DNA of 64,000 bases, taken from positions 124,001-188,000 of the forward strand of contig NZ_JAJNCL010000003.1 in assembly GCF_021025955.1 (NCBI RefSeq), written 5' to 3'. The position numbers and the translations under genes are program-made. Of this stretch, positions 1 to 64,000 are shown piece by piece. Under the pieces are notes generated by a model. That model saw only the letters and a program-made list of their open reading frames with translations. It made no database searches and was not told the DNA's origin. This DNA comes from Rhodococcus qingshengii. Lineage in GTDB: Bacteria > Actinomycetota > Actinomycetes > Mycobacteriales > Mycobacteriaceae. Within the stretch, counting starts at the first letter, position 1; every line of letters starts with the position of its first letter.

Positions 1-618
1 GTCATCGTCACGATCATGGTCCTGTGGATGCGCACGGCAGCGAAGAACATTTCCGGGGATCTGAAAGCCGGAATGGAAAGGGCGCTGATCGCCGGCCCCG
101 TCGCCATTCTGTCGCTGTCGTTCTTCGCTGTTGGTCGTGAAGGCGTCGAGACGGCGTTGCTCATGGTCGGATATGCCGAGAACACCGCGGGCAGCTCCTG
201 GCCGTTGGTCGGATTGCTCCTCGGAATCCTCGTGGCCGCCGTCTTGACCGTCGCCATGTACTTCGGCGCCCTCCGTCTCAACCTGACGACGTTCTTCCGG
301 TACACAGCGATCTTCCTTATCGTGGTTGCCGCCGGAATCCTCTCGTACGGTGTTCGCGCTCTACAGACCGGAAACGTCCTGCCGGGCGGTTCGAATCTCG
401 CGTTCAACCTGACGCCCGGCTATGACCCGTCGACCTGGTACGGCACCGTCCTCGCCGGAATCTTCAACTTCCGCCCGGACCCGACCGTCCTGCAAGCCGT
501 CGCGTGGGTCGTCTACCTCGTAGTCGTCCTCGCGCTCTTCCTGCGTCCCCTTCCGTCGAGCCCTTCGGCGCCGACAACCCCGCCTGCGCACGACACACAC
601 GTTCCCGAGAAATCCTGA
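1..618 (+). CDS. efeU: Iron permease EfeU/FTR1 family, C-terminal part (5' end outside window)
   Basis: The reading frame is open from base 1, so the gene starts upstream of the window; about 205 C-terminal residues are visible. It contains the second REGVET motif (REGxE, the iron-binding signature of FTR1/EfeU permeases) followed by several hydrophobic segments. The family imports ferrous iron across the cytoplasmic membrane as part of EfeUOB. The stop at 616-618 is 14 bases before efeO, and efeB follows directly, giving the complete efeUOB order. The hydrophilic Pro/Thr-rich tail after the last membrane segment is normal for actinobacterial homologues. Confidence is high from motif and context together. 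Confidence 0.93.
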   Translation, partial: VIVTIMVLWMRTAAKNISGDLKAGMERALIAGPVAILSLSFFAVGREGVETALLMVGYAENTAGSSWPLVGLLLGILVAAVLTVAMYFGALRLNLTTFFRYTAIFLIVVAAGILSYGVRALQTGNVLPGGSNLAFNLTPGYDPSTWYGTVLAGIFNFRPDPTVLQAVAWVVYLVVVLALFLRPLPSSPSAPTTPPAHDTHVPEKS

Positions 619-632
619 GAGGCATTGCCGAC

Positions 633-1763
633 ATGCGTAAATCCACCCTCGTACTGGCCACGGCTGCGGTACTTCCCTTCTCCCTCGCCGCGTGCACCGA
701 GAAGACGACGGCGAGCGACGGCGATATCGTCGTCACGGCCACCGACGATTCGTGTGACGTCAGTGCCACCACCGGAACTACTGGCAGTTCGACGTTCCAG
801 GTGACGAACAACGGCTCGAAGGTCACCGAGTTCTACGTCTTCGCCGAGGGTGATCGAGCGATGGGTGAAGTCGAGAACATCGGCCCCGGCCTTACCCGGC
901 AGCTGATCGTCTCTCTCCCCGAGGCTGCGACCTATCAACTCGCATGCAAGCCGGGCATGGTCGGAACCGGCATCCGTCAGGACTTCGTCGTCACGGGCGA
1001 TTCGCAGGCGGCCACCGACGAGAGCGGCCAACTCGCCGAAGCTGCCGACGGTTACCGGCGGTACATCCGCAGCCAGATCGTCGCGCTGCAGGACACCGCA
1101 GCTCAGTTCGTCGCCGCCGTCCAGTCCGCCAACGTCGACCAGGCGAAGGCACTGTTCCCGATCGCACGTACCTACTACGAGCGCATCGAGCCCGAAGCCG
1201 AGAGCTTCGGCGAACTCGATCCCAAGCTGGACCTGCGCGAAGCAGATCTGGAGCCCGGTCAGGTCTGGACGGGATTCCACCGCCTCGAGAAGGATTTGTG
1301 GGTCACCGGACTGCAGCCGGATACCAACGCAGTCGCCGATCAACTGCTCGAAGACATTCAATATCTTGCCGATCAGGTGAACGCCGAGGACTACACGATC
1401 GATCCAACCAAGATCGCCGGCGACGCCCAAGGACTGCTCGACGAGATCTCGACTTCCAAGATCACCGGTGAGGAAGACATCTTCTCGCATACCGACCTGT
1501 GGGACTTCCAGGCCAACGTCGACGGCTCGCAAGCTGCGATCGCGGCACTGAACCCGATTCTGCAGGAACGTAATCCCGAGCTCGCCCAGCGCATCGCCGA
1601 CCGATTCGCCGACCTCGACGCCGCGCTGGCACAATTCCGCGTCGGCGACGGATTTGTTTACTACGACACCGTTACCGAGGCGCAGCGTCAGGAACTCTCA
1701 CGTAAAATCGATGCCCTGTCCGCCGAGGTCAGCCAGGTCCAGGAAGTAGTTGCGGGGCAGTAG
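633..1763 (+). CDS. efeO: EfeO-type iron uptake lipoprotein (cupredoxin plus M75 peptidase-like domain)
   Basis: 376 residues. The ATG at 633 is chosen because it opens a lipoprotein signal peptide with the lipobox LAAC (Cys21); the longer frame from 504 would run back into efeU and put a polar stretch before the signal. An N-terminal cupredoxin-like domain (about 30-125) is followed by the helical EfeO/M75 domain, with the metal-binding HxxE motif seen as HRLE in GFHRLEKDLW. EfeO is thought to bind iron outside the membrane and pass it to EfeU. Its stop is immediately followed by the efeB ATG, so the two are translationally linked. Confidence 0.93.
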   Translation: MRKSTLVLATAAVLPFSLAACTEKTTASDGDIVVTATDDSCDVSATTGTTGSSTFQVTNNGSKVTEFYVFAEGDRAMGEVENIGPGLTRQLIVSLPEAATYQLACKPGMVGTGIRQDFVVTGDSQAATDESGQLAEAADGYRRYIRSQIVALQDTAAQFVAAVQSANVDQAKALFPIARTYYERIEPEAESFGELDPKLDLREADLEPGQVWTGFHRLEKDLWVTGLQPDTNAVADQLLEDIQYLADQVNAEDYTIDPTKIAGDAQGLLDEISTSKITGEEDIFSHTDLWDFQANVDGSQAAIAALNPILQERNPELAQRIADRFADLDAALAQFRVGDGFVYYDTVTEAQRQELSRKIDALSAEVSQVQEVVAGQ

Positions 1764-3044
1764 ATGACTGATTCACCAGAAGGCACGCCCGCTGCGGGAA
1801 ACGCAGCACCGCAGGGAGTTTCACGACGCCGATTGTTCGGCGCCGTGGGAGCCGGCGCAGTCCTGGCCGGTGCCGGTGCCGTCATCGGACGGGTGACCGC
1901 CGACGACAATTCCGGCGCAAATCACGCAGATGTGGTGGCCTTCCGCGGTGAACATCAGGCAGGCATCACGACGCCGGCCCAGGATCGCATGCACTTCGTC
2001 GCATTCGACGTGACAACGAAATCACGTGACGAACTGATCACGCTGCTGCAGACGTGGACGGCGATGGCCGAACGAATGACTGCGGGTCAGGAAGCAACCG
2101 AGGACGGCGCGACCGGCGACGGCCCGTACGCACCGCCGAGCGATACCGGCGAGGCTCTCGATCTGGCGCCGTCGCAACTCACCCTGACCATCGGATTCGG
2201 ACCGTCCCTTTTCGACGACCGTTTTGGGCTCGCGGACAAGAAACCTGCTGCCCTGCTGGACCTTCCCCACTTCCGTGCTGACAACCTCGACGCGAATCGC
2301 AGCGGGGGTGACATCGCCATCCAAGCGTGCGCCAACGATCCCCAGGTTGCCGTGCATGCGATCCGCAACCTCGCACGAGTCGCTTTCGGGACTGCGTCGG
2401 TCAAATGGTCGCAACTCGGGTTCGGACGAACGTCCTCGACCTCGACGACGCAGGCGACACCACGAAATCTGTTCGGATTCAAGGACGGAACCGCCAACAT
2501 CAAGGCAGAAGATCCAGACGCGCTCGCCCAGCACGTCTGGGTCGGCCCCAACGACGATCAGGCCTGGATGGCAGGCGGATCGTTCCTCGTCGCCAGACGC
2601 ATTCGGATGCTGATCGAGCAGTGGGACCGCGCAGTTCTCAAGGAACAGGAAGCCGTCATCGGCCGCTCCAAACGGAGAGGAGCGCCGCTCGGCGGCAAAG
2701 ACGAGTTCGATGAGCTCGATCTCGACTCCAAAATGGGACACGACTTCGTTATCCCAGAGAATTCACACGTGCGCCTGGCCTCGGCCGAGGAACTCGGTGG
2801 GATTCAGATCCTGCGCCGCGGATACAACTTCACCGACGGCTCCGACGGCTTCGGCCACCTGGACGCGGGACTGTTCTTCGTCGCGTATTGCCGGAATCCA
2901 GTCGAGCAGTTTGTTCCGATGCAGCAGAACCTTTCGCGGCACGATGCGTTGAACGAATACATCCAGCACGTCGGTTCTGCAGTCTTCGCCTGCCCTGGTG
3001 GTCTCGCCGACGGGAGCTACTGGGGCTCCACGCTGTTCGCGTAG
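1764..3044 (+). CDS. efeB: EfeB, Tat-exported Dyp-type haem peroxidase
   Basis: 426 residues. The N-terminus carries a twin-arginine signal (SRRRLFG, residues 20-26, then a hydrophobic stretch), so export of a folded haem protein is expected. The Dyp signature GFKDG is at 238-242 (catalytic Asp241) and a candidate proximal haem ligand is His335 in NSHVR. In EfeUOB systems EfeB works outside the membrane and is linked to ferrous iron oxidation or iron release from haem. The ATG follows the efeO stop with no gap. The 3' end overlaps the convergent glycosyltransferase gene by 28 bases. Confidence 0.94.
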   Translation: MTDSPEGTPAAGNAAPQGVSRRRLFGAVGAGAVLAGAGAVIGRVTADDNSGANHADVVAFRGEHQAGITTPAQDRMHFVAFDVTTKSRDELITLLQTWTAMAERMTAGQEATEDGATGDGPYAPPSDTGEALDLAPSQLTLTIGFGPSLFDDRFGLADKKPAALLDLPHFRADNLDANRSGGDIAIQACANDPQVAVHAIRNLARVAFGTASVKWSQLGFGRTSSTSTTQATPRNLFGFKDGTANIKAEDPDALAQHVWVGPNDDQAWMAGGSFLVARRIRMLIEQWDRAVLKEQEAVIGRSKRRGAPLGGKDEFDELDLDSKMGHDFVIPENSHVRLASAEELGGIQILRRGYNFTDGSDGFGHLDAGLFFVAYCRNPVEQFVPMQQNLSRHDALNEYIQHVGSAVFACPGGLADGSYWGSTLFA

Positions 3045-4153
3045 CCGAAGACCGGGACACCAGTCCAGGTAGCGATCTCGGAACGAAATCTGCGCACGGA
3101 GTACTTCTCGTGGGAGCGTGCACCATTCACGTCTACCACGGCGATATCTCGGATGCACTCGGCCACCGATTCCCAACTGTCGTCGTGAAAATGGAGTCCA
3201 TCGACACCAGGTGTCACGGTTTCCGACGCTCCCCCGATGCTGTTCGTAATCACGCGCGCACCCGCAGCCATCGCCTCCACCGGCATGATTCCGAAGTCTT
3301 CGATCGCCGGAAAGACGTATGCGAGTGCCTGCTGATACAGCGCGAAAAGCAACGCATCCGAGGGGCGACGAACAATTCGAACGGGAACCGACGCAGAGTC
3401 AGCCATTGCGCGGAGCCGATCCTCTTCCGGGCCCGACCCTGCGATGACAGCAGCCGTCCCGGCCCGCTCGGCTGCCCGGATCACCCAGTCCAATCGCTTG
3501 TACGGAATGAACCTGGAGGCACCGAGAACGAATGGCGACGGCAAACTGGATAGTAGCTGAAGCTCGTTTTCGCTCAATCTGGATCGCCAATCATCGACAG
3601 CGGAGATCCGATCGACGTCCACCGGGGGGTGAATGACCCGCGATTGCACGCCCCAGGCGCGCTCGACCCGCCGACGAACAAACTCGCTGTTCGCTGCGAA
3701 CGAAGCCCCTTCTGACGCCCGTTTGCGGTCGATTTTGCGCAGAATGGGTGATCCCAGCCTCGCGAGTGGCGAGTTTCCACGCTCGTCCAGTTCGGGATTC
3801 CACACGTACCTGGCAGGGGTGTGCACGTAGACGAATTTCCGGAATCGTGCAGACTGCTCTTTGAATGTTGCGTGATGGGCGAACACGTGGGAACTGATCA
3901 GCGCGAAGTCATAGCCGCGATTCTCCAACCCTCGCCAGGTGAACGGCATGACGGGCAATGAGAGCGCTTTGCTACGGCGCAATGGTGTTGCAGCGAGCAC
4001 ACTTTCGTTGACATCGGTCGTCGAGTAACGCCCCGGAGCATCGTTCCACAGGCAGTACAGGTCAGCATCCGGATAACAGTTGACGAACTCGTCCAGCACC
4101 TTCTCTGCGCCGCCTGAACGCTCGATCCATTCGTGGACGAGTACACCTGACAT
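3017..4153 (-). CDS. GT4-family glycosyltransferase
   Basis: 378 residues with a GT-B layout. The C-terminal half has the nucleotide-sugar-binding EX7E motif (EDFGIMPVE) and the preceding strand FVLGASRFIPYKRLDW typical of GT4 enzymes; the N-terminus (VHEWIERSGGAEKVLDE) matches the acceptor-side glycine-rich loop of this family. It is cytosolic or membrane-associated and should add a sugar to a lipid-linked glycan. It is transcribed divergently from the polysaccharide operon starting at 4270; the shared 116-base intergenic region holds an ARE-like element, so the two sides are probably co-regulated. Donor and acceptor cannot be read from sequence. Confidence 0.88.
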   Translation of the reverse strand: MSGVLVHEWIERSGGAEKVLDEFVNCYPDADLYCLWNDAPGRYSTTDVNESVLAATPLRRSKALSLPVMPFTWRGLENRGYDFALISSHVFAHHATFKEQSARFRKFVYVHTPARYVWNPELDERGNSPLARLGSPILRKIDRKRASEGASFAANSEFVRRRVERAWGVQSRVIHPPVDVDRISAVDDWRSRLSENELQLLSSLPSPFVLGASRFIPYKRLDWVIRAAERAGTAAVIAGSGPEEDRLRAMADSASVPVRIVRRPSDALLFALYQQALAYVFPAIEDFGIMPVEAMAAGARVITNSIGGASETVTPGVDGLHFHDDSWESVAECIRDIAVVDVNGARSHEKYSVRRFRSEIATWTGVPVFGYANSVEPQ

Positions 4154-4213
4154 TTCGGACTCCTATGCGCTTTTTCTACGCTTCACAGACCTAGAGACTG
4201 TCTCTACGCGATC

Positions 4214-4247
4214 AAACGGGCTAATGGTATGTTTACCAGCAACATAC
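4214..4247. promoter_or_regulatory. ARE-like element and overlapping inverted repeat in divergent glycan promoter
   Basis: 4214-4234 reads AAACGGGC-N5-GTATGTTT, the 8-5-8 layout of the sites at 18713, 30284 and 58712. The right half is an exact reverse complement of AAACATAC; the left half matches 5 of 8. An overlapping perfect inverted repeat has arms GTATGTT (4227-4233) and AACATAC (4241-4247) around 7 bases. It lies between two divergent starts (4153 and 4270). Binding by the TetR protein at 30389-31030 is inferred from its family. Confidence 0.5.
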
Positions 4248-4269
4248 AGGCAACCGAACTTGACCGGGA

Positions 4270-6027
4270 GTGATCACCATCGAGACCCAACTGGCCACAT
4301 GGTTCGGGTCGGCAGACAAGCCGTTGCTCGGATTCGTTCACGTACCCATCTCGGGCACTGCCCGTGAAGCCGTGGTCATGTGTCCCCCGCTGGGCAAGGA
4401 GCACATCGACACCTATCGCGGCATGCGACTACTCGGCGAAAAACTCGCGGCACGAGGAATGGCTGCTTTTCGTTTCGAGTACGCGGGAGTCGGCGACTCA
4501 GCCGGCGCAGAAGACGATCCTGTCGCTCTCACCTTCTGGCTGGAGAGCATTGTCAGTGCTGTGGACTACGTCCGACGGGCGGGCGCAGAATCCGTGAGCA
4601 TCGTTGGACTGAGGGTAGGGGCACTACTGGCAGCGTCGGCATTGGAGGCATGTGGGACCGTCAACTCGATAGTCCTGTGGGACCCAATTCTGACCGGCCG
4701 CAACTACCTCAGGGAACAACGTGCGTTCTATGCGATCAGCGTCGGAGAGGACGATCCCACCGACTCACGCGTGTCGATCATGGGTGGCGTGCTGGCACCC
4801 GAATGCGCCGACCAATTGTCACGTCTCCGCATCACCGGGCCATTTCTCGGACGCCCGCACACGCTTCTGGCCGTGAAGTCTTCGGCAGTGGAGAGCAGGG
4901 CTGTCGCCGGGCTCGCAGCAACTCTCGATCCCGAGATGATGATCTTGGAGAACCACGACGCGTTCACCTCGCCCCCCAGTTTCTACGTCGACATTCCTTA
5001 CGACCACATCGAAGAACTGGCCGAATGGGTGGCTGAGCACGCCCCGGTGACTTCGCACGCTTTCACTCCGGCGATTACCACGACGGCACGTGTCGCAGTG
5101 ACACCCAGTGGCGACGAGGTTTTCGAATCACTCGAACGCGTGGGACCCAGCAAACTGTTTGCGATACGTACCCATCCCGCTGGAACAGAATCGCCTGGAG
5201 GCACTCTGGCCCCGCCCACTCCCGAGCGAGGCTTGTTGTTCTACACCACAGCTGTGGAGCACCGCTGTGGCCCAGGCCGCTCATGGGTGACTATCGCGCG
5301 TGAGGCTGCTGAACATGGGGTGACCAGCCTTCGATTCGACCGTCGTGGTGTCGGTGACACCGGACCGATTCGCGCCGACATGCCGACCGCTGTGTATTCC
5401 CGAAACGCCGACGAGGACGCCCTGGCTGCCGTCGACGCTCTGGGCGCGGACCCCAAGAATCTGATTCTGGCGGGATTGTGCTCCGGCGGCTGGACCGCAG
5501 CATCGGTCGCTCTGAAAGTCGGCGCCCGTTCCACCGTTCTCGTCGACATGATCCTGTGGTCGGTACGACGGAAGAAGTCGCTCGTCGACGCCGTGTTGCC
5601 GGAGGCTCCGCGGGCCATTTCTGACGGCGAGAAGCAGAAGCTGCCGTTCAAGGCCTCCCTTAAAGCTCAACTACAGTCCCGATTGCCGTACCTCGCATGG
5701 AAGCTGTTGGGGCAGAGGGGAATTACCCAGGTTCCCGAGGTACTGCTCGATGCACTCGACAAGAAGGGCGTGCACGCGACGGTGGTTCTCTCGCCGGCGG
5801 ATGTCGATTGGTTCCGGCAACAGCGTGGGCCCGAAGGGATCGCCAGAATGGCTCGTCGCGGGTACGACTTCGACGCCATCATGGCGCCCGTCGGTGACCA
5901 CCCGGCATATCACCGTGACCTTCGAACCCTCATCCAGTCCTCGGCAGTTTCCGCCGTCGCCACCCAGTTCGGAGGATCGAAACCGGGACAGTGCGTCTCG
6001 CGAACGACGAGCGGACGGTCGATGTGA
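4270..6027 (+). CDS. Tandem alpha/beta-hydrolase-fold protein with altered nucleophile elbows
   Basis: 585 residues, GTG start. Two alpha/beta-hydrolase-like halves are visible: residues about 20-260 and 295-560. Each has the oxyanion-side strand plus a GVGD motif (RFEYAGVGDS and RFDRRGVGDT). The elbow that normally reads GxSxG is GLRVG (113-117, Arg in the nucleophile place) in the first half and GLCSG (402-406, Cys404) in the second. The first pattern resembles exosortase-associated hydrolase-like proteins of polysaccharide loci. No signal peptide is evident. It is the first gene of the glycan operon and overlaps the next gene by 4 bases (GTGA). A role in modifying the glycan or its lipid carrier is possible but unproven. 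Confidence 0.7.
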   Translation: MITIETQLATWFGSADKPLLGFVHVPISGTAREAVVMCPPLGKEHIDTYRGMRLLGEKLAARGMAAFRFEYAGVGDSAGAEDDPVALTFWLESIVSAVDYVRRAGAESVSIVGLRVGALLAASALEACGTVNSIVLWDPILTGRNYLREQRAFYAISVGEDDPTDSRVSIMGGVLAPECADQLSRLRITGPFLGRPHTLLAVKSSAVESRAVAGLAATLDPEMMILENHDAFTSPPSFYVDIPYDHIEELAEWVAEHAPVTSHAFTPAITTTARVAVTPSGDEVFESLERVGPSKLFAIRTHPAGTESPGGTLAPPTPERGLLFYTTAVEHRCGPGRSWVTIAREAAEHGVTSLRFDRRGVGDTGPIRADMPTAVYSRNADEDALAAVDALGADPKNLILAGLCSGGWTAASVALKVGARSTVLVDMILWSVRRKKSLVDAVLPEAPRAISDGEKQKLPFKASLKAQLQSRLPYLAWKLLGQRGITQVPEVLLDALDKKGVHATVVLSPADVDWFRQQRGPEGIARMARRGYDFDAIMAPVGDHPAYHRDLRTLIQSSAVSAVATQFGGSKPGQCVSRTTSGRSM

Positions 6028-7436
6028 ATATCGCCACCCTGCTGATCGGTGCGGTACTGGGTGCCGTCGTGTGCGCGGCCATTTACCAGCGGCCACAGCG
6101 TGGCGTCCTGCTGGTGGCGCTGTTCGCCCCGTTGCACGGGTTGCTGGCGATCATCCCGAACGGCACGGCGTTGGCGGGGTGGAAGGAAGGTCTCATCCTC
6201 CTCACTTTGATATGCGCTTTCCTGAGCCCGAATCGCCACGGAGTCATTCGGCCGTCGATGCCGTGGTGGCCCGCAGCAGTCGTGTGGGTGGCGATGGGGT
6301 GCGTGTCGGCATTCGCCCTGTCCGGTCTGGGGAGTCTCGGCTCGATCAAGATCACCTACTTCTACATGCTGCTTCCCCTCATTCTGTGGCGCGCGCCGTT
6401 CACTCGTGAGGATCGTGATCATCTCGTCTCGATCCTGATGGGGGTGGGAATCCTCGCCGCAGTGGTCGGTCTGCTTCAACAAGTGGTCGGACCCGAATTC
6501 CTCGTCGGTCTCGGGTACAGCTACACCGAGGAGATACGTATCACCGGTGGGATTCTGCGGAGTTTCAGCACGTTCACCGGTCCGTTCGCATTCGGCCTGT
6601 ACGTGATGCTCAGCCTAGTTGTGGGGTTGTCCGTCAGTCTCAACGAGCCGACGCGTCTGCGGAACATGATCTTCCTTGCCGCCACGCCCATCATGATCGC
6701 CGGTATGGGGGTGTCCATCGTGCGGGCCAGCTACATCGGTTTCGCTGCCGGTCTCCTCTGGCTGGCGATCTACAAGTACAAGTCGCTGCTGGTGCTGTTC
6801 GCTGCCGCAGCCGCTGCCATCCCGATCGCTCTCCTTCTCACGCCCACTTCCGTGATGAAAGCGTTGTTCTCCTCGAACAGTCTCGAGGAACGTGGCAACG
6901 GTTGGTCGGAGACGGTCAGCTCACTGTGGGTGAATCCACTCGGACAAGGTGTCGGCGCGACCGGATCTGCTGCAGCGAAGGCCGCGGAACTGGCGCATCC
7001 CATGATCAACACATTGACGATCAAGGCAGCTACGACGCTGCGTCTGATCCCGTACCAGCCTGACAACTACTACATGAAGGTCGCCGTCGAGCTGGGACCG
7101 ATCGGGCTGTGGGTATTCACGTTGATCTTGGTGTCGGCGGCCGTCACGGGACTCCGTGCATCGCGCATCCTCCCCGGCCAGGACGGCGCTCTTTCGTTAG
7201 GCGTGAGTGCCTCGATCATCGCCGCATGCGTCGCGTCCCTGGTCTCGACCTACTTCGAAATTTTTCCACTCGACCTTTACTTCTGGTTACTGATAGGAAC
7301 CGCAGGATGCGCACTGAGCCAACACCACTCGGAGAAAACCGCGACACTCGGTCCGGAATCACCTACGGAGCCATGGCCCTCCGACCCGGCGGTGGTGGGG
7401 TCCAGACCTACGCCCGTGAGCTCCTCTCCGAGCTAG
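6024..7436 (+). CDS. Polytopic membrane protein, Wzy / O-antigen ligase-like
   Basis: About 470 residues with ten or more hydrophobic segments and a large extracytoplasmic loop near residues 280-350, the layout of Wzy polymerases and O-antigen ligases (PF04932-like). In a Wzx/Wzy pathway it would polymerise flipped repeat units on the outer face of the membrane. I chose GTG 6024, which overlaps the upstream stop as GTGA. A GTG at 5991 with a distant GGAGG is an alternative that adds 11 polar residues. The 3' end overlaps the next gene by 130 bases in another frame. The family has low sequence conservation, so the call rests on topology and neighbours (GT, Wzx, Wzz). Confidence 0.72.
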   Translation: MNIATLLIGAVLGAVVCAAIYQRPQRGVLLVALFAPLHGLLAIIPNGTALAGWKEGLILLTLICAFLSPNRHGVIRPSMPWWPAAVVWVAMGCVSAFALSGLGSLGSIKITYFYMLLPLILWRAPFTREDRDHLVSILMGVGILAAVVGLLQQVVGPEFLVGLGYSYTEEIRITGGILRSFSTFTGPFAFGLYVMLSLVVGLSVSLNEPTRLRNMIFLAATPIMIAGMGVSIVRASYIGFAAGLLWLAIYKYKSLLVLFAAAAAAIPIALLLTPTSVMKALFSSNSLEERGNGWSETVSSLWVNPLGQGVGATGSAAAKAAELAHPMINTLTIKAATTLRLIPYQPDNYYMKVAVELGPIGLWVFTLILVSAAVTGLRASRILPGQDGALSLGVSASIIAACVASLVSTYFEIFPLDLYFWLLIGTAGCALSQHHSEKTATLGPESPTEPWPSDPAVVGSRPTPVSSSPS

Positions 7437-8395
7437 TTCCGTTGATCGGCGCTTCCGCAAAGCTGAGCGCCACTGTGCAACAGGACGCAATCGGTGAGCT
7501 TCCGCCGGCGATGGAACCGATCAGCCGTCCCGTCGTCGCCGGCGTCCGCCGAGCAGCGTGGGCGATGGTCCCGATCAGCGGAACTGACCTCTTCCACAGT
7601 CTCGACGTCGATATTCCATTACGGCAGCGAGGCCTGACCGTATCGACCTTCCACGACATGTCGGTGTTCGACGTCCCATGGGCATTCAGTAAGTTTCGGG
7701 CCACCGGCGAGCGACAACTTCTGTCCATGGCGCTGCGTAAGGCAGATGTCATCATCGCGGTATCCGACTTCACGGCCGAACGCATCAAAGCCTTGAGTGG
7801 TCGCGACGCTGTGGTCACCCCCCTGGCGCCGGCGCCGTGGGCCACCATGCCCACCGACGCCGAAGTCGCGGATGTACGGGGACGCCTCGGTCTTCCCGAA
7901 CGATTTGTACTCCAAGTCGGGACGATCGAGCCCCGCAAGGATGTCGCGTTGGTAGCCGACGCCTGCCGTGAACTGGACATACCGTTTCTTCTCGCCGGTT
8001 CCGGTTCCACGGGACCCGATGCTCCGGAACACTCTGTCGGCCTCGGTTACGTTGCGACAGAGGATCTTCCCGCACTGTATTCAGCGGCTACGGCCGTCGC
8101 GTACTCGTCGCGATACGAAGGATTCGGACTCCCACCGCTCGAAGCCATGGCATGTGGCGGCGCGGTGGTCGCCAGCGCCGTAGGCGCGCTCCCCGATTTC
8201 GCCGACAACGGCGCTGTCCTGGTGAAAACTCACGACAAGGATTCCTGGGTTCGAGCACTCCGATCGGTGATCGACGATGCCGACTTTAACCGCACCCTTC
8301 GATCCGCGGCACCTGAAGTCGCGGCGCGATCGACCTGGACTCGAACCGCTGAACTCACCGTCGACAGCTATCGATCAGCGGGACTGAGCGTGTGA
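7307..8395 (+). CDS. GT4-family glycosyltransferase
   Basis: 362 residues from ATG 7307, preceded by an AGG-rich ribosome site. Translation could begin further upstream in the frame, but this start places the first beta strand and the glycine-rich loop (RPGGGGVQTYARELL) near the N-terminus as in other GT4 enzymes. The donor-site strand FVLQVGTIEPRKD and the EX7E motif (EGFGLPPLE) are present. Its 5' end lies inside the 3' end of the Wzy-like gene, so it is read from the same transcript. It should act on the cytosolic face, extending the lipid-linked repeat unit; sugar specificity is unknown. Confidence 0.88.
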   Translation: MRTEPTPLGENRDTRSGITYGAMALRPGGGGVQTYARELLSELVPLIGASAKLSATVQQDAIGELPPAMEPISRPVVAGVRRAAWAMVPISGTDLFHSLDVDIPLRQRGLTVSTFHDMSVFDVPWAFSKFRATGERQLLSMALRKADVIIAVSDFTAERIKALSGRDAVVTPLAPAPWATMPTDAEVADVRGRLGLPERFVLQVGTIEPRKDVALVADACRELDIPFLLAGSGSTGPDAPEHSVGLGYVATEDLPALYSAATAVAYSSRYEGFGLPPLEAMACGGAVVASAVGALPDFADNGAVLVKTHDKDSWVRALRSVIDDADFNRTLRSAAPEVAARSTWTRTAELTVDSYRSAGLSV

Positions 8396-8405
8396 GTTGG
8401 CATTC

Positions 8406-9995
8406 ATGACGAAGCGTCGACAATCCGCGGTCAGCCGAGTTTCGGAACGCGAATTCGCCGAACTCCGACAGGCTGCCGTCGACAAGTTCGAGCGGGAAAG
8501 CCTGGAGCGAGCGGCCAAGATTCACGGCCCGTCCGTTCCGGAACTGACTGCGAATGCAGCTCGTCGAAGCACCGTCATCATGCTGGCGAGCCGAGTTGCC
8601 GTCGCCGCGATGGGTTGGATTGGCTCCGTTCTGATCGCTCGATCGATCAGCCCGGAGCAATTCGGCCAGTTCTCACTGATTTTCGGGCTGCTGGGGCTCT
8701 TGTCCGTCATCACCGACCTCGGCGTCGGCAGAGTCGTCCTCGCGAAATTGGTCGAGAGCAACCCGTGGGACGTATCTCTGGTCACGTCGGCCTTCATCTC
8801 GCTTCGTATCGCCCTCGGCTTGTTCGGATACGTGTTGGCAGTCGGATACGTATGGGTTCTCGGCTACCCCGCCGACGTCGTCGAAGCAACGGCGATTGCC
8901 GGCTTGGTCGTCGTGGTAGCAACACCGAGCCACGCGCTTTCCGTCATGTACCAGAGCCGTCTGCGAATGACATATGTGGCTATCGCCGAAGGCCTGGGAC
9001 AGCTTGTCCAATTGATCGCGACTATCGCCGCGGTGCTGTGGAACCCGGTACTTGTCGTTCTTGTCCTTCCAGCCGTCGCCAACGAAGTAGTCGCCGCCGT
9101 CATCAAGATTCGTGGAGTGCGGAAAGGGATCGCCGGACCGCGGCCGTCGTCACGCGTCCAGTTTCGGCGATGGCGCGAAATGCTCATTGAGGCGATACCG
9201 CTGAGCATCGGATTCGCCTTCGTCACACTGCTGTCGAAAGTAGACGTGCTTCTCCTCGGTAAGCTCGACACCTTCGATTCCGTCGGTCTGTACACCATCG
9301 GCTACAAGTTCGCCGACCTCTTGTCGATAGTCGCGATCACGGTGGTCACCCCGGTCACGACCCTGCTGGTATCGGCTTGGCCGGACCAGCTCGATGTCTT
9401 CCGGCAGCGCAGTCGCGAGGCATTCATCGTGCTCACGTTGATGGGGAGTGCCGCACTGGTCGCATTCTGGCCCGCCGCAACCGAAGTTCTTGCCCTGCTT
9501 TACGGCTCGAGATTTGCTGCCGCCGATACATCCACTCGTCTCCTCGTCCTGGGAACCTGCTTTTCCATGCTGACCCAGTTGGGTCTCATGGTCCTGGTCG
9601 CGAGTGGTCGCCACCGCACGTATCCTTGGATCGCCATCGGCGGTTTGGTGATCAACGTTGTGATCAACCTGGTCCTCATTCCTCGAATGTCTTTCAACGG
9701 AGCCGCAATCGCCACGGTTGCCACCGAGATTCTCCTCTTCGCGGCAATCTGGATAGTGGTATTCCGCACACTCCCCGTTCGGAAACTCTTTCCGGCAGTG
9801 CCGTTCACGATCATCTCCGCCGTCTGCGCCGGCGTAGTCGTTCTGGGAACGCTGTGCGTGGAGAGATTCGGAATTCCATGGCTCGCTGTTTCGCTCGTTG
9901 CACCGATCATGATGATCGGAATCGTCGCAATGCTCCCCATCTCGGACGGAAAGTCCTTGACCTCACTCGTCAGACCACGTGGAGGAAATGCGTGA
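8406..9995 (+). CDS. Wzx-type polysaccharide flippase (MOP superfamily)
   Basis: 529 residues. The first 60 or so are polar; then come about 12-14 transmembrane segments typical of MOP/Wzx exporters, including the N-terminal motif region RSISPEQFGQFSLIFGLLGLLSV cut by helix boundaries. It would translocate the undecaprenyl-linked glycan unit to the outer face. ATG 8406 is preferred; a TTG at 8397 would add three residues. The unusually long charged N-terminal extension before the first helix is noteworthy and may be cytosolic. The stop overlaps the next gene as GTGA, with GGAGGAAA inside this gene as that gene's ribosome site. Confidence 0.87.
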   Translation: MTKRRQSAVSRVSEREFAELRQAAVDKFERESLERAAKIHGPSVPELTANAARRSTVIMLASRVAVAAMGWIGSVLIARSISPEQFGQFSLIFGLLGLLSVITDLGVGRVVLAKLVESNPWDVSLVTSAFISLRIALGLFGYVLAVGYVWVLGYPADVVEATAIAGLVVVVATPSHALSVMYQSRLRMTYVAIAEGLGQLVQLIATIAAVLWNPVLVVLVLPAVANEVVAAVIKIRGVRKGIAGPRPSSRVQFRRWREMLIEAIPLSIGFAFVTLLSKVDVLLLGKLDTFDSVGLYTIGYKFADLLSIVAITVVTPVTTLLVSAWPDQLDVFRQRSREAFIVLTLMGSAALVAFWPAATEVLALLYGSRFAAADTSTRLLVLGTCFSMLTQLGLMVLVASGRHRTYPWIAIGGLVINVVINLVLIPRMSFNGAAIATVATEILLFAAIWIVVFRTLPVRKLFPAVPFTIISAVCAGVVVLGTLCVERFGIPWLAVSLVAPIMMIGIVAMLPISDGKSLTSLVRPRGGNA

Positions 9996-11074
9996 CTCGC
10001 ACGCTCGTATTCGTCAGTCACACCGGAGAAGTGTCCGGTGCCGAACTTGTCATGCTCGAACTCATGCGATTGGCCAAAGTACGCGGGCACTCCGTAGTCC
10101 TCGCATGCGCAGAAGGACCGCTACGCAAGCGCGCGGCCGACATTGCCGAAATCATCGAACTCCCGGTTCTGGGCCTACGCGGTGAAAGCGGATTCGACCG
10201 CATCTCCGCGATCACGACGGTCGTGAAGAACTGGCGTAAAGCCGGACGTGTCATTGCCTCCCGAACACGAGGATCGAATGCGACCGTCATAGTGAATTCG
10301 CTGTTCGCGCTTCCGGCAATCAGACTCGGTGGGGTCGACGGCGGTGCCACATGGTTGGTACACGACACCCTCTCGAGCGCCAAGCAACGAATCGTGGTTC
10401 GAATCGCGAAGCCTGCCATCGTCAAAGCTGTCGCAGTGTCCGGACCCACCTCCGTTCCCGTGCGCCAGCTCGGTGTTCACACCACTATCTCGCGGCTCGG
10501 TGTCCCGGTACCGGCCGACGTCGTCGACATCAATTCTCCCGCAACAGGAGTCATCGGGATCATGGGCTCGATCACGCCGTGGAAAGGCCACCAGGTCTTG
10601 CTCGACGCAGTAGCCGAAATACCCGAGATCACTCTGGAGGTCGCCGGCACCGCGTTCCCGGGCGACGAAACGTACGTCGAAGAGTTGCAACGCCGTTCAG
10701 CGCTCCCGGATCTCGCCGGGCGCGTTCGGTTCCTCGGCCATGTCGATGCATTGAGCACCGTGCAGCGATGGGACCTGGCTATTTCGGCCAGCACGTCACC
10801 GGAAGCGGGACCTCTGGTGCTTCTCGAAGCAATGAGCGCGGGTGTACCGGTTATCGGAACGAACCACGGCGGTACGAGCGAGGTTCTCGCCGACGGCGCC
10901 GGCTCGCTGGTCGCGGTTGGCGACGCATCTCAACTGGCGTCCGAGATATCCAGACTGCTGGCGGACCACGCGTGCCGCACCGAACTTGCCGGAAAGGGTC
11001 GGCGGCGGGTAGTCGAGCGCTACGACATCAAGAAGAATCTACCCGCGATGCTGCAGGAACTCGTCAATGACTAG
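9992..11074 (+). CDS. GT4-family glycosyltransferase
   Basis: 360 residues, GTG start at 9992 with an excellent Shine-Dalgarno sequence GGAGGAAA at 9981-9988, overlapping the flippase stop by 4 bases. The N-terminal glycine/serine loop (VSHTGEVSGAELVMLEL), the donor strand IGIMGSITPWKGHQ and the EX7E motif (EAGPLVLLE) identify a GT-B GT4 enzyme. It probably adds a later sugar of the repeat unit. It overlaps the following glycosidase-like gene by 8 bases, so glycan assembly and the secreted enzyme are produced from one message. Confidence 0.87.
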   Translation: MTRTLVFVSHTGEVSGAELVMLELMRLAKVRGHSVVLACAEGPLRKRAADIAEIIELPVLGLRGESGFDRISAITTVVKNWRKAGRVIASRTRGSNATVIVNSLFALPAIRLGGVDGGATWLVHDTLSSAKQRIVVRIAKPAIVKAVAVSGPTSVPVRQLGVHTTISRLGVPVPADVVDINSPATGVIGIMGSITPWKGHQVLLDAVAEIPEITLEVAGTAFPGDETYVEELQRRSALPDLAGRVRFLGHVDALSTVQRWDLAISASTSPEAGPLVLLEAMSAGVPVIGTNHGGTSEVLADGAGSLVAVGDASQLASEISRLLADHACRTELAGKGRRRVVERYDIKKNLPAMLQELVND

Positions 11075-12152
11075 ATATGTTCGGATGGCCGCGGTCGCCA
11101 CAGTTCTCGTGACCGTCGGAGCGTTACTCCATTCGTCGGTGTCCACGTCGTACGAACCTTGCCCGGTAGCGCCGCCCATCGATGACCTCGGAATCGCTCT
11201 GGGAGCCGGCTATACGGCACTCCCGAAATCCGATATCGAGATCAACGTCGACGCAGTCCGGGATTCGGGCTCGAGTTGGGTCAGATTCGACGTCGACTGG
11301 TCTTCCATCGAAGCTGAGCAAGGGCAGTTCGATTGGTCGGGTACCGATCGACTTGTGGAGGCCTCGAAATCGGCAGGGCTCGAAGTACTTGCTCTGATCA
11401 CGTACACGCCGGCGTGGGCACGGGACTCGAAAGCACCCGCCTCCGATTCGCACACCAAACCAGCCGACCCCGCGACGTTCGCCACCTTCGCGGCCATCGC
11501 CGCCCAGCGCTACGGCGATGCGATTTCGGCCTGGGAAATATGGAACGAACCCAACCTCCACATGTTCTTCAATCCCGCGCCGGACCCCACCTACTATTCG
11601 ACACTTCTGTCCCTCTCCAGCGCGGCGATCAAGCGGGTTCAGCCCCATGCAACGATAGTTTCGGGTGGACTCTCACCGGCCCCCGACGACGGTGTGAACA
11701 TCAGTCCCACCACCTTCCTTTCCGAGATGTACCAGTCAGGAGTACGGACCCATTTCGACGCCGTCGGAATGCATCCGTACAGCTTCCCGGCCATGCCCTC
11801 GGACCCACTCACCAAGAGTTGGAATGCGTTCTTTCGGATGAAAACAATGCGCCAGACGATGATCGACAACGGCGACGCCGCCAAGACGATATGGGCGACC
11901 GAATTCGGTTCGCCGACCGGTAACGATCCGACCTCGGTTACCACAGCCGATCAGGCAGCCATTCTCCGCGACGGAATCAACGAAGCCCGTCGGGGTGGCT
12001 ACGTGTCGAAGCTATTCGTCTACAGCCTCGTGGATCGCGGAATCGACAAGGGAGACCGAGAACAAAACTTTGGATTGTTGGATGCCGCATTCGAACCGAA
12101 GCCGGCAATGAAAGTTCTCGAAGATGCCAGCAAAACTGGCGGATGTACCTGA
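11067..12152 (+). CDS. Secreted or membrane-anchored glycoside-hydrolase-like protein (TIM barrel, GH5/GH39-like)
   Basis: 361 residues. A hydrophobic N-terminal segment (about 7-27) acts as signal or anchor. The rest is a clan GH-A-like TIM barrel: WVRFDVDW near the N-terminus, the acid/base motif WNEPN (Glu161) after strand 4, MHPYSF, and ATEFG (Glu279) as the candidate nucleophile after strand 7. The 118-residue spacing fits the clan. It overlaps the upstream GT gene by 8 bases and so belongs to the glycan operon. Likely roles are trimming, release or remodelling of the polysaccharide outside the membrane. It is about half identical by eye to the protein at 12375-13469. Confidence 0.82.
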   Translation: MTRYVRMAAVATVLVTVGALLHSSVSTSYEPCPVAPPIDDLGIALGAGYTALPKSDIEINVDAVRDSGSSWVRFDVDWSSIEAEQGQFDWSGTDRLVEASKSAGLEVLALITYTPAWARDSKAPASDSHTKPADPATFATFAAIAAQRYGDAISAWEIWNEPNLHMFFNPAPDPTYYSTLLSLSSAAIKRVQPHATIVSGGLSPAPDDGVNISPTTFLSEMYQSGVRTHFDAVGMHPYSFPAMPSDPLTKSWNAFFRMKTMRQTMIDNGDAAKTIWATEFGSPTGNDPTSVTTADQAAILRDGINEARRGGYVSKLFVYSLVDRGIDKGDREQNFGLLDAAFEPKPAMKVLEDASKTGGCT

Positions 12153-12374
12153 AAAAGAATCACTGAATCCATCCACAGTCGGCCAAAGCCGAAAAATACC
12201 AACCGGCGCATTCCACCAAGCCATGGAAGCAGTCATAGGTGCTGAAGAAAAGACCTGGCGACTTCTGTCTAACAAGCGATTTCGTGCAACCCTGCTACTT
12301 GCCGGATAGTTCGGCAATTTCCGGTTCCGCTTGGTCATTGGTGTTGCATCCACTGTGGAAGGAAGGTGGTCGAC

Positions 12375-13469
12375 GTGAGTCGACTTCGGTTACTCCTCGC
12401 TGTTGCTCTGATATTTACGATCGGTTCGTTGAACGCCTGCGCGCCGGCGCCGGTTCCGACAACAACTTCGACTCCCCCCGCAACAACCTGCAGTTCCGTG
12501 AGTCTGGGAATCGCGGCAGGAGCACCACTGAACACCCTGTCCCAGAATGATCTGGATGCCGAACTGGTCGCCATGAAAAATGCCGGCACCACGTGGCTTC
12601 GATTCGACATCGACTGGTCGGTAGTCGAACCTACACGTGGACAGCAGAATTGGGCATCAACCGACCGCATCGTAGACCGAGCGCGCCTCCAAGGACTCTC
12701 ACTACTTGCCATCGTCACGTACACCCCGCCCTGGGCGCGAGTGGCGGGCGCAAGTGACAGCCATGGATACCCGTCCGACACCGCAGCCTTCGCAAAATTC
12801 GCACAGCAAGCAGCACAACGCTATTCAACCAAGATCAGCACTTGGGAGATCTGGAACGAGCCGAACCTCACCCAGTTCTTCCGGCCGAAGCCGAACGTCA
12901 ATACGTACACGACCATGTTGAAGGCCGCGGCGGCAAGCATCAGAGCGGCGCAACCGGGCGCCAAGATCCTCAACGGAGGCCTCTCGCCGGCCGTCGACAA
13001 TGGCTCCGACATCTCGCCGGTGACGTACCTCAAGGGTATGTACGCCGCCGGGGCGAAATCGTCCTTCGATGTCTTCTCGATCCATCCATACAGCTGGCCC
13101 GCCCTCCCCTCCGACGCGAGTACACAGGAGTGGAACACTTTCTACCGAATCCGGCTCATGCACGATTCCATGGTCGCCAACGGTGACGGTGCCAAGAAAG
13201 TCTGGGCTACCGAATTCGGCGCCCCCACCGGCAACGGCCCGACCGCGGTCAGTCCACAATTGCAAGCAAGTATCTTGGCCGATGGGTTCGCTCAGGCGAA
13301 GATACTCGGATACATCGAACGGATATTCGTGTACAGCATGCGCGACCGCGGCACCAACACGGCGGACATAGAACAGAACTTTGGCATGGTGACGATGAAC
13401 TACACCGCCAAACCCGCCCTGGCAGCGGTCAAACAAGCCATTGGCGGTTGCAGCTCACCGAAGATTTGA
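12375..13469 (+). CDS. Lipoprotein glycoside hydrolase paralogue (GH5/GH39-like)
   Basis: 364 residues. GTG 12375 is chosen over GTG 12366 because GGAAGGAAGG ends at 12366, giving an 8-base spacer. The signal peptide ends in lipobox LNAC (Cys22), followed by a Pro/Thr-rich linker, so the enzyme is probably tethered to the outer face of the membrane. Catalytic candidates are Glu162 in WNEPN and Glu280 in ATEFG. It is a clear paralogue of the upstream gene, separated by 222 bases in which I see no gene. The pair suggests one differently anchored copy each of the same activity. It ends 15 bases before the convergent Wzz-like gene. Confidence 0.83.
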   Translation: MSRLRLLLAVALIFTIGSLNACAPAPVPTTTSTPPATTCSSVSLGIAAGAPLNTLSQNDLDAELVAMKNAGTTWLRFDIDWSVVEPTRGQQNWASTDRIVDRARLQGLSLLAIVTYTPPWARVAGASDSHGYPSDTAAFAKFAQQAAQRYSTKISTWEIWNEPNLTQFFRPKPNVNTYTTMLKAAAASIRAAQPGAKILNGGLSPAVDNGSDISPVTYLKGMYAAGAKSSFDVFSIHPYSWPALPSDASTQEWNTFYRIRLMHDSMVANGDGAKKVWATEFGAPTGNGPTAVSPQLQASILADGFAQAKILGYIERIFVYSMRDRGTNTADIEQNFGMVTMNYTAKPALAAVKQAIGGCSSPKI

Positions 13470-13484
13470 TACTGACACCGTCGA

Positions 13485-15443
13485 TCAATTTTTCGATGTG
13501 TTTGCATTAGGCTCCGTGCGTGCCAGGTTTACTCGCGAAGCAGTTCGCCGCTCACGCGCCGCCGAAATATCTCTGGTGGTCAGCATAATTCGTTCGGTTC
13601 TCATTTCGGAGTTGATGTCGTCTCCATCGGCGACATCAACTCCGCGTCCGTCGCTGTCATCTTTCTCGACGTTGCGCGAATCGTCGTCATTCTTTGCCGC
13701 GTCCGGCTTTCCATTGTCCTCTGCGCCGGGAAGGCTGTTCCGATCGATAGTCACGGTTGCCGAATCGATCAAATCCCGACGGGCCCGGCGATCGATCATT
13801 TCGAACGACTCGGATGAAGAAACGACTCCTGCGCCAAGATTGGACGCTCCGCCTTCGTCAGCGGGGTTACGACGCCACGCTTGCCCGTCCACGGTGTGAG
13901 ACCGGCGACGGTCGCTACCTACCGGCGCGGCCTCGTTCCAGGGTTCAGGGTTCCTCACATCACGGCTCCGTATGTCACGCATCTTGCCATCCATCGAGTC
14001 GAGCGACGCCGGAGACGGTGCGCCTGCAGCGCGACTCAGCTTCGCTCGCTCGTTGAGACCGTCCAGCTCGACCTGCGCAGGTGGTGGTCCGGGAGGCTCT
14101 GTTGCCCTGGCAGCCCCGGATGTGTCTGACTGCCCGCTTCCTTCGACTTTCTTCGACGAATCCGCGTGACCTTCGGCTCTGGGTCGGGGAGCGGCGCCGA
14201 CGCTGCCCGTTCCGCTCAATCGACTTCGTGCAGAAGCGATGAGAGACTCCGACACGGCAGGCCCCACGAGGATGAGCGATCGTGTGACGTCTACTTCGGC
14301 CAACGCGCGGAGGCAGTCGGTGACGTCCTTCTGATCAGCATCGAGAACCGAGACCACCACGAGGGCAAAGTCGACCGCATTGGAATCGACTGTGCTCCAC
14401 CAGTCAGATGACAACGAACGTTGCGAGATGCGCGAGCGCAGCCCCTCCGGCACCACCCACGAATCCATGGCGACACCTTCACCGAACAACACCAATACGT
14501 GACTACCGAGACTTGCACGCTGAGTCACCGTCAAAGCGACATTCGACGGCATCTCGGCGGTCGGCGAATGCTGAAGCAACAGAGACGTACCGAACTTCTT
14601 CGCCGCGCGACGCGCCCAGGCATCGGTCATGCGTGTGCCGAATCGACCCCGGCAGGCGGCAAGAATCTCGGCAGCAAGGATGGTCACAGCCAGGAAGGCA
14701 ACAGCCGATTCCACAAAAGGCTTGGGGGCGACCGGTAGTCCGGACCCGGCAGGCGCCGACAGCAATTCCAGTCGATCGCCCGAGCCCGCCTCGGTCGTCA
14801 TCTGCTTGAGTTGTTCGAGCTTGGCGTCCAGATCAGCTCTGACGGCCGTGTCCTCGACCGGTGTTTCATAGTTGTCGATACTTTCCTGCCGCGCATCCGA
14901 CAGTTCGGTATTCAGTCGTGCGACCTCGTCGTTCAGGGTCTTCGTTCGACGAACGAGAGTCTCGGCATTGCGCTTGCTCTGAGCATCGTCGAGAGCTTTG
15001 ACGATGACACGCCCCAACTTGTCGGCCTCGAGTTGACTGTATCCAGTTGCCTTCACGAACAGGAGTGACGGCGTGGTTCCGGGCGTGACCGCCATGAAAG
15101 CAGAGACAGGCACACCGCTCCAGGCATCGCCCATTTGAGCCTGAATATCTGCGACAACGGCGTTGTCGGTCGCCAGTGCGACGTACGGAGCCACCAACTG
15201 GCCGAGATTCGCATCGGTGATGACGACCTGCGAGCCGGCCTGAACTTCGGCGACGATGTTCGACTCGTAGACCGGCGTCGCACTGCCCCGCACCATGTAC
15301 AGCGCGCCACTCACCAACAGTCCGAGTACGAGTGCTGGAAGGAGGACCCGACCAAGGTTGCGCACGTGCGCAACCAGATCGAAGGTCGGTGGGACACCTA
15401 GCTCACGACGAATCGCAGCGTCCCTCGCCCGCACTTCTGACAC
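13485..15443 (-). CDS. Wzz-like polysaccharide co-polymerase with degenerate kinase-like and disordered C-terminal regions
   Basis: 652 residues. Two transmembrane segments (about 33-51 and 243-263) flank an extracytoplasmic region with a coiled coil (about 155-215) and a proline-rich stretch (PAGSGLPVAPKP) just before the second segment, the layout of polysaccharide co-polymerases. After it, residues 264-415 resemble the shape of a BY-kinase domain, but I find no Walker A or Tyr cluster, so kinase activity is unlikely. Residues 420-652 are low-complexity, charged and probably disordered. It would set chain length with Wzy. The upstream region carries an ARE-type half site at 15516. Confidence 0.78.
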   Translation of the reverse strand: MSEVRARDAAIRRELGVPPTFDLVAHVRNLGRVLLPALVLGLLVSGALYMVRGSATPVYESNIVAEVQAGSQVVITDANLGQLVAPYVALATDNAVVADIQAQMGDAWSGVPVSAFMAVTPGTTPSLLFVKATGYSQLEADKLGRVIVKALDDAQSKRNAETLVRRTKTLNDEVARLNTELSDARQESIDNYETPVEDTAVRADLDAKLEQLKQMTTEAGSGDRLELLSAPAGSGLPVAPKPFVESAVAFLAVTILAAEILAACRGRFGTRMTDAWARRAAKKFGTSLLLQHSPTAEMPSNVALTVTQRASLGSHVLVLFGEGVAMDSWVVPEGLRSRISQRSLSSDWWSTVDSNAVDFALVVVSVLDADQKDVTDCLRALAEVDVTRSLILVGPAVSESLIASARSRLSGTGSVGAAPRPRAEGHADSSKKVEGSGQSDTSGAARATEPPGPPPAQVELDGLNERAKLSRAAGAPSPASLDSMDGKMRDIRSRDVRNPEPWNEAAPVGSDRRRSHTVDGQAWRRNPADEGGASNLGAGVVSSSESFEMIDRRARRDLIDSATVTIDRNSLPGAEDNGKPDAAKNDDDSRNVEKDDSDGRGVDVADGDDINSEMRTERIMLTTRDISAARERRTASRVNLARTEPNANTSKN

Positions 15444-15490
15444 GTCAGTTACCTCCAGTGTGACAATCGGCTAAAACCTTCAGCGAAAAG

Positions 15491-15537
15491 AAACTGATAG
15501 TTTGCTGAATCCAGTTAAACATACCCGAAGTCGGTCA
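15491..15537. promoter_or_regulatory. Small palindrome and ARE-type half site upstream of the Wzz-like gene
   Basis: Between the Wzz-like start (15443, minus) and the next gene there is a palindrome AAACT-GAT-AGTTT (15491-15503) and, at 15516-15525, TAAACATACC, identical to the complement of the half site at 4226-4235. The partner half in the 8-5-8 frame (GTCGGTCA, 15530-15537) is poor. It may be a one-sided or weak site. Confidence 0.35.
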
Positions 15538-15538
15538 A

Positions 15539-16318
15539 TCAGTTACCCAACAGCCAACGAGGTCTCGACCACATCTGCCAGTACTCGATGATCTCGGCAC
15601 CTGCCGCGTCGTACAAGCCGTTGCCGACGTCACTACCGAGGAAGCACACCGAGCCCTCCCCAACCTCGGAATATGCGGTTCTGGCCACCTGACGCACAAC
15701 GCGCAACCCGTGACCCTTCCGTCGTCCGGTCGTACGCGTGCCGCCCGCCCAAGCCGTGCTGATCGGTTGCCCGAACGAAAGCATTGCCGCAGTCTGCAGG
15801 TCCCCGTCTTCGATCAATCCGAGGACTAACCGTTCCACGCGCCCGTCTGTGTACTTCGACGAGTACACGAGTTCCGCGGACGCCAGATCGACGCCGAACA
15901 CGTCTCCAGCGAGTTCGCGTGCGCCGGAAAGCTCCGCGCCATCGAGCACTTTGACGCTGGAGTCAGCTTCCCAAGGGATGTTCGGCATTGCTCGCAACGG
16001 ACTCGACGCAACACAGACCCAGCCCGCGTCCGCCATGACGGTGGCAGCGTTCAACCCAGCGCCGGCAAGCATGATGACGCTCCGCGTCTCCTCTGCGAGA
16101 ACCCGTTCCAACACCTCGGACGCATTCTTACGGACGTTCCCGTCGTAGACGAGCGCCAAGTTGTAACTTGGATCCGGAGCACCCGTGAGCGCAATCCACC
16201 ACCCGTCTTCCATGATGTGCAGACCGTCCGGCGGCACAAGTCCATACATGTTGTGTCCGAAAGCCTCCCTGACCGTGCGAATTCCAGCCACGGTTCCGGG
16301 TACTTGTCTCGCACTCAT
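15539..16318 (-). CDS. Uncharacterised protein, possibly GNAT-fold
   Basis: 259 residues from ATG 16318 (a TTG one codon upstream is possible; GAGGAT lies at a suitable distance). I do not recognise a family with certainty. Two repeating segments look like GNAT halves: VIMLAGAGLNAATVMADAGWVCV and the later RRKGHGLRVVRQVARTAY plus SVCFLGSD, the latter resembling an acetyl-CoA pyrophosphate loop followed by strands and a helix. There is no signal peptide or membrane segment. Its place between the Wzz-like gene and the initiating transferase suggests glycan modification, possibly acetylation, but this is guesswork from position. Confidence 0.45.
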   Translation of the reverse strand: MSARQVPGTVAGIRTVREAFGHNMYGLVPPDGLHIMEDGWWIALTGAPDPSYNLALVYDGNVRKNASEVLERVLAEETRSVIMLAGAGLNAATVMADAGWVCVASSPLRAMPNIPWEADSSVKVLDGAELSGARELAGDVFGVDLASAELVYSSKYTDGRVERLVLGLIEDGDLQTAAMLSFGQPISTAWAGGTRTTGRRKGHGLRVVRQVARTAYSEVGEGSVCFLGSDVGNGLYDAAGAEIIEYWQMWSRPRWLLGN

Positions 16319-16341
16319 CAAAGGGATCCTCGATTCAAAGT

Positions 16342-16896
16342 ATGATCGGGTCTATCGGAAAACAATCAAAAGCCTTGAAGATTTCGGGCGCATCCTTGTC
16401 AGTACTCACCCTCGTCACGATCGCAGGATGGCCGGTATATGTGGCCCCGAAGATCGACACACCTCGAACCGCTGACGCCGTTGTGGTGCTCGGCGGTGCG
16501 CACGACGGCCGTGAAGAAGTGGGGCTCGAACTGATGAAGCAGGGCTTCGCGCCGCGCATCGTCTTCTCGAATCCATACGGCGACAACGACCACACGATGC
16601 GATCGTTGTGCAAGCCGGCAGTCGACTTCGAAGTTGATTGTTTTGTGCCCTCACCGTCGACCACCGAAGGTGAGGGCATCGAGATCGAGCGGCTCGCTCA
16701 GCTGCACAATTGGCACACCGTGATCGTCGTGACCTTCGTTCCGCACATTTCCCGTGCGAGGTTCATCATTTCGCAGAGCTTCTCGGGGAAACTGCTGATG
16801 GTCGCGAGCCGCCCCGATCTTCCGATCGGCACCTGGGCCTTCAACTACGTCTACCAAACCGCGGGCTACTTGAGGAATGTGATCTCGCGCCGCTGA
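16342..16896 (+). CDS. YdcF/SanA-like DUF218 membrane-anchored protein
   Basis: 184 residues. One N-terminal hydrophobic segment (about 14-33) precedes a DUF218 domain: ADAVVVLGGAHDGREEVGLELMKQG near the start and TEGEGIEIERLAQLHNW followed by IVVTFVPHISRARF. DUF218 proteins (YdcF, SanA, ElyC) are tied to envelope and lipid-carrier metabolism, and the domain is common in glycan loci. It is the only plus-strand gene in this part, starting 23 bases from the divergent gene at 16318, and it ends at a strong bidirectional hairpin. Confidence 0.8.
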   Translation: MIGSIGKQSKALKISGASLSVLTLVTIAGWPVYVAPKIDTPRTADAVVVLGGAHDGREEVGLELMKQGFAPRIVFSNPYGDNDHTMRSLCKPAVDFEVDCFVPSPSTTEGEGIEIERLAQLHNWHTVIVVTFVPHISRARFIISQSFSGKLLMVASRPDLPIGTWAFNYVYQTAGYLRNVISRR

Positions 16897-16922
16897 TCGA
16901 GTTGATATCGCGACCAACCAAA

Positions 16923-16963
16923 CCGGGCCATACTCGGAGATTCTGTCTCCAAGCATGGCCCGG
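16923..16963. terminator. Bidirectional hairpin terminator
   Basis: Perfect 9-bp arms CCGGGCCAT (16923-16931) and ATGGCCCGG (16955-16963), with an inner GGAGA/TCTCC stem in the loop. It lies between two convergent genes (ends at 16896 and 16976). There is no long T run, as is usual for high-G+C actinobacteria. Confidence 0.72.
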
Positions 16964-16975
16964 CGACTTTCGGTG

Positions 16976-18484
16976 TCAGTAGGCCCCATCGCTCTTCACG
17001 ACAGCCGATACGGTTCGGACGATAATCGAAAGATCCTGCGCCACAGACCAATTCTCAACGTAGGAGGAGTCGAGACGGACCGAATCTTCCCAAGAAAGAT
17101 CGCTACGTCCACTGATCTGCCACAGCCCGGTGATACCCGGCTTCACGTACAGGCGTCGGGCAACTTCGTCGTCGTACATTTCAACCTCACGCCGCAGCGG
17201 CGGTCGCGGGCCGACAACGCTCATCTCGCCACGCAGGACGTTGAAGAACTGTGGCAGCTCATCGATGCTGAGGCGACGAAGGATCCTTCCCACCGGCGTA
17301 ATGCGGGGATCTGCGCGCATCTTGAACAGAACCCCGCCTGCACCTTCGTTGTCGCCAAGAAGATCGGTCACCTGCTGGTCTGCACCCTGAACCATGGTCC
17401 GGAACTTGTACATCAGGAACGGCTTTCCGTTCAGCCCGATGCGCTCGGCCTTGTAGAAAATGGATCCCTTGGACGTTGCCTTCACCGCGATCGCCGCAGC
17501 CGCCATGACTGGGGACACGAGAAGAATAATCAGAACCGAGAACATGGCGTTGAAGACGGCTGACAGACGATGGTTCGCACCTTCGTACCGCGGCCGCGCG
17601 ACGTGGATGAGGGGCAGCCCGGCAACCGGACGGAACATCAGTCGCGCCTTGGACACATCAGCAACAACCGGCGACACTACGAGGTCGACGCCCTCGGCTT
17701 CCAGATCCCACATGAGGGTGCGGAGTCCAACCTGACCCAAGTCTTCCGTGCCAGTGACGACGACCGTGTCAGCGATGCTCGAACGCATCGCGTCGACTAC
17801 CTCGAACTCGTTGCCGAAAACCGGAATTCGCGTTCCATCGACCATGATGTGGTCGTCAACCGCGGTAGCACGGCGAGGGATACACGCGCCCACGACGTCA
17901 TAGCCTGCCGATGCGTTACGGACGAACGAGCGAGTTGTCGCCACGACGGACGCGTGCCCACCGACAAGCAGAACTGAATTTCGGCACTTACCCGACGAGC
18001 GCTTGCGCAGAATGTCACGGCGCCACAGGTAGCGGCCGAGAAGCAACGCACCCAGTCCGACGGGGAGTGCGATCATGAGATAACTCCGGGCAATGCCTAC
18101 ACCCAGAACGATGGCCGCGAGAGCGCCGAGCCCGAACACCTGGCCGGTGGCAAGAAGTACGCGCTCGTACTCGTCGCTTCCCTCACCTAGCATCGACTGG
18201 TGGCGACTGCGCCCCCGAGCGAGTGCGATCATCCAGAGTCCGCCGAGCGCCACCGACGCGCCTACCTTCATCGGAGTCAACCACTCGATGGGGTGCGGCC
18301 ACATGCTCACGACCTGTGCAAGGACGATAACCAACACGACAGTGACGGAGTCACTGACGGCAATGCGACGCCTGTATTCCTGTCTCCAGTCCTCACCGAC
18401 CTTCGCCGGCGAACTCGACACGGGACCGAACGCACGGACAGGCGATAGCTCGGACTTGGTTTCCACCCCGACATGAACGCTCAT
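16976..18484 (-). CDS. Polyprenyl-phosphate sugar-1-phosphate transferase (WbaP/CpsE-like) initiating the glycan
   Basis: 502 residues. About five transmembrane segments at the N-terminus and a central CoA-binding-like region ([12 protein letters not shown]) precede the bacterial sugar transferase domain. Its hallmarks are [42 protein letters not shown] and [17 protein letters not shown]. This enzyme class transfers a sugar phosphate from a nucleotide sugar to undecaprenyl phosphate, starting repeat-unit synthesis at the membrane. It stands as its own unit, with 562 bases of non-coding DNA upstream that hold an inverted repeat and the best-conserved ARE-like site of this locus. Confidence 0.92.
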
Positions 18485-18651
18485 GGATAGTCAATCTTTC
18501 TCGTCATCGAACAGCTGCATGGTCGGAGCCAGTTCTCATTTGAGTCGCTGACCGTTAACCAACATTGCGATCCGATCGCAGCAACACCCCGCAGTTTGCT
18601 GTTCTCGGAGACGCACGGTTTCAAGTCGACCTGACCGTAGATCCCCCTCGA

Positions 18652-18672
18652 TAACCAGGGTCAACCTGGTTA
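18652..18672. promoter_or_regulatory. Perfect inverted repeat upstream of the sugar-transferase gene
   Basis: Arms TAACCAGG (18652-18659) and CCTGGTTA (18665-18672) around GTCAA. The position, 168 bases upstream of the start at 18484, suits an operator. The binding protein is unknown; it is distinct from the ARE-like site 40 bases away. Confidence 0.5.
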
Positions 18673-18712
18673 CATTCAGGAAATCGTACCTTGCGTCAAA
18701 CTTCTTGGACGC

Positions 18713-18733
18713 AAACATACCTTAGGTTTGTTT
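18713..18733. promoter_or_regulatory. ARE-like 21-bp semi-palindrome
   Basis: AAACATAC (18713-18720), five bases, GTTTGTTT (18726-18733). Both half sites are identical to those of the site at 30284-30304 upstream of the aminoacyl carrier-protein operon. The likeness to butyrolactone-receptor operators is from family knowledge; binding by the TetR at 30389-31030 is inferred. Confidence 0.6.
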
Positions 18734-18978
18734 CTAGCGCACTCATCGAGGGCGCGAAACCGATCGGTAACCAGAAAATTGCGGAAAAGTCAGACAAACC
18801 GGACGGAAGAGGGGGTGCAAAGCCCCTGTACGTACACGCAAAGACGTTTTCCACACTCCCGCTGTAAGTTATCGGCGGTCCGGTGAATCCGTTACTCACA
18901 ATGGATCGAAGATTGCCGGATCATGTCGGCGCCCACCCCCGACGCCGCCACCCGCTCACCGGGCGAAGCTGGTCACCG

Positions 18979-19004
18979 GAACCCCATGCAAGATTTGCGG
19001 GTTC
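18979..19004. terminator. Hairpin at the 3' end of the mfd-mazG transcript
   Basis: Arms GAACCC (18979-18984) and GGGTTC (18999-19004) enclose a second stem GCAA/TTGC. It lies 42 bases beyond the mazG stop on the minus strand. A terminator role is likely but unproved. Confidence 0.45.
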
Positions 19005-19046
19005 TCCGCGACTCAGTGCAATTGTGCCCCCACATAAGATCATTCG

Positions 19047-19955
19047 TCACGTTCGGTCGCAGTTTTCCCAGGCGGCGAACCACTGTTCAGCATTCGTGGG
19101 CTGCCCGACCTGGCCGTACGAATGGTTCCTGCCAGCAGAAATACGACTTTCCGCAACGCGGACGTCAGCGGCGAATTTCTCTGCCTCTGCGCGCAATCGG
19201 GCCTCCAGCTCCCGGTGGTCCGCCAACATGTCCAGGAGGTCCGCGGGGACCAATTCCTCGGGAAATCCAGCCCGCAACGCTCTGCTCACGAACTTCTCGG
19301 CCAAGTGGCCGGCCGGCTGGCTCTCCGCGATCCCGTCCATCGCGGACCTACGTGCCTTCTCCAGCGCCTTGAGGGCCTCCCATGCACGTTCCTGCTCATC
19401 GATGTCCACGAGGCCCGAGGTCGAGAGATGCGGACTGCGGTGAACCAGCTTCGTGATGAGCGCCCCGGCCACGTCATCCAATTCGAAAACGCCGCGTGAT
19501 TGGGCGATCCGCGAGTGGAACAACACCTGGAGCAACAGGTCGCCGAGTTCCTCACGGAGATCGCTCTCGTCGTCGCTTCGAATCGCGTCGAGCACCTCGT
19601 AGGTCTCCTCAACGAGGTAAACCGAGAGACTCTCGTGTGTTTGAGTCGACTCCCAACCGCCTCGATTCCACAATCGGTCCATGATCGACGCCGCTTCCAC
19701 CAGCCGATCGCCGTGAACTGGTTCGGCACGAATCACCCTCACCCCGGAAACGAACAACGACTCGATCCTCTGGCCTGGGGTGTCCATCATCACAGTCACG
19801 GTGGCGCCGGGTGTCGGGGTCGGTAATGCGCTGCGAACCGACTCGGGTACGTCGGCGTCGATATCCAGCGCACCGGACAAGAACGGTAGTGCCGCAAGCG
19901 GAAAGACATGCGGCCGCAAAGGATCGAGCAGTACGACGACGGGCGATTCGTTCAC
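19047..19955 (-). CDS. mazG: MazG-family nucleoside triphosphate pyrophosphohydrolase
   Basis: 302 residues from GTG 19955. This start, 7 bases after the mfd stop, matches the N-terminus expected for mycobacterial MazG (VVLLDPLRP strand early); a GTG at 19985 would overlap mfd. The catalytic MazG core is clear: WESTQTHESL, then EETYEVLDAI and EELGDLLLQVLFHSRIAQ, providing the EExxE and ExxD magnesium ligands. The enzyme hydrolyses (d)NTPs to monophosphates and pyrophosphate, probably cleaning oxidised or aberrant nucleotides. It follows mfd in the same orientation, as in mycobacteria, which links it to genome maintenance. Confidence 0.93.
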   Translation of the reverse strand: MNESPVVVLLDPLRPHVFPLAALPFLSGALDIDADVPESVRSALPTPTPGATVTVMMDTPGQRIESLFVSGVRVIRAEPVHGDRLVEAASIMDRLWNRGGWESTQTHESLSVYLVEETYEVLDAIRSDDESDLREELGDLLLQVLFHSRIAQSRGVFELDDVAGALITKLVHRSPHLSTSGLVDIDEQERAWEALKALEKARRSAMDGIAESQPAGHLAEKFVSRALRAGFPEELVPADLLDMLADHRELEARLRAEAEKFAADVRVAESRISAGRNHSYGQVGQPTNAEQWFAAWENCDRT

Positions 19956-19962
19956 CGTGTGC

Positions 19963-22900
19963 TCACGCCTCGACCAGGACGGCACCGGCGGCGCGCCCGT
20001 CTATCGCCAGGATGAAGTCCGCGATGTATTGGAGTAATTCGACGTCCCGCAAGCGATCCGAGCCGACTCCACCGGTGCGAGGTAGCGGGAGTTGCACCAG
20101 CCCCGTCGTGGCCCGGTACTGCGCACTCGGATAGATCCTCTTGAGCCTGATCTGTTTGGAATCGGGCAGCGACATAGGAGAGATCTTGAGCTGAGTTCCG
20201 GTGACGGCGACTTCCTCCAGTTGGTACTCGCGGCAGAGCAGTCGAAGCTTGGCCACCGAGATCAGCCGTCGAACCTCTTCGGGCAGTGGTCCGTAGCGAT
20301 CGACCAGTTCTTCGACGACGGCGGCGATGCCGTCGGAATCAGTTGCCGCAGCGAGCTTGCGGTATCCCTCCAATCTGAGCCTGTCACTGGTGACGTAATC
20401 GGGCGGGATGTGCGCGTCCACCGGTAGATCGATCCGGACTTCCTTCGTGCCCTCGTCCATCGCGATCGGTTTGCCGTCGGCTGCAGCCCGGAAGGCCTCG
20501 ACCGCCTCACCGACCAGCCTGACGTACAGATCGAACCCGACCCCCGCGACGTGACCGGACTGCTCTGCGCCCAGGACGTTGCCTGCTCCACGTATTTCGA
20601 GGTCCTTCATTGCGACTGCCATACCTGCGCCCAGGTCCGAGTTCTGCGAAATCGTTGCCAGTCGGTCGTATGCCGTTTCCGTCAAAGGCTTTTCGGCCGG
20701 ATACAGGAAATAGGCATATCCGCGTTCACGACTACGCCCGACGCGTCCGCGAAGCTGATGCAACTGCGAGAGGCCCAGCGAATCCGCACGTTCGACGATC
20801 AGCGTGTTCGCGTTCGAGATGTCGAGACCGGTTTCGATGATCGTGGTACAGACCAACACGTCGAAGTCGCGCTCCCAGAAGCCCTGCACGGTCTTTTCGA
20901 GAGTGTCCTCGTTCATCTGACCGTGCGCCACGACGACGCGAGCCTCCGGAACGAGTTCGCGGATCTTCTTGGCTGCCTTGTCGATCGAGCTGACGCGGTT
21001 GTGCACGTAGAAGACTTGGCCGTCGCGCAGAAGTTCACGCCGAATGGCCGCGGCAACCTGCTTGTCCGCATAGGCACCGACGTAGGTGAGGATCGGATGA
21101 CGTTCTTCCGGCGGCGTGAGGATCGTGGACATCTCGCGGATCCCGGCCATGCTCATCTCGAGAGTACGAGGAATCGGGGTAGCCGACATCGTCAGGACGT
21201 CGACGTGGGTGCGTAGTGCCTTTATGTGTTCCTTGTGCTCGACTCCGAATCGCTGTTCCTCGTCGACGATCACAAGCCCGAGGTCCTTCCAGCGGATACC
21301 GGTCTGCAGCAACCGGTGAGTACCGACGACGACGTCGATCTCACCTTCGGCCATGCCGGCGATGATTTCCTTCGAGTCCTTGGCATCGGTGAAACGGGAC
21401 AGCCCTCGCACCTTCACAGGGAACGACGCCATTCGTTCGGTGAACGTCTGAAGATGTTGCTGTGCAAGCAGAGTCGTGGGCACCAGCACCGCCACCTGCT
21501 TGCCGTCCTGTACTGCCTTGAACGCGGCGCGAACGGCGATCTCCGTCTTGCCGTAACCGACGTCACCGATCACCACCCGGTCCATCGGAACCGGCTTCTC
21601 CATATCGGCCTTGACCTCACTGATAACGGTCAACTGGTCGATGGTCTCGGTGAATGCGAATGCGTCTTCGAGTTCCTTCTGCCACGGCGTGTCCGGGCCG
21701 AACGCATGCCCGGGTGCTGCCTGACGCGCCGCGTAGAGCTGAACCAACTCACCCGCGATCTCACGAACCGCCTTGCGGGCCTTACGCTTGGTGTTTGCCC
21801 AATCAGATCCACCGAGCTTGCTCAGCGCCGGCAACTCTCCACCGACGTATCGGGAGAGTTGATCGAGCGATTCCATCGGGACGAACAGACGATCACCCGG
21901 GTGACCACGCTTGCTCGGCGCGTATTCGATGACCAGGTATTCACGACGCGCTCCGCCGATGGTCCGTTCGACCATCTCGACGAACCGGCCGATACCGTGC
22001 TGATCGTGCACGACCATGTCGCCTGCCGACAGCGCGAGGGGGTCAACCTGATTGCGGCGCTTGGCCGGCAAACGCTTTCCGTCGCCGACCGCCGCAACAC
22101 GGTTGCCGGTCAGATCGGACTCAGTGACGATCACCATCCCCGGCGTCGAGTCGTCGCCGGCGAGTACCAATCCGTCATGCAGTGATCCGCGGAGCACGCC
22201 GACCTGTCCACGGGCGGGGGTAACGCCGGCGTCAAGCATCTTGGCGGGCACTTCGGCTTCACCGAGTCTCTCCACGACGCGGCTTGCCGTTCCAGCACCT
22301 GCCACCACGATCGCCGCGCGACCGCCCGTGCTCACGTGTGCCCGGAGGCTGACGAACAGCTCGGCCAACAAGTCGTCGGAACCACGTACCTGCGGTGCCG
22401 CCTGAACCGGGAGCTCGAGTTCTTCACCGTTTCCCGACGCCAGCGGGCTGACCGTCCACCAAGGTCGTCCGGCAGCTTCGGCAGATTCGCGAACATGGCG
22501 AAGCGACCGGTACGCGGAGGCGCCGAGATCGACTCCCCCGCCGTTGAGGATCGACGTGTCGAGCGGTGCCGCGCCGCCGATCGACGCCGCCGTCCACGAC
22601 GCTTCCAAGAATTCCTGGCCGGTGCGCACCAAGTCGGTGGCGCGGGTGCGCACCTTCTCCGGATCACACAGAAGGATGTGGGCCCCTACGGGAAGAACAT
22701 CGGAAAGTAGTTGCAGTTCACCGGGTTTGAGAACCGGGAGCAGAGCTTCCATTCCTTCGACGGGGATGCCTGCCGAGATCTTGTCCAGCATCTCGACCAA
22801 CGACGCGTCAGCCTGGTTCTCCGCGGCAAGTGCCGCAGCTCGATCGCGAACATCAGCTGTCAGAATCAGCTCACGACACGGCGGCGCAATCACGGAATCG

Positions 22901-23589
22901 ACGTCGACGTCCGGTAGCGAACGCTGATCGGCAACAGAGAAGTACCGAAGCTCCGATACCTCGTCACCCCAGAATTCGATACGTACCGGATGATCCGCGG
23001 TCGGCGAGAACAGGTCGAGAATGCCGCCGCGGACCGCGAACTCACCACGCTTTCCCACCATGTCGACACGGCTGTACGCCATCTCCACCAGACGTACGAG
23101 AACGGAATCGAAATCGATCTCGGTGCCGACGCGCAACGTTATCGGCTCGATCTCGCCCAGACCTGGTGCCATCGGCTGAACGAGAGAGCGCACCGTGGTG
23201 ACGATCACCCGAAGAGGCGAACCGTACGAGGCGTCGTCGGGTCTGGCAAGGCGGCGCAGAACCTCCACCCGACGCCCGACGGTGTCCGCGCTCGGCGAGA
23301 GCCGCTCGTGCGGCAGCGTCTCCCACGACGGGAACTGCGCGACACCTCCGCCGAGCATCTCGGTGAGTTCCGAAGTCAGATCGTCGGCTTCACGGCCGGT
23401 GGCCGTCACCAGCAGCACCGGCGTGCGGGCGGCAAGTGCGGCGGCGATGAAAGGTCGCGCCGGCTTCGGTGCCACGATGTCCAGGGCGGCGGCGCCGATG
23501 GAGTCGATCACTGGAGTGAATGCGGCGTCTGCGAGGGCGACCTCGGCAAGTCCAGCGAGCGCAGTCTGGGCAGGGGACAAGGAAGTCAA
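19963..23589 (-). CDS. mfd: Transcription-repair coupling factor Mfd
   Basis: 1208 residues from TTG 23589, chosen because CAGGAG lies about 9 bases upstream and the length then matches the family; the open frame reaches 23988 but that part is Arg-rich and non-conserved. Order: UvrB-homology region (about 25-350), RNA-polymerase interaction domain around [10 protein letters not shown] and REYLVIEYA, then an SF2 translocase with Walker [26 protein letters not shown] and the helicase C motifs ([18 protein letters not shown]), and a C-terminal TRCF domain. Mfd removes RNA polymerase stalled at DNA lesions and recruits UvrA. Confidence 0.96.
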
Positions 23590-23717
23590 CGAATGCGCTC
23601 CTGAACAGTGATGACGGGTTGCGGACGCACAGCCCGAGCGCAAGATCCCCGCCGAGGCAGAGTTGTGCGCCGGTTCGATTCTATCGGTGCGCGATCTCGC
23701 TGCGCAGTCCGATCCGT

Positions 23718-26288
23718 TCAGTTTCCCGTAGCACTCGCCTTCTTCGACGTCCGCTTGGACTGTGAAGATTGTGCGGCCGGGACGCTCGGAGGTGTCACCG
23801 CCACACTGGTGTGAGAGTTGAGCGCCCGAACGCGACCGATCACTTTCGTCGCCTGGCCGGTTCTCCGTAGACGTACGGTCCTGCGACCGTTCGGCGCGAG
23901 GTGGAACCAGGAGTCTTCGGGCTCGAAGCACTGAAGTTCGAGTGCGACGTATTGGGCCGCGGCATCGGTCGAGACATCGACCACCCACTCGTCGTCACCG
24001 ATGTTGCGCGCCGTGGCGACAAGTCCGACCGAACGCTCGCGGGGCCGCGCCGGACCTCCCAGGAGGTGCACAACTTCGTCGACCATCTCGCCGTCTTCGG
24101 TTTCGAGGGTGACGGTGACCGCGTCGTATGTCCTGGCCCCGAATTGAAAGACGTGGGTGAGGTCGGTGAATCGGCCGACCAGGCTGTCAATTGACCAGGT
24201 CAGACTCGAATGCGCTTCCACCTTGACCGGTAACCCGACGTCGACCGGGACGACGCCTGTCCGACTGTGCGCCCGAAACCTGATCTCGCCGACCACGGGG
24301 TGGGCGGCCTCGTTGATCGCGTCGAGCCTCAAGCCATCCATACCGTCATCCGTGACGAGCAGTGCGATCGATTTGGCCCTCCTGCGCAGTATGAACCACG
24401 GAGCCTTGGGATTGCCGTTCCAGTCGAGGACCCCCCATCCCGGTCCGGGCTCCAGGTCCCGCAGTGCGAGTGTCAAGGCGCCGTCGCACCGAGAGTCCGG
24501 CCGACGCCAATAGCCGAGAGTCGACGCGTACGCCTCACAAACAGCTGCCCGACCCAGGTCGAGATACCGTTCCGGATCGGACCACCGAACGGCGCGGGGA
24601 TCCTCGCCGAAGAGTGTCTGGACGTAGTGGTCCCGAACATCCTCGAAATCCCACGACGATCCGTTGTCCCGCGGTACCGCGGCTTTCCACGCCGGGTGGT
24701 GCCCTGCCACGGCGATTGAACCGAATTCGTTTTCGATCACGGTGTTCGACGGCGGAATTGCGAATGCCAGTGACTCGGTGGCAAAACGCACTCGTGCGCC
24801 GAGTACGTCGGCAAGTGGACGACGGTACGCGCCTACCCCGAAGTAGTGGGCGACTCCGCTACCGACATGGGTGGCCAATTGATCTCCCTCGAGCGGCGCC
24901 GAGGGCGACGACGTCACATATTCCAGTTCAGGTGCAACTTTCGAGATCAGCTCGGGAAGTCTCGAATGAATGAGGGGAATGTGTTGATCGACCAAGCCCA
25001 GCATGGTCGGCTGCTGTTCGGTCTCGCTTCCCCCGCAGAGGACAGCCAGTGCCGGATTTCCGTGCACCCTCCGCAAGAATGCAGTGACCTCGGCGGCAAC
25101 GAGTTCGAAGAATCCGTCGGTGTCGGGCGGGTCGAGCGTCGCCAACATCATGTCCTGCCACACGAGAATGCCCAGGCGCGCGCATTCGTCCCAGAAGTGG
25201 TCGCTCTCGTAGACCATCGTTCCCGGGACTCGGATCATGTTCAGACCCGCCTCGGCCAATCGTTCCAACACACGAGTGGTGCCTGAGTCGTCTTGCAGTG
25301 AGACCGGGTCGGTCGGTACCCAGACCGAACCACGGCAGTACACCCCGACACCGTTGACACTCAACCGGAATCCGCCATCGGATCTGTCGACTTCCACCGT
25401 CCTGAAGCCAACTGGACCGAGGTGCTCGGATACTCCTTCCGTTTCCACCGTCACCGGATAGGTACGCGCGTCGCCGTGAGTGTGTGGCCACCACAACTGC
25501 GCGTCCGATACCTCCACGACGCCGGACACCTCGAGCAATCCGTCAGGACCGGGAACCGCGGCCAACTGTCGCGAGTGTTCGCCGACGCGCACGGTGACGT
25601 AACCCGTCGAGGCCGGCAATCCGGTGAGCCGGGCATTGACGGCGACGCGGCCGGTTGTGCCGTGGACACTCGCGAGCTTGTCGGCCGAAACTACGGCGGC
25701 AACTCCCAAGTCCAACAAACGAATACCCCGCCACGGACCCACTGGTACCGCCACGCTGCCGAAGACAGGAGCCATACCGAGCATCGTGGTCCGGATCCAA
25801 CGAAGACCCTGTTCACGGACCATCGACGAACGCCAACGTCCGCGCGGCCGCCGTGAACTCAAAGTTGCCGAGAGAGAATGAAAACGAATGGCCACTTGAA
25901 CGCGTTTGTCGCCCCCGGTTCCGGCGGTAACGTTCACCTCACCAGGCGTGAACATGGATTCGGCGGACGCCACGAGAACTCCGTCGATCCAGACATCCGC
26001 GAACGCAGTCACGCCGTCGAACTGAAGCAGCCACGACCCCTCATCGGTCGTAGCCACCGAGGTGACGAACCACCAGTCCGACGATTCAACAGACGCCGAC
26101 GCAACAGATTTTGTGCGTCCGGCGTCAGACTGCGACTCACGCAACGCTCCGCCGACCGTTCCCGGCACGGACGCTGTCACCCACTCGGTTACGGTGTCGA
26201 GAGCATCCGGATCGGACACGGACCCGGGTTCGGTTGCAGCGCATCGCCATCTCGCGCCGACCAACAGGTCTGCTGACGATCGAGGCAC
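23718..26288 (-). CDS. GH2-family glycosidase (beta-mannosidase-like), last gene of the carrier-protein operon
   Basis: 856 residues with the GH2 order: sugar-binding jelly roll (about 1-170), Ig-like domain, TIM barrel (about 300-600), C-terminal beta domains. The N-terminus reads WWFVTSV and [16 protein letters not shown], as in beta-mannosidases. The acid/base Glu422 is in CGGSETE, where most relatives have Asn before the Glu (CGGNE), so the Ser is unusual. The nucleophile candidate is Glu505 in FATES. No signal peptide is seen, so it is probably cytosolic. It starts 2 bases after the DUF1839 stop, hence the same operon. It may be a hydrolase or a transglycosylase; the substrate is unknown. 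Confidence 0.82.
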
Positions 26289-26290
26289 TG

Positions 26291-27277
26291 CTAGACCAAC
26301 CTCAGGCGTCGATACGAATCGACTCCAACTACGTCAGCGACGACATCCATCGCCCTCGTCCACGACACGGCCATCTCCTCGAGCTGCTCGCGGGGATCCA
26401 CCGCACGCCCCCTGGCTGCGCGAGCCATCTGAAACTGCACGCTCTTGGCCCCGGTCGCCACCCTGCGGAAATCGGGCGCAGCCTCGCCCGTTCCGGAAAA
26501 CCCTGCGGTATCCAGGAATTCGCTGACATCGGCAGCAAGCTCCGCACTGGCGCCGCACTGACGAAGTAGCCCGAACGACCAGAGATGAAAGCCGTCCATT
26601 CCCGCCCCCTGCACCCATTCGAGGTCGTCGATCACCCTCCGGCCCAGCTCGCGCACAGGATTGCCCGGCGCTCGAACCGCCACATTCCGCCGAGCCACTT
26701 CGGCGATGTTTCCGGCGTTGGTGGCGTGAACCGGATTCAACCGAATCTGTTCGACGTAGGGCACAAACGAAGGAAGTGAGGAACGATCGAGATCGAAAAT
26801 ACCTGCGAAGTCTTCCCCTCGTAGCAAGTAGTACCCGCTGTTGTGGAAGTACTCGAGCTCGCCGGCAACGCGATCGATCCGATTGGGCACGATCGTGGTC
26901 TTGGTGTGTGCCTCGTGATAACTCGTTCCGAGTGTGTCGGGAAGCCAGTATCCGTCCACCTCGACCGTCGACAGCATCCCGACCGCGAGGTTGTCCTCGA
27001 CATGTATCAGCGGTGCGCGCCAGACGTTCATCTCGGCGACTTCAATCCCGTACAGCGCGTAGATGTCCTCGGCCTTGAGCTTGAGGAACGTCCACTGATT
27101 ACCGTCGAATCGGGAGGAAAATGCGCAGGCCAAGGCCGGGACGGGGTCCAGTCCCAACGAATGCAACACTTCAATCCACAGATCCGTGTAGCAGTTGGTC
27201 TGCGCCCACACCCTGTCGTCCCGGTGCAATGTGTGAGGCAGGTGACGCTCCGGCGAGATGTCGACGAGACGTGACAT
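26291..27277 (-). CDS. DUF1839 family protein
   Basis: 328 residues. Recognisable DUF1839 features are an N-terminal WAQTNCYTDLWIEVLHSLGLDP, FDGNQWTFLKLKAEDI, and GELEYFHNSGYYLLRGEDF. The biochemical function is not established. In other bacteria this family is encoded next to amino acid:carrier-protein ligases, as here. ATG 27277 overlaps the ligase stop (TGATG); a GTG at 27280 is the alternative. There is no signal or membrane segment. The conserved Cys, His and Asp residues near the N-terminus could form a thiol-type active site, so an acyltransferase that takes the aminoacyl group from the carrier protein is a reasonable idea, but it is only inference. Confidence 0.8.
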   Translation of the reverse strand: MSRLVDISPERHLPHTLHRDDRVWAQTNCYTDLWIEVLHSLGLDPVPALACAFSSRFDGNQWTFLKLKAEDIYALYGIEVAEMNVWRAPLIHVEDNLAVGMLSTVEVDGYWLPDTLGTSYHEAHTKTTIVPNRIDRVAGELEYFHNSGYYLLRGEDFAGIFDLDRSSLPSFVPYVEQIRLNPVHATNAGNIAEVARRNVAVRAPGNPVRELGRRVIDDLEWVQGAGMDGFHLWSFGLLRQCGASAELAADVSEFLDTAGFSGTGEAAPDFRRVATGAKSVQFQMARAARGRAVDPREQLEEMAVSWTRAMDVVADVVGVDSYRRLRLV

Positions 27278-28233
27278 CACATGCCCATTCGTTCACGAAC
27301 GGCAAGGGGCCATGCCGATACATCGAGACCATGAGTTCTCAACAAAGACAATGCAATTCGCTCCATTCCGAAACCGACACATGAGCTGTGTGCCACCTCG
27401 CCCGCCGCCGTCCTGATGTCGAAATTGACACCGAAATGGTCGAGATGATTGTTCGACGACACGATGGCCGTCCCCTCGTCGAGATCCCCGTAGAGCCGAA
27501 CTGTCAGTTCCGTCTTGAGATTCTCTTCGCGTTGATTTGCCGCGAGCATCTTTCCTGCGCGGCCGAAGAACGGATCGTTGGCGATGACCGGAGTGGCGTC
27601 GAGTTCGAGCCGGCCCAGTACCTCGAGTCCCCGCTCGATCCAGTACTCGCGATGTGCTCGCGCCGCTGCGGCGTCGCCGATCGTCACGAACTCGTGCATC
27701 CGAAACGCTTGCATGCGAGCCGGATCGATCGCCGGTTCGTGTCGGAAGCAAAAGCCGTAGATGTCGAGCAGTACCCCACCTTCGGGGAGAACCCCGGTGT
27801 ACTTCGCATATGCCGGATGGCACGCAGCGGACACGAGCATGGTTTCGGTCGGCTCGAGGTGCTGATCCCAGGATTGCCCCTCGGCACGATCTGCAAGCAA
27901 TCGCGCGTGATCGCGGTTGGAGCCGGAAAAGGTGTTGATGGCGCCGGTGAGGTTGGGAAACGACGCGATGTAATCGGTGCGCTCGAAACTGCTGCGCGGG
28001 AACACCGGCGGGAACCGCAGCCGAGTAGCAGCGGCGCCCGGACCCGCTGCCATCACCACTCGGTCGATCCCGTCGACGATGTCCTCGAACACACCGGAAC
28101 GCCCATAGAGTCCCGGTACTTCCGTCTCAACGAGAAGCCCTTCGACAAGCAGTTCGCGCTGAAAAGTGGCCCTTGCCAGATCCAGGTCGGTCTCGCGTGC
28201 CGCGGTCTCTTCTGTCACGATCTCGGTTGTCAT
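27277..28233 (-). CDS. Amino acid:[carrier protein] ligase (atypical seryl-tRNA synthetase homologue)
   Basis: 318 residues, much shorter than a true SerRS because the tRNA-binding arm is missing. Class II catalytic motifs are visible: motif 2 FCFRHEPAID with MQAFRMHEF, and motif 3 CVGFGMERIALSLL. Cys138, Glu181 and Cys285 match the zinc-binding Cys/Glu/Cys set of the characterised Bradyrhizobium enzyme family, which activates glycine or alanine with ATP and loads it on the phosphopantetheine arm of a dedicated carrier protein. The carrier, its phosphopantetheinyl transferase and DUF1839 are all in this operon. The start overlaps the upstream stop as ATGA. The amino acid used cannot be read from the sequence. 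Confidence 0.9.
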   Translation of the reverse strand: MTTEIVTEETAARETDLDLARATFQRELLVEGLLVETEVPGLYGRSGVFEDIVDGIDRVVMAAGPGAAATRLRFPPVFPRSSFERTDYIASFPNLTGAINTFSGSNRDHARLLADRAEGQSWDQHLEPTETMLVSAACHPAYAKYTGVLPEGGVLLDIYGFCFRHEPAIDPARMQAFRMHEFVTIGDAAAARAHREYWIERGLEVLGRLELDATPVIANDPFFGRAGKMLAANQREENLKTELTVRLYGDLDEGTAIVSSNNHLDHFGVNFDIRTAAGEVAHSSCVGFGMERIALSLLRTHGLDVSAWPLAVRERMGM

Positions 28234-29420
28234 ATCGTTCCCCGGTATCCGATAGCCATGTGAGCTGACCCCGCCATGATTCGATCGTTGTTCACCATCA
28301 CTGCTGCGCCGTGCGCGTCACGAAGGTGCCGGCCGAGCGAAAATTCGGTGTCCTCGCGATAGCCGGAGATTCCGCAGATCAACATTGCCTGCCCGACGAT
28401 TTCCACCACCGCGGTGGAGGTAGTGACTTTCAAGTTGTTCATCGCGAGCGAAAAGCCCACAGCGCCGGTCGCCTCGGAATCGGCAGTGCCCACTTCGGCC
28501 TGGACCGCCTGGTCGTAACGTCGTGCCGAAGCGTCGACGAGATCAGCGAATTGTTGCGCAGAGGCTGCAACTTCGGCCAGCCTGAGCGCCCCGGGGGAGG
28601 TTACTCCCGGCTGTTTGCGGGCCGCGGCACGAACGTACTTGCGCGCCTTCTCGACAGCAGCATCCGCGATTCCCAACCACACCGAACTCCAGACGACGTG
28701 CGAGACGGGGAGCATGGTGTGCGTGGAGATCTCGGAATACGAGACGTCGGCAACCATTTCAGGCGTCGAGGTGGCCCGAAGGATGTAGCCGAGGCTGCAG
28801 GTTCCCCTCAGCCCCAGCGTGTTCCAGTCGGTGGTGCGTTCGAGAGTCAGGTCTCCGGTGCGGCACACCACGAGAACCTGATCGTTCGGCTGACTCTCCA
28901 CGGTACGCCTGGCAGTCACGACTATCGCGTCGGAATGCTCACCGTACGAAATTACGGGCGCGTTCTTGATCAGAAGGAGGTGACCGCCCAAATCTTCTAC
29001 GGCGCAGTAACTCCGGCTGACGTCACCACCGATTCCCAACTCGGTTGTCGCCGACGCCAACAGCAATTGCTTGTCGGCAGTTTCCTCGACGAACTCGCGG
29101 AGGGCTTCGGTGTTGCCATGCTTGAACAGCGAGTAGATTTGCGTCTGATGCATGGCGAAAATCATTCCGCTTGCTGCGCAGCGTGTTCCGAGCACTCGAG
29201 CGATCTGCGACACCTCCTGCAGCGAGAGGCCCTCGCCGCCGAGTTCCTTCGGCACGGCTACGGACAACAGTCGTTCACTGCGCATGGCATCGACGGCTTC
29301 GCGCGGAAACCTTGCTTCTACATCAACTTCGTCGGCCCACATCGCTGCAACTTCGTCGGCCACCCGTACAGCGCGCTCGAGAGCAGTCCCGGTCGAGCAC
29401 TGCGATTGCGGAGCGTTCAT
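28230..29420 (-). CDS. Acyl-CoA dehydrogenase-like flavoprotein
   Basis: 396 residues, full length for the family: N-terminal helical domain with PKELGGEGLSL, middle beta domain starting at LLASATTELGIGGDVSRS, and C-terminal helical domain with MNNLKVTTSTAVVEIVGQAMLICG. It should bind FAD. The gene sits between the carrier protein and its loading enzyme with ATGA overlaps on both sides, so the likely substrate is an acyl or aminoacyl group on the carrier protein rather than free CoA esters, comparable to prolyl-carrier-protein dehydrogenases. That substrate assignment is inferred from operon structure. Confidence 0.86.
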   Translation of the reverse strand: MNAPQSQCSTGTALERAVRVADEVAAMWADEVDVEARFPREAVDAMRSERLLSVAVPKELGGEGLSLQEVSQIARVLGTRCAASGMIFAMHQTQIYSLFKHGNTEALREFVEETADKQLLLASATTELGIGGDVSRSYCAVEDLGGHLLLIKNAPVISYGEHSDAIVVTARRTVESQPNDQVLVVCRTGDLTLERTTDWNTLGLRGTCSLGYILRATSTPEMVADVSYSEISTHTMLPVSHVVWSSVWLGIADAAVEKARKYVRAAARKQPGVTSPGALRLAEVAASAQQFADLVDASARRYDQAVQAEVGTADSEATGAVGFSLAMNNLKVTTSTAVVEIVGQAMLICGISGYREDTEFSLGRHLRDAHGAAVMVNNDRIMAGSAHMAIGYRGTI

Positions 29421-29659
29421 GCAGCACCGAGCTCCGTCAGCGCGCCCTCGATCGCGTTCACGCTCGCGAAGGTACTCTTCCGCAACAACTCATCCGGAAA
29501 CTCGATGTCGAACGAATCTTCAAGCGCCAGCATGACATTCACACTTGCGTGCGATGTCAACCCCAACTCGTAGAGATCAGCCTCGCCGTCGATCGTGTTC
29601 ACGTCGACCGCTAGTCGACCGTGCTCGACGAGCACATTCCGAATTGCCTGATCAATCAT
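29417..29659 (-). CDS. Acyl/aminoacyl carrier protein
   Basis: 80 residues, acidic, with the phosphopantetheine attachment site Ser36 in the motif LGLTSH (equivalent to the DSL/TSL motif). Four-helix carrier features follow (LEDSFDIEFPDELL). It overlaps both neighbours: 8 bases with the phosphopantetheinyl transferase upstream and 4 with the dehydrogenase downstream. The Thr-Ser variant and the position next to the ligase fit a dedicated aminoacyl carrier rather than the fatty-acid AcpP. Confidence 0.9.
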   Translation of the reverse strand: MIDQAIRNVLVEHGRLAVDVNTIDGEADLYELGLTSHASVNVMLALEDSFDIEFPDELLRKSTFASVNAIEGALTELGAA

Positions 29660-30098
29660 CAGCGATGTCGTCCTTCTTTTCGATGCGAGCGCCCGAGCGC
29701 GTTGCGATCACCATTGCGATGGCCACGTCCGCCTCGTGCGAGATAGATACTTGAAAGTCGTGTAAATCCTGCACCTGTGCGAGTTCGGCAGCATTACCGG
29801 TCAGAGTGACCCCGCAACCGCCCCACTCGGCTCGGGTGATCTCGATGGAGTTCCACGGCACGGGGACGTCACCAGGCCTGAGCACCTTCACAACAGCCTC
29901 TTTGGCCGCGAAACGTGCAGCCAATCGCTGATCCCGAGCCGGCCCGGCGCACGTCTGCAATTCATGTGGAGTGAAGGTCCGATCCAGGTACCGTCGCCCG
30001 AAAAGATCGATACTGCGGGTGACATCCACGACATTCACGACGTCACAGCCGATCCGCGGCCCGATGTCGAGCATCGGCGCCCGTGCGGTGTCACCCAT
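29652..30098 (-). CDS. AcpS-type 4'-phosphopantetheinyl transferase, first gene of the operon
   Basis: 148 residues from ATG 30098, which has AGGGGGAG 7 bases upstream; a GTG at 30128 lacks this. AcpS signatures are present: IGCDVV with Asp19, ARFAAKEAVVKVL with Glu67 (magnesium and CoA binding) and SISHE near the C-terminus. It should convert the adjacent carrier protein to its holo form. A private PPTase next to its carrier suggests a self-contained pathway. The ARE-like element at 30284-30304 is about 190 bases upstream of this start. Confidence 0.88.
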   Translation of the reverse strand: MGDTARAPMLDIGPRIGCDVVNVVDVTRSIDLFGRRYLDRTFTPHELQTCAGPARDQRLAARFAAKEAVVKVLRPGDVPVPWNSIEITRAEWGGCGVTLTGNAAELAQVQDLHDFQVSISHEADVAIAMVIATRSGARIEKKDDIADD

Positions 30099-30283
30099 CG
30101 CCTGACTCCCCCTTTTTTGGGGCCGCACACGCCGGGCAGCCCCCTATGCTGCCCGGTGCGCCGACGCCGTAATCCTGCCCTGACCAACCCTGCGTACTCA
30201 GCAATTCTTCAGCTACCGGTAGAACATACCGCAATCCGAAGATAGTCCGCAAGATCAGACTCCGAGATTCACATCAACGCCAT

Positions 30284-30320
30284 AAACATACTCCTAGTTT
30301 GTTTTGAATGCAGAACAAAC
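30284..30320. promoter_or_regulatory. ARE-like element fused to a second near-palindrome, operator of the carrier-protein operon
   Basis: 30284-30291 AAACATAC, five bases, 30297-30304 GTTTGTTT. The right half is shared with a second near-palindrome with arms GTTTGTTTTG (30297-30306) and CAGAACAAAC (30311-30320), 9 of 10 positions paired. The region precedes the operon that starts at 30098. Such stacked half sites fit TetR-type repression; the TetR gene ends only 69 bases away. Confidence 0.62.
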
Positions 30321-30388
30321 AGAATATTTTCCCTACCAGGAAATTTGCCACGAACTGAGCAAAAATGGGGTGGTCGAGCGCCGCGATG

Positions 30389-31030
30389 TCAGTGATCGCT
30401 GGCAAGGCGGCGAGCCGCAAATTGCCTGAAGTACTCCACTTTGGATTCCGGGACCACGATCGGAAGTATCAGGTTCCAGGACGCTTTCATGGAGTCCGAA
30501 AGCTCACGCACAGTCCCGGTCGCCGCTGCCATCAGCCGAACTCCGGATGCCACCTCCAACAGGAACCGGGCGATGTCGGCGGAATCCGCGTCCGAACGCA
30601 AATCACCTTCGTCCGCTGCACGACTGGCAAGTTCGCGGTAAATATCGAGCCAGACGTCGAGAGTTGCCGGACCGGAACCTCGATAGTCACCGATCTCCAC
30701 CAACAAACGGAAGGTCGCACGAACCATAGCGTCGTGCGCGCCGATATCCACGATCACGGACGAAATGCCGATCAGCGACTCGAGCGCGGGCGTGCGACGG
30801 TCCAACCAGAGTTCACATTTTGCATCAAAACGTGCCGACCCCTCGTCGATCACTGCCCGAGCGAGTTCTTCCTTGGACCCGAAATGGAAGTACAGGGCGC
30901 CCTTGGTCACCTGGGACTCGGCGATGATCTCGCTCAAGCTGGCGTTGGCATAGCCCAGGCGCAAGAACACCCCCGCTGCTCCGCGCAGCACCGAATCACG
31001 GGTGGCTTCTGCCCGCTCTTGCCTCACCAT
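30389..31030 (-). CDS. TetR-family regulator resembling gamma-butyrolactone receptors (ArpA/ScbR type)
   Basis: 213 residues from ATG 31030, with GGAGG 9 bases upstream. The N-terminal helix-turn-helix (SLSEIIAESQVTKGALYFHFGSKEELA in shape) follows the butyrolactone-receptor pattern, in which VTKGALYFHF is nearly invariant. In the ligand domain, DVWLDIYRELASRAADEGDLR places a Trp at residue 127, where receptors of this family have their ligand-stacking Trp. No butyrolactone synthase (AfsA) is in the window. It is encoded just upstream of the carrier-protein operon on the same strand. It may be a true receptor or a pseudo-receptor binding another ligand. Confidence 0.8.
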   Translation of the reverse strand: MVRQERAEATRDSVLRGAAGVFLRLGYANASLSEIIAESQVTKGALYFHFGSKEELARAVIDEGSARFDAKCELWLDRRTPALESLIGISSVIVDIGAHDAMVRATFRLLVEIGDYRGSGPATLDVWLDIYRELASRAADEGDLRSDADSADIARFLLEVASGVRLMAAATGTVRELSDSMKASWNLILPIVVPESKVEYFRQFAARRLASDH

Positions 31031-31131
31031 CGATCCGGCCTCCAATCACCACACATCGAACGAATCCCTGGTCTTACCCGTTCACAGCGTCAAAATGGAA
31101 GGCTCGGTTTCGGCATTCAACCCACCCTTGC

Positions 31132-31152
31132 AAACAAATAAATCATTTGCCC
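31132..31152. promoter_or_regulatory. Degenerate ARE-like site upstream of the receptor-like TetR gene
   Basis: AAACAAAT (31132-31139), five bases, ATTTGCCC (31145-31152); 6 of 8 and 4 of 8 matches to the AAACATAC/GTTTGTTT halves. The wider stretch is bounded by GCAAA and TTTGC. It lies about 100 bases upstream of the start at 31030, suitable for autoregulation. This is the weakest of the listed sites. Confidence 0.3.
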
Positions 31153-31221
31153 ATCAAACGATCGTGATACAGCGAACACAGCTTAGACCGCGATCCATCT
31201 CTGCGTGGCAGGCGCGCCTGG

Positions 31222-31875
31222 TTAACCCTCCAATTGAGGGTCGGCTTCCAGATTCGTCAAGCCATTCCAACACAAATTCACTAGGTGAGCGGCGACAACT
31301 TCCTTGGACGGAGTTCGTTCGTCGAGCCACCAAGTAGCCGTCGTGGACACCATGCCGACAAGCGCCTGGGCGTACATCGTTGCTAGTCCTGGGTCGAAAC
31401 CGCGCCTGGAGAAGTCTCCGGCCAGTAGGTAGCCCACCTGGCTGATCGCGTCATTGAGCAAGCTCGAATACGTCCCACTCGGTGCGACAACCGACGAGTC
31501 ACGCACAAGTATCCGAAATCCGTCCGTGTGCTCCTCCACGTAGGTGAGCAAAGCCAACGCAACCCGCTCCACTCGAACTCTCGAGCGATTCTGGGAGAGG
31601 GAAGACGTGATCATCTCGAGAAGGCGCGACATCTCCCGGTCCACGACGACGGCGTAGAGACCCTCCTTGCCACCGAAGTGCTCGTACACGACCGGCTTGG
31701 ACACGTTCGCTCGCTGCGCGATCTCCTCGATCGAGGTCGCCTCGTATCCGCGCTCCGCGAAGAGTGCCCGCCCGATCTCGATCAGTTGTTGCCGACGTTG
31801 GGTACCGGTCATCCGGATCCGTGCCGCTCGTTCGGGAACTGGATCCCCGCCAACCGAACCGGGCACCGTCGCCAT
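31222..31875 (-). CDS. TetR-family transcriptional regulator (mycobacterial Rv1019-like position)
   Basis: 217 residues; ATG 31875 with AGAGGAAG just upstream. The TetR DNA-binding region is RRQQLIEIGRALFAERGYEATSIEEIAQRANVSKPVVYEHFGGKE in outline, with SKPVVYEHF as the recognition helix. The ligand domain is of the TetR_C type and gives no clue to its effector. In mycobacteria a TetR gene lies between glmU and mfd in this orientation, so this is the core-genome copy and the 7-kb block to its left is the insertion. It probably regulates itself or its neighbours; no clear operator is visible. Confidence 0.88.
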   Translation of the reverse strand: MATVPGSVGGDPVPERAARIRMTGTQRRQQLIEIGRALFAERGYEATSIEEIAQRANVSKPVVYEHFGGKEGLYAVVVDREMSRLLEMITSSLSQNRSRVRVERVALALLTYVEEHTDGFRILVRDSSVVAPSGTYSSLLNDAISQVGYLLAGDFSRRGFDPGLATMYAQALVGMVSTTATWWLDERTPSKEVVAAHLVNLCWNGLTNLEADPQLEG

Positions 31876-32044
31876 GGTCTTCCTCTCCCTGACACCTAAA
31901 TCCTGACACCTGCAACAACTGCTGCGGCTACTCAGCCTATCGGGACTTCGGGGACCTATTTGGCGTAGCGGTTCGACCTACGGCGGGTCGGCATGCGATT
32001 ATTCTTTCGCGCGCTCGGCCGCAAGGCTCGGCAATGCGTGGCAA

Positions 32045-32115
32045 TCCGCCGTGGTGTAATGGCAGCACCTCTGATTTTGGTTCAGATAGTTCAGGTTCGA
32101 GTCCTGGCGGCGGAG
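32045..32115 (+). tRNA. tRNA-Gln (anticodon TTG)
   Basis: A complete cloverleaf: acceptor stem TCCGCCG/CGGCGGA, anticodon stem TCTGA/TCAGA with loop TTTTGGT (anticodon TTG), and T arm around TTCGAGT. CCA is not encoded. It lies between the TetR gene and glmU, as in mycobacteria. Confidence 0.95.
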
Positions 32116-32181
32116 CTGGTGAACACCGTGCGTTTTCCGAGTGGAAACGCACGTCTTGATCGACAAGAGGGAGCTCAACCA

Positions 32182-33690
32182 GTGCAGACCGCCGTGATCG
32201 TTCTCGCAGCGGGTGCCGGTACACGAATGAAGTCGAAGACTCCCAAGGTCCTCCACGCTCTCGCCGGACGCAGCATGCTGGCACATTCGCTTCACGCAGC
32301 AACGTCACTGAACCCCACGCACCTGGTGACCGTCGTCGGTCACGACCGTGAGCGTGTCACCGAAGCGGTCAGCGCAGTCGCCGGCGAACTTGGCAGACCC
32401 GTCACCGTCGCCGTCCAGGACGAGCAGAAGGGCACCGGGCACGCCGTCAGTTGCGGACTCGAGGGTCTGCCTGCCGACTTCGCCGGGACCGTACTCGTCA
32501 CAGCCGCCGACGTGCCGCTGCTCGACGGCAAGACAATCGCAGACCTCCTCGCTCAGCACACTGCCGCCCCTGCGGCTGCGGTCACGGTGTTGACGTCGAC
32601 GGCGCTCGACCCCACCGGCTACGGACGGATCCTTCGTACGACGGACGGCGAAGTCAACGCCATCGTCGAGGAGAAGGAAGCCACCGATTCGCAGCGCTCG
32701 ATCACCGAGGTCAATTCAGGTGTCTACGCCTTCGACTTCGAGACTCTGCGCGACGCGCTGGCGTCTCTCGACTCCAACAACGCACAGCACGAGTTCTATC
32801 TCACCGATGTGATCATGATCGCCCGTCGCGCAGGCAAGCGTGTTCGCGCGCAGCACATCGCGGATTCAGTTCTCGTCGCGGGCGCCAACGATCGCGTGCA
32901 GCTCTCGACGCTTGCCCGCGAGATGAACCGTCGGATCCTCGAGACGTGGATGCGTGCCGGCGTCACCGTCGTCGATCCCGCGAGCACGTGGATCGATTGC
33001 GGCGTGCAAATCGCACAGGACGTGACGCTCCAGCCCGGAGTTCAGTTGACCGGCACGACGTCGGTGGGCGAAGACGCCGTGATCGGCCCGGACACCACCT
33101 TGGACAACGTGAGCGTCGGGGAGCGCGCGGTGGTCGTCCGCTCGCACGGGACCGACTCCGTGATCGGCGCGGACGCAACTGTCGGTCCGTTCGCCTACCT
33201 CCGGCCGAATACCCGTCTCGGTGACCACGGCAAGATCGGTGCCTACGTGGAAACCAAGAACGCCGAGATCGGCGAACATTCGAAGATTCCGCATCTTACC
33301 TACGTCGGTGACGCCACCATCGGCCATCACAGCAATATCGGGGCTTCGAGCGTCTTCGTCAATTACGACGGGGTGAACAAGAGCCGTACTGTGGTGGGGT
33401 CGCACGTCCGAACAGGCTCCGACACCATGTTCGTCGCCCCTCTCGTCGTGGGAGACGGCGCTTACACGGGAGCGGGCACGGTCTTGAAGAACGACGTACC
33501 GCCTGGGGCGCTTGCCGTCTCGGGTGGAGCGCAGCGCAACATCGAGGGTTGGGTACAGAAAAATCGACCCGGCACTCCTGCAGCCGACGCCGCTGCAGCG
33601 GCTGCACAACCTGACAGCCCTGCACAACCTGACAGCACAGATCACCACCAGATCGACCGGCAAGTACAAAAGGACGGCATGAACCAGTGA
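32182..33690 (+). CDS. glmU: Bifunctional GlmU: GlcN-1-P acetyltransferase / GlcNAc-1-P uridyltransferase
   Basis: 502 residues from GTG 32182, with AGAGGGAG upstream; the frame open from 31993 runs through the tRNA and is not coding there. The N-terminal pyrophosphorylase domain starts with [18 protein letters not shown]; the C-terminal half is a left-handed beta helix with hexapeptide repeats and [24 protein letters not shown] followed by NYDGVNK, the acetyltransferase site. It makes UDP-GlcNAc for peptidoglycan and other glycans. The tail after residue 465 is Ala/Gln/Pro-rich with a short repeat ([10 protein letters not shown]). The stop overlaps prs as GTGA. Confidence 0.96.
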
Positions 33691-34667
33691 CTGCGAATTG
33701 GATCGACAACCAGAAGAACCTGATGTTGTTCTCGGGTCGCGCACATCCCGAGTTGGCGGAGCAGGTGGCGAAGGAACTCGACATCCGCGTCACCCCGCAG
33801 ACCGCGCGCGACTTCGCGAACGGTGAGATCTTCGTTCGATTCGAAGAGTCGGTTCGCGGCTCCGACGCGTTTGTCCTGCAGAGTCATCCGGCACCGCTGA
33901 ACACGTGGGTGATGGAGCAGCTCATCATGATCGATGCGCTCAAGCGTGGATCGGCAAAGCGCATCACTGCCGTTCTTCCGTTCTACCCGTACGCCCGCCA
34001 GGACAAGAAGCACCGCGGACGCGAGCCGATCTCCGCTCGCCTGATCGCGGACCTGCTCAAGACTGCCGGCGCAGATCGCATCATCACGGTCGACCTGCAT
34101 ACCGATCAGATCCAGGGCTTTTTCGACGGCCCCGTCGATCACATGCACGCACACAGCCAGTTGGCCAACCACATTCGCGCGGGCTACAACCTCGAGAACA
34201 TCACGGTGGTCTCCCCCGACTCTGGCCGCGTTCGTGTCGCCGAGAAGTGGGCCGACTCGCTCGGCGGAGCACCGCTGGCGTTCATTCACAAGACGCGCGA
34301 TCCGTTGGTGCCTAACCAGGTCAAGTCCAACCGCGTCGTCGGTGATGTCGAAGGTCGCACCTGCATCCTGATCGACGACATGATCGACACGGGCGGAACG
34401 ATCGCCGGCGCGGTCAAGGTACTCAAGGAGGCCGGTGCGGGTGACGTCGTCATCGCCGCAACCCACGGCGTCCTGTCCGACCCTGCGGCTGAGCGCCTGT
34501 CGACGTGTGGTGCGAAGGAAGTTGTTGTCACCAATACACTTCCGATCGACGAGTCGAAGAAGTTCCCGACGCTGACGGTGCTGTCCATCGCACCGCTGCT
34601 GGCTCGCACCATCAAGGAAGTTTTCGAGAACGGTTCTGTGACTTCGCTGTTCAACGGCAGCGCCTAG
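33687..34667 (+). CDS. prs: Ribose-phosphate pyrophosphokinase
   Basis: 326 residues. Class I PRPP synthetase motifs are all present: [16 protein letters not shown], the flexible ATP loop [19 protein letters not shown], metal-binding [11 protein letters not shown] and the PRPP loop [10 protein letters not shown]. It converts ribose-5-phosphate and ATP to PRPP for nucleotides, His and Trp and, in actinobacteria, decaprenyl-phosphoryl-arabinose for the cell wall. GTG 33687 overlaps the glmU stop. The operon ends at the long hairpin 34679-34728. Confidence 0.97.
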
Positions 34668-34678
34668 TCTTCCGCCGC

Positions 34679-34728
34679 ACTACGGGCGCGTACCTGTGAC
34701 TTCACTGTCACCGGTACGCGCCCGTAGT
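34679..34728. terminator. Long hairpin terminator after glmU-prs
   Basis: Perfect 16-bp arms ACTACGGGCGCGTACC (34679-34694) and GGTACGCGCCCGTAGT (34713-34728), with an inner GTGAC/GTCAC stem (34696-34711). It is one of the strongest hairpins in the window and begins 11 bases after the prs stop. Confidence 0.85.
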
Positions 34729-34906
34729 CGTCTTCGTGAACCCAACGAAAACAGACCACGCGGTCATCATGAAACCACCTGTGCGACACACGAATACCAG
34801 CAAATGCGGCAAACAGCATGATCTTGATCACGCCCGCGTCGAGAAACCCAGGTCGATGTTGGGGCGGTGTTCACCGCGCCGCAATCTTCGCCTAGTGTGG
34901 CTCGTC

Positions 34907-35563
34907 GTGATCGACGCGCAAACCCTGGAATCCCGGCCCGAATCTCATTCCCTGAATTCATCAGTTCCGACGATCCGGCGGTGGCGCCCAGGATCTTGTG
35001 TCTGGTGCGGAGACGACAACTCCGTGGACATGTTCCGCAACGAACCCCGCTGTGGAATATGCCGTGAAAACGAAGGCATCATCGACGACGCCAAGCGCTT
35101 CCTCGGGATGTACGGTCTGCGCCCGCTCGGCGGCACGCTGCAGTCCGACGACGACGAAGAGCGCGAGTACCGCGTCAACGCACGCGAGGCACGCCGAGTC
35201 CTGAACGAGATCCGCATGGACGTCCTTCCCGATGCGGCCGCTGTTCGCAAGGCAATTCGGCCCCGCGCCGCAACGGTTGTCGCCGACACGTCACCTGCGC
35301 GGGCTTCCCGCCCCTCCAGCACGGGCACAGTGACGCGCGTTGCCGCTCCGGTCAAGACGGACACCGTGGACATCGACACGCTCCAGACGCGCGTCCTAGG
35401 GCTTCTCGATCAGCTCGGTTCCATCGACGAGCAGATCAAGGTCGCCGAACTCGCACAGGGTTTGCCGGCTCGCGCACGACTGAGCGATTTGAACAAGCAG
35501 AAGGCCACGGTTCTTCGCACGCTGGCCGCTCTCGAGAAGGCTCGCATCGCCGCCTCCAACTAA
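34907..35563 (+). CDS. Hypothetical protein with CxxC pairs and a C-terminal coiled coil
   Basis: 218 residues if GTG 34907 is used; GTG 34895 is equally possible and neither has a clear ribosome site. A Cys4 zinc-ribbon-like element (CVWCGDDN, then CGIC) lies near residues 30-50, followed by an acidic segment, a linker rich in Ala/Arg/Pro/Thr, and a coiled coil (TLQTRVLGLLDQLGSIDEQIKVAELAQGLP in outline) at the C-terminus. I do not recognise the family. Single-gene unit between two strong terminators. A DNA- or RNA-binding or adaptor role is possible from the metal site, but nothing specific can be claimed. Confidence 0.72.
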   Translation: MIDAQTLESRPESHSLNSSVPTIRRWRPGSCVWCGDDNSVDMFRNEPRCGICRENEGIIDDAKRFLGMYGLRPLGGTLQSDDDEEREYRVNAREARRVLNEIRMDVLPDAAAVRKAIRPRAATVVADTSPARASRPSSTGTVTRVAAPVKTDTVDIDTLQTRVLGLLDQLGSIDEQIKVAELAQGLPARARLSDLNKQKATVLRTLAALEKARIAASN

Positions 35564-35582
35564 TTCTCCTCGCGTCCATCCC

Positions 35583-35615
35583 ACGGCCCCGTCTCCCTTG
35601 CGAGACGGGGCCGTT
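35583..35615. terminator. Intrinsic terminator hairpin
   Basis: Perfect 13-bp arms ACGGCCCCGTCTC (35583-35595) and GAGACGGGGCCGT (35602-35614) around a 6-base loop, followed by TCTGT. It closes the gene at 34907-35563. Confidence 0.85.
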
Positions 35616-35642
35616 CTGTATGAGGAGGTACCTTTACGAATC

Positions 35643-37223
35643 GTGAATGACATCACCATCACCTTTGTCGTGCTTGCACTGGTCGTGGCGCTGTTCGTGA
35701 TCGGCCGAATCCCGGTCGGCATCATCGCGATCGGCACTGCCCTGGCGCTGTACGCCACCGGCGTGATCACGATGGAGCAGGCGCTTGCCGGATTCGGCGA
35801 TCCCACGGTGGTGTTCATCGCCGCGCTTTTTGTTGTCAGCGAAGCCCTCGACGCCACCGGCGTCACCACGTGGGCGGGCGAGAAACTGCTGGCGAAAGTC
35901 GGCGAATCCCGAGTCCGTCTCGTGAGTGCGATCATGTTGCTGGTTGCCGCGTTGACCGCATTGATCAGCGTCAACGGGGCCGTAGCCGCGTTGGTACCGA
36001 TGGTGGTTGTCTTGGCGGTTCGTCTCGGCAAATCGACGTCACAACTGCTTCTGCCGTTGGCATTTGCCGCCCATGCCGGATCGATGCTCACCTTGACCGG
36101 AACACCGGTCAACATCATCGTTTCCGAAGCCGCCGAGGAATCCGGGGCCGGTGCGTTCGGGTTCTTCAGTTTTACTTTGGTCGGTGCGCCGCTCGTATTG
36201 GGAACGATTGCGATCGCCGTACTTCTCGGGCCTCACGTCCTCCCCCACCGTGCGGGGACGTCGATGTCGCCTGACCTGAGCCGGCATGCCAAGACCCTCG
36301 CTAAGCAGTATCAGCTCATGGGAAAGGATGCGCCGTCCGCAGAGCCCTTGATCACCAAGCACGACGGCGTGGTCGAAGTGATCATCCCGCCGCGCTCGGA
36401 AATGATCGGCGACAGAGCTTTTCCGGGCATGGTGACCGACAGTGGAGATCTGGTGATACTCGCAGTCCAGCGCGCCGGTGAGGACTGCGGCCCCAAGGGC
36501 GTCAAGTTGGCGGCCGGTGACACGCTTCTCCTGCAAGGAAGCTGGGACGATCTCGACACCCACACCGCCGTCGATCCGAACGTCCTCGTGGTCGACGCAC
36601 CTGCCCAGATCCGTAAGCAGGCAGCCCCGTTGGGAACCCGCGCGGTCATCGCTCTCGTCGTCGTCGCGGCGATGGTCGTGATGCTGACGTTCGGATTGGT
36701 GCCGTCGGCGATAGCCGGACTCCTCGCGGCGTGCGCGATGGTTCTGTTGCGTGTGATCAGCGTGGAGCAGGCGCATCGGTCCATCTCGTGGACAACGTTG
36801 ATTCTCGTCGGAGGAATGATCCCGCTGTCGACCGCGATCCAGCAGACCGGCGCAGCCGAGAAACTCGCGCATGCGTTCGTCGACGTCGTCGGTGGTGCAA
36901 GCCCGTATGTCGTCGTCGCCGGACTCTTTGTCGTGACGGCGACTCTGGGCCAGCTGATCAGCAACACTGCAACCGCGTTGATCATCACGCCGATCGCAAT
37001 CTCGGTCGCCATCGAACTCGACATCTCGGTGCTGCCCCTTCTGATGACGGTCACCGTCGCTGCCGCGGCCTCCTTCCTGACGCCCGTAGCCACTCCCGCG
37101 AACATGATGGTGATGGGGCCTGGCGGGTACAAGTTCGGCGACTACTGGAAGCTCGGACTCCCGATGTTGTTGTGGTTCCTGATCGTTGCAACGGTGTTGA
37201 TCCCAGTGATCTGGAGTTTCTGA
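35643..37223 (+). CDS. SLC13/DASS-type anion transporter with an inserted RCK-C (TrkA-C) domain
   Basis: 526 residues from GTG 35643; GAGGAGG lies 14 bases upstream, a long spacer, but the alternative start at 35598 is inside the terminator hairpin. About 11 membrane segments occur in two inverted halves, each with the family signature: SMLTLTGTPVNIIV and SFLTPVATPANMMVMGPGGY. Between them, residues about 225-325 form an RCK-C-like cytosolic domain (PPRSEMIGDRAFP, GDLVILAVQR, AAGDTLLLQG). Relatives carry di- and tricarboxylates, sulfate or other anions with sodium; the substrate is not predictable. Standalone gene. Confidence 0.85.
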   Translation: MNDITITFVVLALVVALFVIGRIPVGIIAIGTALALYATGVITMEQALAGFGDPTVVFIAALFVVSEALDATGVTTWAGEKLLAKVGESRVRLVSAIMLLVAALTALISVNGAVAALVPMVVVLAVRLGKSTSQLLLPLAFAAHAGSMLTLTGTPVNIIVSEAAEESGAGAFGFFSFTLVGAPLVLGTIAIAVLLGPHVLPHRAGTSMSPDLSRHAKTLAKQYQLMGKDAPSAEPLITKHDGVVEVIIPPRSEMIGDRAFPGMVTDSGDLVILAVQRAGEDCGPKGVKLAAGDTLLLQGSWDDLDTHTAVDPNVLVVDAPAQIRKQAAPLGTRAVIALVVVAAMVVMLTFGLVPSAIAGLLAACAMVLLRVISVEQAHRSISWTTLILVGGMIPLSTAIQQTGAAEKLAHAFVDVVGGASPYVVVAGLFVVTATLGQLISNTATALIITPIAISVAIELDISVLPLLMTVTVAAAASFLTPVATPANMMVMGPGGYKFGDYWKLGLPMLLWFLIVATVLIPVIWSF

Positions 37224-38047
37224 TGTGCTCGCCGACAGTGTTGACGGGACGGACCTCGTCGATCTTATGGACGTCGTGACGCCGGGTTCTTCGCGCGACT
37301 CCACCGTTGGAGACCCCGCTCGCCATAGCCAACATCGAGCTACGAGCGAACCGCTGTCCTGTCAGAGCAGCGTCCGCTGAAGCCTGCGCCATATCCGACT
37401 TGATCGATGCCAACGATGCGGTCCTGTCTCACGTCGCCGGTTGCTCGCATTCAGGATCGAAGAGTGCACCCACGGGCTCAGTCGTTGCGACTGGTCCGGA
37501 CGGATCTTCGCACTGCAGCCGACCGCCTCTACTTTGCTTCAGCTTCCAGTATCCAGTATCCAAGAGTCTTGAGTCGGTGATGCTTTCTGCAAAGGCGGGC
37601 CGAATTCGCCTCGGCAGTCCGGCCGCCACAAACCAGGTCGTCGTGATTGAGTGGTTCAGCGTCGACGATATCGCAATAACTCTGACGGACAACATAATTC
37701 AGAAAACTACAGGTGCCGTTCTCGCCGGTTCGCCGAACGGTGATACGTGTGTTCGCTGCGCCGCGCAGGCGTTATCTCGTGCTGCGATGGGTACGGACTG
37801 CGATAGGTACGGACTGCGATAGGTACGGACTGCGGCGAGCGTATCGACTTACCGATACCGAGCGCCCCGGCCCGTGGCTGCGGTTTCCACTCAACTCACC
37901 GCGCGGTGTGACGCTGCGGGCGAATACTCGGCGATCACATCGTGACGCCCAATTCTGGGCGGCGGCAACTGATCACCGCAGGCACCTAACTGTCCATCTT
38001 CGAACTCGGGGGCCCGGCAACGCACCCACGCCCCGATCTGATCGAGG
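37224..38047. other. 824-base region without a convincing gene
   Basis: Open frames here (for example 37307-37822 plus and 37429-37695 minus) have no recognisable domain and no good ribosome site, and their composition is unlike that of neighbouring genes. The stretch around 37540-37720 is less G+C-rich than the rest. A 16-bp tandem repeat lies at 37787-37834. It may be a decayed gene or insertion scar between the SLC13 gene and the convergent reductase gene at 38048. Confidence 0.5.
37787..37834. repeat. Three tandem 16-bp repeats
   Basis: Units at 37787-37802, 37803-37818 and 37819-37834 read AT(G/A)GGTACGGACTGCG; the last two are identical and the first differs at one base. They lie in non-coding DNA and may be copy-number variable between strains. 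Confidence 0.85.
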
Positions 38048-39082
38048 CTAGAGATCGAGGACGATTCGGCTACCCTCGGCCGCGCGCCCTGTACAGGTAA
38101 GCATACGGTCGACGTTGTGGTCCTTCCCCTCAGCAGATCGAGGAGGCGTAGCGCTGAGAACCTGAGTGACACAGGTGCCACAGAAACCTTGTCGGCACGA
38201 GTACTGTATCTCCGGTCGCCGCTCGAGCAACACGTCGAGCACTGAACGGTCAGCCGGCACCTGCAACACCTCACCAGTCTGCCCAAGGACTACCTCAAAG
38301 GCCTCTCCGTCAGTGATGGGCGCCATACCGAATCTCTCGACCCGGAGTGCGCGCGCACTGGTCGCACCGAAATTCTTCTGCACAGCTTCCAGCATCGATT
38401 CCGGGCCGCAGCAATACACCGCGCCTCCGATGGGAGCGCGGCGCAGCAGTTCAGGGGGAGTCGGCGGTCCGTTGCCGTCATCTACCAAGACGGCCACTCG
38501 GGTGCAGTCCCAGGATTCTATTTCGTCGAGGAAGGGCATCGAAGCCCGCGAACGGCCCGAATACACCAATTGCCAATCCATTCCGAGTTCACGTGCGCGC
38601 CGAACCATAGCGACGATCGGAGTGATCCCGATACCGCCGGCAACGAACAGCACTGGCCCGTCCTCGACGAACATGAAGCCGTTCCGGGGATCACGAACAC
38701 GCACACTCTCCCCGACGCCTAGCGCGTACATCTCCCGCGATCCGATTCCATCCGCGACGCGTCGGATACAAATGCGATAGCAGGTCCGGTCGCCAGGATC
38801 ACCACACAGCGAATAGTGACGCCTTCTCCCCGAAGACAATTGGACCGCGATGTGTGATCCAGGGTCCCACGGAGGCAGGAGTTCGCCTGTGGGCGAAGAC
38901 AGTTCCAGTGAAATCACATCGCCGTCAGGAACTATGACGGATCGGACTGTCACCACCAACATTTGCCCGTCCGGCGAGTCGGAGGCCCGCCACGATTGCG
39001 CGAATCGCTGTCGCGAAACGATCGACATGTAGAGGTCTGTGATCGTCCCAACCCAATCGATCATGGCGTCGCGGCCGACCAT
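38048..39082 (-). CDS. Phthalate-dioxygenase-reductase-like FMN/[2Fe-2S] oxidoreductase
   Basis: 344 residues from ATG 39082; a GTG at 39091 overlapping the upstream stop is an alternative. Flavin domain motif HYSLCGDP, NAD-binding GGIGITPIVAMVRRA, YCCGPESML, and a C-terminal plant-type ferredoxin with CRQGFCGTCVTQVL plus a distal Cys (LTCTG). This order (flavin, NAD, ferredoxin) is that of phthalate dioxygenase reductases. It should pass electrons from NAD(P)H to an oxygenase. Overlap with the PF10118 gene suggests that diiron-like protein or the desaturase as partner. Confidence 0.88.
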   Translation of the reverse strand: MVGRDAMIDWVGTITDLYMSIVSRQRFAQSWRASDSPDGQMLVVTVRSVIVPDGDVISLELSSPTGELLPPWDPGSHIAVQLSSGRRRHYSLCGDPGDRTCYRICIRRVADGIGSREMYALGVGESVRVRDPRNGFMFVEDGPVLFVAGGIGITPIVAMVRRARELGMDWQLVYSGRSRASMPFLDEIESWDCTRVAVLVDDGNGPPTPPELLRRAPIGGAVYCCGPESMLEAVQKNFGATSARALRVERFGMAPITDGEAFEVVLGQTGEVLQVPADRSVLDVLLERRPEIQYSCRQGFCGTCVTQVLSATPPRSAEGKDHNVDRMLTCTGRAAEGSRIVLDL

Positions 39083-39087
39083 ACTCT

Positions 39088-39993
39088 TCACTTCTGCATG
39101 GCCCGCACGGCAGGCGACGTTGCAAGATAGGTGACTGCTTGCTCCGTAGAACCGTGGTTCGTGGGGTGATAGCCCGGATCGAGGTAGGCCGCCACCCGGG
39201 TGAGAAGCGAGATCGGCGAAGGTAGGGTTCCACGCCTGACGGCTGTTGTGAATCCAGACCACAGCGCTGAGGACAGGCTTACGGTTCCCTTCTTCAACGT
39301 GGGATCGGACTTGAGCAGAAAGATGGTCCCCTGCGCAAAGACAAACAGGGTCACCGGCCCCATGTACAACAGTGCCCGGATTCGACGGGAATACCGGCGG
39401 TCGAAGTAGCACAGAACGTCGTAAGCGACGGCACGGTGCTCAACCTCTTCGGCGCCGTGCCATCGCAACAGGTCGAGCATTCTCGGGTCAGCGCCCGCCG
39501 CATCAAGTCCAGATGCGTTCAGTACCCACTCACCCATAAATGCGGTGATGTGTTCGAATGCGGCGATCAGCGCAAGCCGTTCCACCAACTGATTGATGTT
39601 GGTTGCGCCGTCATCTCGGTAGGGTCCGAGTATCTTCGAGAAAATCCAATCCATCTGCGACACAAAGGCGGTGGGATCAATACCGTTGGCCGTGAGATTC
39701 TCGAGCACTCCTGAGTGCGCATCTGCGTGGACTGACTCCTGCCCGATGAATCCGATCACGTCGGCGCGCAAGTTCTCGTCGGTGATCAGCGGATACGTTT
39801 CCTTGTACGTCTCGACGAACCAGTACTCGACAGCCGGCAGGAATAGGTGCAGCACGTTGAGGACGTGCGTGGTCACTGGATCACCCGGAACCCAGTGCAC
39901 CGGAAGCGTCGACCAGTCAAAGCCGACGTTGCGCGGGGCGAGCAGCGCCTTTGCCCGTCCCAGTTCGGCGGGTGTTTGCTCGACAGGCTTCAT
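39088..39993 (-). CDS. PF10118 predicted metal-dependent hydrolase (ferritin-like)
   Basis: 301 residues, mostly helical. Possible metal ligands follow a ferritin-like pattern: EYWFVETY, GQESVHADAH, AAFEHITAF and GAEEVEHRAVAYD. The family (PF10118) is annotated as metal-dependent hydrolase without firm biochemistry; the E...ExxH pattern would also suit a diiron oxygenase, which would explain the two redox partners beside it. The ATG overlaps the desaturase stop as ATGA, so it is part of the desaturase operon. Confidence 0.8.
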   Translation of the reverse strand: MKPVEQTPAELGRAKALLAPRNVGFDWSTLPVHWVPGDPVTTHVLNVLHLFLPAVEYWFVETYKETYPLITDENLRADVIGFIGQESVHADAHSGVLENLTANGIDPTAFVSQMDWIFSKILGPYRDDGATNINQLVERLALIAAFEHITAFMGEWVLNASGLDAAGADPRMLDLLRWHGAEEVEHRAVAYDVLCYFDRRYSRRIRALLYMGPVTLFVFAQGTIFLLKSDPTLKKGTVSLSSALWSGFTTAVRRGTLPSPISLLTRVAAYLDPGYHPTNHGSTEQAVTYLATSPAVRAMQK

Positions 39994-41162
39994 GATGCGC
40001 CACTTTCATCTGGTCGTTTCGGTGCCGCTTGCGTCGTCGAACCGGTCAGAAAAGGCGGCAGGCTCAGTGAGAAGATTTTTCCCCACACGGAGCTGACCTG
40101 CTTGACAAGTCCACCTGTGTTGTACGGCAGGCCATGTTTTTCGCACAGCGCCTTCACTTGCGGCGCCATCTCGGGATACCGGTGCGCAGGCAGGTCGGGA
40201 AACAGGTGATGCTCGATTTGATGTGAAAGATTGCCGGACATGATGTGCATCAGTTGTCGACCCTCGATGTTGGCGCTGCCCAGCATCTGTCGCACGTACC
40301 AGTGTCCGCGGGTTTCAGCGGTGGTTTCTTCCTCGGTGAAAACCTGGACACCGGTGGGGAAATGCCCGCAGAAGATGACGGTGTGCATCCAGACGTTGTG
40401 AATCACCTTCGAACTCGCATTGCCCAGCAGAGTGGAAGCGAACAACGGCCCTGTCAGCGCAGGAAAGAGCACGTAATCCTTGACGACCTGCTGGCTCGCC
40501 TTGCTCAACATTCCTTCCAGAAGCGGCTTTACATCGACCCATTTCCGGTTGCCCTTGACGATGTTGTCGATCTCGAGATCGTGGAGCATCACGCCCCACT
40601 CGAAAAACAGCATCAGGACCAGCGAATAGAGGGGGTTGCCCAGATAATACGGATGCCACTTCTGCGACTCGTCGATTCGTATGATGCCGTATCCGATGTC
40701 TCGGTCACGTCCAGCGATGTTGGTGTAGGTGTGGTGGAGGAAATTGTGCGAATGCTTCCACTGATCCGCCGGGCAGACGGTGTCCCACTCGAACACCTGA
40801 GAACTCAAGCCGGGTTCACGCATCCAGTCGTACTGGCCGTGCATGACATTGTGGCCGATTTCCCAGTTGTCGAGGATCTTGGAAATGCTCAACGCGCCCA
40901 CGCCCGCCAACCAGAACGGGGGCAGGAATCCGAGATACATCAGGCCGCGGCCGGCAACCTCGAATCCGCGCTGCACCTTGATGAGCCGATAGATGTATTC
41001 TCGATCGACATCGCCGAGATCGGCAACGATCCGGGCGCGCAATTGGTCGAGTTCGACACCAATTTCCTCGATCTGTTCGGGAGAAAGCCGGACCCGTTCC
41101 TCGGGTTCGTCGCCTCGAGCCGCTCCCAGCGAGGTCAGCGCTGAAGTCAAGAAACTCATCAT
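39990..41162 (-). CDS. DesA3-like membrane acyl desaturase
   Basis: 390 residues from ATG 41162, chosen because AAGGGTGA precedes it; an ATG at 41192 would add 10 residues. The three histidine boxes of membrane diiron desaturases are clear: GHNVMH, HNFLHH (in WKHSHNFLHHTYTN) and HQIEHHLFPD, with membrane segments between them. The closest well-known type is mycobacterial DesA3, the stearoyl-CoA delta-9 desaturase, which works with a dedicated reductase. That reductase is encoded directly upstream (41199-42293). Confidence 0.92.
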   Translation of the reverse strand: MMSFLTSALTSLGAARGDEPEERVRLSPEQIEEIGVELDQLRARIVADLGDVDREYIYRLIKVQRGFEVAGRGLMYLGFLPPFWLAGVGALSISKILDNWEIGHNVMHGQYDWMREPGLSSQVFEWDTVCPADQWKHSHNFLHHTYTNIAGRDRDIGYGIIRIDESQKWHPYYLGNPLYSLVLMLFFEWGVMLHDLEIDNIVKGNRKWVDVKPLLEGMLSKASQQVVKDYVLFPALTGPLFASTLLGNASSKVIHNVWMHTVIFCGHFPTGVQVFTEEETTAETRGHWYVRQMLGSANIEGRQLMHIMSGNLSHQIEHHLFPDLPAHRYPEMAPQVKALCEKHGLPYNTGGLVKQVSSVWGKIFSLSLPPFLTGSTTQAAPKRPDESGAS

Positions 41163-41198
41163 CCGTAGTTCACCCTTCTCGACGGTGAGCATCAGTTG

Positions 41199-42293
41199 TC
41201 AAAGGTTGATCGTGACATCGCCGACGGCAGCGGAAACACACAGCTGGATCGGTTGGTCCGCTCGGGTATCCACATCGCCCGTACGAAGGTTCCGCGTACT
41301 ACCGGTAGCTTTCATCGCAGTACAGGAAAAACAGATCCCCATCCGGCATCCGAATTCGGGTTTGAGCCCGGCCATTTCTGCTTGTTCGAGAAGGCTCACG
41401 CTCGAGTTGGGTACCGATATCCCAGCGAGAACGAAGGACGTATTGCCCTCAGTGCCCCCGGGAACAAACATCGGTGCGGCGGTGAACGCCTCCGTCCGCA
41501 ACTGGGCACCAAGCCCACGCGCCTGATAGAGATCTCGAACCGAGTCCATCAACCCCTGCGGGCCACACAAATATGTCAACGCCGGTGCATCCCCCGACGT
41601 CATGGTGTCGAGATGATCGGGCACAAAATTCCCGTACAGCTCGGCGACACCAGTCTGATCGGTGTACACAATCCGCACCGTTACGTTCTCCAACTCCCCC
41701 ACCCACGCCAATTCATCGCGGTACACCGCATCAGCGGAGGTCCGCGCGTAGTGTAGAAATACGATATCGCCGGGGTAGTTCTCGTCGATCAGTGTCCGCA
41801 GCATCGACATGACGGGCGTCACGCCGCTGCCACCACTGATGAAGACGATGCGTTGTGGTCGCTGATCCGGCAGCCGAAACTCACCCGCAGCTGCAGCCAG
41901 ACTGAAGACCATCCCGGCACAGGCATTCTTCACGAGAAAATTGGAAACGGCGCCGCGCGCGTGAACCGTCAGTTCGATCTGTCCGTCGGCCCGGTGCTGA
42001 GAGTTGACAGGTGAGTAGCAGCGCGTTTCGCGGATTCCTCTGATCACCACGCCGATCCGAACGAACTGGCCAGCTTCGAAACCCGCCCATTGACTGGTCG
42101 GGCGCACGGTGAGCGTCACCGCATCTGAAGTGGCACGGTGAACCGCTGTCACCACGCCCCGCAAATCTCGCACCGTTAACAGCGGGTCAATCAGCTCCAA
42201 ATAGCGATCGATGGGATGGGGTGCAACCAACTTCTCGAACAACGCCACAAGGGGTAGGCGAAACTTGGTCGCAACTTCGGCCATCAACGTCAC
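41199..42293 (-). CDS. Ferredoxin-NAD(P) reductase partner of the desaturase (Rv3230c-like)
   Basis: 364 residues. GTG 42293 is favoured by AGAGGGAAG 10 bases upstream; ATG 42284 and GTG 42302 are alternatives. FAD site RCYSPVNS, NAD site FISGGSGVTPVMSMLRTL, YLCGPQGLM, and a C-terminal [2Fe-2S] domain with CRMGICFSCTAMK and a distal Cys (IQLCVS). It feeds electrons from NADPH to the diiron desaturase. First gene of the four-gene minus-strand operon (reductase, desaturase, PF10118 protein, second reductase). Confidence 0.9.
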   Translation of the reverse strand: MTLMAEVATKFRLPLVALFEKLVAPHPIDRYLELIDPLLTVRDLRGVVTAVHRATSDAVTLTVRPTSQWAGFEAGQFVRIGVVIRGIRETRCYSPVNSQHRADGQIELTVHARGAVSNFLVKNACAGMVFSLAAAAGEFRLPDQRPQRIVFISGGSGVTPVMSMLRTLIDENYPGDIVFLHYARTSADAVYRDELAWVGELENVTVRIVYTDQTGVAELYGNFVPDHLDTMTSGDAPALTYLCGPQGLMDSVRDLYQARGLGAQLRTEAFTAAPMFVPGGTEGNTSFVLAGISVPNSSVSLLEQAEMAGLKPEFGCRMGICFSCTAMKATGSTRNLRTGDVDTRADQPIQLCVSAAVGDVTINL

Positions 42294-42471
42294 TGCGACC
42301 ACACTTCCCTCTTGCGTTACCTCGGTACAGCACCAAGGTCCCCGAAGCAGTCACAGTCTTACACAAATCGGGCAAATTCGGACCAAAGTCAAGGATACGG
42401 TAGGTATGGCGTACGCGGCCCGCCGATGTACGCGATTGGAATCAATACACCCTTCGGGGCAAACCGCTGTC

Positions 42472-42477
42472 TACGAT
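42472..42477 (+). promoter_or_regulatory. -10 element of a probable leaderless promoter
   Basis: TACGAT lies exactly six bases before the GTG at 42484, so transcription would start at the G of the start codon. Leaderless messages are common in actinobacteria. No convincing -35 element is seen. Confidence 0.45.
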
Positions 42478-42483
42478 CATGGA

Positions 42484-43335
42484 GTGACACCCCAGCCGAG
42501 GACATACTCCGTAAACGAATTCGAGTTCGAGACTCTGGTCGACGGCCCCCAAAGCGGGCCCCCCATCATCCTCTTGCACGGGTTCCCTGAAACACACAAT
42601 TCCTGGACAGCGGTATCCAAGCTACTTACAAGCAAAGGAATGCGTTCGATCGCGCCGAACCAACGCGGATACTCAGCCGGCGCCCGACCTCCCCACATCG
42701 CGGACTACCGCCTCGATCGACTCGTCGCCGATGTCATCGGGCTGCTCGATGCGCTGGAATTGAACAGCGCCCACCTGGTCGGCCATGATTGGGGCTCTGC
42801 CGTTGCCTGGGCGGTCGCCGCGCGCCATCCAGACCGGATTCGCACGCTGACCTGTGCGTCAATTCCGCACACGAGCGCCTTCAGTTGGGCTTTGGCGAAC
42901 GATCTCGACCAGCAAACCCGATCAGGCTACATTCGGCGGTTCTGGCAGCAGGGCAAGGCAGAGGAAGAACTGCTGGCCGACAATTCGCGCGGTCTACGCG
43001 GGCTCTTCGGCGGACATCCCGATACAGCCGTCGCCGATCACAATATCGGCCACCTGAGCGAACGAGAAACGCTCACCGCAGCACTGAACTGGTATCGCGC
43101 TATGTCGCCGGACGACTCGGCTCTCCCACCCGTTCGGGTGCCGACCACCTATCTCTGGGGAACGCAGGACGCCGCAATGGGCAGAGTAGGCGCAGAGTTA
43201 TGCCAAGAATTTGTGACCGGCCCATACACGTTTATCGAACTCGAAGGCGTTGGGCATTGGGTGCCCGCCCAGGCAACAGAGGCACTGGCCACGGCGGTCA
43301 TCGACAGAGTCCAGGCATCGCCCGATCACCTGTAG
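42484..43335 (+). CDS. Epoxide-hydrolase-like alpha/beta hydrolase
   Basis: 283 residues from GTG 42484 (leaderless model). ATG 42406 with AAGGA upstream would add 26 residues that look unconserved. Motifs: oxyanion HGFPETHNSW, NQRGYSAGARP, and the nucleophile elbow VGHDWGSAVAW with Asp in the nucleophile place, as in epoxide hydrolases and dehalogenases; the general base His is in GVGHWVPAQ. It is cytosolic. Transcribed divergently from the desaturase operon, so a role in detoxifying fatty-acid epoxides is conceivable but not shown. Confidence 0.85.
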   Translation: MTPQPRTYSVNEFEFETLVDGPQSGPPIILLHGFPETHNSWTAVSKLLTSKGMRSIAPNQRGYSAGARPPHIADYRLDRLVADVIGLLDALELNSAHLVGHDWGSAVAWAVAARHPDRIRTLTCASIPHTSAFSWALANDLDQQTRSGYIRRFWQQGKAEEELLADNSRGLRGLFGGHPDTAVADHNIGHLSERETLTAALNWYRAMSPDDSALPPVRVPTTYLWGTQDAAMGRVGAELCQEFVTGPYTFIELEGVGHWVPAQATEALATAVIDRVQASPDHL

Positions 43336-43344
43336 GCCGATTCG

Positions 43345-44316
43345 CTAGGCACGTTCTGCGGCAATCAAAGCAAAACGCCGGTCAGGATCGGTCCAAAGCT
43401 TGCGCACCCCGAAACCCGCCGACGCGAGCTCCGCGGCAATCCCTCCCTCGGTGAACTTCGCCGAGATCTCGGTGCGCAGCTGCTCGCCCGCTGCGAAGGT
43501 GATCTCCAGATCCAGCTCGTCGATCCGGACCGAGAGTTCACGAAGCGCTTCCAGCCGCATCTCGATCCACTGGTTCTCGACGTCCCAGAGCGCGACGTGA
43601 CGGAAGTCATCCAAGGGAAAGTTCGCTCCCAGTTGCTTGTTCAGGACCGCGAGAACATTGAGGTTGAACTGTGCCGTCACGCCGGCAGCGTCGTCGTACG
43701 CGGGCACGAGAACAGCCGGATCGATCACCAATCCGACGCCCAGGATCAGGTTCTCCCCCGGATCCAGCACCGCTGCAATGCCCGAGAGGAACTCGGCGCG
43801 TTCTGCCGGAACGAGATTGCCGAGAGTTCCACCGAGAAACGCGACCGCCCGCCGTCCACCACCGGGCAGATGATGCAGCGAGCCTGTGAAGTCACTGACC
43901 ACCCCGACCACATCGATGCCGGGGAACTCGGCACCGACCTGCCGCGCCGCGCCTTCCAGTGCCGTCACCGAAACATCCTGCGGTACATACGTTCGCAGAG
44001 TTCCGCGCGCGGTCATTGCATCGAGTAACAACCGCGTCTTCTCCGAGGAACCGGAACCCAGTTCGATCAGGATCTCAGGTTCGGTCAACGCAGCGATCTC
44101 GTCGGCGTACTGCGCGAGCAGGCCGCGCTCGGTACGGGTGGGGTAGTACTCGGGTAAGGCCGTGATCTCCTCGAACAATTCACTTCCACACGCGTCGTAA
44201 AACCATTTGGGCGAGAGCCACTTCGGCGTAGCGGTCAGACCCTCCCTGGCCTCGGCTCGCAGTGCGTCGACCGATTCGGCCGGTGTCAGATAAACCTCGA
44301 GCGTAGGGGTTTTCAT
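43345..44316 (-). CDS. egtD: L-histidine N-alpha-methyltransferase EgtD
   Basis: 323 residues from ATG 44316, overlapping the egtC stop. Family features: N-terminal LSPKWFYDACGSELFEEITALPEYYPTRTE, SAM-binding IELGSGSSEKTRLLLDA, FLGGTLGNL, and a C-terminal DFRHVALWDVENQWIEMRL. The enzyme trimethylates histidine to hercynine, the first step of ergothioneine synthesis, in the cytosol. Last gene of the egtABCD operon. It ends 9 bases from the convergent epoxide-hydrolase-like gene. Confidence 0.96.
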   Translation of the reverse strand: MKTPTLEVYLTPAESVDALRAEAREGLTATPKWLSPKWFYDACGSELFEEITALPEYYPTRTERGLLAQYADEIAALTEPEILIELGSGSSEKTRLLLDAMTARGTLRTYVPQDVSVTALEGAARQVGAEFPGIDVVGVVSDFTGSLHHLPGGGRRAVAFLGGTLGNLVPAERAEFLSGIAAVLDPGENLILGVGLVIDPAVLVPAYDDAAGVTAQFNLNVLAVLNKQLGANFPLDDFRHVALWDVENQWIEMRLEALRELSVRIDELDLEITFAAGEQLRTEISAKFTEGGIAAELASAGFGVRKLWTDPDRRFALIAAERA

Positions 44317-45059
44317 TGTTCTCCCATCGGTATCGGGGTGATGATCAAATGGCCAGGACGCGCGCAGACGATGTGCCGGTCCGGCACCTGCTCCCAGTCC
44401 GGCGATCGATCGAACGGTTCGGAAACGATCAGGGCCCGCGACTCGTCGACCCGCGTGTACAACGTGTGGCCCCAGGCCGTGGCCCATAGTTCCTGTCCGT
44501 CGCCGAACAGGAGGTTCAGTCGTGAATCCGGTGCCGCCGCAGCCACATCGTGAACGAGGCTCGTCACGGCGGCTTCCACGGGCTTCGACTTCAACCGATG
44601 CCGAAGCACTGTCCACAACAAGGCGGCATCCGTCGGGGCGGGCATCTTCAGCAGTTCGACGGCCGGAACTTCTGCCGCCAAGTCGGCAAGTGAACCAGGC
44701 CAACCGGATACCGCTCCGTTATGGCTGAAAGCGTAGGTTCCGTCGACAAACGGTGCGCAGGCACCGATCTCGACGGCCATCCCCTCCGTCGCGGAACGTA
44801 CGGCGGCGAGAACGGATCCGGAAACGATGTGGGACAACGTCTCGTCGACGGTCGGGTCCGACCAGATCGGCGAAATGCTGCGATACCGCCCCTGTCTTCC
44901 GTCGTTCCACCACACCGCGCCGAATCCGTCGGCATTGATGGTCCCGCCTCCACGCATCTCACGTGGTGCCCACGACTGTCGCATCAGTGAGTTCTCGCCG
45001 TCGTGGAGGAGCTCACGAACCGAACGTGGCGGCCCGAGATACCCGAGGTGCCGACACAT
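44313..45059 (-). CDS. egtC: Ergothioneine gamma-glutamyl amidohydrolase EgtC
   Basis: 248 residues from ATG 45059, giving MCRHLGYLG with the catalytic Cys2 of class II glutamine-amidotransferase (Ntn) enzymes; the ATG is 1 base past the egtB stop. Other Ntn features are NADGFGAVWW and FSHNGAVSGWPG. It removes the glutamyl group from gamma-glutamyl-hercynylcysteine sulfoxide. Operon position between egtB and egtD agrees. Confidence 0.94.
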   Translation of the reverse strand: MCRHLGYLGPPRSVRELLHDGENSLMRQSWAPREMRGGGTINADGFGAVWWNDGRQGRYRSISPIWSDPTVDETLSHIVSGSVLAAVRSATEGMAVEIGACAPFVDGTYAFSHNGAVSGWPGSLADLAAEVPAVELLKMPAPTDAALLWTVLRHRLKSKPVEAAVTSLVHDVAAAAPDSRLNLLFGDGQELWATAWGHTLYTRVDESRALIVSEPFDRSPDWEQVPDRHIVCARPGHLIITPIPMGEQ

Positions 45060-45060
45060 G

Positions 45061-46368
45061 TCAGGATCTACCCGAAATCGTTCTGGCGCAGCGAAAACCC
45101 GAGAAGATCTGGCGTCTGATCGGATGGTCCCAGTTGCGGAACGTCCCCCGGCAGGCAACGCTGTCGGTCCCGAACGATCCCCCGCGCAACACTTTGTAGT
45201 CGCCGCCGAAGAACACCTCCGAATACTCCCGATACGGGAAGGCCCGGAAGCCGGGATACGGATGGAATCCCGAAGACGTCCACTCCCACACGTCGCCGAT
45301 CAACTGCTCGACACCCGCTGCCGACGCCCCCGCCGGGTACGAGCCGACGCTGGCTGGACCGAGGTGGCGTTGACCGAGATTGGCAAGATTCTCGTCTGCG
45401 GACACGTCCCCCCACGGGAACCGTCGTGATCTTCCGGATTCCGGATCCCACCGTGCGGCCTTTTCCCACTCCGCCTCGGTGGGAAGCCTTTTACCCGCCC
45501 AATTCGCGTAGGCTTCGGCTTCGTAGAAGCTCACATGCACGACCGGCTTGTCCGGTGGGACCGGCGCCTCGACGCCGAAAGTCTCGTGCCACCAACCCGA
45601 ACTGTCATGTTCCCAGAACAGAGGCGCTCGAAGCTTCGCGTCGACGCGATGCCGCCAACCGTCTCGAGACCACAGTTCCGGTCGGGAATAGCCGCCGTCC
45701 TCGATGAATTCGATGAACTGCCCGTTGGTGACCGGGAATCTGTCGATTGCGAAATCAGTGAGATAGACCTGATGTGCAGTGCGCTCGTTGTCGAGTGCCC
45801 ACGGCTCGTCGTCGGTCCCCATGACGAAGGAACCGGCTGCGATGGTGACCTCGTCGAGTTCCGGCGTGCGGCCCGCTTGCGGAGCGGGTGTCGCAACGAG
45901 TGCCGTCGGCCCCGAACGTAATTGGTGTGTCGCGAGCATGGTCTCGGCGTGTTGCTGTTCGTGCTGGGCGATCATCCCGAAGGCAAACCCGTCCACGTCG
46001 AGTTCTGTGCGCCCGAACGTGCTGGCTTCGAGCACATCCCACACCTTCCCACGAACCGTACGTACGTATTCGCGCGCCTCGGCCGGGTTGAGCAGGGGAA
46101 GTGTGGGTCTCGACGACCTCGAATGCTTGAAAGCGTCGTACAGTTCGTCTATGTCGCTACGCACCGGATCGCGACCACCGACATCGCGCACCAGCCAGAG
46201 TTCCTCTTGATTGCCGATGTGCGCCAGATCCCACACGAGCGGACTCATCAACGGGGAATGCTGAGCGATCAATTCGGTATCGTCGACGCAGTCGGTGAGC
46301 AGCGTCGACCGCTCACGCGCTCGCAGAAGTACGGCCTCGACCGCTTCTTTGGTGATCTCCCCCGTCAT
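45061..46368 (-). CDS. egtB: Hercynine oxygenase EgtB
   Basis: 435 residues. An N-terminal DinB-like domain with the iron ligand candidates His50 (DLAHIGNQEE) and His136/His140 (QHEQQH), followed by an FGE-sulfatase-type domain (KRLPTEAEWEKAARWDP, GDVWEWTSSGFHPYPGF, VLRGGSF). This is the non-haem iron sulfoxide synthase that joins gamma-glutamylcysteine to hercynine. Overlaps the egtA stop by 4 bases. Confidence 0.96.
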   Translation of the reverse strand: MTGEITKEAVEAVLLRARERSTLLTDCVDDTELIAQHSPLMSPLVWDLAHIGNQEELWLVRDVGGRDPVRSDIDELYDAFKHSRSSRPTLPLLNPAEAREYVRTVRGKVWDVLEASTFGRTELDVDGFAFGMIAQHEQQHAETMLATHQLRSGPTALVATPAPQAGRTPELDEVTIAAGSFVMGTDDEPWALDNERTAHQVYLTDFAIDRFPVTNGQFIEFIEDGGYSRPELWSRDGWRHRVDAKLRAPLFWEHDSSGWWHETFGVEAPVPPDKPVVHVSFYEAEAYANWAGKRLPTEAEWEKAARWDPESGRSRRFPWGDVSADENLANLGQRHLGPASVGSYPAGASAAGVEQLIGDVWEWTSSGFHPYPGFRAFPYREYSEVFFGGDYKVLRGGSFGTDSVACRGTFRNWDHPIRRQIFSGFRCARTISGRS

Positions 46369-47588
46369 GTGTCGCTCTCACCGGGCACGATTGCGCGACA
46401 GCACCGTTCGGCTGCGGCATCGAGAAGGCGAACAAACTGTGGCTCCGGCGCGTACGACGCGGCAAGCGACATCAGAGATGTTGCCGCCGAACGCAGTTCG
46501 ACGTCGTCCAAACCGTACTCTGCCGCATCCCGCCACCTCCCGGCCGTCGACGCTGCAGCATCACTCGCCTCGCGCATCACGGCTGGCCCGGACAGCAACG
46601 CGTCGACCGCTGCTATCGGCACTCGCCACAAATCTCCCGGTTGTGCGTCGATGTAGCGAACCTCCAGATGGCCGACAGCGCGAACCGGCGGGAACAGCGT
46701 CGACAGGTGATAGTCCAAGTCCGCCCAGACGGGGCGACGTCCGATCTCGGCATCCAAGGCGCCGTCGATCCAGTCCGCGAAAGTCGCGCCCCGCGGAGCC
46801 GTCCAATCATCGCCTTCGTTTCGCACACACATGAGCGGAACGTCGAGCGCCCAGGCGGCGTAGTCCTGCGCTTCCGGGATGGCGGCTGTGCGCCAGGAAT
46901 CGAGCTCGAGCCACGTCCGCATGCGTTGGGAAGCCCAATCCCCCCTCGGAACCCCTTGCAAGCGTGGAGAACACGCAAATGCTGCGATGAGAGCCGGACC
47001 CATGTCCCCGAGGAGCCGCCAACGCTGGGCGATGGACTCCGGACTCCCGCCGGCATCGACACTGACCTGCACTGCTGCGGTATTGCACATCATCAAGGTG
47101 CCGTAAGGGCCTATCCCGGCAAAGCGGGATTCCATTGCGCAGTAACGCGGCAACCGGAGAATGCGAGAAGGGGGGCGGGCGACGTCGGCCGCGGCAGAAC
47201 TGATTTCGATGGAGTGCGACGCGAGGAGAGATTCGAGAGTCCGACGGTCTTCGTCGAGACAGTCACACAGTTCGCGGGCGGACGTGCGCGGAGCGGACGA
47301 GAGTTCGATCTGTCCGCCGGGTTCTACGGTGACCAGGCTGCCACGAGGGAGCGGAACCGCCGGTGAATCCGGGTCGATGCTGGTGGGTGCGTGTCGCCCG
47401 AGTGCTCTTGCCAGCGTCGCGGCGGATGGCCTCTCCCCACCGGGATCTTGCCTGGTCAGCCACTCGACCTCGGCTCCGACCAAGCGGGGTGGCCCCTGCT
47501 TGAAGCACACACCACCGACGTAGGCCTCGGCCGCAGGACGCGAATCCACCTGCGTGGTCTGTGCTGCTGTCAACGCTGCTGTCACCAT
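46365..47588 (-). CDS. egtA: Glutamate-cysteine ligase EgtA
   Basis: 407 residues. GCS2-like features: VGAEVEWL, a substrate loop TVEPGGQIELSSAP, RYCAMESRFAGIGPYGTLMMCNTAAVQVSVD and VGHLEVRYIDAQPGD. It makes gamma-glutamylcysteine for EgtB. First gene of the operon; the 78 bases before it (to 47667) carry the promoter. Proteins of this type can also be called GshA, but the egtBCD neighbours decide the name. Confidence 0.94.
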   Translation of the reverse strand: MVTAALTAAQTTQVDSRPAAEAYVGGVCFKQGPPRLVGAEVEWLTRQDPGGERPSAATLARALGRHAPTSIDPDSPAVPLPRGSLVTVEPGGQIELSSAPRTSARELCDCLDEDRRTLESLLASHSIEISSAAADVARPPSRILRLPRYCAMESRFAGIGPYGTLMMCNTAAVQVSVDAGGSPESIAQRWRLLGDMGPALIAAFACSPRLQGVPRGDWASQRMRTWLELDSWRTAAIPEAQDYAAWALDVPLMCVRNEGDDWTAPRGATFADWIDGALDAEIGRRPVWADLDYHLSTLFPPVRAVGHLEVRYIDAQPGDLWRVPIAAVDALLSGPAVMREASDAAASTAGRWRDAAEYGLDDVELRSAATSLMSLAASYAPEPQFVRLLDAAAERCCRAIVPGESDT

Positions 47589-47666
47589 TCGACTTCCCCT
47601 TCGGGCGGTCTTCGCGGTCGATACCGACGATAGAACGCCTACGTCCGAGATGCACCCATTGTGGTG

Positions 47667-48899
47667 TTACGTGTCGTTGAATTTCTTCAGTCGTATCCAC
47701 CGGTACCCACAACCGGCCAGAACCACACCTACCCCGGAAACAACCGCGATCCACGGAAGTGTGACCACCAGAACGACACAACCGGCCGCCCCGACTGCCT
47801 GCAGCCACTTCGGATACATCCGGTCCACTCCGCGCTGGCTGTACGCGCTCACATTCGCGACGAAGTAGTAGAGCAGCACTCCGAACGACGAAAAGCCGAT
47901 CACGCCACGAAGATCGGTTGTCGAGACCAAAGCGATCACAACGGCTCCGACCACAAGTTCTGCATGGTGAGGGACTGCGAACCGTGGATGGACGGCAGCC
48001 AGGGCAACGGGCAGATCCCTCTCGCGGGCCATTGCCATCGCCGTACGACTCACCCCGGCGATCAGAGCCAGCAGCGCCCCCGCCGACGCCGCCGCGGCAC
48101 CGATCACCACCACGGGGACGGCCCAATTCCACCCGGCTGCGCTCACTGCATCGGCCAGGGGCCGCGCCGAATTCGCCAGCCGATCAGGCCCCAGCGTCAC
48201 CAACAGCACCATCGCAACCAACGCATAGAGGACAACCGCGATGGTGAGTGCAATCAGAATCGCCCGCGGAATCGTGCGGCGCGGATCACGCACTTCCTCC
48301 CCCAGCGTCGCGATCCTGGCGTATCCGGCGAAGGCAAAGAAGAGCAGCCCCGCCGACTGCAGAATCCCGTACCACGACCCGAACACGAGATCCGGGAACT
48401 CACGTACGGCGCCAGGTCCCACGACGGCAATCAGCAACGCCACACACAATGCCGTCGTCGACACGGCGACGATCACCCGGGCCATGTGCGCCGTCCGCGT
48501 CACTCCGCGGTAGTTGACCGCAACCAGCGCCGCCACCACCACTACCGCGGCGGGAACACGCCAGGCCGCAGGAGCAACGTACGTAGCGAAGGTCAGAGCC
48601 ATTGCCGCGCAACTCGCGATCTTCCCGATCACGAACGACCAGCCTGCGGCAAACCCCCACCAGGGTCCGAGCTGCTCACGTCCGTAGACGTACGTCCCAC
48701 CTGACGTGGGGTATCTCGACGCAAGCTGCGCCGACGACGTCGCATTGCAGTAGGCGACGAACGCTGCGATCGCCAGGCCCACAAGCAACCCGGTACCGGC
48801 TACTGCGGCAGCGGGCGCGAACACCACGAAGACTCCGGCGCCGATCATCGCGCCGAGGCCGATCACCACGGCATCGGCCGTGCCCAGTCTTCGCTCCAT
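47667..48899 (-). CDS. APC-superfamily amino acid/amine permease
   Basis: 410 residues, about 12 membrane segments. The consensus of APC carriers is visible in helix 1 (VIGLGAMIGAGVFVVFAPAA) and later (FFAFAGYARIATLGEEVRDPRRTIPRAI). ATG 48899 is used; a GTG at 48917 would add six residues. The open frame back to 49151 is not supported. Its place between the egt operon and an EgtE-like gene raises the possibility that it handles histidine, cysteine derivatives or ergothioneine, but the sequence only says APC family. Confidence 0.87.
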   Translation of the reverse strand: MERRLGTADAVVIGLGAMIGAGVFVVFAPAAAVAGTGLLVGLAIAAFVAYCNATSSAQLASRYPTSGGTYVYGREQLGPWWGFAAGWSFVIGKIASCAAMALTFATYVAPAAWRVPAAVVVVAALVAVNYRGVTRTAHMARVIVAVSTTALCVALLIAVVGPGAVREFPDLVFGSWYGILQSAGLLFFAFAGYARIATLGEEVRDPRRTIPRAILIALTIAVVLYALVAMVLLVTLGPDRLANSARPLADAVSAAGWNWAVPVVVIGAAAASAGALLALIAGVSRTAMAMARERDLPVALAAVHPRFAVPHHAELVVGAVVIALVSTTDLRGVIGFSSFGVLLYYFVANVSAYSQRGVDRMYPKWLQAVGAAGCVVLVVTLPWIAVVSGVGVVLAGCGYRWIRLKKFNDT

Positions 48900-48955
48900 C
48901 GGGACAACTTCGTTCACAGGTAGTTTGAACCACACCGACATGAACGGAAGGTGCC

Positions 48956-50137
48956 ATGTTCGATCTCGACACGATCCGCCGCGACACTCCCGGATGCCTC
49001 GACAAGGTGTTCCTCGACAGCGCGGGATCCTCGCTCCCGCCCGAGCCGGTGCTGACCACCATGATCGAGCACCTGCGACGTGAAGCCGACGTCGGCGGGT
49101 ACGTCGCTGCTGCTCGCCAGAGCGGCGCACTGGCTGCAGTTCCGCATTCACTGGCCCGGGTCATCGGCGCCCAGGCAACCGATATCGCGTTGACCGACAG
49201 CGCAACCCGCGCGTGGAACGACTTCTTCGCTGCCGTTCCACTCGGACCTGGTGATCGAATCCTCATCAGCGGAGTCGAATACGCGAGCAACGCAATCGCC
49301 GCTCTGGGGCGGGCGCGTTCCACCGGCGCCGGCGTCGAGGTCATTCCGAGCGATCAGTACGGACGCATCGACCTCGACGCACTCGAGAACATGCTCGACG
49401 ATCGGGTTCGACTCGTCTCCGTCGTACACGTCCCCACCAACGGCGGCTTGATCAACCCGGTCCGTGAGGTCGTCGAATTGGCCAGAGCCCACGGCTCCCT
49501 CATTCTGCTCGACGCGTGCCAGTCCGTCGGCCAGTTGCCCATCGACGTCACCGAACTCGGCGTCGACGCGCTCAGCGCCACCGGCCGCAAGTGGCTCCGC
49601 GGGCCACGCGGAACCGGATTCCTGTACGTCCGCCCCGGACTCGTCGACGCGCTCGAACCCGCTGCGATGGACCTGCACGGAGCGGAATGGACTAGCGAGA
49701 ACAGCTTCGTCCCTGCGCCGGACACAACACGATTCGAACTCTGGGAAACGAGTGTCGCTGCGCGCCTGGGTCTCGGCGTCGCCGCAGACTATTTGCTCTC
49801 GATCAGCCCCGACACGGCGTGGGAACAGATCGAATCCCGAGCCTGCGCATTGAGGGAAGGTCTGGCCGCGATTCCCGGAGTCGAAGTCCGCGATCGAGGA
49901 ACCCATCTGAGCGGCATCGTTTCCTTCACCGTAGACAGTATTTCCGAGCACCGGGTGCGGGATCAGCTTGCAGCACAGAACATCACCGTCACCGTCAGCG
50001 GTCGCGGGTCCACCCTCCTCGACATGGATGCCCGCGGGCTCGACGCCGTGGTTCGCGCATCGCCGCACTACTTCGTCGACGAAGCCGACCTGGACACATT
50101 TCTGGGCGCGGTCAGGAGTTTGCAAACCTCCCGTTGA
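48956..50137 (+). CDS. Class V PLP-dependent enzyme, EgtE-like cysteine desulfurase homologue
   Basis: 393 residues; GGAAGG precedes the ATG. Fold type I class V: N-terminal DSAGSSLPPEPVL, RREADVGGYVAA, PLP-binding LDACQSVGQLPIDV and the Schiff-base lysine Lys212 in ATGRKWLRGPRGTGFLYV. No Cys-containing loop typical of IscS is evident. Ergothioneine loci usually carry egtE, the lyase that releases ergothioneine from hercynylcysteine sulfoxide. The egt operon here lacks an egtE, so this nearby gene is the best candidate, although it is divergent from the permease and could be an unrelated desulfurase. Confidence 0.75.
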   Translation: MFDLDTIRRDTPGCLDKVFLDSAGSSLPPEPVLTTMIEHLRREADVGGYVAAARQSGALAAVPHSLARVIGAQATDIALTDSATRAWNDFFAAVPLGPGDRILISGVEYASNAIAALGRARSTGAGVEVIPSDQYGRIDLDALENMLDDRVRLVSVVHVPTNGGLINPVREVVELARAHGSLILLDACQSVGQLPIDVTELGVDALSATGRKWLRGPRGTGFLYVRPGLVDALEPAAMDLHGAEWTSENSFVPAPDTTRFELWETSVAARLGLGVAADYLLSISPDTAWEQIESRACALREGLAAIPGVEVRDRGTHLSGIVSFTVDSISEHRVRDQLAAQNITVTVSGRGSTLLDMDARGLDAVVRASPHYFVDEADLDTFLGAVRSLQTSR

Positions 50138-50219
50138 CCGGGACCATGCCTGATCTGGGGAAGTCGAAACTGCAACTGTGTGATGACCAGTAGTTTCGCC
50201 TTCCGAAAGGACGCTTCGC

Positions 50220-51680
50220 ATGGCCGACCCCACCGTCAAACCGATCTCCGCTGCCGACATCACCACCTGGGACTACGAGGCCGACGTCGTCGTCGCCGGA
50301 TACGGCATCGCCGGCGTCACCGCTGCGATCGAAGCGGCGCGGTCCGGCGCCGAGGTTCTCGTCCTGGAGCGAACGGGCGGCTGGGGTGGAGCAGCATCGC
50401 TGGCGGGCGGATTCATCTACCTGGGCGGTGGAACGCCGCTACAGAAGGCGTGTGGGTTCGAGGATTCGGTCGAGAACATGAAGACGTTCATGAAGGCAGC
50501 GCTCGGCCCCGGAACCGACGACGCAAAGATCGACGCGTATTGCGAGGGCAGTGTCGATCACTACAACTGGCTCGTCGATGCCGGCGTTCCGTTCAAGGAG
50601 TCCTTCTGGGGTCAGCCCGGCTGGGAACCGCCGTACGACGACGGCCTGATGTACTCGGGAGGCGAGAACGCCGCGCCGTTCAACACCCTTGCCGATCCTG
50701 CGCCCCGCGGACACGTTCCGCAGATGTCCGAGAAGAATACCGGTGAGCGGGGCGGCGGCTACATGCTGATGAAGCCACTCGTCGAGACGGCCGAAAAGCT
50801 CGGTGTCCGAGCAGAATACGATCTGCGCGTCCAAACTCTGGTGGTAGACGGCGATCGGGTTGTCGGCGTAGTCGCCAAGCGCTACGGCAAAGACGTCACG
50901 ATTCGCGCACGCAAGGGCGTCGTGCTGGCGATGGGCAGCTTCGCGTACAACAACGAGATGGTGCGCTCGAACGCACCGCGTATCTTCGGCCACCCGGCGG
51001 CCTCCATCGAGGCGCACGACGGCCGCGCAATCCAGATCGGTCAGGCACTCGGCGCCGACACCGCGCACATGGACGCCACCGAGGTCGCGTTCTTCTGCGA
51101 CCCGCAGTTGATGGTGCGCGGCATTCTTGTCAACGGCCGCGGTCAGCGATACATCCCCGAGGACACTTACCCCGGCCGCATCGGCCAGGCAACGCTGTTC
51201 CAGCAGGACAACCAGGCATTCCTCGTCATCGACGAAGCTGCATACGAGGAAGGCATGAATGCCGAGTCGTCCAGTGCGCAGTTGCGGGCGCAGCCGAGTT
51301 GGGTGGCGGAAACCGTTGAGAAACTCGAAGCCGAGATGGGGTTGCCCGCCGGATCGTTGCAATCGACGGTCGACCTCTACAACCGGCACGCGGCTGAAGG
51401 GTCGGACCCGGTGCTGGGGAAGAAGGGCGAGTGGGTGAAGCCGATTGTCGGCCCGTTCGCGGCAATCGATCTGCGCGGACGCACGGGCGGATTCACGCTC
51501 GGCGGGTTGAAGACCACCGTCGACTCCGAGGTTCTGCACGTCTCCGGTGAGCCGATTCCGGGATTGTTCGCGGCGGGCCGGTGCACTTCCGGTGTGTGCG
51601 CGGGTGGTTACGCCAGTGGAACCAGCCTCGGTGACGGCAGCTTCTTCGGACGACGTGCCGGAATCAGCGCAGCGCGCTAG
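50220..51680 (+). CDS. FAD-dependent dehydrogenase of the fumarate reductase/KstD family
   Basis: 486 residues; GAAAGGA is suitably upstream. The N-terminal FAD-binding Rossmann motif is VVVAGYGIAGVTAAIEAARSG with LVLE; the C-terminal family motif is GLFAAGRCTSGVCAGGYASGTSLGDGSFFGRRAG. This is the FAD_binding_2 family that includes 3-ketosteroid delta-1-dehydrogenases, 3-oxosteroid-4-ene dehydrogenases and fumarate reductases. A steroid or other cyclic ketone substrate is plausible for Rhodococcus but unproven. It overlaps its convergent neighbour by 4 bases (CTAG shared by both stops). Confidence 0.85.
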   Translation: MADPTVKPISAADITTWDYEADVVVAGYGIAGVTAAIEAARSGAEVLVLERTGGWGGAASLAGGFIYLGGGTPLQKACGFEDSVENMKTFMKAALGPGTDDAKIDAYCEGSVDHYNWLVDAGVPFKESFWGQPGWEPPYDDGLMYSGGENAAPFNTLADPAPRGHVPQMSEKNTGERGGGYMLMKPLVETAEKLGVRAEYDLRVQTLVVDGDRVVGVVAKRYGKDVTIRARKGVVLAMGSFAYNNEMVRSNAPRIFGHPAASIEAHDGRAIQIGQALGADTAHMDATEVAFFCDPQLMVRGILVNGRGQRYIPEDTYPGRIGQATLFQQDNQAFLVIDEAAYEEGMNAESSSAQLRAQPSWVAETVEKLEAEMGLPAGSLQSTVDLYNRHAAEGSDPVLGKKGEWVKPIVGPFAAIDLRGRTGGFTLGGLKTTVDSEVLHVSGEPIPGLFAAGRCTSGVCAGGYASGTSLGDGSFFGRRAGISAAR

Positions 51681-52882
51681 ATCACCACCACCCGCACGCC
51701 GTCGGCAAAGCGGTACGGCTGAGTCTGCAGGACCGCGCCGAGGTGTTTCCGCAGTCTGGACACCTCGGCGCGCACTGCCACCACATGCTCGCGATCACCG
51801 AAGAGCACTTCGCTCAGGCCTGCGGCATCCACGCCCGCCGAACCGACCGCTGCCAGGGCCCTCAAGATCTGGGCGTGCCGCGGCGAGAGCGCTCGCGTCC
51901 AGTTGGCGTCACCACGCACCGTCACCTGCGGCGATGCGCCGAGGGACAGCTCCAGCTCGATCACCGGCCCGCCGAGGCCGGTGCGCAACAGCCAGCCGTC
52001 CCCGAGCGGCTCGGGCAGACACATCCCCAGCCCTGGCACGATGACGGGCTTTCCCGCGCTCGGCGCGGCCACGCGGTCGGGCGCGGCTATCCCGCTGGCG
52101 CCGGCCACCCATCCGAACTCGTCGACCACCAATGCCGGACCGGTCCCGGCCGCGAACAACGGTGCTGCCCGCGAGCGCAGACGCTCGAGCTGAGCTGCGT
52201 GCTCGCGCCACAGCGTCGCCTCCGCGAGGCGAACCGCGGTGCGAACCAGAGCGACGGTGGTGGGATGCACCGAGGCTGCTGACCCACTGATGTCCACCAC
52301 TCCCAGAATCTCGCCCGTCCGCGGATCGTGCACGGGCGAACCGGTACACGACCAATTGTGGTGAGTCGGCGCATAGTGCTCGGCCGAGAAGAGTTGCACC
52401 GCAGAATCTTCGATCAGCGCGGTACCTATCGCGTTGGTACCGACCGACTGCTCCGACCAGCGCGCACCTTCGGCGAATCCGAGTGCGTCCGCCGCCCGCT
52501 TGACCGCCTTCGCGCCCTCGCGCCAGAGCAGGACTCCGTCGGCGTCGGCAACGACCACGATGAAGCCCGCGTCTTCGGCCACCTCGGTCAGAGTGGTTCG
52601 CAACTCGGGCAGAACCGAGCGTAGTGCGGTACGCGAACGCCTCGACTCCAACTCGGAGAAATCAGCGACAGCAGACGCGCCGCAGTGATCCGGCGTGAGC
52701 CCGCCCGCAGCCACTCTCGACCACGACCGTGCCACGACGGTCCGCGGCTGCGCCGGTGGTTCCTGCCCGGAGAGAACTGCATCGTGTACCCGACTGAGAA
52801 GGCGAGCATGCTGCGACAGATCGGTACCCGGCACGACGGCACCGAGCCGACTGCCGTCGGGAGCGTTCCCCAGGGTGGTCAC
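51677..52882 (-). CDS. GAF-domain transcriptional regulator
   Basis: 401 residues, GTG start. Residues about 30-70 have the N-terminal signature RTVVARSWSRVAAGGLTP of AcoR-like regulators, followed by a GAF domain (SEQSVGTNAIGTALIEDSAVQLFSAEHY, VHDPRTGEILGVVDISG). The sigma-54 AAA domain is absent; instead the C-terminus (ALSPRHAQILRALAAVGSAGVDAAGLSEVLFGD and VRAEVSRLRKHLG) forms a winged-helix-like DNA-binding domain, as in other actinobacterial versions. It probably controls the adjacent flavoprotein gene in response to a small molecule. Confidence 0.83.
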   Translation of the reverse strand: MTTLGNAPDGSRLGAVVPGTDLSQHARLLSRVHDAVLSGQEPPAQPRTVVARSWSRVAAGGLTPDHCGASAVADFSELESRRSRTALRSVLPELRTTLTEVAEDAGFIVVVADADGVLLWREGAKAVKRAADALGFAEGARWSEQSVGTNAIGTALIEDSAVQLFSAEHYAPTHHNWSCTGSPVHDPRTGEILGVVDISGSAASVHPTTVALVRTAVRLAEATLWREHAAQLERLRSRAAPLFAAGTGPALVVDEFGWVAGASGIAAPDRVAAPSAGKPVIVPGLGMCLPEPLGDGWLLRTGLGGPVIELELSLGASPQVTVRGDANWTRALSPRHAQILRALAAVGSAGVDAAGLSEVLFGDREHVVAVRAEVSRLRKHLGAVLQTQPYRFADGVRVVVI

Positions 52883-53172
52883 TCCGTCAGGCTACCGCTT
52901 TCGATGTGACGCGAACCACGTCCACACGGTCAGGTCTGCGCCACCTGCGATTAGCGGCGAGGAGCAAACTCCGGTAACGTATCCAAAGTTGTCTCGGCGA
53001 GGGTGAATCGCAGCAGTTCCACACGTTGCAGGTTTACCGTGATCGACGCGGCTACGGCTCAGCTCGAGCGTTTCGCTCCTGGCCGTGTGCGCGCCTGTCC
53101 CCCTTTTCGCAGGCAAAACCACACGTCAGTAAACCGAGCACGAACCCCGTGAGTTGTAGGAGCCGTTTCATC

Positions 53173-53781
53173 ATGTCTGAAGAAAACAACCTCGTCGCCG
53201 TCGTCCGCACCGAATTCGGCAAGGGCGCAGCTCGCCGCGCACGTCGCGACGGCCAGGTCCCCACGGTTCTGTACGGCCACGGCGAAGATCCCCGCCACCT
53301 CAACGTGCCGGCTCGCGACTTCGCTCGCATCCTCCGCGCACAGGGCACCAACGCCATCCTCACCCTCGACATCGAGGGCACGGAGCAGGTTGCACTGACC
53401 AAGTCGGTCGTCGTGCACCCCATCCGCAGCTACATCGAGCACGCTGACCTCCTCGTCATCAAGAAGGGCGAGAAGGTCACCATCGACGTTCACGTCGTAG
53501 TCGTCGGTGACGCTGCTGCAGGCACCATGGTCGCGCAGGATGCATCCACCATCTCCATCGAGGCAGACGCCCTCCACATCCCCGAGCAGATCGAGGTTTC
53601 GGTCGAGGGCCTCGAAATCGGCACCCAGATCCTCGCAAGCCAGCTCGAACTGCCCACCGGCTCCGTTCTGCAGGCTGACGCTGACACCCTGATCGTCAAC
53701 GTCGTTGCTGCACCCACCGAGGCTGACCTCGAAGAGGGCGCAGAAGCTCCCGCCGCCGACGAGGCTGCAGAAGAGGCCTGA
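53173..53781 (+). CDS. rplY: 50S ribosomal protein L25 (CTC family)
   Basis: 202 residues from ATG 53173 with TAGGAG upstream; the frame open from 53026 is not coding. The L25 domain ([30 protein letters not shown]) is followed by the longer CTC-type C-terminal beta domain ([19 protein letters not shown]) and an acidic Ala/Glu tail. It binds 5S rRNA. Synteny with pth downstream is conserved in actinobacteria. The 290 bases upstream contain no gene. Confidence 0.96.
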
Positions 53782-53813
53782 TCCTCTCGGTTCCTACAGA
53801 ACTCACTGCGCGC

Positions 53814-53844
53814 GGCGCGTCATTCCGATTCGGAGTGACGCGCC
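53814..53844. terminator. Hairpin between rplY and pth
   Basis: Arms GGCGCGTCA (53814-53822) and TGACGCGCC (53836-53844) with an inner TCCGA/TCGGA stem. It is a strong stem without a T run; it may stop or attenuate transcription between rplY and pth. Confidence 0.7.
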
Positions 53845-53889
53845 GTTCGCGCGTCGCAGGAAAAAGAACAAGCCAGAAAGTAGCGTCCG

Positions 53890-54462
53890 TTGAGCACAGA
53901 TACCGCCCTCGTCATCGGCCTGGGTAACCCCGGCCCGCAGTACGAGAAGACTCGGCACAACGTCGGTTTCATGGTCGCAGGCACCCTTGCCGGACGCATA
54001 GGCGGAAAGTTCAACGTACACAAGAAGAGTGGCGCCGAGATCGTCGAAGGTCGCCTCGCCGGCCGACGCGTGGTCCTCGGAAAGCCGCGCTCGTACATGA
54101 ATCTCTCGGGCGGCGCGGTCGCCGGTCTCGCACGATTCTTCTCGGTCGATGCCGCGAACATCATCGTCGTCCACGACGAACTGGATCTCGATTTCGGGAC
54201 CATCAGGCTCAAACTCGGTGGCGGCGAAGGCGGCCACAACGGGCTGCGGTCCATTTCGAGTTCGTTGACCACCAAGGACTACCTGCGCACGCGCGTCGGG
54301 ATCGGTCGCCCGCCGGGCCGCATGGACCCGGCGGACTACGTTCTCAAACCGTTCTCGTCCACGGAGCGAAAAGAACTCGATCTCGTGTGTGAAGAAGCTG
54401 CGGATGCAGTGGAGCTACTGCTCGAACTCGGGCTCGAGGCAGCACAGAACCGTCTGCACTGA
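53890..54462 (+). CDS. pth: Peptidyl-tRNA hydrolase
   Basis: 190 residues, TTG start. Pth signature regions: [22 protein letters not shown] with the catalytic His in [26 protein letters not shown] and [12 protein letters not shown]. It releases peptides from prematurely dissociated peptidyl-tRNA. It ends 4 bases from the convergent acyl-CoA synthetase gene, the same arrangement as in mycobacteria. Confidence 0.96.
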
Positions 54463-54465
54463 CGA

Positions 54466-56100
54466 TCAGTTACCCAGCAGGGCAGCTGAATTGGCGCGGC
54501 GAAGCTTTCCCGACGACGTCTTCGGGATACTGCCGGGACCAAGGACCGCAACGGCGCGAGGGCGCACGCCGACGTCTGCGACCACGGCGTGGACCACTTC
54601 GCGCTCGATGCGCTTGACCTCTTCCGGATCCTCGAAAGCGTTGGTCTCGACGGCGACGGCAAAGCTCTCACGCTTCTGGCCGGCATCCAGGCGAATGGCG
54701 ACTGCATTTCCCGGGCGCACACCGGCAACGCTCCCGGCCGCCCGCTCGATGTCGGTCGGATACACGTTCCGGCCACCCATGATGATGACGTCCTTGACTC
54801 GCCCGCACACCACAACCAGGCCTTCTTCGGTGAAATAACCGACGTCACCGGTGTCTAGCCAACCGTCGGCGTCCTGGGCCGGCTTGTGTCCGTCGACGGT
54901 GACATACCCGGGGGTGACTGCCTTGCCGCGAACCTCGATGATTCCGACGCCGCGAGCCGGGAGCACCTGGCCGTCGCGGTCGACGATGCGTCCCTCGAGG
55001 TCAGGCACCATCTTTCCCAGCGTGGCGAGGGCGCGCGCATTGGGACGATTGGACGGCACCGCGCGGGACATCGACTCGAGGAAATCGGGATCGACGTAGT
55101 CGAGAACCTGACCCTGATCGGGATCCGGAATCGACACCGCCAGGGTGGTTTCCGCCATTCCGTACACGGGAGCCAGCGCAGTCGGGTTCAAACCGAAACG
55201 CGCGCCGGCCGCGGCGAGGGCATCCATCGTGTCGGGATCCACCGGCTCGGCACCGTTCCACATGTATCGGACGCTGGACAGGTCGACCGCCCCGTCCTCT
55301 GCCTGCGCGAGTCGACGCGCCAAGAGGGAGTATGCGAAGTTCGGTGCGGCCGTGACAGTTCCGCCGTACTTGCCCATCAGTTCCGCCCACAGCACAGGGC
55401 TGCGGAGGAAATCCATCGGCGTGATGCTGATGACCTCGGCGCCCACCTGCATCGGAACCGTCAAGAACCCGACCATGCCCATGTCGTGGAACAGCGGAAG
55501 CCAGCTCACCATCACGTCGTCTTCGATGGAGAACTTGATGCGGTTGATCATCGCGTAGGCATTTGTGTAGAAGTTCTCGTGCGTGATCTGCACGGCCTTG
55601 GGCGAACCGGTGGAACCGGACGTCAACTGCTGGAGCGCGATATCCGATTCGACCGTCTCCACGGGATCGATCGACGTTCCGCCACGAAGCTCGTCCACCG
55701 TCACGACGGTGATGCCACGCTCTTCGAGTAGCGGCTTGGCCGCATCGAAGGGCGCGCCCAGAATCACGGCTTTTGCCGAGATCATGTCGATCACCGTCTC
55801 GGTGTCCTGAGCCCAGACACCCAGATCCGTTCGGGGGGTCGGCTGATGAAGCATCGTCACCGACGCACCGCGCATCCACGTCGCCTGGCAGGCAGGCGCA
55901 ATGTCGACGGGCTGTCCAGCGAGAATGCCGATCGCAACGCCACGGTCTATACCGACCTCAGCCAGCCCGCCGGCCATGCGCCGCGCCTCCTGATGGATGT
56001 CGCCCCAGGTCTGACGGAAAGCGTTGTCGGGCTCTCCCGTCACCAGGCCGCGGTCGGTGACTGCGGCGGTCGCATACATCTCTTCGGTGAACTTGCTCAA
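54466..56100 (-). CDS. FadD-type acyl-CoA/acyl-AMP synthetase
   Basis: 544 residues, TTG start 6 bases after AGGAG. ANL superfamily motifs: P-loop [56 protein letters not shown] and the C-terminal catalytic Lys in [10 protein letters not shown]. This activates a fatty or related carboxylic acid as an acyl adenylate, then a thioester. In mycobacteria the gene next to pth is of the same type (named pks16 although it is not a polyketide synthase). The chain-length preference is unknown. Confidence 0.9.
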
Positions 56101-56161
56101 CGCAACTCCTCGGTCAGTGTCACTCTTCGATCAATGCAACTCTTCGCAGGACACAAATGGC

Positions 56162-56179
56162 TGTGTGTTCGAACACACA
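56162..56179. promoter_or_regulatory. Perfect 18-bp palindrome between divergent genes
   Basis: TGTGTGTTC (56162-56170) is followed directly by its reverse complement GAACACACA (56171-56179). It lies 62 bases upstream of the acyl-CoA synthetase start and 160 bases upstream of prfC. It looks like an operator of a dimeric regulator; which one is unknown. Confidence 0.6.
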
Positions 56180-56338
56180 CATACTTGGATAATCAGCGAT
56201 CGTTCGCCGAGTGTTACGCCGCAGTGGTTATTGCATCGTGGTCTGCGAGTATCCTTTCTCTGTTGTGCTGCCGCACTCTCCACCTGTCCGCGCACCGGCA
56301 CGTCGCCGGCACTGACGCCCACTTCGAGAGGTTCTTCG

Positions 56339-58057
56339 TTGACTACCCCGTCCGACTCGACCGTCCCTTCCGACTCGACTGTCCAGTCCGACACCGAAGG
56401 CCCCGATTCCACCGAGAGCGGGACGGTTGCGGTCACGACGACCACCAAGGGTTTGTCAGCCGAGGCGGAGCGTCGCCGCACCTTCGCCGTCATCTCGCAT
56501 CCTGACGCCGGTAAGTCGACGCTCACCGAAGCGCTGGCACTGCACGCGAAGAAGATCTCCGAGGCAGGTGCCGTCCACGGCAAAGCCGGCCGCAAGTCGA
56601 CGGTCTCGGACTGGATGGAAATGGAGAAAGCCCGCGGCATCTCCGTCAGTTCTACCGCACTGCAGTTCAACTACCACTCGTCCGAGACCCCGGACGAGCA
56701 GATCAACGTCATCAACCTCGTCGACACCCCCGGTCACTCCGACTTCTCCGAGGACACGTACCGCGTCCTGACCGCGGTCGACGCAGCCGTCATGCTCATC
56801 GACGCTGCCAAGGGTCTCGAACCGCAGACGCTCAAGCTGTTCCAGGTGTGTCGTCACCGCGGTATTCCGGTCATCACGGTCATCAACAAGTGGGACCGCC
56901 CCGGCCAGACTCCGCTCGAACTGCTCGACGAGATCAGCGAGCGGATCGGCCTCACACCCACTCCCCTGTACTGGCCCGTCGGCATCGCCGGAGACTTCCG
57001 CGGACTGCTGCGTCGCGGCGAAGACGGCGAGGCTCGCGAGTACGTCCGCTTCACCCGTACCGCCGGCGGCGCGAAGATCGCCCCCGAAGAGGTCATGGAC
57101 GCCGAAGCCGCACTCGCCAAGGAGGGATCCGAGTGGGAGACCGCGGCCGAGGAGAGTGAACTGCTCTCCGCTACCGGCCAGGACCACGATCAGGAGATGT
57201 TCCTCGCCGGTCAGACGTCCCCGGTGATCTTCGCGTCCGCGATGCTCAACTTCGGTGTCCGCCAGATCCTCGATACCCTGGTCGAATTGGCGCCACCGCC
57301 GCGAGGCCGCGAAGACCTCAACGGCAAGCCGCGCGAGGTCACCGATCCGTTCAGTGCGGTCGTCTTCAAGGTGCAGGCCGGTATGGACACCGCGCACCGT
57401 GACCGTCTGGCATTCATGCGCATCGTCTCCGGCGTGTTCGAGCGCGGCATGGTCGTCACGCACGCACAAACCGGCAAGCCCTTCACGACCAAGTACGCGC
57501 AGACGGTGTTCGGCCGCGAACGTTCCACTGTCGAGTCCGCGTTCCCCGGCGACGTCGTCGGCCTCGTCAACGCCACCGCCCTCGCGCCCGGCCACACGCT
57601 GTACACCGAGAAGAAGGTGGAGTTCCCGCCGATTCCGTCGTTCGCGCCGGAACACTTTTCGATCCTGCGCGCCGAAAGCGCAGGCAAGTACAAGCAGTTC
57701 CGCCGTGCCGTCGACCAACTCGACTCCGAGGGCGTCGTCCAGATTCTTCGCAATGACATCCGCGGCGACGCCTCCCCCGTCATGGCGGCCGTCGGCCCGA
57801 TGCAGTTCGAAGTTGTCGCAGCACGCATGAAGGCCGAGTTCAACGTCGAGGCCAAGATGGAACCCCTCGGCTATGCATTGGCCCGTCGTACCGACGCCGC
57901 GTCCGAAGTCGAGCTGAACCGCCAACGCGGTGTGGAGGTCTTCACCCGATCCGACGGTGTCCTGCTAGCTCTTGTCAGCGACAAGTGGCGCCTGCAGTAC
58001 ATCCAGAAGGAACTTCCGGATCTGACGCTCGAACCCCTCGTCGCTGCTGCGGACTGA
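56339..58057 (+). CDS. prfC: Peptide chain release factor 3
   Basis: 572 residues from TTG 56339 with GAGAGG 7 bases upstream. The first 35 residues are a Ser/Thr/Asp-rich extension not found in the enterobacterial protein. GTPase motifs follow: SHPDAGKSTLTEAL (G1), a DTPGHSDFSEDTYR G3 region and INKWDRPG (G4), then RF3-specific C-terminal sequence (KYKQFRRAVDQLDSEGVVQILRND). RF3 recycles RF1/RF2 after termination. Overlaps pnuC by 1 base (TGATG). Confidence 0.95.
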   Translation: MTTPSDSTVPSDSTVQSDTEGPDSTESGTVAVTTTTKGLSAEAERRRTFAVISHPDAGKSTLTEALALHAKKISEAGAVHGKAGRKSTVSDWMEMEKARGISVSSTALQFNYHSSETPDEQINVINLVDTPGHSDFSEDTYRVLTAVDAAVMLIDAAKGLEPQTLKLFQVCRHRGIPVITVINKWDRPGQTPLELLDEISERIGLTPTPLYWPVGIAGDFRGLLRRGEDGEAREYVRFTRTAGGAKIAPEEVMDAEAALAKEGSEWETAAEESELLSATGQDHDQEMFLAGQTSPVIFASAMLNFGVRQILDTLVELAPPPRGREDLNGKPREVTDPFSAVVFKVQAGMDTAHRDRLAFMRIVSGVFERGMVVTHAQTGKPFTTKYAQTVFGRERSTVESAFPGDVVGLVNATALAPGHTLYTEKKVEFPPIPSFAPEHFSILRAESAGKYKQFRRAVDQLDSEGVVQILRNDIRGDASPVMAAVGPMQFEVVAARMKAEFNVEAKMEPLGYALARRTDAASEVELNRQRGVEVFTRSDGVLLALVSDKWRLQYIQKELPDLTLEPLVAAAD

Positions 58058-58707
58058 TGAGCCTGATCGAGGCGCTGTTCGATGCCGAACTGCACATCGG
58101 CAGCGCCACGATTCTCTGGCGAGAGATCATCGGAAACGCGTTCGGAATAGGCTCCGCGATCGCCGGCGCACGACGCTCGGTATGGGCGTGGCCTGTCGGT
58201 ATAGCCGGAAATGCCTTGTTGTTCACGGTGTTCATGGGCGCTCTTTTCCACACGCCGCAAGAGCTCAATCTCTACGGCCAAGCCGGCCGTCAGTTGTTGT
58301 TCATCACCGTCAGCGTCTACGGATGGACTCAGTGGCGACGTGGGGCACGCGACTCCGGTCGCGCAGTCCTGCCCCACTGGGCGACAACTCGCGAGCGTCT
58401 CGCGATGGTCGCCGTCATGGCAAGCGGCACAATCGCTTTCGCCTGGATCTTCGACCTTCTCGGCTCGTACGGGGCGTGGGCGGAGGCCTGGATCTTCACC
58501 GGCTCCATCCTCGCCACGTACGGCATGGCACGCGGCTGGACCGAGTTCTGGCTCATCTGGATCGGCGTCGACGCCGTCGGTGTCCCCCTCCTTTTCCGGG
58601 CCGGATACTACCCGTCGGCACTCCTCTATCTGGTCTACGCATTCTTCGTACTGTGGGGCTTCGCAATGTGGCTGCGTATTCAACGTCGAACTCCACAAGG
58701 GGTATGA
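58057..58707 (+). CDS. pnuC: PnuC-type nicotinamide riboside transporter
   Basis: 216 residues, about seven membrane segments. PnuC hallmarks: GNAFGIGSAIAGARRSVWAWPVGIAGNALL, a WTQWRRG segment and the late WTEFWLIWIGVDAVGVPLLF. The family imports nicotinamide riboside by facilitated diffusion for NAD synthesis. The ATG overlaps the prfC stop, so it is co-transcribed with prfC, an unexpected pairing. No riboswitch is visible. Confidence 0.92.
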   Translation: MSLIEALFDAELHIGSATILWREIIGNAFGIGSAIAGARRSVWAWPVGIAGNALLFTVFMGALFHTPQELNLYGQAGRQLLFITVSVYGWTQWRRGARDSGRAVLPHWATTRERLAMVAVMASGTIAFAWIFDLLGSYGAWAEAWIFTGSILATYGMARGWTEFWLIWIGVDAVGVPLLFRAGYYPSALLYLVYAFFVLWGFAMWLRIQRRTPQGV

Positions 58708-58711
58708 ACAC

Positions 58712-58732
58712 AAACCAACTCCTGGTATGTTT
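58712..58732. promoter_or_regulatory. ARE-like site 1 upstream of the gene at 58784
   Basis: AAACCAAC (58712-58719), five bases, GTATGTTT (58725-58732). The halves match AAACATAC at 6 of 8 and its exact complement. It lies 5 bases after the pnuC stop. Confidence 0.55.
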
Positions 58733-58741
58733 ACGTCCATT

Positions 58742-58762
58742 AAGCACACCTACGGTCTGTTT
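58742..58762. promoter_or_regulatory. ARE-like site 2, exactly 30 bp from site 1
   Basis: AAGCACAC (58742-58749), five bases, GTCTGTTT (58755-58762); 6 of 8 and 7 of 8 matches. The 30-bp phase puts both sites on the same DNA face, about three turns apart, which favours cooperative binding. It ends 21 bases before the start codon, overlapping the expected promoter and ribosome-site region. Confidence 0.55.
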
Positions 58763-58783
58763 ACGGGCATCAGGAGCGAAACA

Positions 58784-59356
58784 ATGGAAGACAAAAACTC
58801 TCACGGAACATCGGCCTCCAGCGGTTCCGGCAACGGATCGAGAGCCAGCAGTTCAGCGAGTAATAATTCCGCGAGCAACGGTGCGGCGAGCAACGGTGCG
58901 GCGAGCAACGGTTCGGCGAGCAACGGTTCCGGCAGCGCCACCGCCACAGCAGATTTTCTGTCGACCGCACCCAAGCAATCGGATGCCTTCACGTTTCCGC
59001 TTCCCACCCGAACCACGGCCGCACACAGCAGCGGAGAGGACCTTTCAGTGCCAGCTTCAACACGCGAATCATCGAGGACACTTGAGACTCGGAGTCGCAC
59101 CGTCGTACGGCGCGACGCGATGGGCGTAGCTGCCGTTCGAGTGGCCGGGCGTCTCACCCACACCGAACTCATCGCGAATCAGGCCTCACCCTCGAGCACG
59201 CATTCCTCCGATCCCATGATGGACCTGGACGAGTTGCTCACGATGCTCGGCAGCTACCTGTTGTCCTCGGGGTTCGAACATCCCGAAATCCACGCCAAAC
59301 TCGGCGGACAGTCGATCGTCGTCAACCTCGTGTCGCCGGAGATCAGCGCCAGCTGA
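58784..59356 (+). CDS. Low-complexity Ser/Asn/Gly/Ala-rich protein of unknown function
   Basis: 190 residues; ATG 58784 has AGGAG 7 bases upstream. Residues about 10-55 are Ser/Asn/Gly/Ala repeats (ASNGA units) and probably disordered. A Thr/Ser/Arg-rich middle follows, and the only region with folded character is the last 50 residues (DLDELLTMLGSYLLSSGFEHPEIHAKL and SIVVNLVSP). I do not recognise the family. There is no signal peptide. It has its own short upstream region with two ARE-like sites, so it is likely under tight, signal-dependent control, which makes it more interesting than its sequence alone suggests. Confidence 0.72.
   Translation: MEDKNSHGTSASSGSGNGSRASSSASNNSASNGAASNGAASNGSASNGSGSATATADFLSTAPKQSDAFTFPLPTRTTAAHSSGEDLSVPASTRESSRTLETRSRTVVRRDAMGVAAVRVAGRLTHTELIANQASPSSTHSSDPMMDLDELLTMLGSYLLSSGFEHPEIHAKLGGQSIVVNLVSPEISAS
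58871..58930 (+). repeat. Four tandem 15-bp units in the low-complexity gene
   Basis: Units at 58871-58885, 58886-58900, 58901-58915 and 58916-58930 read GCGAGCAACGGTGCG with small changes and encode ASNGA or ASNGS. The unit length is a multiple of 3, so copy-number change would keep the frame. Confidence 0.85.
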
Positions 59357-59371
59357 TCTGGGCCCAGCTGT

Positions 59372-60046
59372 TCAGGGCCACAGCACTGAGCGTCTCCATG
59401 CTCGGTCCGAGCCACGCCCGTACAACCACCGCTGATGCCGACGCCCGGAGTCTGCCTGCCAGAACTCGACAGACTCCGGCTCGACGCACCACGCACGCCA
59501 GTCCTTCGACACGAACCCTGGGTCGTCGCCGATTCTTGCTTCCGCGGCGGCCACCGACGTGTCGTACGCGTCGAAGTCTTCGAGCACCTCACTCTGCTTA
59601 CTTGCCGTCGCCACCGCTCTCGCAGTGACGGAGCGTTCGACGAAGTCTCGGCGTCGAAGTGCGTCGTCACCCTCGTGAACCAATCCGCGAATCCGGACCT
59701 GCTGGCCCGTCTCACGCCAGTAGAACGCGAGCGACGCCCGCGGATTTCCTTTCAGCTCAATACCTTTCGGGGATGCAGCCGAACCGGAGAACCAGAATCC
59801 ACCCTCGGTCACATCCTTGAGGATGAGGAAGCGGGAATCGGGCATGCCGTCGCCGTCCACGGTCGAGAGTGCACACACGTGTGGCTCGACGACCCCGAAG
59901 GCCACGGCCGCACGGAGCCAGTCGAGGAACAACTCTCCTGGGTTCTCCGGGAAATGTTCAGGCGCGGGCGGCGGGGTTCCGGTCAGTGCGGGAATACCGC
60001 GAATCCATGCCCGGACGTCCGGCGGCGAGAAATCTGCGTCAACCAT
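59372..60046 (-). CDS. Pyridoxamine 5'-phosphate oxidase family protein
   Basis: 224 residues. PdxH-like regions are present: EPHVCALSTVDGDGMPDSRFLILKDVTEGGFWFSGSAASPKGIELKGNPRASLAFYWRETGQQVRIRG in outline, which covers the FMN-binding residues, and the C-terminal EFWQADSGRRHQRWLYGR of PNPOx enzymes, where the family usually has Arg-Leu-His. The replacement here (GRRHQR) leaves open whether it oxidises PNP/PMP or another substrate. It is cytosolic and convergent with the gene at 58784. Confidence 0.85.
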   Translation of the reverse strand: MVDADFSPPDVRAWIRGIPALTGTPPPAPEHFPENPGELFLDWLRAAVAFGVVEPHVCALSTVDGDGMPDSRFLILKDVTEGGFWFSGSAASPKGIELKGNPRASLAFYWRETGQQVRIRGLVHEGDDALRRRDFVERSVTARAVATASKQSEVLEDFDAYDTSVAAAEARIGDDPGFVSKDWRAWCVEPESVEFWQADSGRRHQRWLYGRGSDRAWRRSVLWP

Positions 60047-60071
60047 GAGCCGACTCTAATCGCGCGCGACC

Positions 60072-60572
60072 TCAGGAGACGTTGCGAACGATCGAGTCAC
60101 CGAACGAGGGTTGCTGCAGCAGTGCCCACTTGTTGGACGTCAATCGAAAACTAGGCATGTCGGCGAGTGCCACCACCGATTCCCAGGTGCGCTCGTAGCT
60201 GGTGTGGGAGATTCGCCATTTACCGTCGCTGCAGCGGGTGTATCTGTCGTGATAGAAAGCAGATCCACGAAGCAGCATGCCGTCCTCGGGGATGACCACC
60301 GTGTCCGCAAGGCACCAGATCCCGGTTGCGGTGTCTCCGTCGACGTCGATCTCGGGTTGCCCACATTGATGTTCGGTGATGATGTGTGAGCCGAGGGTGT
60401 TCTCGAGGAAGGAGACAAATGAATCTCGAGAATCGAAACTGAGTTGTTCTCCGTAGATCGCGGTGGCGTCGACGGTCAGAGTGTCGGCGAAATCGACCCA
60501 CGATTTGGTGTCCAAGGCGCGTGCGTATCGGTACTTCAGTCTTTGGATGAGAACAATCGCTTCGAGATCCAT
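60072..60572 (-). CDS. NTF2-like (SnoaL-type) protein
   Basis: 166 residues from ATG 60572, with GGGAGG 9 bases upstream; a TTG or CTG further up is less likely. SnoaL-like fold: N-terminal helix IQRLKYRYARALDTKSWVDFADTL, DATAIYG, HIITEHQCGQPEIDVDGDTATGIWCLADTV and a final WRISHTSYER. Such proteins are small isomerases, dehydratases or hydroxylases acting on cyclic ketones. The reaction cannot be named. It is a stand-alone gene upstream of pdxH-like, with 25 bases between. Confidence 0.82.
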   Translation of the reverse strand: MDLEAIVLIQRLKYRYARALDTKSWVDFADTLTVDATAIYGEQLSFDSRDSFVSFLENTLGSHIITEHQCGQPEIDVDGDTATGIWCLADTVVIPEDGMLLRGSAFYHDRYTRCSDGKWRISHTSYERTWESVVALADMPSFRLTSNKWALLQQPSFGDSIVRNVS

Positions 60573-60669
60573 GATCCCCGCCTCCCGGTGCAGCAACCAC
60601 CCGTCCTATGCGTGCACATTAGCCTGTATCACGCAGAAACGGGCATTACTCTCAAAGCTAGTGGAAATG

Positions 60670-61311
60670 TCAGCCGATAACACGCTTTTCCAGGCCGTCG
60701 AGCATGATCGTGATCTTCTCGTCCAACCAACCGCGTCCGTGCCACGTCGATTCGTCGCCGATCCCCTCGATCAACGACTCCGACGCAGTCCAACTCTCCT
60801 GATACGCCTGGCGTGCGGAACGCGAATCCGCGGAGCTGACGGTCTTGTCCAGTGCCGCCATCATCGCGAACTGAGTCATCGTCACCTCGGAGATGAAGTC
60901 CACCGCCAGTACCGCGTCGTGTGGTGTGAAGCCTTGCGCAGTCAACGAACCGACCAGTTTCTCCACGATCTCGATTGTCGCCGGCGGCGTGCCCGGAACA
61001 GCGAGACCAACCTGGGCGAGACCAGGATAGCGCTCGAACGAGGACCACAGAACGTCGCAGAGGTCCTTCAGAAATTCACGCCACGGACGATCCGCGTCCG
61101 GCCACACAGTCTGACGCACAACGTGATCCGAACAGGCCCGCAACAGCGCTTCACGGTCGGCGAAGTAGCGATAAAGTGCAGAATGACTGACGCCCAGACG
61201 CTTTGCCACACTCGGCATGGTCAATTCACTCAGATCACCAGCCAGGGCGGCCTCGACGATGTCCATTCTCGACAACGTCGGCGGCCGCCCTGTCTTCTTT
61301 CCGGTCTGCAT
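60670..61311 (-). CDS. TetR-family transcriptional regulator
   Basis: 213 residues. The DNA-binding region is near the N-terminus: MPSVAKRLGVSHSALYRYFADREALLRA, with TGRPPTLSR before it as a basic arm. The C-terminal ligand domain resembles those of TetR_C regulators of exporters. It is encoded 21 bases after the ABC exporter pair on the same strand and is likely their local repressor, responding to the exported compound. Confidence 0.88.
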   Translation of the reverse strand: MQTGKKTGRPPTLSRMDIVEAALAGDLSELTMPSVAKRLGVSHSALYRYFADREALLRACSDHVVRQTVWPDADRPWREFLKDLCDVLWSSFERYPGLAQVGLAVPGTPPATIEIVEKLVGSLTAQGFTPHDAVLAVDFISEVTMTQFAMMAALDKTVSSADSRSARQAYQESWTASESLIEGIGDESTWHGRGWLDEKITIMLDGLEKRVIG

Positions 61312-61332
61312 TCTGCTCAGCCTGCCACCTGC

Positions 61333-63069
61333 TCAGCCTGCTACCAACCGCCATCCCGACGCACGGTGGCGCTGATTCCAGAACGCGGCGTAGTTCCCAC
61401 CGGCGGCAAGGAGAACTTCGTGGGTTCCCACTTCGACGATCGATCCGTCGTCACCGAGCACGATGATCTGGTCTGCGGCCACGACGGTCGACAGTTTGTG
61501 AGCGATCACGAGCAATGTGCTTTCGCTGGCGAGTTCCTGCATCGCTCGCTGAACGTGTGCCTCGTTCTCGGGATCGAGCGCCGCCGTCGCCTCGTCGAGC
61601 AGCACGATGGGTGCACGTTTGAGGAGTGCACGGGCAATGGAGACTCGCTGCCGCTCTCCACCGGACAGTGCCGTCCCGCCCTCACCGACACGGGTGTCCC
61701 AACCCCGTGGAAGTCGCTCGACGATTTCCGCGACGCCGGCGATCCGAGCTACATCGAAGACTTCCTCGTCCGTGGCTTCGGGGCGGCCGAGGCGGATGTT
61801 CGCGATCAGCGTGTCGTCGAAGAGATACACGTCCTGGAAGACCAGGGACAACTGCGACATCAGATCGGCACTCGTGAGGTCACGCACGTCGACGCCGCCG
61901 ACACGCACCACCCCGGAGTCGACGTCGTAGAAGCGCGAGATCAGCCGGGTGACGGTGGTTTTGCCCGAACCCGACGGACCGACCAACGCCGTCAGCGACT
62001 TCCGCGGCACGTCGAAGGAGATGCTCCGCAGAACCTGCCCACCGTCGGCGTAACCGAAGTCGACTGCGTCGAACTGCACGGCCGTCTCCCCCGTCGCCGT
62101 CCCGCTGGTTTCGGGTTCGACCAGTGGTTCCACTTCGAGGATCTCGGACATCCGACGGATTTCGTTGCGTGCCATTCTGATTGCGCCGCCGAACTCGCCG
62201 ATCTCGCCCAGCGGTTGGATGAACCGTGCGGTGAGCCCGAGTAGCGCGATCAACGTGACCGGGTCGATGTCGCCGCCGAGCGCGAGGAACGCACCCAAGA
62301 TGATCACGGCCGAGAACACGAACTGTAGGGCGATCCCGTTGACCACGGAACCGATCACCACGAACCACAGTTGTGAGCGACCCGCGGAGTGCTGAGCTTC
62401 GATCGCGTCGTCGAGCGGTTCGTACACCCCGTGGGTGCGTCCGAAAGCACGCAGGACCGGTTGGCAACGCGCGTATTCGAGCACTCGATTATTCGATTCG
62501 ACCGCCGCGGCATGCGCGTGATCGTCGGCTTTGGCGGTCATCGCCGAGGCAAAGCGTGCTGCTGCGAACAGAATCGGAACGCCGACCACCAGTGCGAGCC
62601 CGAGCCGCCAGTCGAAGAACAGCATGCACACGACAATGGTTACGGGGCTGGCGATTCCGGAGATGATCGGTGTCATCAGATGCGCAGCCGCCCCCATCAC
62701 CGAGATGGTGCCCTTGCTGGCGACCTGCGATACCTGGCCGAGTCGGCCGGCACCGAACCAACCGAGCGGGAGCCTGACGACGTGATCGCCGAGGCGCAGA
62801 TGCATCGTCCGCAGCAGGGTGAGCGCCGACTCGAATCCCTTGATGGCCTGCAGGTAATGCGCAATCGAACTGATCACGGCGCATACGGCCATGGCGGCGA
62901 GCCACCGAACGAAACTTCCCCAGTCTCGCTCGAACAGTGCCTGCACGGTCGGCACGAGCAACGCCACTGCCAAACCCTGCATCACGCCGTACAACACTGC
63001 CCACACCAGGAACTCTCGATAGCGTCCTTGATTCTGCGGGCCGAGTATCCGGAAGAGGTCGCGAATCAT
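61333..63069 (-). CDS. ABC exporter-type half transporter (TMD-NBD)
   Basis: 578 residues. Six membrane segments (about 20-290) are followed by the nucleotide-binding domain: Walker [11 protein letters not shown] loop VFQDVYLF, signature [15 protein letters not shown], Walker [13 protein letters not shown] and H loop [11 protein letters not shown] 63069 overlaps the upstream partner by 4 bases (ATGA), so the two form a heterodimer. The pair resembles IrtAB/YbtPQ-like systems for siderophores as well as drug exporters; the sequence does not decide between import and export. Confidence 0.88.
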
Positions 63070-64000
63070 GAGTTGGCCTTTCCTACTGCTTCGGACGTAC
63101 CCGCGGTGTTGTTTTCAATCGAGTCGGCCCGACTGTTTTCAAACGAGTCGGCCCGACTGTTTTCAAACGAGTCGGCCCGACTGTGACTCGCCCACATCCG
63201 GGCATACGTCGAACCATTCGCCACGAGCTGATCGTGCGTACCCTTCTCCACGATCTGCCCGGCGTCGAGCACCACGATCTGATCGGCACTCACGATCGAA
63301 GCCAACCGGTGCGCGATCACCAGCACCGTGCGCCCCACCGTCAAACGCGACAATGCTTCCTGGATATCGGCTTCGGACTCCGGGTCCGCAAACGCGGTCG
63401 CCTCGTCGAGCACGAGAACCGGAGTGTCCGCGAGAATGGCCCGCGCGATGGAGACTCGTTGCGCCTCACCGCCCGAGAACCTGGCGTCGACCCCGACCAC
63501 AGAGTCGTACCCTCTCGGGAGGGCTTCGATTCGGGTGTCGATCTGCGCGGCTGCGGCAGCAGCCTTCACCTCGGCCGGCGACGCCTGGGGGCGGGCAAGC
63601 CGAATGTTGTCGAGAACTGTTGCTTCGACCAGCTGCACGTCCTGCAGAACGAATCCGACGTGGCGATACAGCTCGTCGGTAGCGACGTCCCGGACGTCGA
63701 CACCGCCGATGGCCACGGATCCGGTACGCACGTCATGGAATCGGGGAACGAGCGTCGCCAGTGTCGACTTACCCGAACCCGAAGGTCCGACCAGCGCCGT
63801 CACCGTGCCCTCCGGCAGAGTCAGATCGATGCCGCACAGAACGTCGGCCCCGTTGTCGTAGGCGAAAGAGACTCCGGAGAATCGAACTTCGTTCCCCGCC
63901 GGCTTTTTCGGATGATCGGTTTCCGGCAGTGCGTCGGTTGCGAACAGAGCGACCAGCCGCGCCGCAGCGGCAGCAGCCTCACGGCGGGCCTGCATACCGA
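63066..64000 (-). CDS. ABC exporter-type half transporter, C-terminal part (5' end outside window)
   Basis: The visible 311 codons cover the nucleotide-binding domain: Walker [11 protein letters not shown] loop VLQDVQLVE, signature [15 protein letters not shown], Walker [17 protein letters not shown] and H loop IAHRLASI. The frame continues past base 64000, where the membrane domain must lie. The C-terminus carries three 8-residue repeats (NSRADSFE type) from the 24-bp DNA repeat at 63111-63182. The Walker B region has FADPE in place of the usual ALDPE, which is within family variation. Confidence 0.88.
63111..63182 (-). repeat. Three tandem 24-bp repeats in the ABC transporter 3' end
   Basis: Units 63111-63134, 63135-63158 and 63159-63182 are identical except for one base in the first. 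Each encodes eight residues and contains the inverted pair AGTCGG/CCGACT. The repeat keeps the reading frame and may vary in copy number. Confidence 0.88.

Follow-up and report, generated by a model that had tools for sequence, protein, structure and literature searches.

The operon and its surroundings

The stretch of DNA analysed here (the window) comprises 64,000 nt of the soil bacterium Rhodococcus qingshengii (assembly GCF_021025955.1, contig NZ_JAJNCL010000003.1, positions 124,001-188,000, forward strand; genome size 6.5 Mb), and its relevant features are listed in Table 1. Six genes on the minus strand follow one another in the order PPTase, carrier, ACAD-like, ligase, DUF1839 and GH2; the first four junctions overlap by 8, 4, 4 and 4 bases, and DUF1839 and GH2 are separated by 2 bases. 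Coordinates, families and order thus bear out the initial annotation, which had described a compact operon read in one direction with overlaps or a 2-base gap. Because the block keeps this order and is followed by mfd in all 18 of the other ligase-bearing genomes of the genus, we conclude that the arrangement is not due to chance. A promoter scan gave no sigma-70 match.

On the other side of mfd/mazG from the operon, and still within the window, lies a Wzx/Wzy-type EPS locus, whose initiating sugar transferase belongs to PF02397, a family with two genes in this genome. This locus, the double hydrolase ABH2 and a box common to the operon and the EPS sugar transferase had been overlooked at first reading; the fold of DUF1839, the standing of GH2 as a core partner and the tie of the operon to EPS likewise go beyond it.

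Table 1. Features of the window, with positions, strand and the match or observation behind each assignment
Feature	Position	Strand	Basis
AcpS-type phosphopantetheinyl transferase (PPTase)	29652..30098	-	PF01648 54.8 bits
Carrier protein, Ser36 in G-x-T-S-H	29417..29659	-	NF005480 106.9 bits, cut-off 72
Acyl-CoA-dehydrogenase-fold flavoprotein (ACAD-like)	28230..29420	-	PF02771 (Acyl-CoA_dh_N), PF00441 (Acyl-CoA_dh_1), above cut-off
SerRS-like amino acid:[carrier protein] ligase	27277..28233	-	NF005479 436.8 bits, cut-off 357
DUF1839, CcbD/AziU3/CtaG-fold putative condensing enzyme	26291..27280	-	PF08893 331.8 bits
GH2, beta-mannosidase-like	23718..26288	-	PF22666 (Glyco_hydro_2_N2); PDB beta-mannosidases E 3e-35
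TetR, ScbR-type butyrolactone-receptor family, putative regulator	30389..31030	-	NF041196 155.8 bits, cut-off 150
21-bp palindromic box, AAACAAACTAGGAGTATGTTT	30284..30304	-	~185 bp upstream of PPTase start
Second exact box copy	18713..18733	-	~230 bp upstream of EPS sugar transferase
EPS polyprenyl glycosylphosphotransferase (initiating sugar transferase)	16976..18484	-	TIGR03025 393.4 bits, cut-off 295.6
Two paralogous secreted-looking GH39-like proteins	11067..13469	+	PF01229 (first); sequence similarity (second)
GT4-type glycosyltransferase	9977..11074	+	PF00534
Wzx flippase-like	8397..9995	+	PF01943 80.4 bits
GT4-type glycosyltransferase	7301..8395	+	PF00534
Wzy/O-antigen-ligase-like membrane protein	5991..7436	+	PF04932 31.8 bits
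ABH2, double alpha/beta-hydrolase, second-domain Cys nucleophile (G-x-C-S-G)	4270..6027	+	genome search, model
Degenerate box preceding ABH2; half-site GTATGTTT exact	4214..4236	+	sequence
GT4-type glycosyltransferase	3017..4153	-	PF00534

Enzymes encoded by the operon

On sequence, the ligase and the carrier are members of the characterised amino acid:[carrier protein] ligase family, each scoring above its family cut-off, in agreement with the aminoacyl-carrier-protein pathway that had been proposed. Bradyrhizobium Bll0957 is said to be such a ligase, in work attributed to Mocibob from 2010 and 2013. Its zinc ligands, which we take to be Cys131, Glu176 and Cys279, align with Cys138, Glu181 and Cys285 of our ligase when the latter is compared with PDB entries 4h2w and 3mey (E 1e-64 and 7e-62), and these three residues are invariant in 17 sequences; the zinc ligand set claimed previously is therefore present. 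The tRNA-binding N-terminal domain is missing from the ligase (318 aa), only the catalytic part of which can be aligned, residues 127-317 matching 307-506 of the methanogen SerRS model. In the carrier, Gly33, Ser36, Glu47 and Glu53 are invariant in 65 sequences. The PPTase start is placed at about 30098, at an ATG preceded by a GGGGGAG site; GTG 30128 is where the listed ORF begins. The biological role of the ligase family was stated to be unknown in 2022 (PMC9437257), and a literature search found no papers on the role of the ligase.

The ACAD-like protein has no catalytic Glu at either the MCAD/SCAD position (V376/N377) or the IVD position (S240 or Ala; assigned by hand), and H91, H241, N378 and R380 are invariant in 58 sequences. 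A profile search was not decisive, as dehydrogenases and the ACAD-fold oxygenases DszC, KijD3 and DnmZ were matched alike. An ordinary dehydrogenase was downgraded as a candidate, the canonical base being absent.

DUF1839 had been described as a neighbour of the ligase with no known function, but there are clues to what it may do. It has a papain-like fold, for which a C-(T/S)-H triad has been proposed (PMC10318531), and in a Foldseek search its AF2 model (pLDDT 93) gave AziU3, CtaG and CcbD as the best matches, full length and with E values of 2e-9 to 2e-4, the next being above 0.05. VIA-align returned Z scores of 19.7 for CcbD (287 residues aligned, rmsd 3.5), 17.8 for AziU3 and 17.4 for CtaG, followed by 7.6 for an unrelated structure; BtrH was absent among the matches listed by either program. 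The predicted architecture, a papain-like domain with a C-terminal helical bundle, resembles that of all three enzymes. CcbD is carrier-dependent, uses Cys-His-Glu and takes an amino sugar as acceptor of the aminoacyl group; its C-terminal Arg contacts a Glu of the carrier (PMC12945683). Cys30, His146 and Asp157, the putative catalytic residues of DUF1839, are invariant in 47 sequences; Lys279, Arg287 and Arg292, together with Glu47 and Asp48 of the carrier, are conserved, consistent with a CcbD-like docking requirement. A 40-sequence DUF1839 profile found no sequence match to CcbD, CtaG or AziU3, and a sequence search of the PDB returned nothing. As similarity to CcbD is not detectable in sequence, fold, active site and context are the basis on which we regard DUF1839 as a putative carrier-dependent condensing enzyme.

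GH2 has the retaining catalytic pair, with the acid/base Glu422 in 41/42 sequences and the nucleophile Glu505 in 42/42, and by hydropathy its N-terminus shows no signal-like hydrophobic stretch. The set carrier-ACAD-ligase-DUF1839-GH2 recurs in about seven phyla, and GH2 is found at 48 of 54 DUF1839 loci and never without DUF1839 in the set. It is thus a core partner and not the "added" glycosidase of the initial annotation; a local acquisition is ruled out by its conservation with DUF1839 across phyla. There are also minimal loci that contain the ligase, carrier, ABH2 and glycosyltransferases and lack ACAD, DUF1839 and GH2, and these three are therefore dispensable in some EPS-linked forms.

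Linkage to EPS synthesis and the 21-bp boxes

ABH2 is present in 18/19 ligase-positive as against 0/9 ligase-negative genomes of the genus (p 1.4e-6, shared ancestry ignored), and it also goes with the ligase in the order (13/14 versus 4/236 genomes; p 2e-17, shared ancestry ignored). Cys404 and His544 of ABH2 are invariant, an Arg occupies the first elbow, and the fold neighbours of its model are mostly esterases. In other phyla the module is accompanied by GT4, Bac_transf and ABH2 genes, and at two proteobacterial loci by XrtA/PEP-CTERM EPS markers above cut-off; a search of 45 long non-Rhodococcus loci found neither ABH2 nor EPS-type genes at six. The operon itself is stable, the EPS genes alongside it being exchanged, and ABH2 varies together with the EPS locus.

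The box upstream of the operon is conserved in eight aligned relatives, and that before the EPS sugar transferase keeps its position in nine. These are the only two exact matches to AAACAWAC-N5-GTWTGTTT in the 6.5-Mb genome, where 0.0005 would be expected. An exact box precedes ABH2 in three relatives (G003, G015 and G017), and none occurs in four ligase-negative genomes. Only exact sites are counted here; sites with two mismatches are about as frequent as in the reversed-control background. The box resembles the ARE consensus AAACVGNNBVNNCSGTTT but is longer. Genetic linkage, the co-occurrence of ABH2 and the common box together tie the operon strongly to EPS synthesis.

The TetR protein, noted previously as receptor-like, scores above the ScbR-family cut-off and has the acidic pI (5.21) and ligand-pocket Trp (Trp127) by which butyrolactone receptors are recognised (PMC7480387); it is 88-100% identical in relatives in which it is adjacent. 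Because an AfsA homologue is encoded elsewhere in the genome, TetR more plausibly senses a butyrolactone, and the suggestion that the product of the operon is itself a signal molecule is unsupported.

Proposed route, alternatives and related systems

Our favoured explanation, which we hold to be probable, is that the operon makes a carrier-bound aminoacyl unit and hands it over to a glycan precursor of the adjoining EPS locus. The PPTase would turn the carrier into its holo form, and the ligase would adenylate a small amino acid and charge the carrier with it. Where present, the flavoprotein probably oxidises the carrier-bound aminoacyl group. DUF1839 would accept this group on Cys30 from the loaded carrier and pass it to an amine, most likely of an amino sugar, forming an amide bond in a CcbD-like ping-pong reaction. 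GH2 would take off a sugar, either exposing the acceptor or trimming what has been made. Incorporation of the unit into the polysaccharide, and export of the latter, would fall to ABH2 and the GT/Wzx/Wzy proteins, and the butyrolactone-type TetR may govern operon and EPS genes jointly via the boxes. This scheme draws on computed gene content and order, ligase and carrier family, conserved active sites, EPS linkage and the common box, and on the modelled fold of DUF1839; we infer the amino acid, its oxidation, the acceptor, the roles of GH2 and ABH2 and the pairing of regulator and box. The scheme does not account for the presence of a cytoplasmic glycosidase, GH2, in biosynthesis, and this counts against it, as do the six non-Rhodococcus loci with neither ABH2 nor EPS-type genes, the minimal loci and the lack of detectable sequence similarity between DUF1839 and CcbD. 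The glycan-attached aminoacyl product envisaged in the initial annotation is the likely outcome.

A different explanation, which we think unlikely, is that the operon yields a small diffusible aminoacyl-sugar of lincosamide type, or a signal, and that its EPS neighbourhood reflects common regulation or chance. CcbD, AziU3 and CtaG do all belong to small-molecule pathways, ScbR-type receptors usually govern secondary metabolites (PMC7480387), and the stability of the operon beside exchanged EPS genes would fit; however, the operon lacks a glycosyltransferase, resistance or export gene, ABH2 and EPS genes co-occur in many taxa, and the two proteobacterial loci have an XrtA EPS context. It is quite unlikely that ABH2 and not DUF1839 transfers the aminoacyl group to the glycan, with DUF1839 and GH2 proofreading or recycling by thioester hydrolysis and sugar removal: the esterase-like neighbours of ABH2 and the full-length CcbD-type fold of DUF1839, which points to condensation, argue against this, although minimal loci retain ABH2, its Cys nucleophile elbow and His are conserved, and its variation with the EPS locus is what an acceptor-specific enzyme would show. 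Modification of another envelope part (peptidoglycan, arabinogalactan or lipid) is very improbable, since, even though the loaded-carrier logic is that of Dlt/Alm for teichoic acid/lipid A and a 2023 survey of papain folds guessed from context that DUF1839 processes cell-wall glycan (PMC10318531), Wzx/Wzy, GT4 and EPS sugar transferases, and not cell-wall core genes, make up the conserved neighbourhood, and no DltB-type membrane acyltransferase was recognised beside the operon.

Under the favoured EPS reading, the locus offers the ligase family a concrete, testable role in EPS aminoacylation, and its candidate transferase is a fold relative of carrier-dependent condensing enzymes whose structures were solved only recently. 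The partner set is conserved across phyla, and the box makes the predicted regulon checkable. More tentatively, it is possible that this is an undescribed polysaccharide decoration, in which an aaRS-derived ligase and carrier supply an amino acid, oxidised or not, that DUF1839 amide-links to an EPS amino sugar with an obligatory glycosidase step. In Rhodococcus such decoration would be subject to butyrolactone quorum control, and it would also take place at XrtA-type EPS loci of Gram-negatives. A literature search found no papers on XrtA hydrolases or on aminoacylated Rhodococcus EPS.

Dlt is a D-alanylation system and AlmEFG places glycine on lipid A; by analogy, the pathway proposed here would likewise adenylate an amino acid, load it on a carrier and move it to an envelope glycan. 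It differs in that a relative of class II aaRSs takes the place of an A-domain in loading, the predicted transferase is soluble and papain-fold, and GH2 and a flavoprotein are additional. With the Bll0957 family it shares ligase and carrier families, zinc ligands, the absence of a tRNA-binding domain and an adjoining carrier gene, whereas the ligase here is tied to EPS loci, DUF1839, GH2 and ABH2. CcbD/LmbD (lincosamide), CtaG (closthioamide) and AziU3 (azinomycin) are predicted to share their full-length fold with DUF1839, which has a conserved Cys/His/Asp set and, like them, a putative carrier protein partner, but they belong to antibiotic pathways in which other enzymes carry out adenylation and loading, and they have no detectable sequence similarity to it. 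ABH2, finally, is a fused relative of the two hydrolases of XrtA/PEP-CTERM EPS loci (TIGR03100 and TIGR03101), and XrtA markers occur at some module loci; ABH2 nevertheless falls below both cut-offs (for TIGR03101, 72.7 bits in its own genome against 202.75), and we claim no XrtA system in Rhodococcus.

The carrier-protein operon and its GH2 partner

The six genes recognised in the initial annotation were all found on the minus strand in the order PPTase, carrier, ACAD-like protein, SerRS-like ligase, DUF1839 and GH2. The first five overlap in turn by 8, 4, 4 and 4 bases, and 2 bases separate DUF1839 from GH2. Family scans assigned the PPTase to PF01648, the carrier to NF005480 (score exceeding the family cut-off) and the ligase to NF005479 (436.8 bits, where the family requires 357), gave DUF1839 a family score of 331.8 bits and also named the ACAD-like and GH2 genes. 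The nearest solved structures to the ligase were those of the Bradyrhizobium enzyme Bll0957 (4h2w, 3mey). The zinc ligand set claimed for the ligase was recovered as Cys138, Glu181 and Cys285, which are invariant in a 17-sequence alignment and align with the three zinc ligands of Bll0957. One ligase copy in another genome, G266, contains a single in-frame TGA and adjoins other pathway genes; that genome also has an intact copy at a distance of 725 kb.

The ligase was present in 19 of 28 genomes of the genus and in 9 of 10 DUF1839-bearing genomes from an order-wide sample, and the identical gene order, with mfd downstream, was seen in 18/18 ligase-bearing relatives of the genus. In a single scan of the GTDB species collection, 80 loci carrying organism names were retrieved, from Actinomycetota, Planctomycetes, Proteobacteria, Chloroflexi (Ktedonobacter racemifer), Acidobacteria, Abditibacteria and Myxococcales; single taxon labels are to be taken cautiously since many are metagenome bins. 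Among these, the carrier was present at 79, ACAD at 68, DUF1839 at 54 and GH2 at 48, and all 48 GH2 loci also contained DUF1839. The GH2 had been regarded as an added glycosidase; this was not borne out, as its co-occurrence with DUF1839 across taxa makes it a standing pathway partner rather than an addition in Rhodococcus qingshengii. A minimal form was seen at loci L092, L097 and L173-L177, where a divergent ligase and carrier are accompanied by a double alpha/beta-hydrolase (ABH2), glycosyltransferases and mostly a sugar transferase, without ACAD, DUF1839 or GH2.

The GH2 nucleophile Glu505 was kept in 42/42 cases and the acid/base Glu422 in 41/42, with the Asn normally preceding the latter replaced by Ser in 33. 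In one relative only, at locus L118, the acid/base Glu is Gln, and the enzyme may be altered or inactive there. The ACAD-like protein has Val376/Asn377 and Ser240 at the usual base positions and no Glu there, and His91, His241, Asn378 and Arg380 were invariant in 58 sequences. Since its profile matches dehydrogenases and ACAD-fold oxygenases alike, the protein likely carries out an oxidation, whether as a dehydrogenase or as an oxygenase.

Fold of DUF1839

In a published survey DUF1839 was assigned to the papain-like folds, and a role in the processing of cell-wall glycans was offered as a guess (PMC10318531). Cys30, His146 and Asp157, along with approximately 28 further residues, were invariant in 47/47 sequences. 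An AlphaFold2 model (40 sequences; mean pLDDT 93) was used for structural searches; with Foldseek, the carrier-dependent condensing enzymes AziU3, CtaG and CcbD were the top matches, over the full length, and the next match had an E of 0.06. VIA-align gave Z 19.7 over 287 residues (rmsd 3.5) with CcbD, Z 17.8 with AziU3 and 17.4 with CtaG; the next unrelated chain scored 7.6. CcbD couples an amino acid, delivered on its carrier, to an amino sugar by a Cys-His-Glu ping-pong mechanism, and grips the carrier via C-terminal arginines against carrier glutamates (PMC12945683). In DUF1839 the matching C-terminal bundle carries the conserved residues Lys279, Arg287 and Arg292; in the carrier, Glu47 is invariant and position 48 is Asp or Glu. 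A profile search detected no sequence similarity of DUF1839 to CcbD, CtaG or AziU3; it is therefore from the fold, the active-site residues and gene context that we infer a shared function.

The exopolysaccharide locus and the shared box

The exopolysaccharide (EPS) locus lies within the window, beyond mfd and mazG as seen from the operon.

Positions of features (window coordinates unless a locus or genome is named)
Feature	Position	Remarks
ABH2	4270-6027	plus strand, EPS locus
GH39-like protein	11067-12152	EPS locus, probably secreted
GH39-like paralogue	12366-13469	EPS locus, probably secreted
GNAT-looking protein	15539-16321	EPS locus, unannotated
Initiating sugar transferase		EPS locus, TIGR03025 above cut-off
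Three GT4 enzymes		EPS locus
Wzx-like membrane protein		EPS locus
Wzy-like membrane protein		EPS locus
Chain-length-type protein		EPS locus, assigned by eye, no Pfam match
Box 2	18713-18733	before EPS sugar transferase, exact AAACAWAC-N5-GTWTGTTT
Six-gene operon	23718-30098	minus strand
Box 1	30284-30304	before operon, exact AAACAWAC-N5-GTWTGTTT
Third box	58712-58732	one mismatch, second half-site behind
Low-complexity ORF	58784-59356	no Pfam match
GH2 with Glu to Gln	L118:11736-14417	
Ligase copy with TGA	G266:C1:1641171-1642094	
AfsA-type homologue	G000:C9:42812-43654	same genome as window

In other taxa the core genes are followed by a protein of approximately 600 residues with two alpha/beta-hydrolase domains, akin to the exosortase-A-associated hydrolases TIGR03101 and TIGR03100 and below both cut-offs; ABH2 is the one full-length homologue of it that the window's genome has. 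In ABH2 a G-x-C-S-G elbow and a His are conserved in the second domain, and the first has Arg at the nucleophile position. Within the genus, ABH2 was found in 18/19 ligase-positive against 0/9 ligase-negative genomes (p 1.4e-6, shared ancestry ignored), the sole exception being a genome that is 74% complete. Across the order the figures were 13/14 against 4/236 (p 2e-17, shared ancestry likewise ignored), and in two of those four ligase-negative genomes a carrier and PPTase still adjoin ABH2. XrtA/PEP-CTERM EPS markers scored above cut-off in two proteobacterial loci, and the PPTase has a sugar transferase gene immediately upstream in three relatives with large genomes.

The SerRS-like ligase is absent from loci L181 (genome G129) and L182 (G070), which do have the carrier, PPTase and ABH2; an AMP-binding enzyme close by in L182 suggests that the loader has been swapped. 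G094, G129 and G070 have distant homologues of the GNAT-looking protein, which could be another transferase, in the neighbourhood of carrier/ABH2 genes.

Compared with the window, four close relatives show 86-98% identity in the operon proteins; in the same genomes ABH2 shares only 34-38% identity, and other glycosyltransferases take the place of the window's. This would be expected if a common, activated donor of the aminoacyl group came from the operon and a variable acceptor from the EPS locus, including ABH2.

The TetR-PPTase intergenic region contains a single strongly conserved palindrome, similar to the published ARE consensus. Its exact form occurs twice in the 6.48-Mb genome (approximately 0.0005 expected), and in seven subgroup genomes 17/17 exact sites precede the operon, the sugar transferase or ABH2; four ligase-negative genomes had no exact sites. 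We infer that the adjacent TetR binds this box. The receptor-like character ascribed to this TetR, which is encoded upstream of the operon, held up, as it passes the ScbR-family model; it has an acidic pI and Trp at position 127, and genuine butyrolactone receptors likewise have an acidic pI and Trp (PMC7480387). An AfsA-type butyrolactone synthase homologue, distant from the window, is a possible source of the ligand. The third box is kept in relatives, and the ORF just downstream is possibly a further regulon member.

Proposed pathway

The best supported reading runs from loading and oxidation through DUF1839 transfer and GH2 trimming to EPS incorporation and export. The carrier would be brought to its holo form and loaded with an amino acid by the ligase, and the carrier-bound group would undergo flavin oxidation. 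DUF1839 would then pass the aminoacyl group to an amine, most likely of an amino sugar, with GH2 trimming before or after this step, and ABH2 and the Wzx/Wzy proteins would mediate incorporation and export. Rival explanations are that the product is a small diffusible molecule instead of an EPS unit, that ABH2 is the actual transferase and DUF1839 an editor, or that a different envelope component is modified. The earlier interpretation stands in part, its aminoacyl-carrier pathway and receptor-like TetR being supported and its view of GH2 as an addition not. Every protein belongs to a known family or is related to one; what is new is the gene combination, the EPS link and the assignment of DUF1839 to the CcbD-type fold.

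Follow-up and report, generated by a model that had tools for sequence, protein, structure and literature searches.

A gene for a 190-residue protein, starting at 58784 in the window (the whole 64-kb stretch of Rhodococcus qingshengii DNA analysed here), is preceded by two ARE-like operators, which are probably read by a ScbR/ArpA-family TetR regulator encoded at 30389-31030. The operators are a later addition to an old gene, confined to the R. erythropolis group, and the gene product appears to be an antitoxin-type regulator minus its DNA-reading helix and with a disordered tail in addition. An earlier note on this DNA, which had described a disordered protein under the control of a distant TetR, is partly supported in its overall interpretation.

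Two ARE-like operators at the 58784 promoter

The promoter and its gene have the following elements.

58712-58732 (+), ARE-like operator 1, AAACCAACTCCTGGTATGTTT, a 21-bp imperfect palindrome whose right half overlaps the extended -10 element; matrix score 27.1
58723-58731 (+), extended -10 element TGGTATGTT (TGNTANNNT), kept also where the operators are absent
58742-58762 (+), ARE-like operator 2, AAGCACACCTACGGTCTGTTT, a 21-bp imperfect palindrome in the predicted 5' leader; matrix score 21.8
58772-58776 (+), Shine-Dalgarno sequence AGGAG, read from the sequence and kept in the alignment
58784-59356 (+), the 190-aa gene from its ATG, 76 bp past the pnuC stop

The earlier note was right that the two sites, starting at 58712 and 58742, are exactly 30 bp apart and that they end just before the ribosome site, operator 2 stopping 9 nt short of AGGAG. 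Its description of them as ARE-like was also borne out, since the scores given above come from a symmetric 21-bp matrix trained on 17 sites of other promoters, mostly from exopolysaccharide regions, and on none from the 58784 promoter. When the 64-kb window was scanned with this matrix only seven positions scored above 6, and all are promoter sites of the same regulon; besides operators 1 and 2 these are:

30284-30304 (-), ARE before a carrier-protein operon; score 32.6
18713-18733 (-), ARE before the gene for an initiating sugar transferase (PF02397; 16976-18484, minus strand); score 32.2
4214-4234 (+), ARE before exopolysaccharide genes that run from 4270; score 19.8
15487-15537 (-), a second ARE pair, also with 30-bp spacing, before the gene for a 652-aa membrane protein (13485-15443, minus strand); scores 14.4 (at 15487) and 17.2 (at 15517)

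When sequences of 64 kb were simulated 20 times with a first-order Markov model, no score of at least 14 arose. A degenerate pattern, derived in part from operators 1 and 2 themselves, occurs with no or one mismatch at five places in the 6.48-Mb genome, every one of them within the window, and gave nine rows in the window against 0.02 expected from window shuffles; with two mismatches allowed, the whole genome holds no excess of the pattern over a reversed-pattern control (19+25 vs 23+18). That operators 1 and 2 are genuine beyond chance is thus confirmed.

The proposal that both sites face the same side of the DNA holds approximately. At 10.5 bp per turn 30 bp make 2.86 turns, which puts the operators about 50 degrees out of phase and so on roughly the same face only. 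Arguments from DNA face carry little weight in any case because CprB, the relative studied in most depth, places, according to a passage of PMC4150764, two dimers on opposite sides of a single site.

An old gene and its HigA-type product

The 58784 gene is judged to be old. Its nearest named relatives are in Rhodococcus sp. IEGM 1409, R. erythropolis NBRC 15567 and Rhodococcus sp. P-2, and orthologues are present in 24 of 28 genomes of the genus. Its neighbours are prfC, pnuC, and genes for a PNPOx-type flavoprotein and a SnoaL protein; at the loci examined in two further genera prfC lies upstream, with or without pnuC, and the PNPOx gene is often downstream. The encoded protein has these features.

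58871-58927 (+), 15-bp tandem repeat with SNGAA/SNGSA units, in the disordered tail; its length varies by strain
58988-59005 (+), motif FTFPLP, in the disordered tail
59102-59338 (+), HigA-type antitoxin-like domain, the C-terminal ~80 residues, from profile and alignment evidence
59177-59224 (+), Ser/Asp/Pro linker replacing the DNA-recognition helix, from alignment A5

The protein had been described as a low-complexity, disordered one of 190 residues. The length is correct, and the low complexity is limited to the N-terminal ~105 residues, the first ~100 being 71% Ser, Thr, Gly, Asn or Ala. An F-x-F-x-L-P motif is found in all 24 Rhodococcus proteins, with a TFVYPLP-type counterpart in 12/12 parsed proteins of a second genus, and no motif of this type is present in the five proteins of a third (counts outside Rhodococcus cover 17 of 19 proteins, L125 and L135 being left out).

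The claim that the protein is of no known family did not survive. Pfam gave no family for the C-terminal ~80 residues and, for the whole protein, a single sub-threshold match to DUF5879 (0.049) that we disregarded. The profile search of the C-terminal part that the earlier note had suggested was run with the last 88 residues; it matched proteins in 47 of 201 family genomes, in nine of 31 genera, and led to HigA-type relatives. The weakest true matches of this profile (A3; E 4e-9 to 3.5e-5) are complete helix-turn-helix proteins from five other genera, all five with HTH_3 above cut-off, and one of them run against the PDB (L157) matches Mycobacterium tuberculosis HigA3 at 4.6e-7 and also HigA2. 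Profile-profile comparison gave an E value of 3.4e-10 (probability 96.7), a direct pairwise alignment between the 58784 protein and one helix-turn-helix relative scored 101 against a maximum of 44 in 300 shuffles, and the 20 pairs aligned all gave z values between 6.9 and 16.4. In the reverse search with a helix-turn-helix profile the 58784 gene was the top match in its own genome (2.1e-6). A HigA origin of the C-terminal domain is on these grounds very probable. Two weak matches of the family search (E 2e-4), one in G103 and the other in G152, were put down to chance; that in G103 looks by eye like an oxidoreductase.

Alignment with the HigA-type proteins shows helix alpha1 (AMGVAAVRVAGRLT), helix alpha4 (DELLTMLGSYLLSSGF) and the strand pair (PEIHAKLGGQSIVVNLV) to be kept; the V-S-x-x-E signature of the recognition helix is missing in 24/24 Rhodococcus proteins and in 17/17 parsed proteins of other genera. 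At the sequence level, then, the domain and its dimerisation elements are found and the recognition helix is not. In HigA3, as a passage of PMC7340258 has it, alpha2 and alpha3 form the helix-turn-helix and the dimer is made through alpha1, alpha4 and the beta-lid, so that the part kept here would be the dimerisation part. Two AlphaFold2 predictions, made from only seven near-identical sequences, reached pLDDT values of 43 and 71; they show strands in place of alpha1, at odds with the homology, the five models differ widely from one another, and a Foldseek search returned no match better than E 0.3; we consider them too poor to support a HigA-type fold and gave them no weight.

Could the protein still function as an antitoxin, or as a regulator that binds DNA, with its partner encoded elsewhere? 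Its homology to HigA-type proteins is one reason to think so. Another is selection: in the C-terminal part Ks is 0.54-0.58 against a Ka of 0.03-0.05 in comparison with three relatives, and 0.19 against 0.015 with a close one (all uncorrected proportions), which puts the domain under strong purifying selection. Nevertheless we think this improbable, given that the recognition-helix signature is gone from every protein parsed and that no toxin gene is seen among the neighbours, prfC, pnuC and the flavoprotein gene included. The 58784 protein is joined to M. tuberculosis HigA3 and HigA2 by the intermediate relative L157 and can be aligned with them over alpha1, alpha4 and the C-terminal strand pair; it differs from them in having no recognition helix, no adjoining toxin seen, a long FxFPLP tail, and prfC beside its gene.

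The probable regulator, its possible signal and other predicted targets

The earlier note placed the regulator, a TetR, some 28 kb from the 58784 gene, and a TetR gene of the receptor type, belonging to the ScbR family, does exist there. It and the operon beside it are as follows.

30389-31030 (-), ScbR/ArpA-family TetR regulator, an NCBIfam NF041196 equivalog scoring 155.8 bits (cut-off 150); the longest ORF extends to 31045
26291-30128 (-), operon encoding a phosphopantetheinyl transferase, a carrier protein (29417-29659), an acyl-CoA-dehydrogenase-like protein, an amino acid:[carrier protein] ligase and a DUF1839 protein

The best solved relatives of the regulator are CprB and AvaR1. Orthologues at 88-100% identity are present in all ten erythropolis-group genomes, and many other genomes have a relative of about 50% identity, likewise next to the FasR-like gene. 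We take the regulator to be the likely reader of the AREs, and its control of the 58784 gene to be probable from the family assignment and the sites. Two other reading frames at this locus were set aside: the TetR at 31222-31875 (-) resembles FasR, although its 109 bits fall far short of the model cut-off of 330, and occurs in 27 of 28 genomes, several of them without sites, and the ORF at 30365-31141 (+) is spurious, lying antisense to the real regulator gene.

The other predicted targets lie in a block of exopolysaccharide and ligase genes. The exopolysaccharide genes from 4270 encode an alpha/beta-hydrolase, a Wzy-type protein, a glycosyltransferase and a flippase. The 58784 gene had been called the only target far from the other loci; the site at 4214, on the opposite side of the regulator, is itself some 26 kb distant from it, and what stands is that the 58784 gene is the sole target outside the block. 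In the window the exopolysaccharide/ligase/mfd block is beside the regulator, and in G003 it is more than 110 kb from both the regulator and the 58784 orthologue; the distance between regulator and 58784 gene stays at about 21-28 kb (G000 contig C33, G003 contig C3). The second ARE doublet, with its 30-bp spacing, is also found in G003 (L142, 16438/16468). Elsewhere in the window, the region 38048-47588 (-) contains, judged by Pfam matches only, a fatty acid desaturase/oxidoreductase pair (39990-42302) and putative ergothioneine-type genes with EgtA/B/D-like matches (43345-47588).

The ligase (27277-28233) is above the NF005479 cut-off and has a carrier protein and a transferase as partners. 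It occurs in 19 of 28 genomes of the genus, among them every one of the ten erythropolis-group genomes, and in G003 and G009 the gene order of the operon and its upstream ARE are kept. In its partners it is like other NF005479 amino acid:[carrier protein] ligases; it is unlike them in that its operon is headed by an ARE and adjoins a ScbR-type receptor, a link of which we found no instance in the open-licence literature. The operon may be considered a candidate source of the ligand.

Classic GBL signalling is doubtful here, for two reasons. In the textbook autoregulators the receptor's promoter carries its own ARE; no position between 30305 and 31993 scores even 4 or more, so the regulator's own promoter is without one. 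Second, AfsA, found in 20 of 28 genomes of the genus, is present in six of the ten genomes with the doublet and absent from four (G003, G021, G022 and G023) whose completeness is 99-100%. The plain GBL reading, with AfsA, was rejected on the latter count.

A variant of that reading has the sites recognized by another ScbR-like paralogue, for instance the GblR beside AfsA on contig C9, which would make this ordinary gamma-butyrolactone control. The genome does carry AfsA on C9, and it encodes four ScbR-like proteins besides the window regulator. Against this, ARE-type sites and the doublet are both retained in the four genomes without AfsA, it is around the 30389-31030 regulator that the strongest sites are grouped, and C9 has no site with zero or one mismatch; the paralogue is therefore an unlikely reader. 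The AfsA-type gene of G000 (C9:42108-43654) has an adjoining ScbR-like gene whose product is 34% identical to the 30389-31030 regulator. The aligned frame of this ScbR-like gene contains a TAG in five genomes, which may be a natural stop.

An older promoter with added operators

Upstream DNA could be read for 23 of the 24 Rhodococcus orthologues of the 58784 gene, the remaining one (in G019) ending at a contig edge. The element TGNTANNNT is at the corresponding place in all 23 promoters, and a similar CTGGTA(G/A)TTTGC precedes a related gene of a different genus. The ARE doublet is more restricted. The earlier note had staked its reading on the sites being present in orthologous promoters, and this came out half true: both sites are in 10/10 erythropolis-group orthologues (site 1 scoring 26.4-27.9 and site 2 14.7-25.1) and neither is in any of the 13 other readable Rhodococcus orthologues, in which the best score is 10.7. 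Because the -10 element is kept throughout and the doublet is confined to one group, the operators were added to an older promoter, and control by the regulator would be a clade-specific addition to an older gene. Orthologues of the ScbR-like regulator at ~50% identity, along with sites at the exopolysaccharide locus, occur in genomes that have no doublet at a 58784-type promoter, which argues that the 58784 gene is not a constant target. In the orthologue of G017 (L022) a degenerate GGTCTGTTTACGGGC stretch of about four copies lies between operator 2 and the start codon.

These promoter data bear on a more sceptical reading, that operator 1 is merely a conserved promoter (-10 TATGTT) seen as half of a palindrome and that its resemblance to the regulon motif is due to chance. 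The right half, GGTATGTTT, indeed coincides with the extended -10, whose conservation extends to promoters that have no ARE. Operator 2 as a whole and the left halves, however, score as sites only in the group that has a close regulator orthologue, and a second promoter bears the same 30-bp doublet, so that we give this reading little credence.

Proposed working

The sites, their spacing and clade distribution, the regulator's family, the domain homology and the helix loss are all read from sequence; DNA binding by the TetR, repression, ligand release, dimerisation and the adaptor role are steps that we infer. In the explanation we prefer, the 30389-31030 repressor would sit on both operators of the 58784 promoter. 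Its occupancy of operator 1 would cover the extended -10, and at operator 2, in the 5' leader, it would either block elongation or cooperatively aid binding at operator 1. A diffusible ligand would free the repressor and so switch on the 58784 gene along with the exopolysaccharide cluster and the ligase operon. The old prfC-linked gene would thus have kept its core promoter and been recruited to the regulon in the R. erythropolis group only. Some ScbR-family members are reported as activators, but activation through the two sites is very improbable here because operator 1 over the -10 and operator 2 past the predicted start are in positions typical of repression.

Under the preferred explanation the product would be cytosolic, with a long disordered Ser/Asn/Gly tail bearing F-x-F-P-L-P on a HigA-type domain, and would form a dimer with two disordered arms. 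Such a dimer might work as an adaptor or decoy for protein partners that does not bind DNA, a tentative idea to which we attach less than even confidence. The explanation as a whole, from TetR repression at two operators through ligand release to a dimeric adaptor or decoy lacking the helix-turn-helix, we hold to be somewhat favoured. A bolder scheme, which we offer as speculation and regard as unlikely, is an AfsA-independent Rhodococcus signalling circuit: the signal would be made by an operon under ARE control, through the loading of an amino acid on a carrier protein, the neighbouring ScbR-type receptor would sense it, and release would turn on exopolysaccharide genes and an antitoxin relative without a DNA-reading helix, which would act as a dimeric adaptor or dominant-negative partner.

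Known systems and significance

The system resembles the Streptomyces ScbR/ArpA/CprB receptors and their AREs in having a receptor above the family cut-off and inverted-repeat operators that overlap promoters, with the TTTG-type inverted core that a passage of PMC4595836 gives for ScbR sites. It is unlike them in that no ARE precedes the receptor gene, no AfsA lies beside the receptor, and the predicted targets consist of the exopolysaccharide genes together with the operon of the amino acid:[carrier protein] ligase. With Rhodococcus jostii GblA/GblR it shares the receptor superfamily and the genus; the window regulator is nevertheless a separate protein, the homologue on the AfsA side being only ~34% identical. 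Work on GblR may, as a passage of PMC5735094 suggests, help to find regulated genes. Each part of the present system is of a known kind; a receptor that is not autoregulated, no dependence on AfsA, a ligase operon, and an antitoxin relative without helix-turn-helix as clade-specific target were not found together in the open-licence literature searched.

Little is known of which genes butyrolactone-type receptors control in Rhodococcus, and the sequence of this window outlines a compact regulon that consists of exopolysaccharide genes, one gene unlinked to them, and an operon that might make a signal or a decoration. The unlinked gene is an apparent case of an antitoxin-type regulator from which the DNA-reading helix has gone, to which a disordered tail has been added, and which purifying selection has kept next to prfC.
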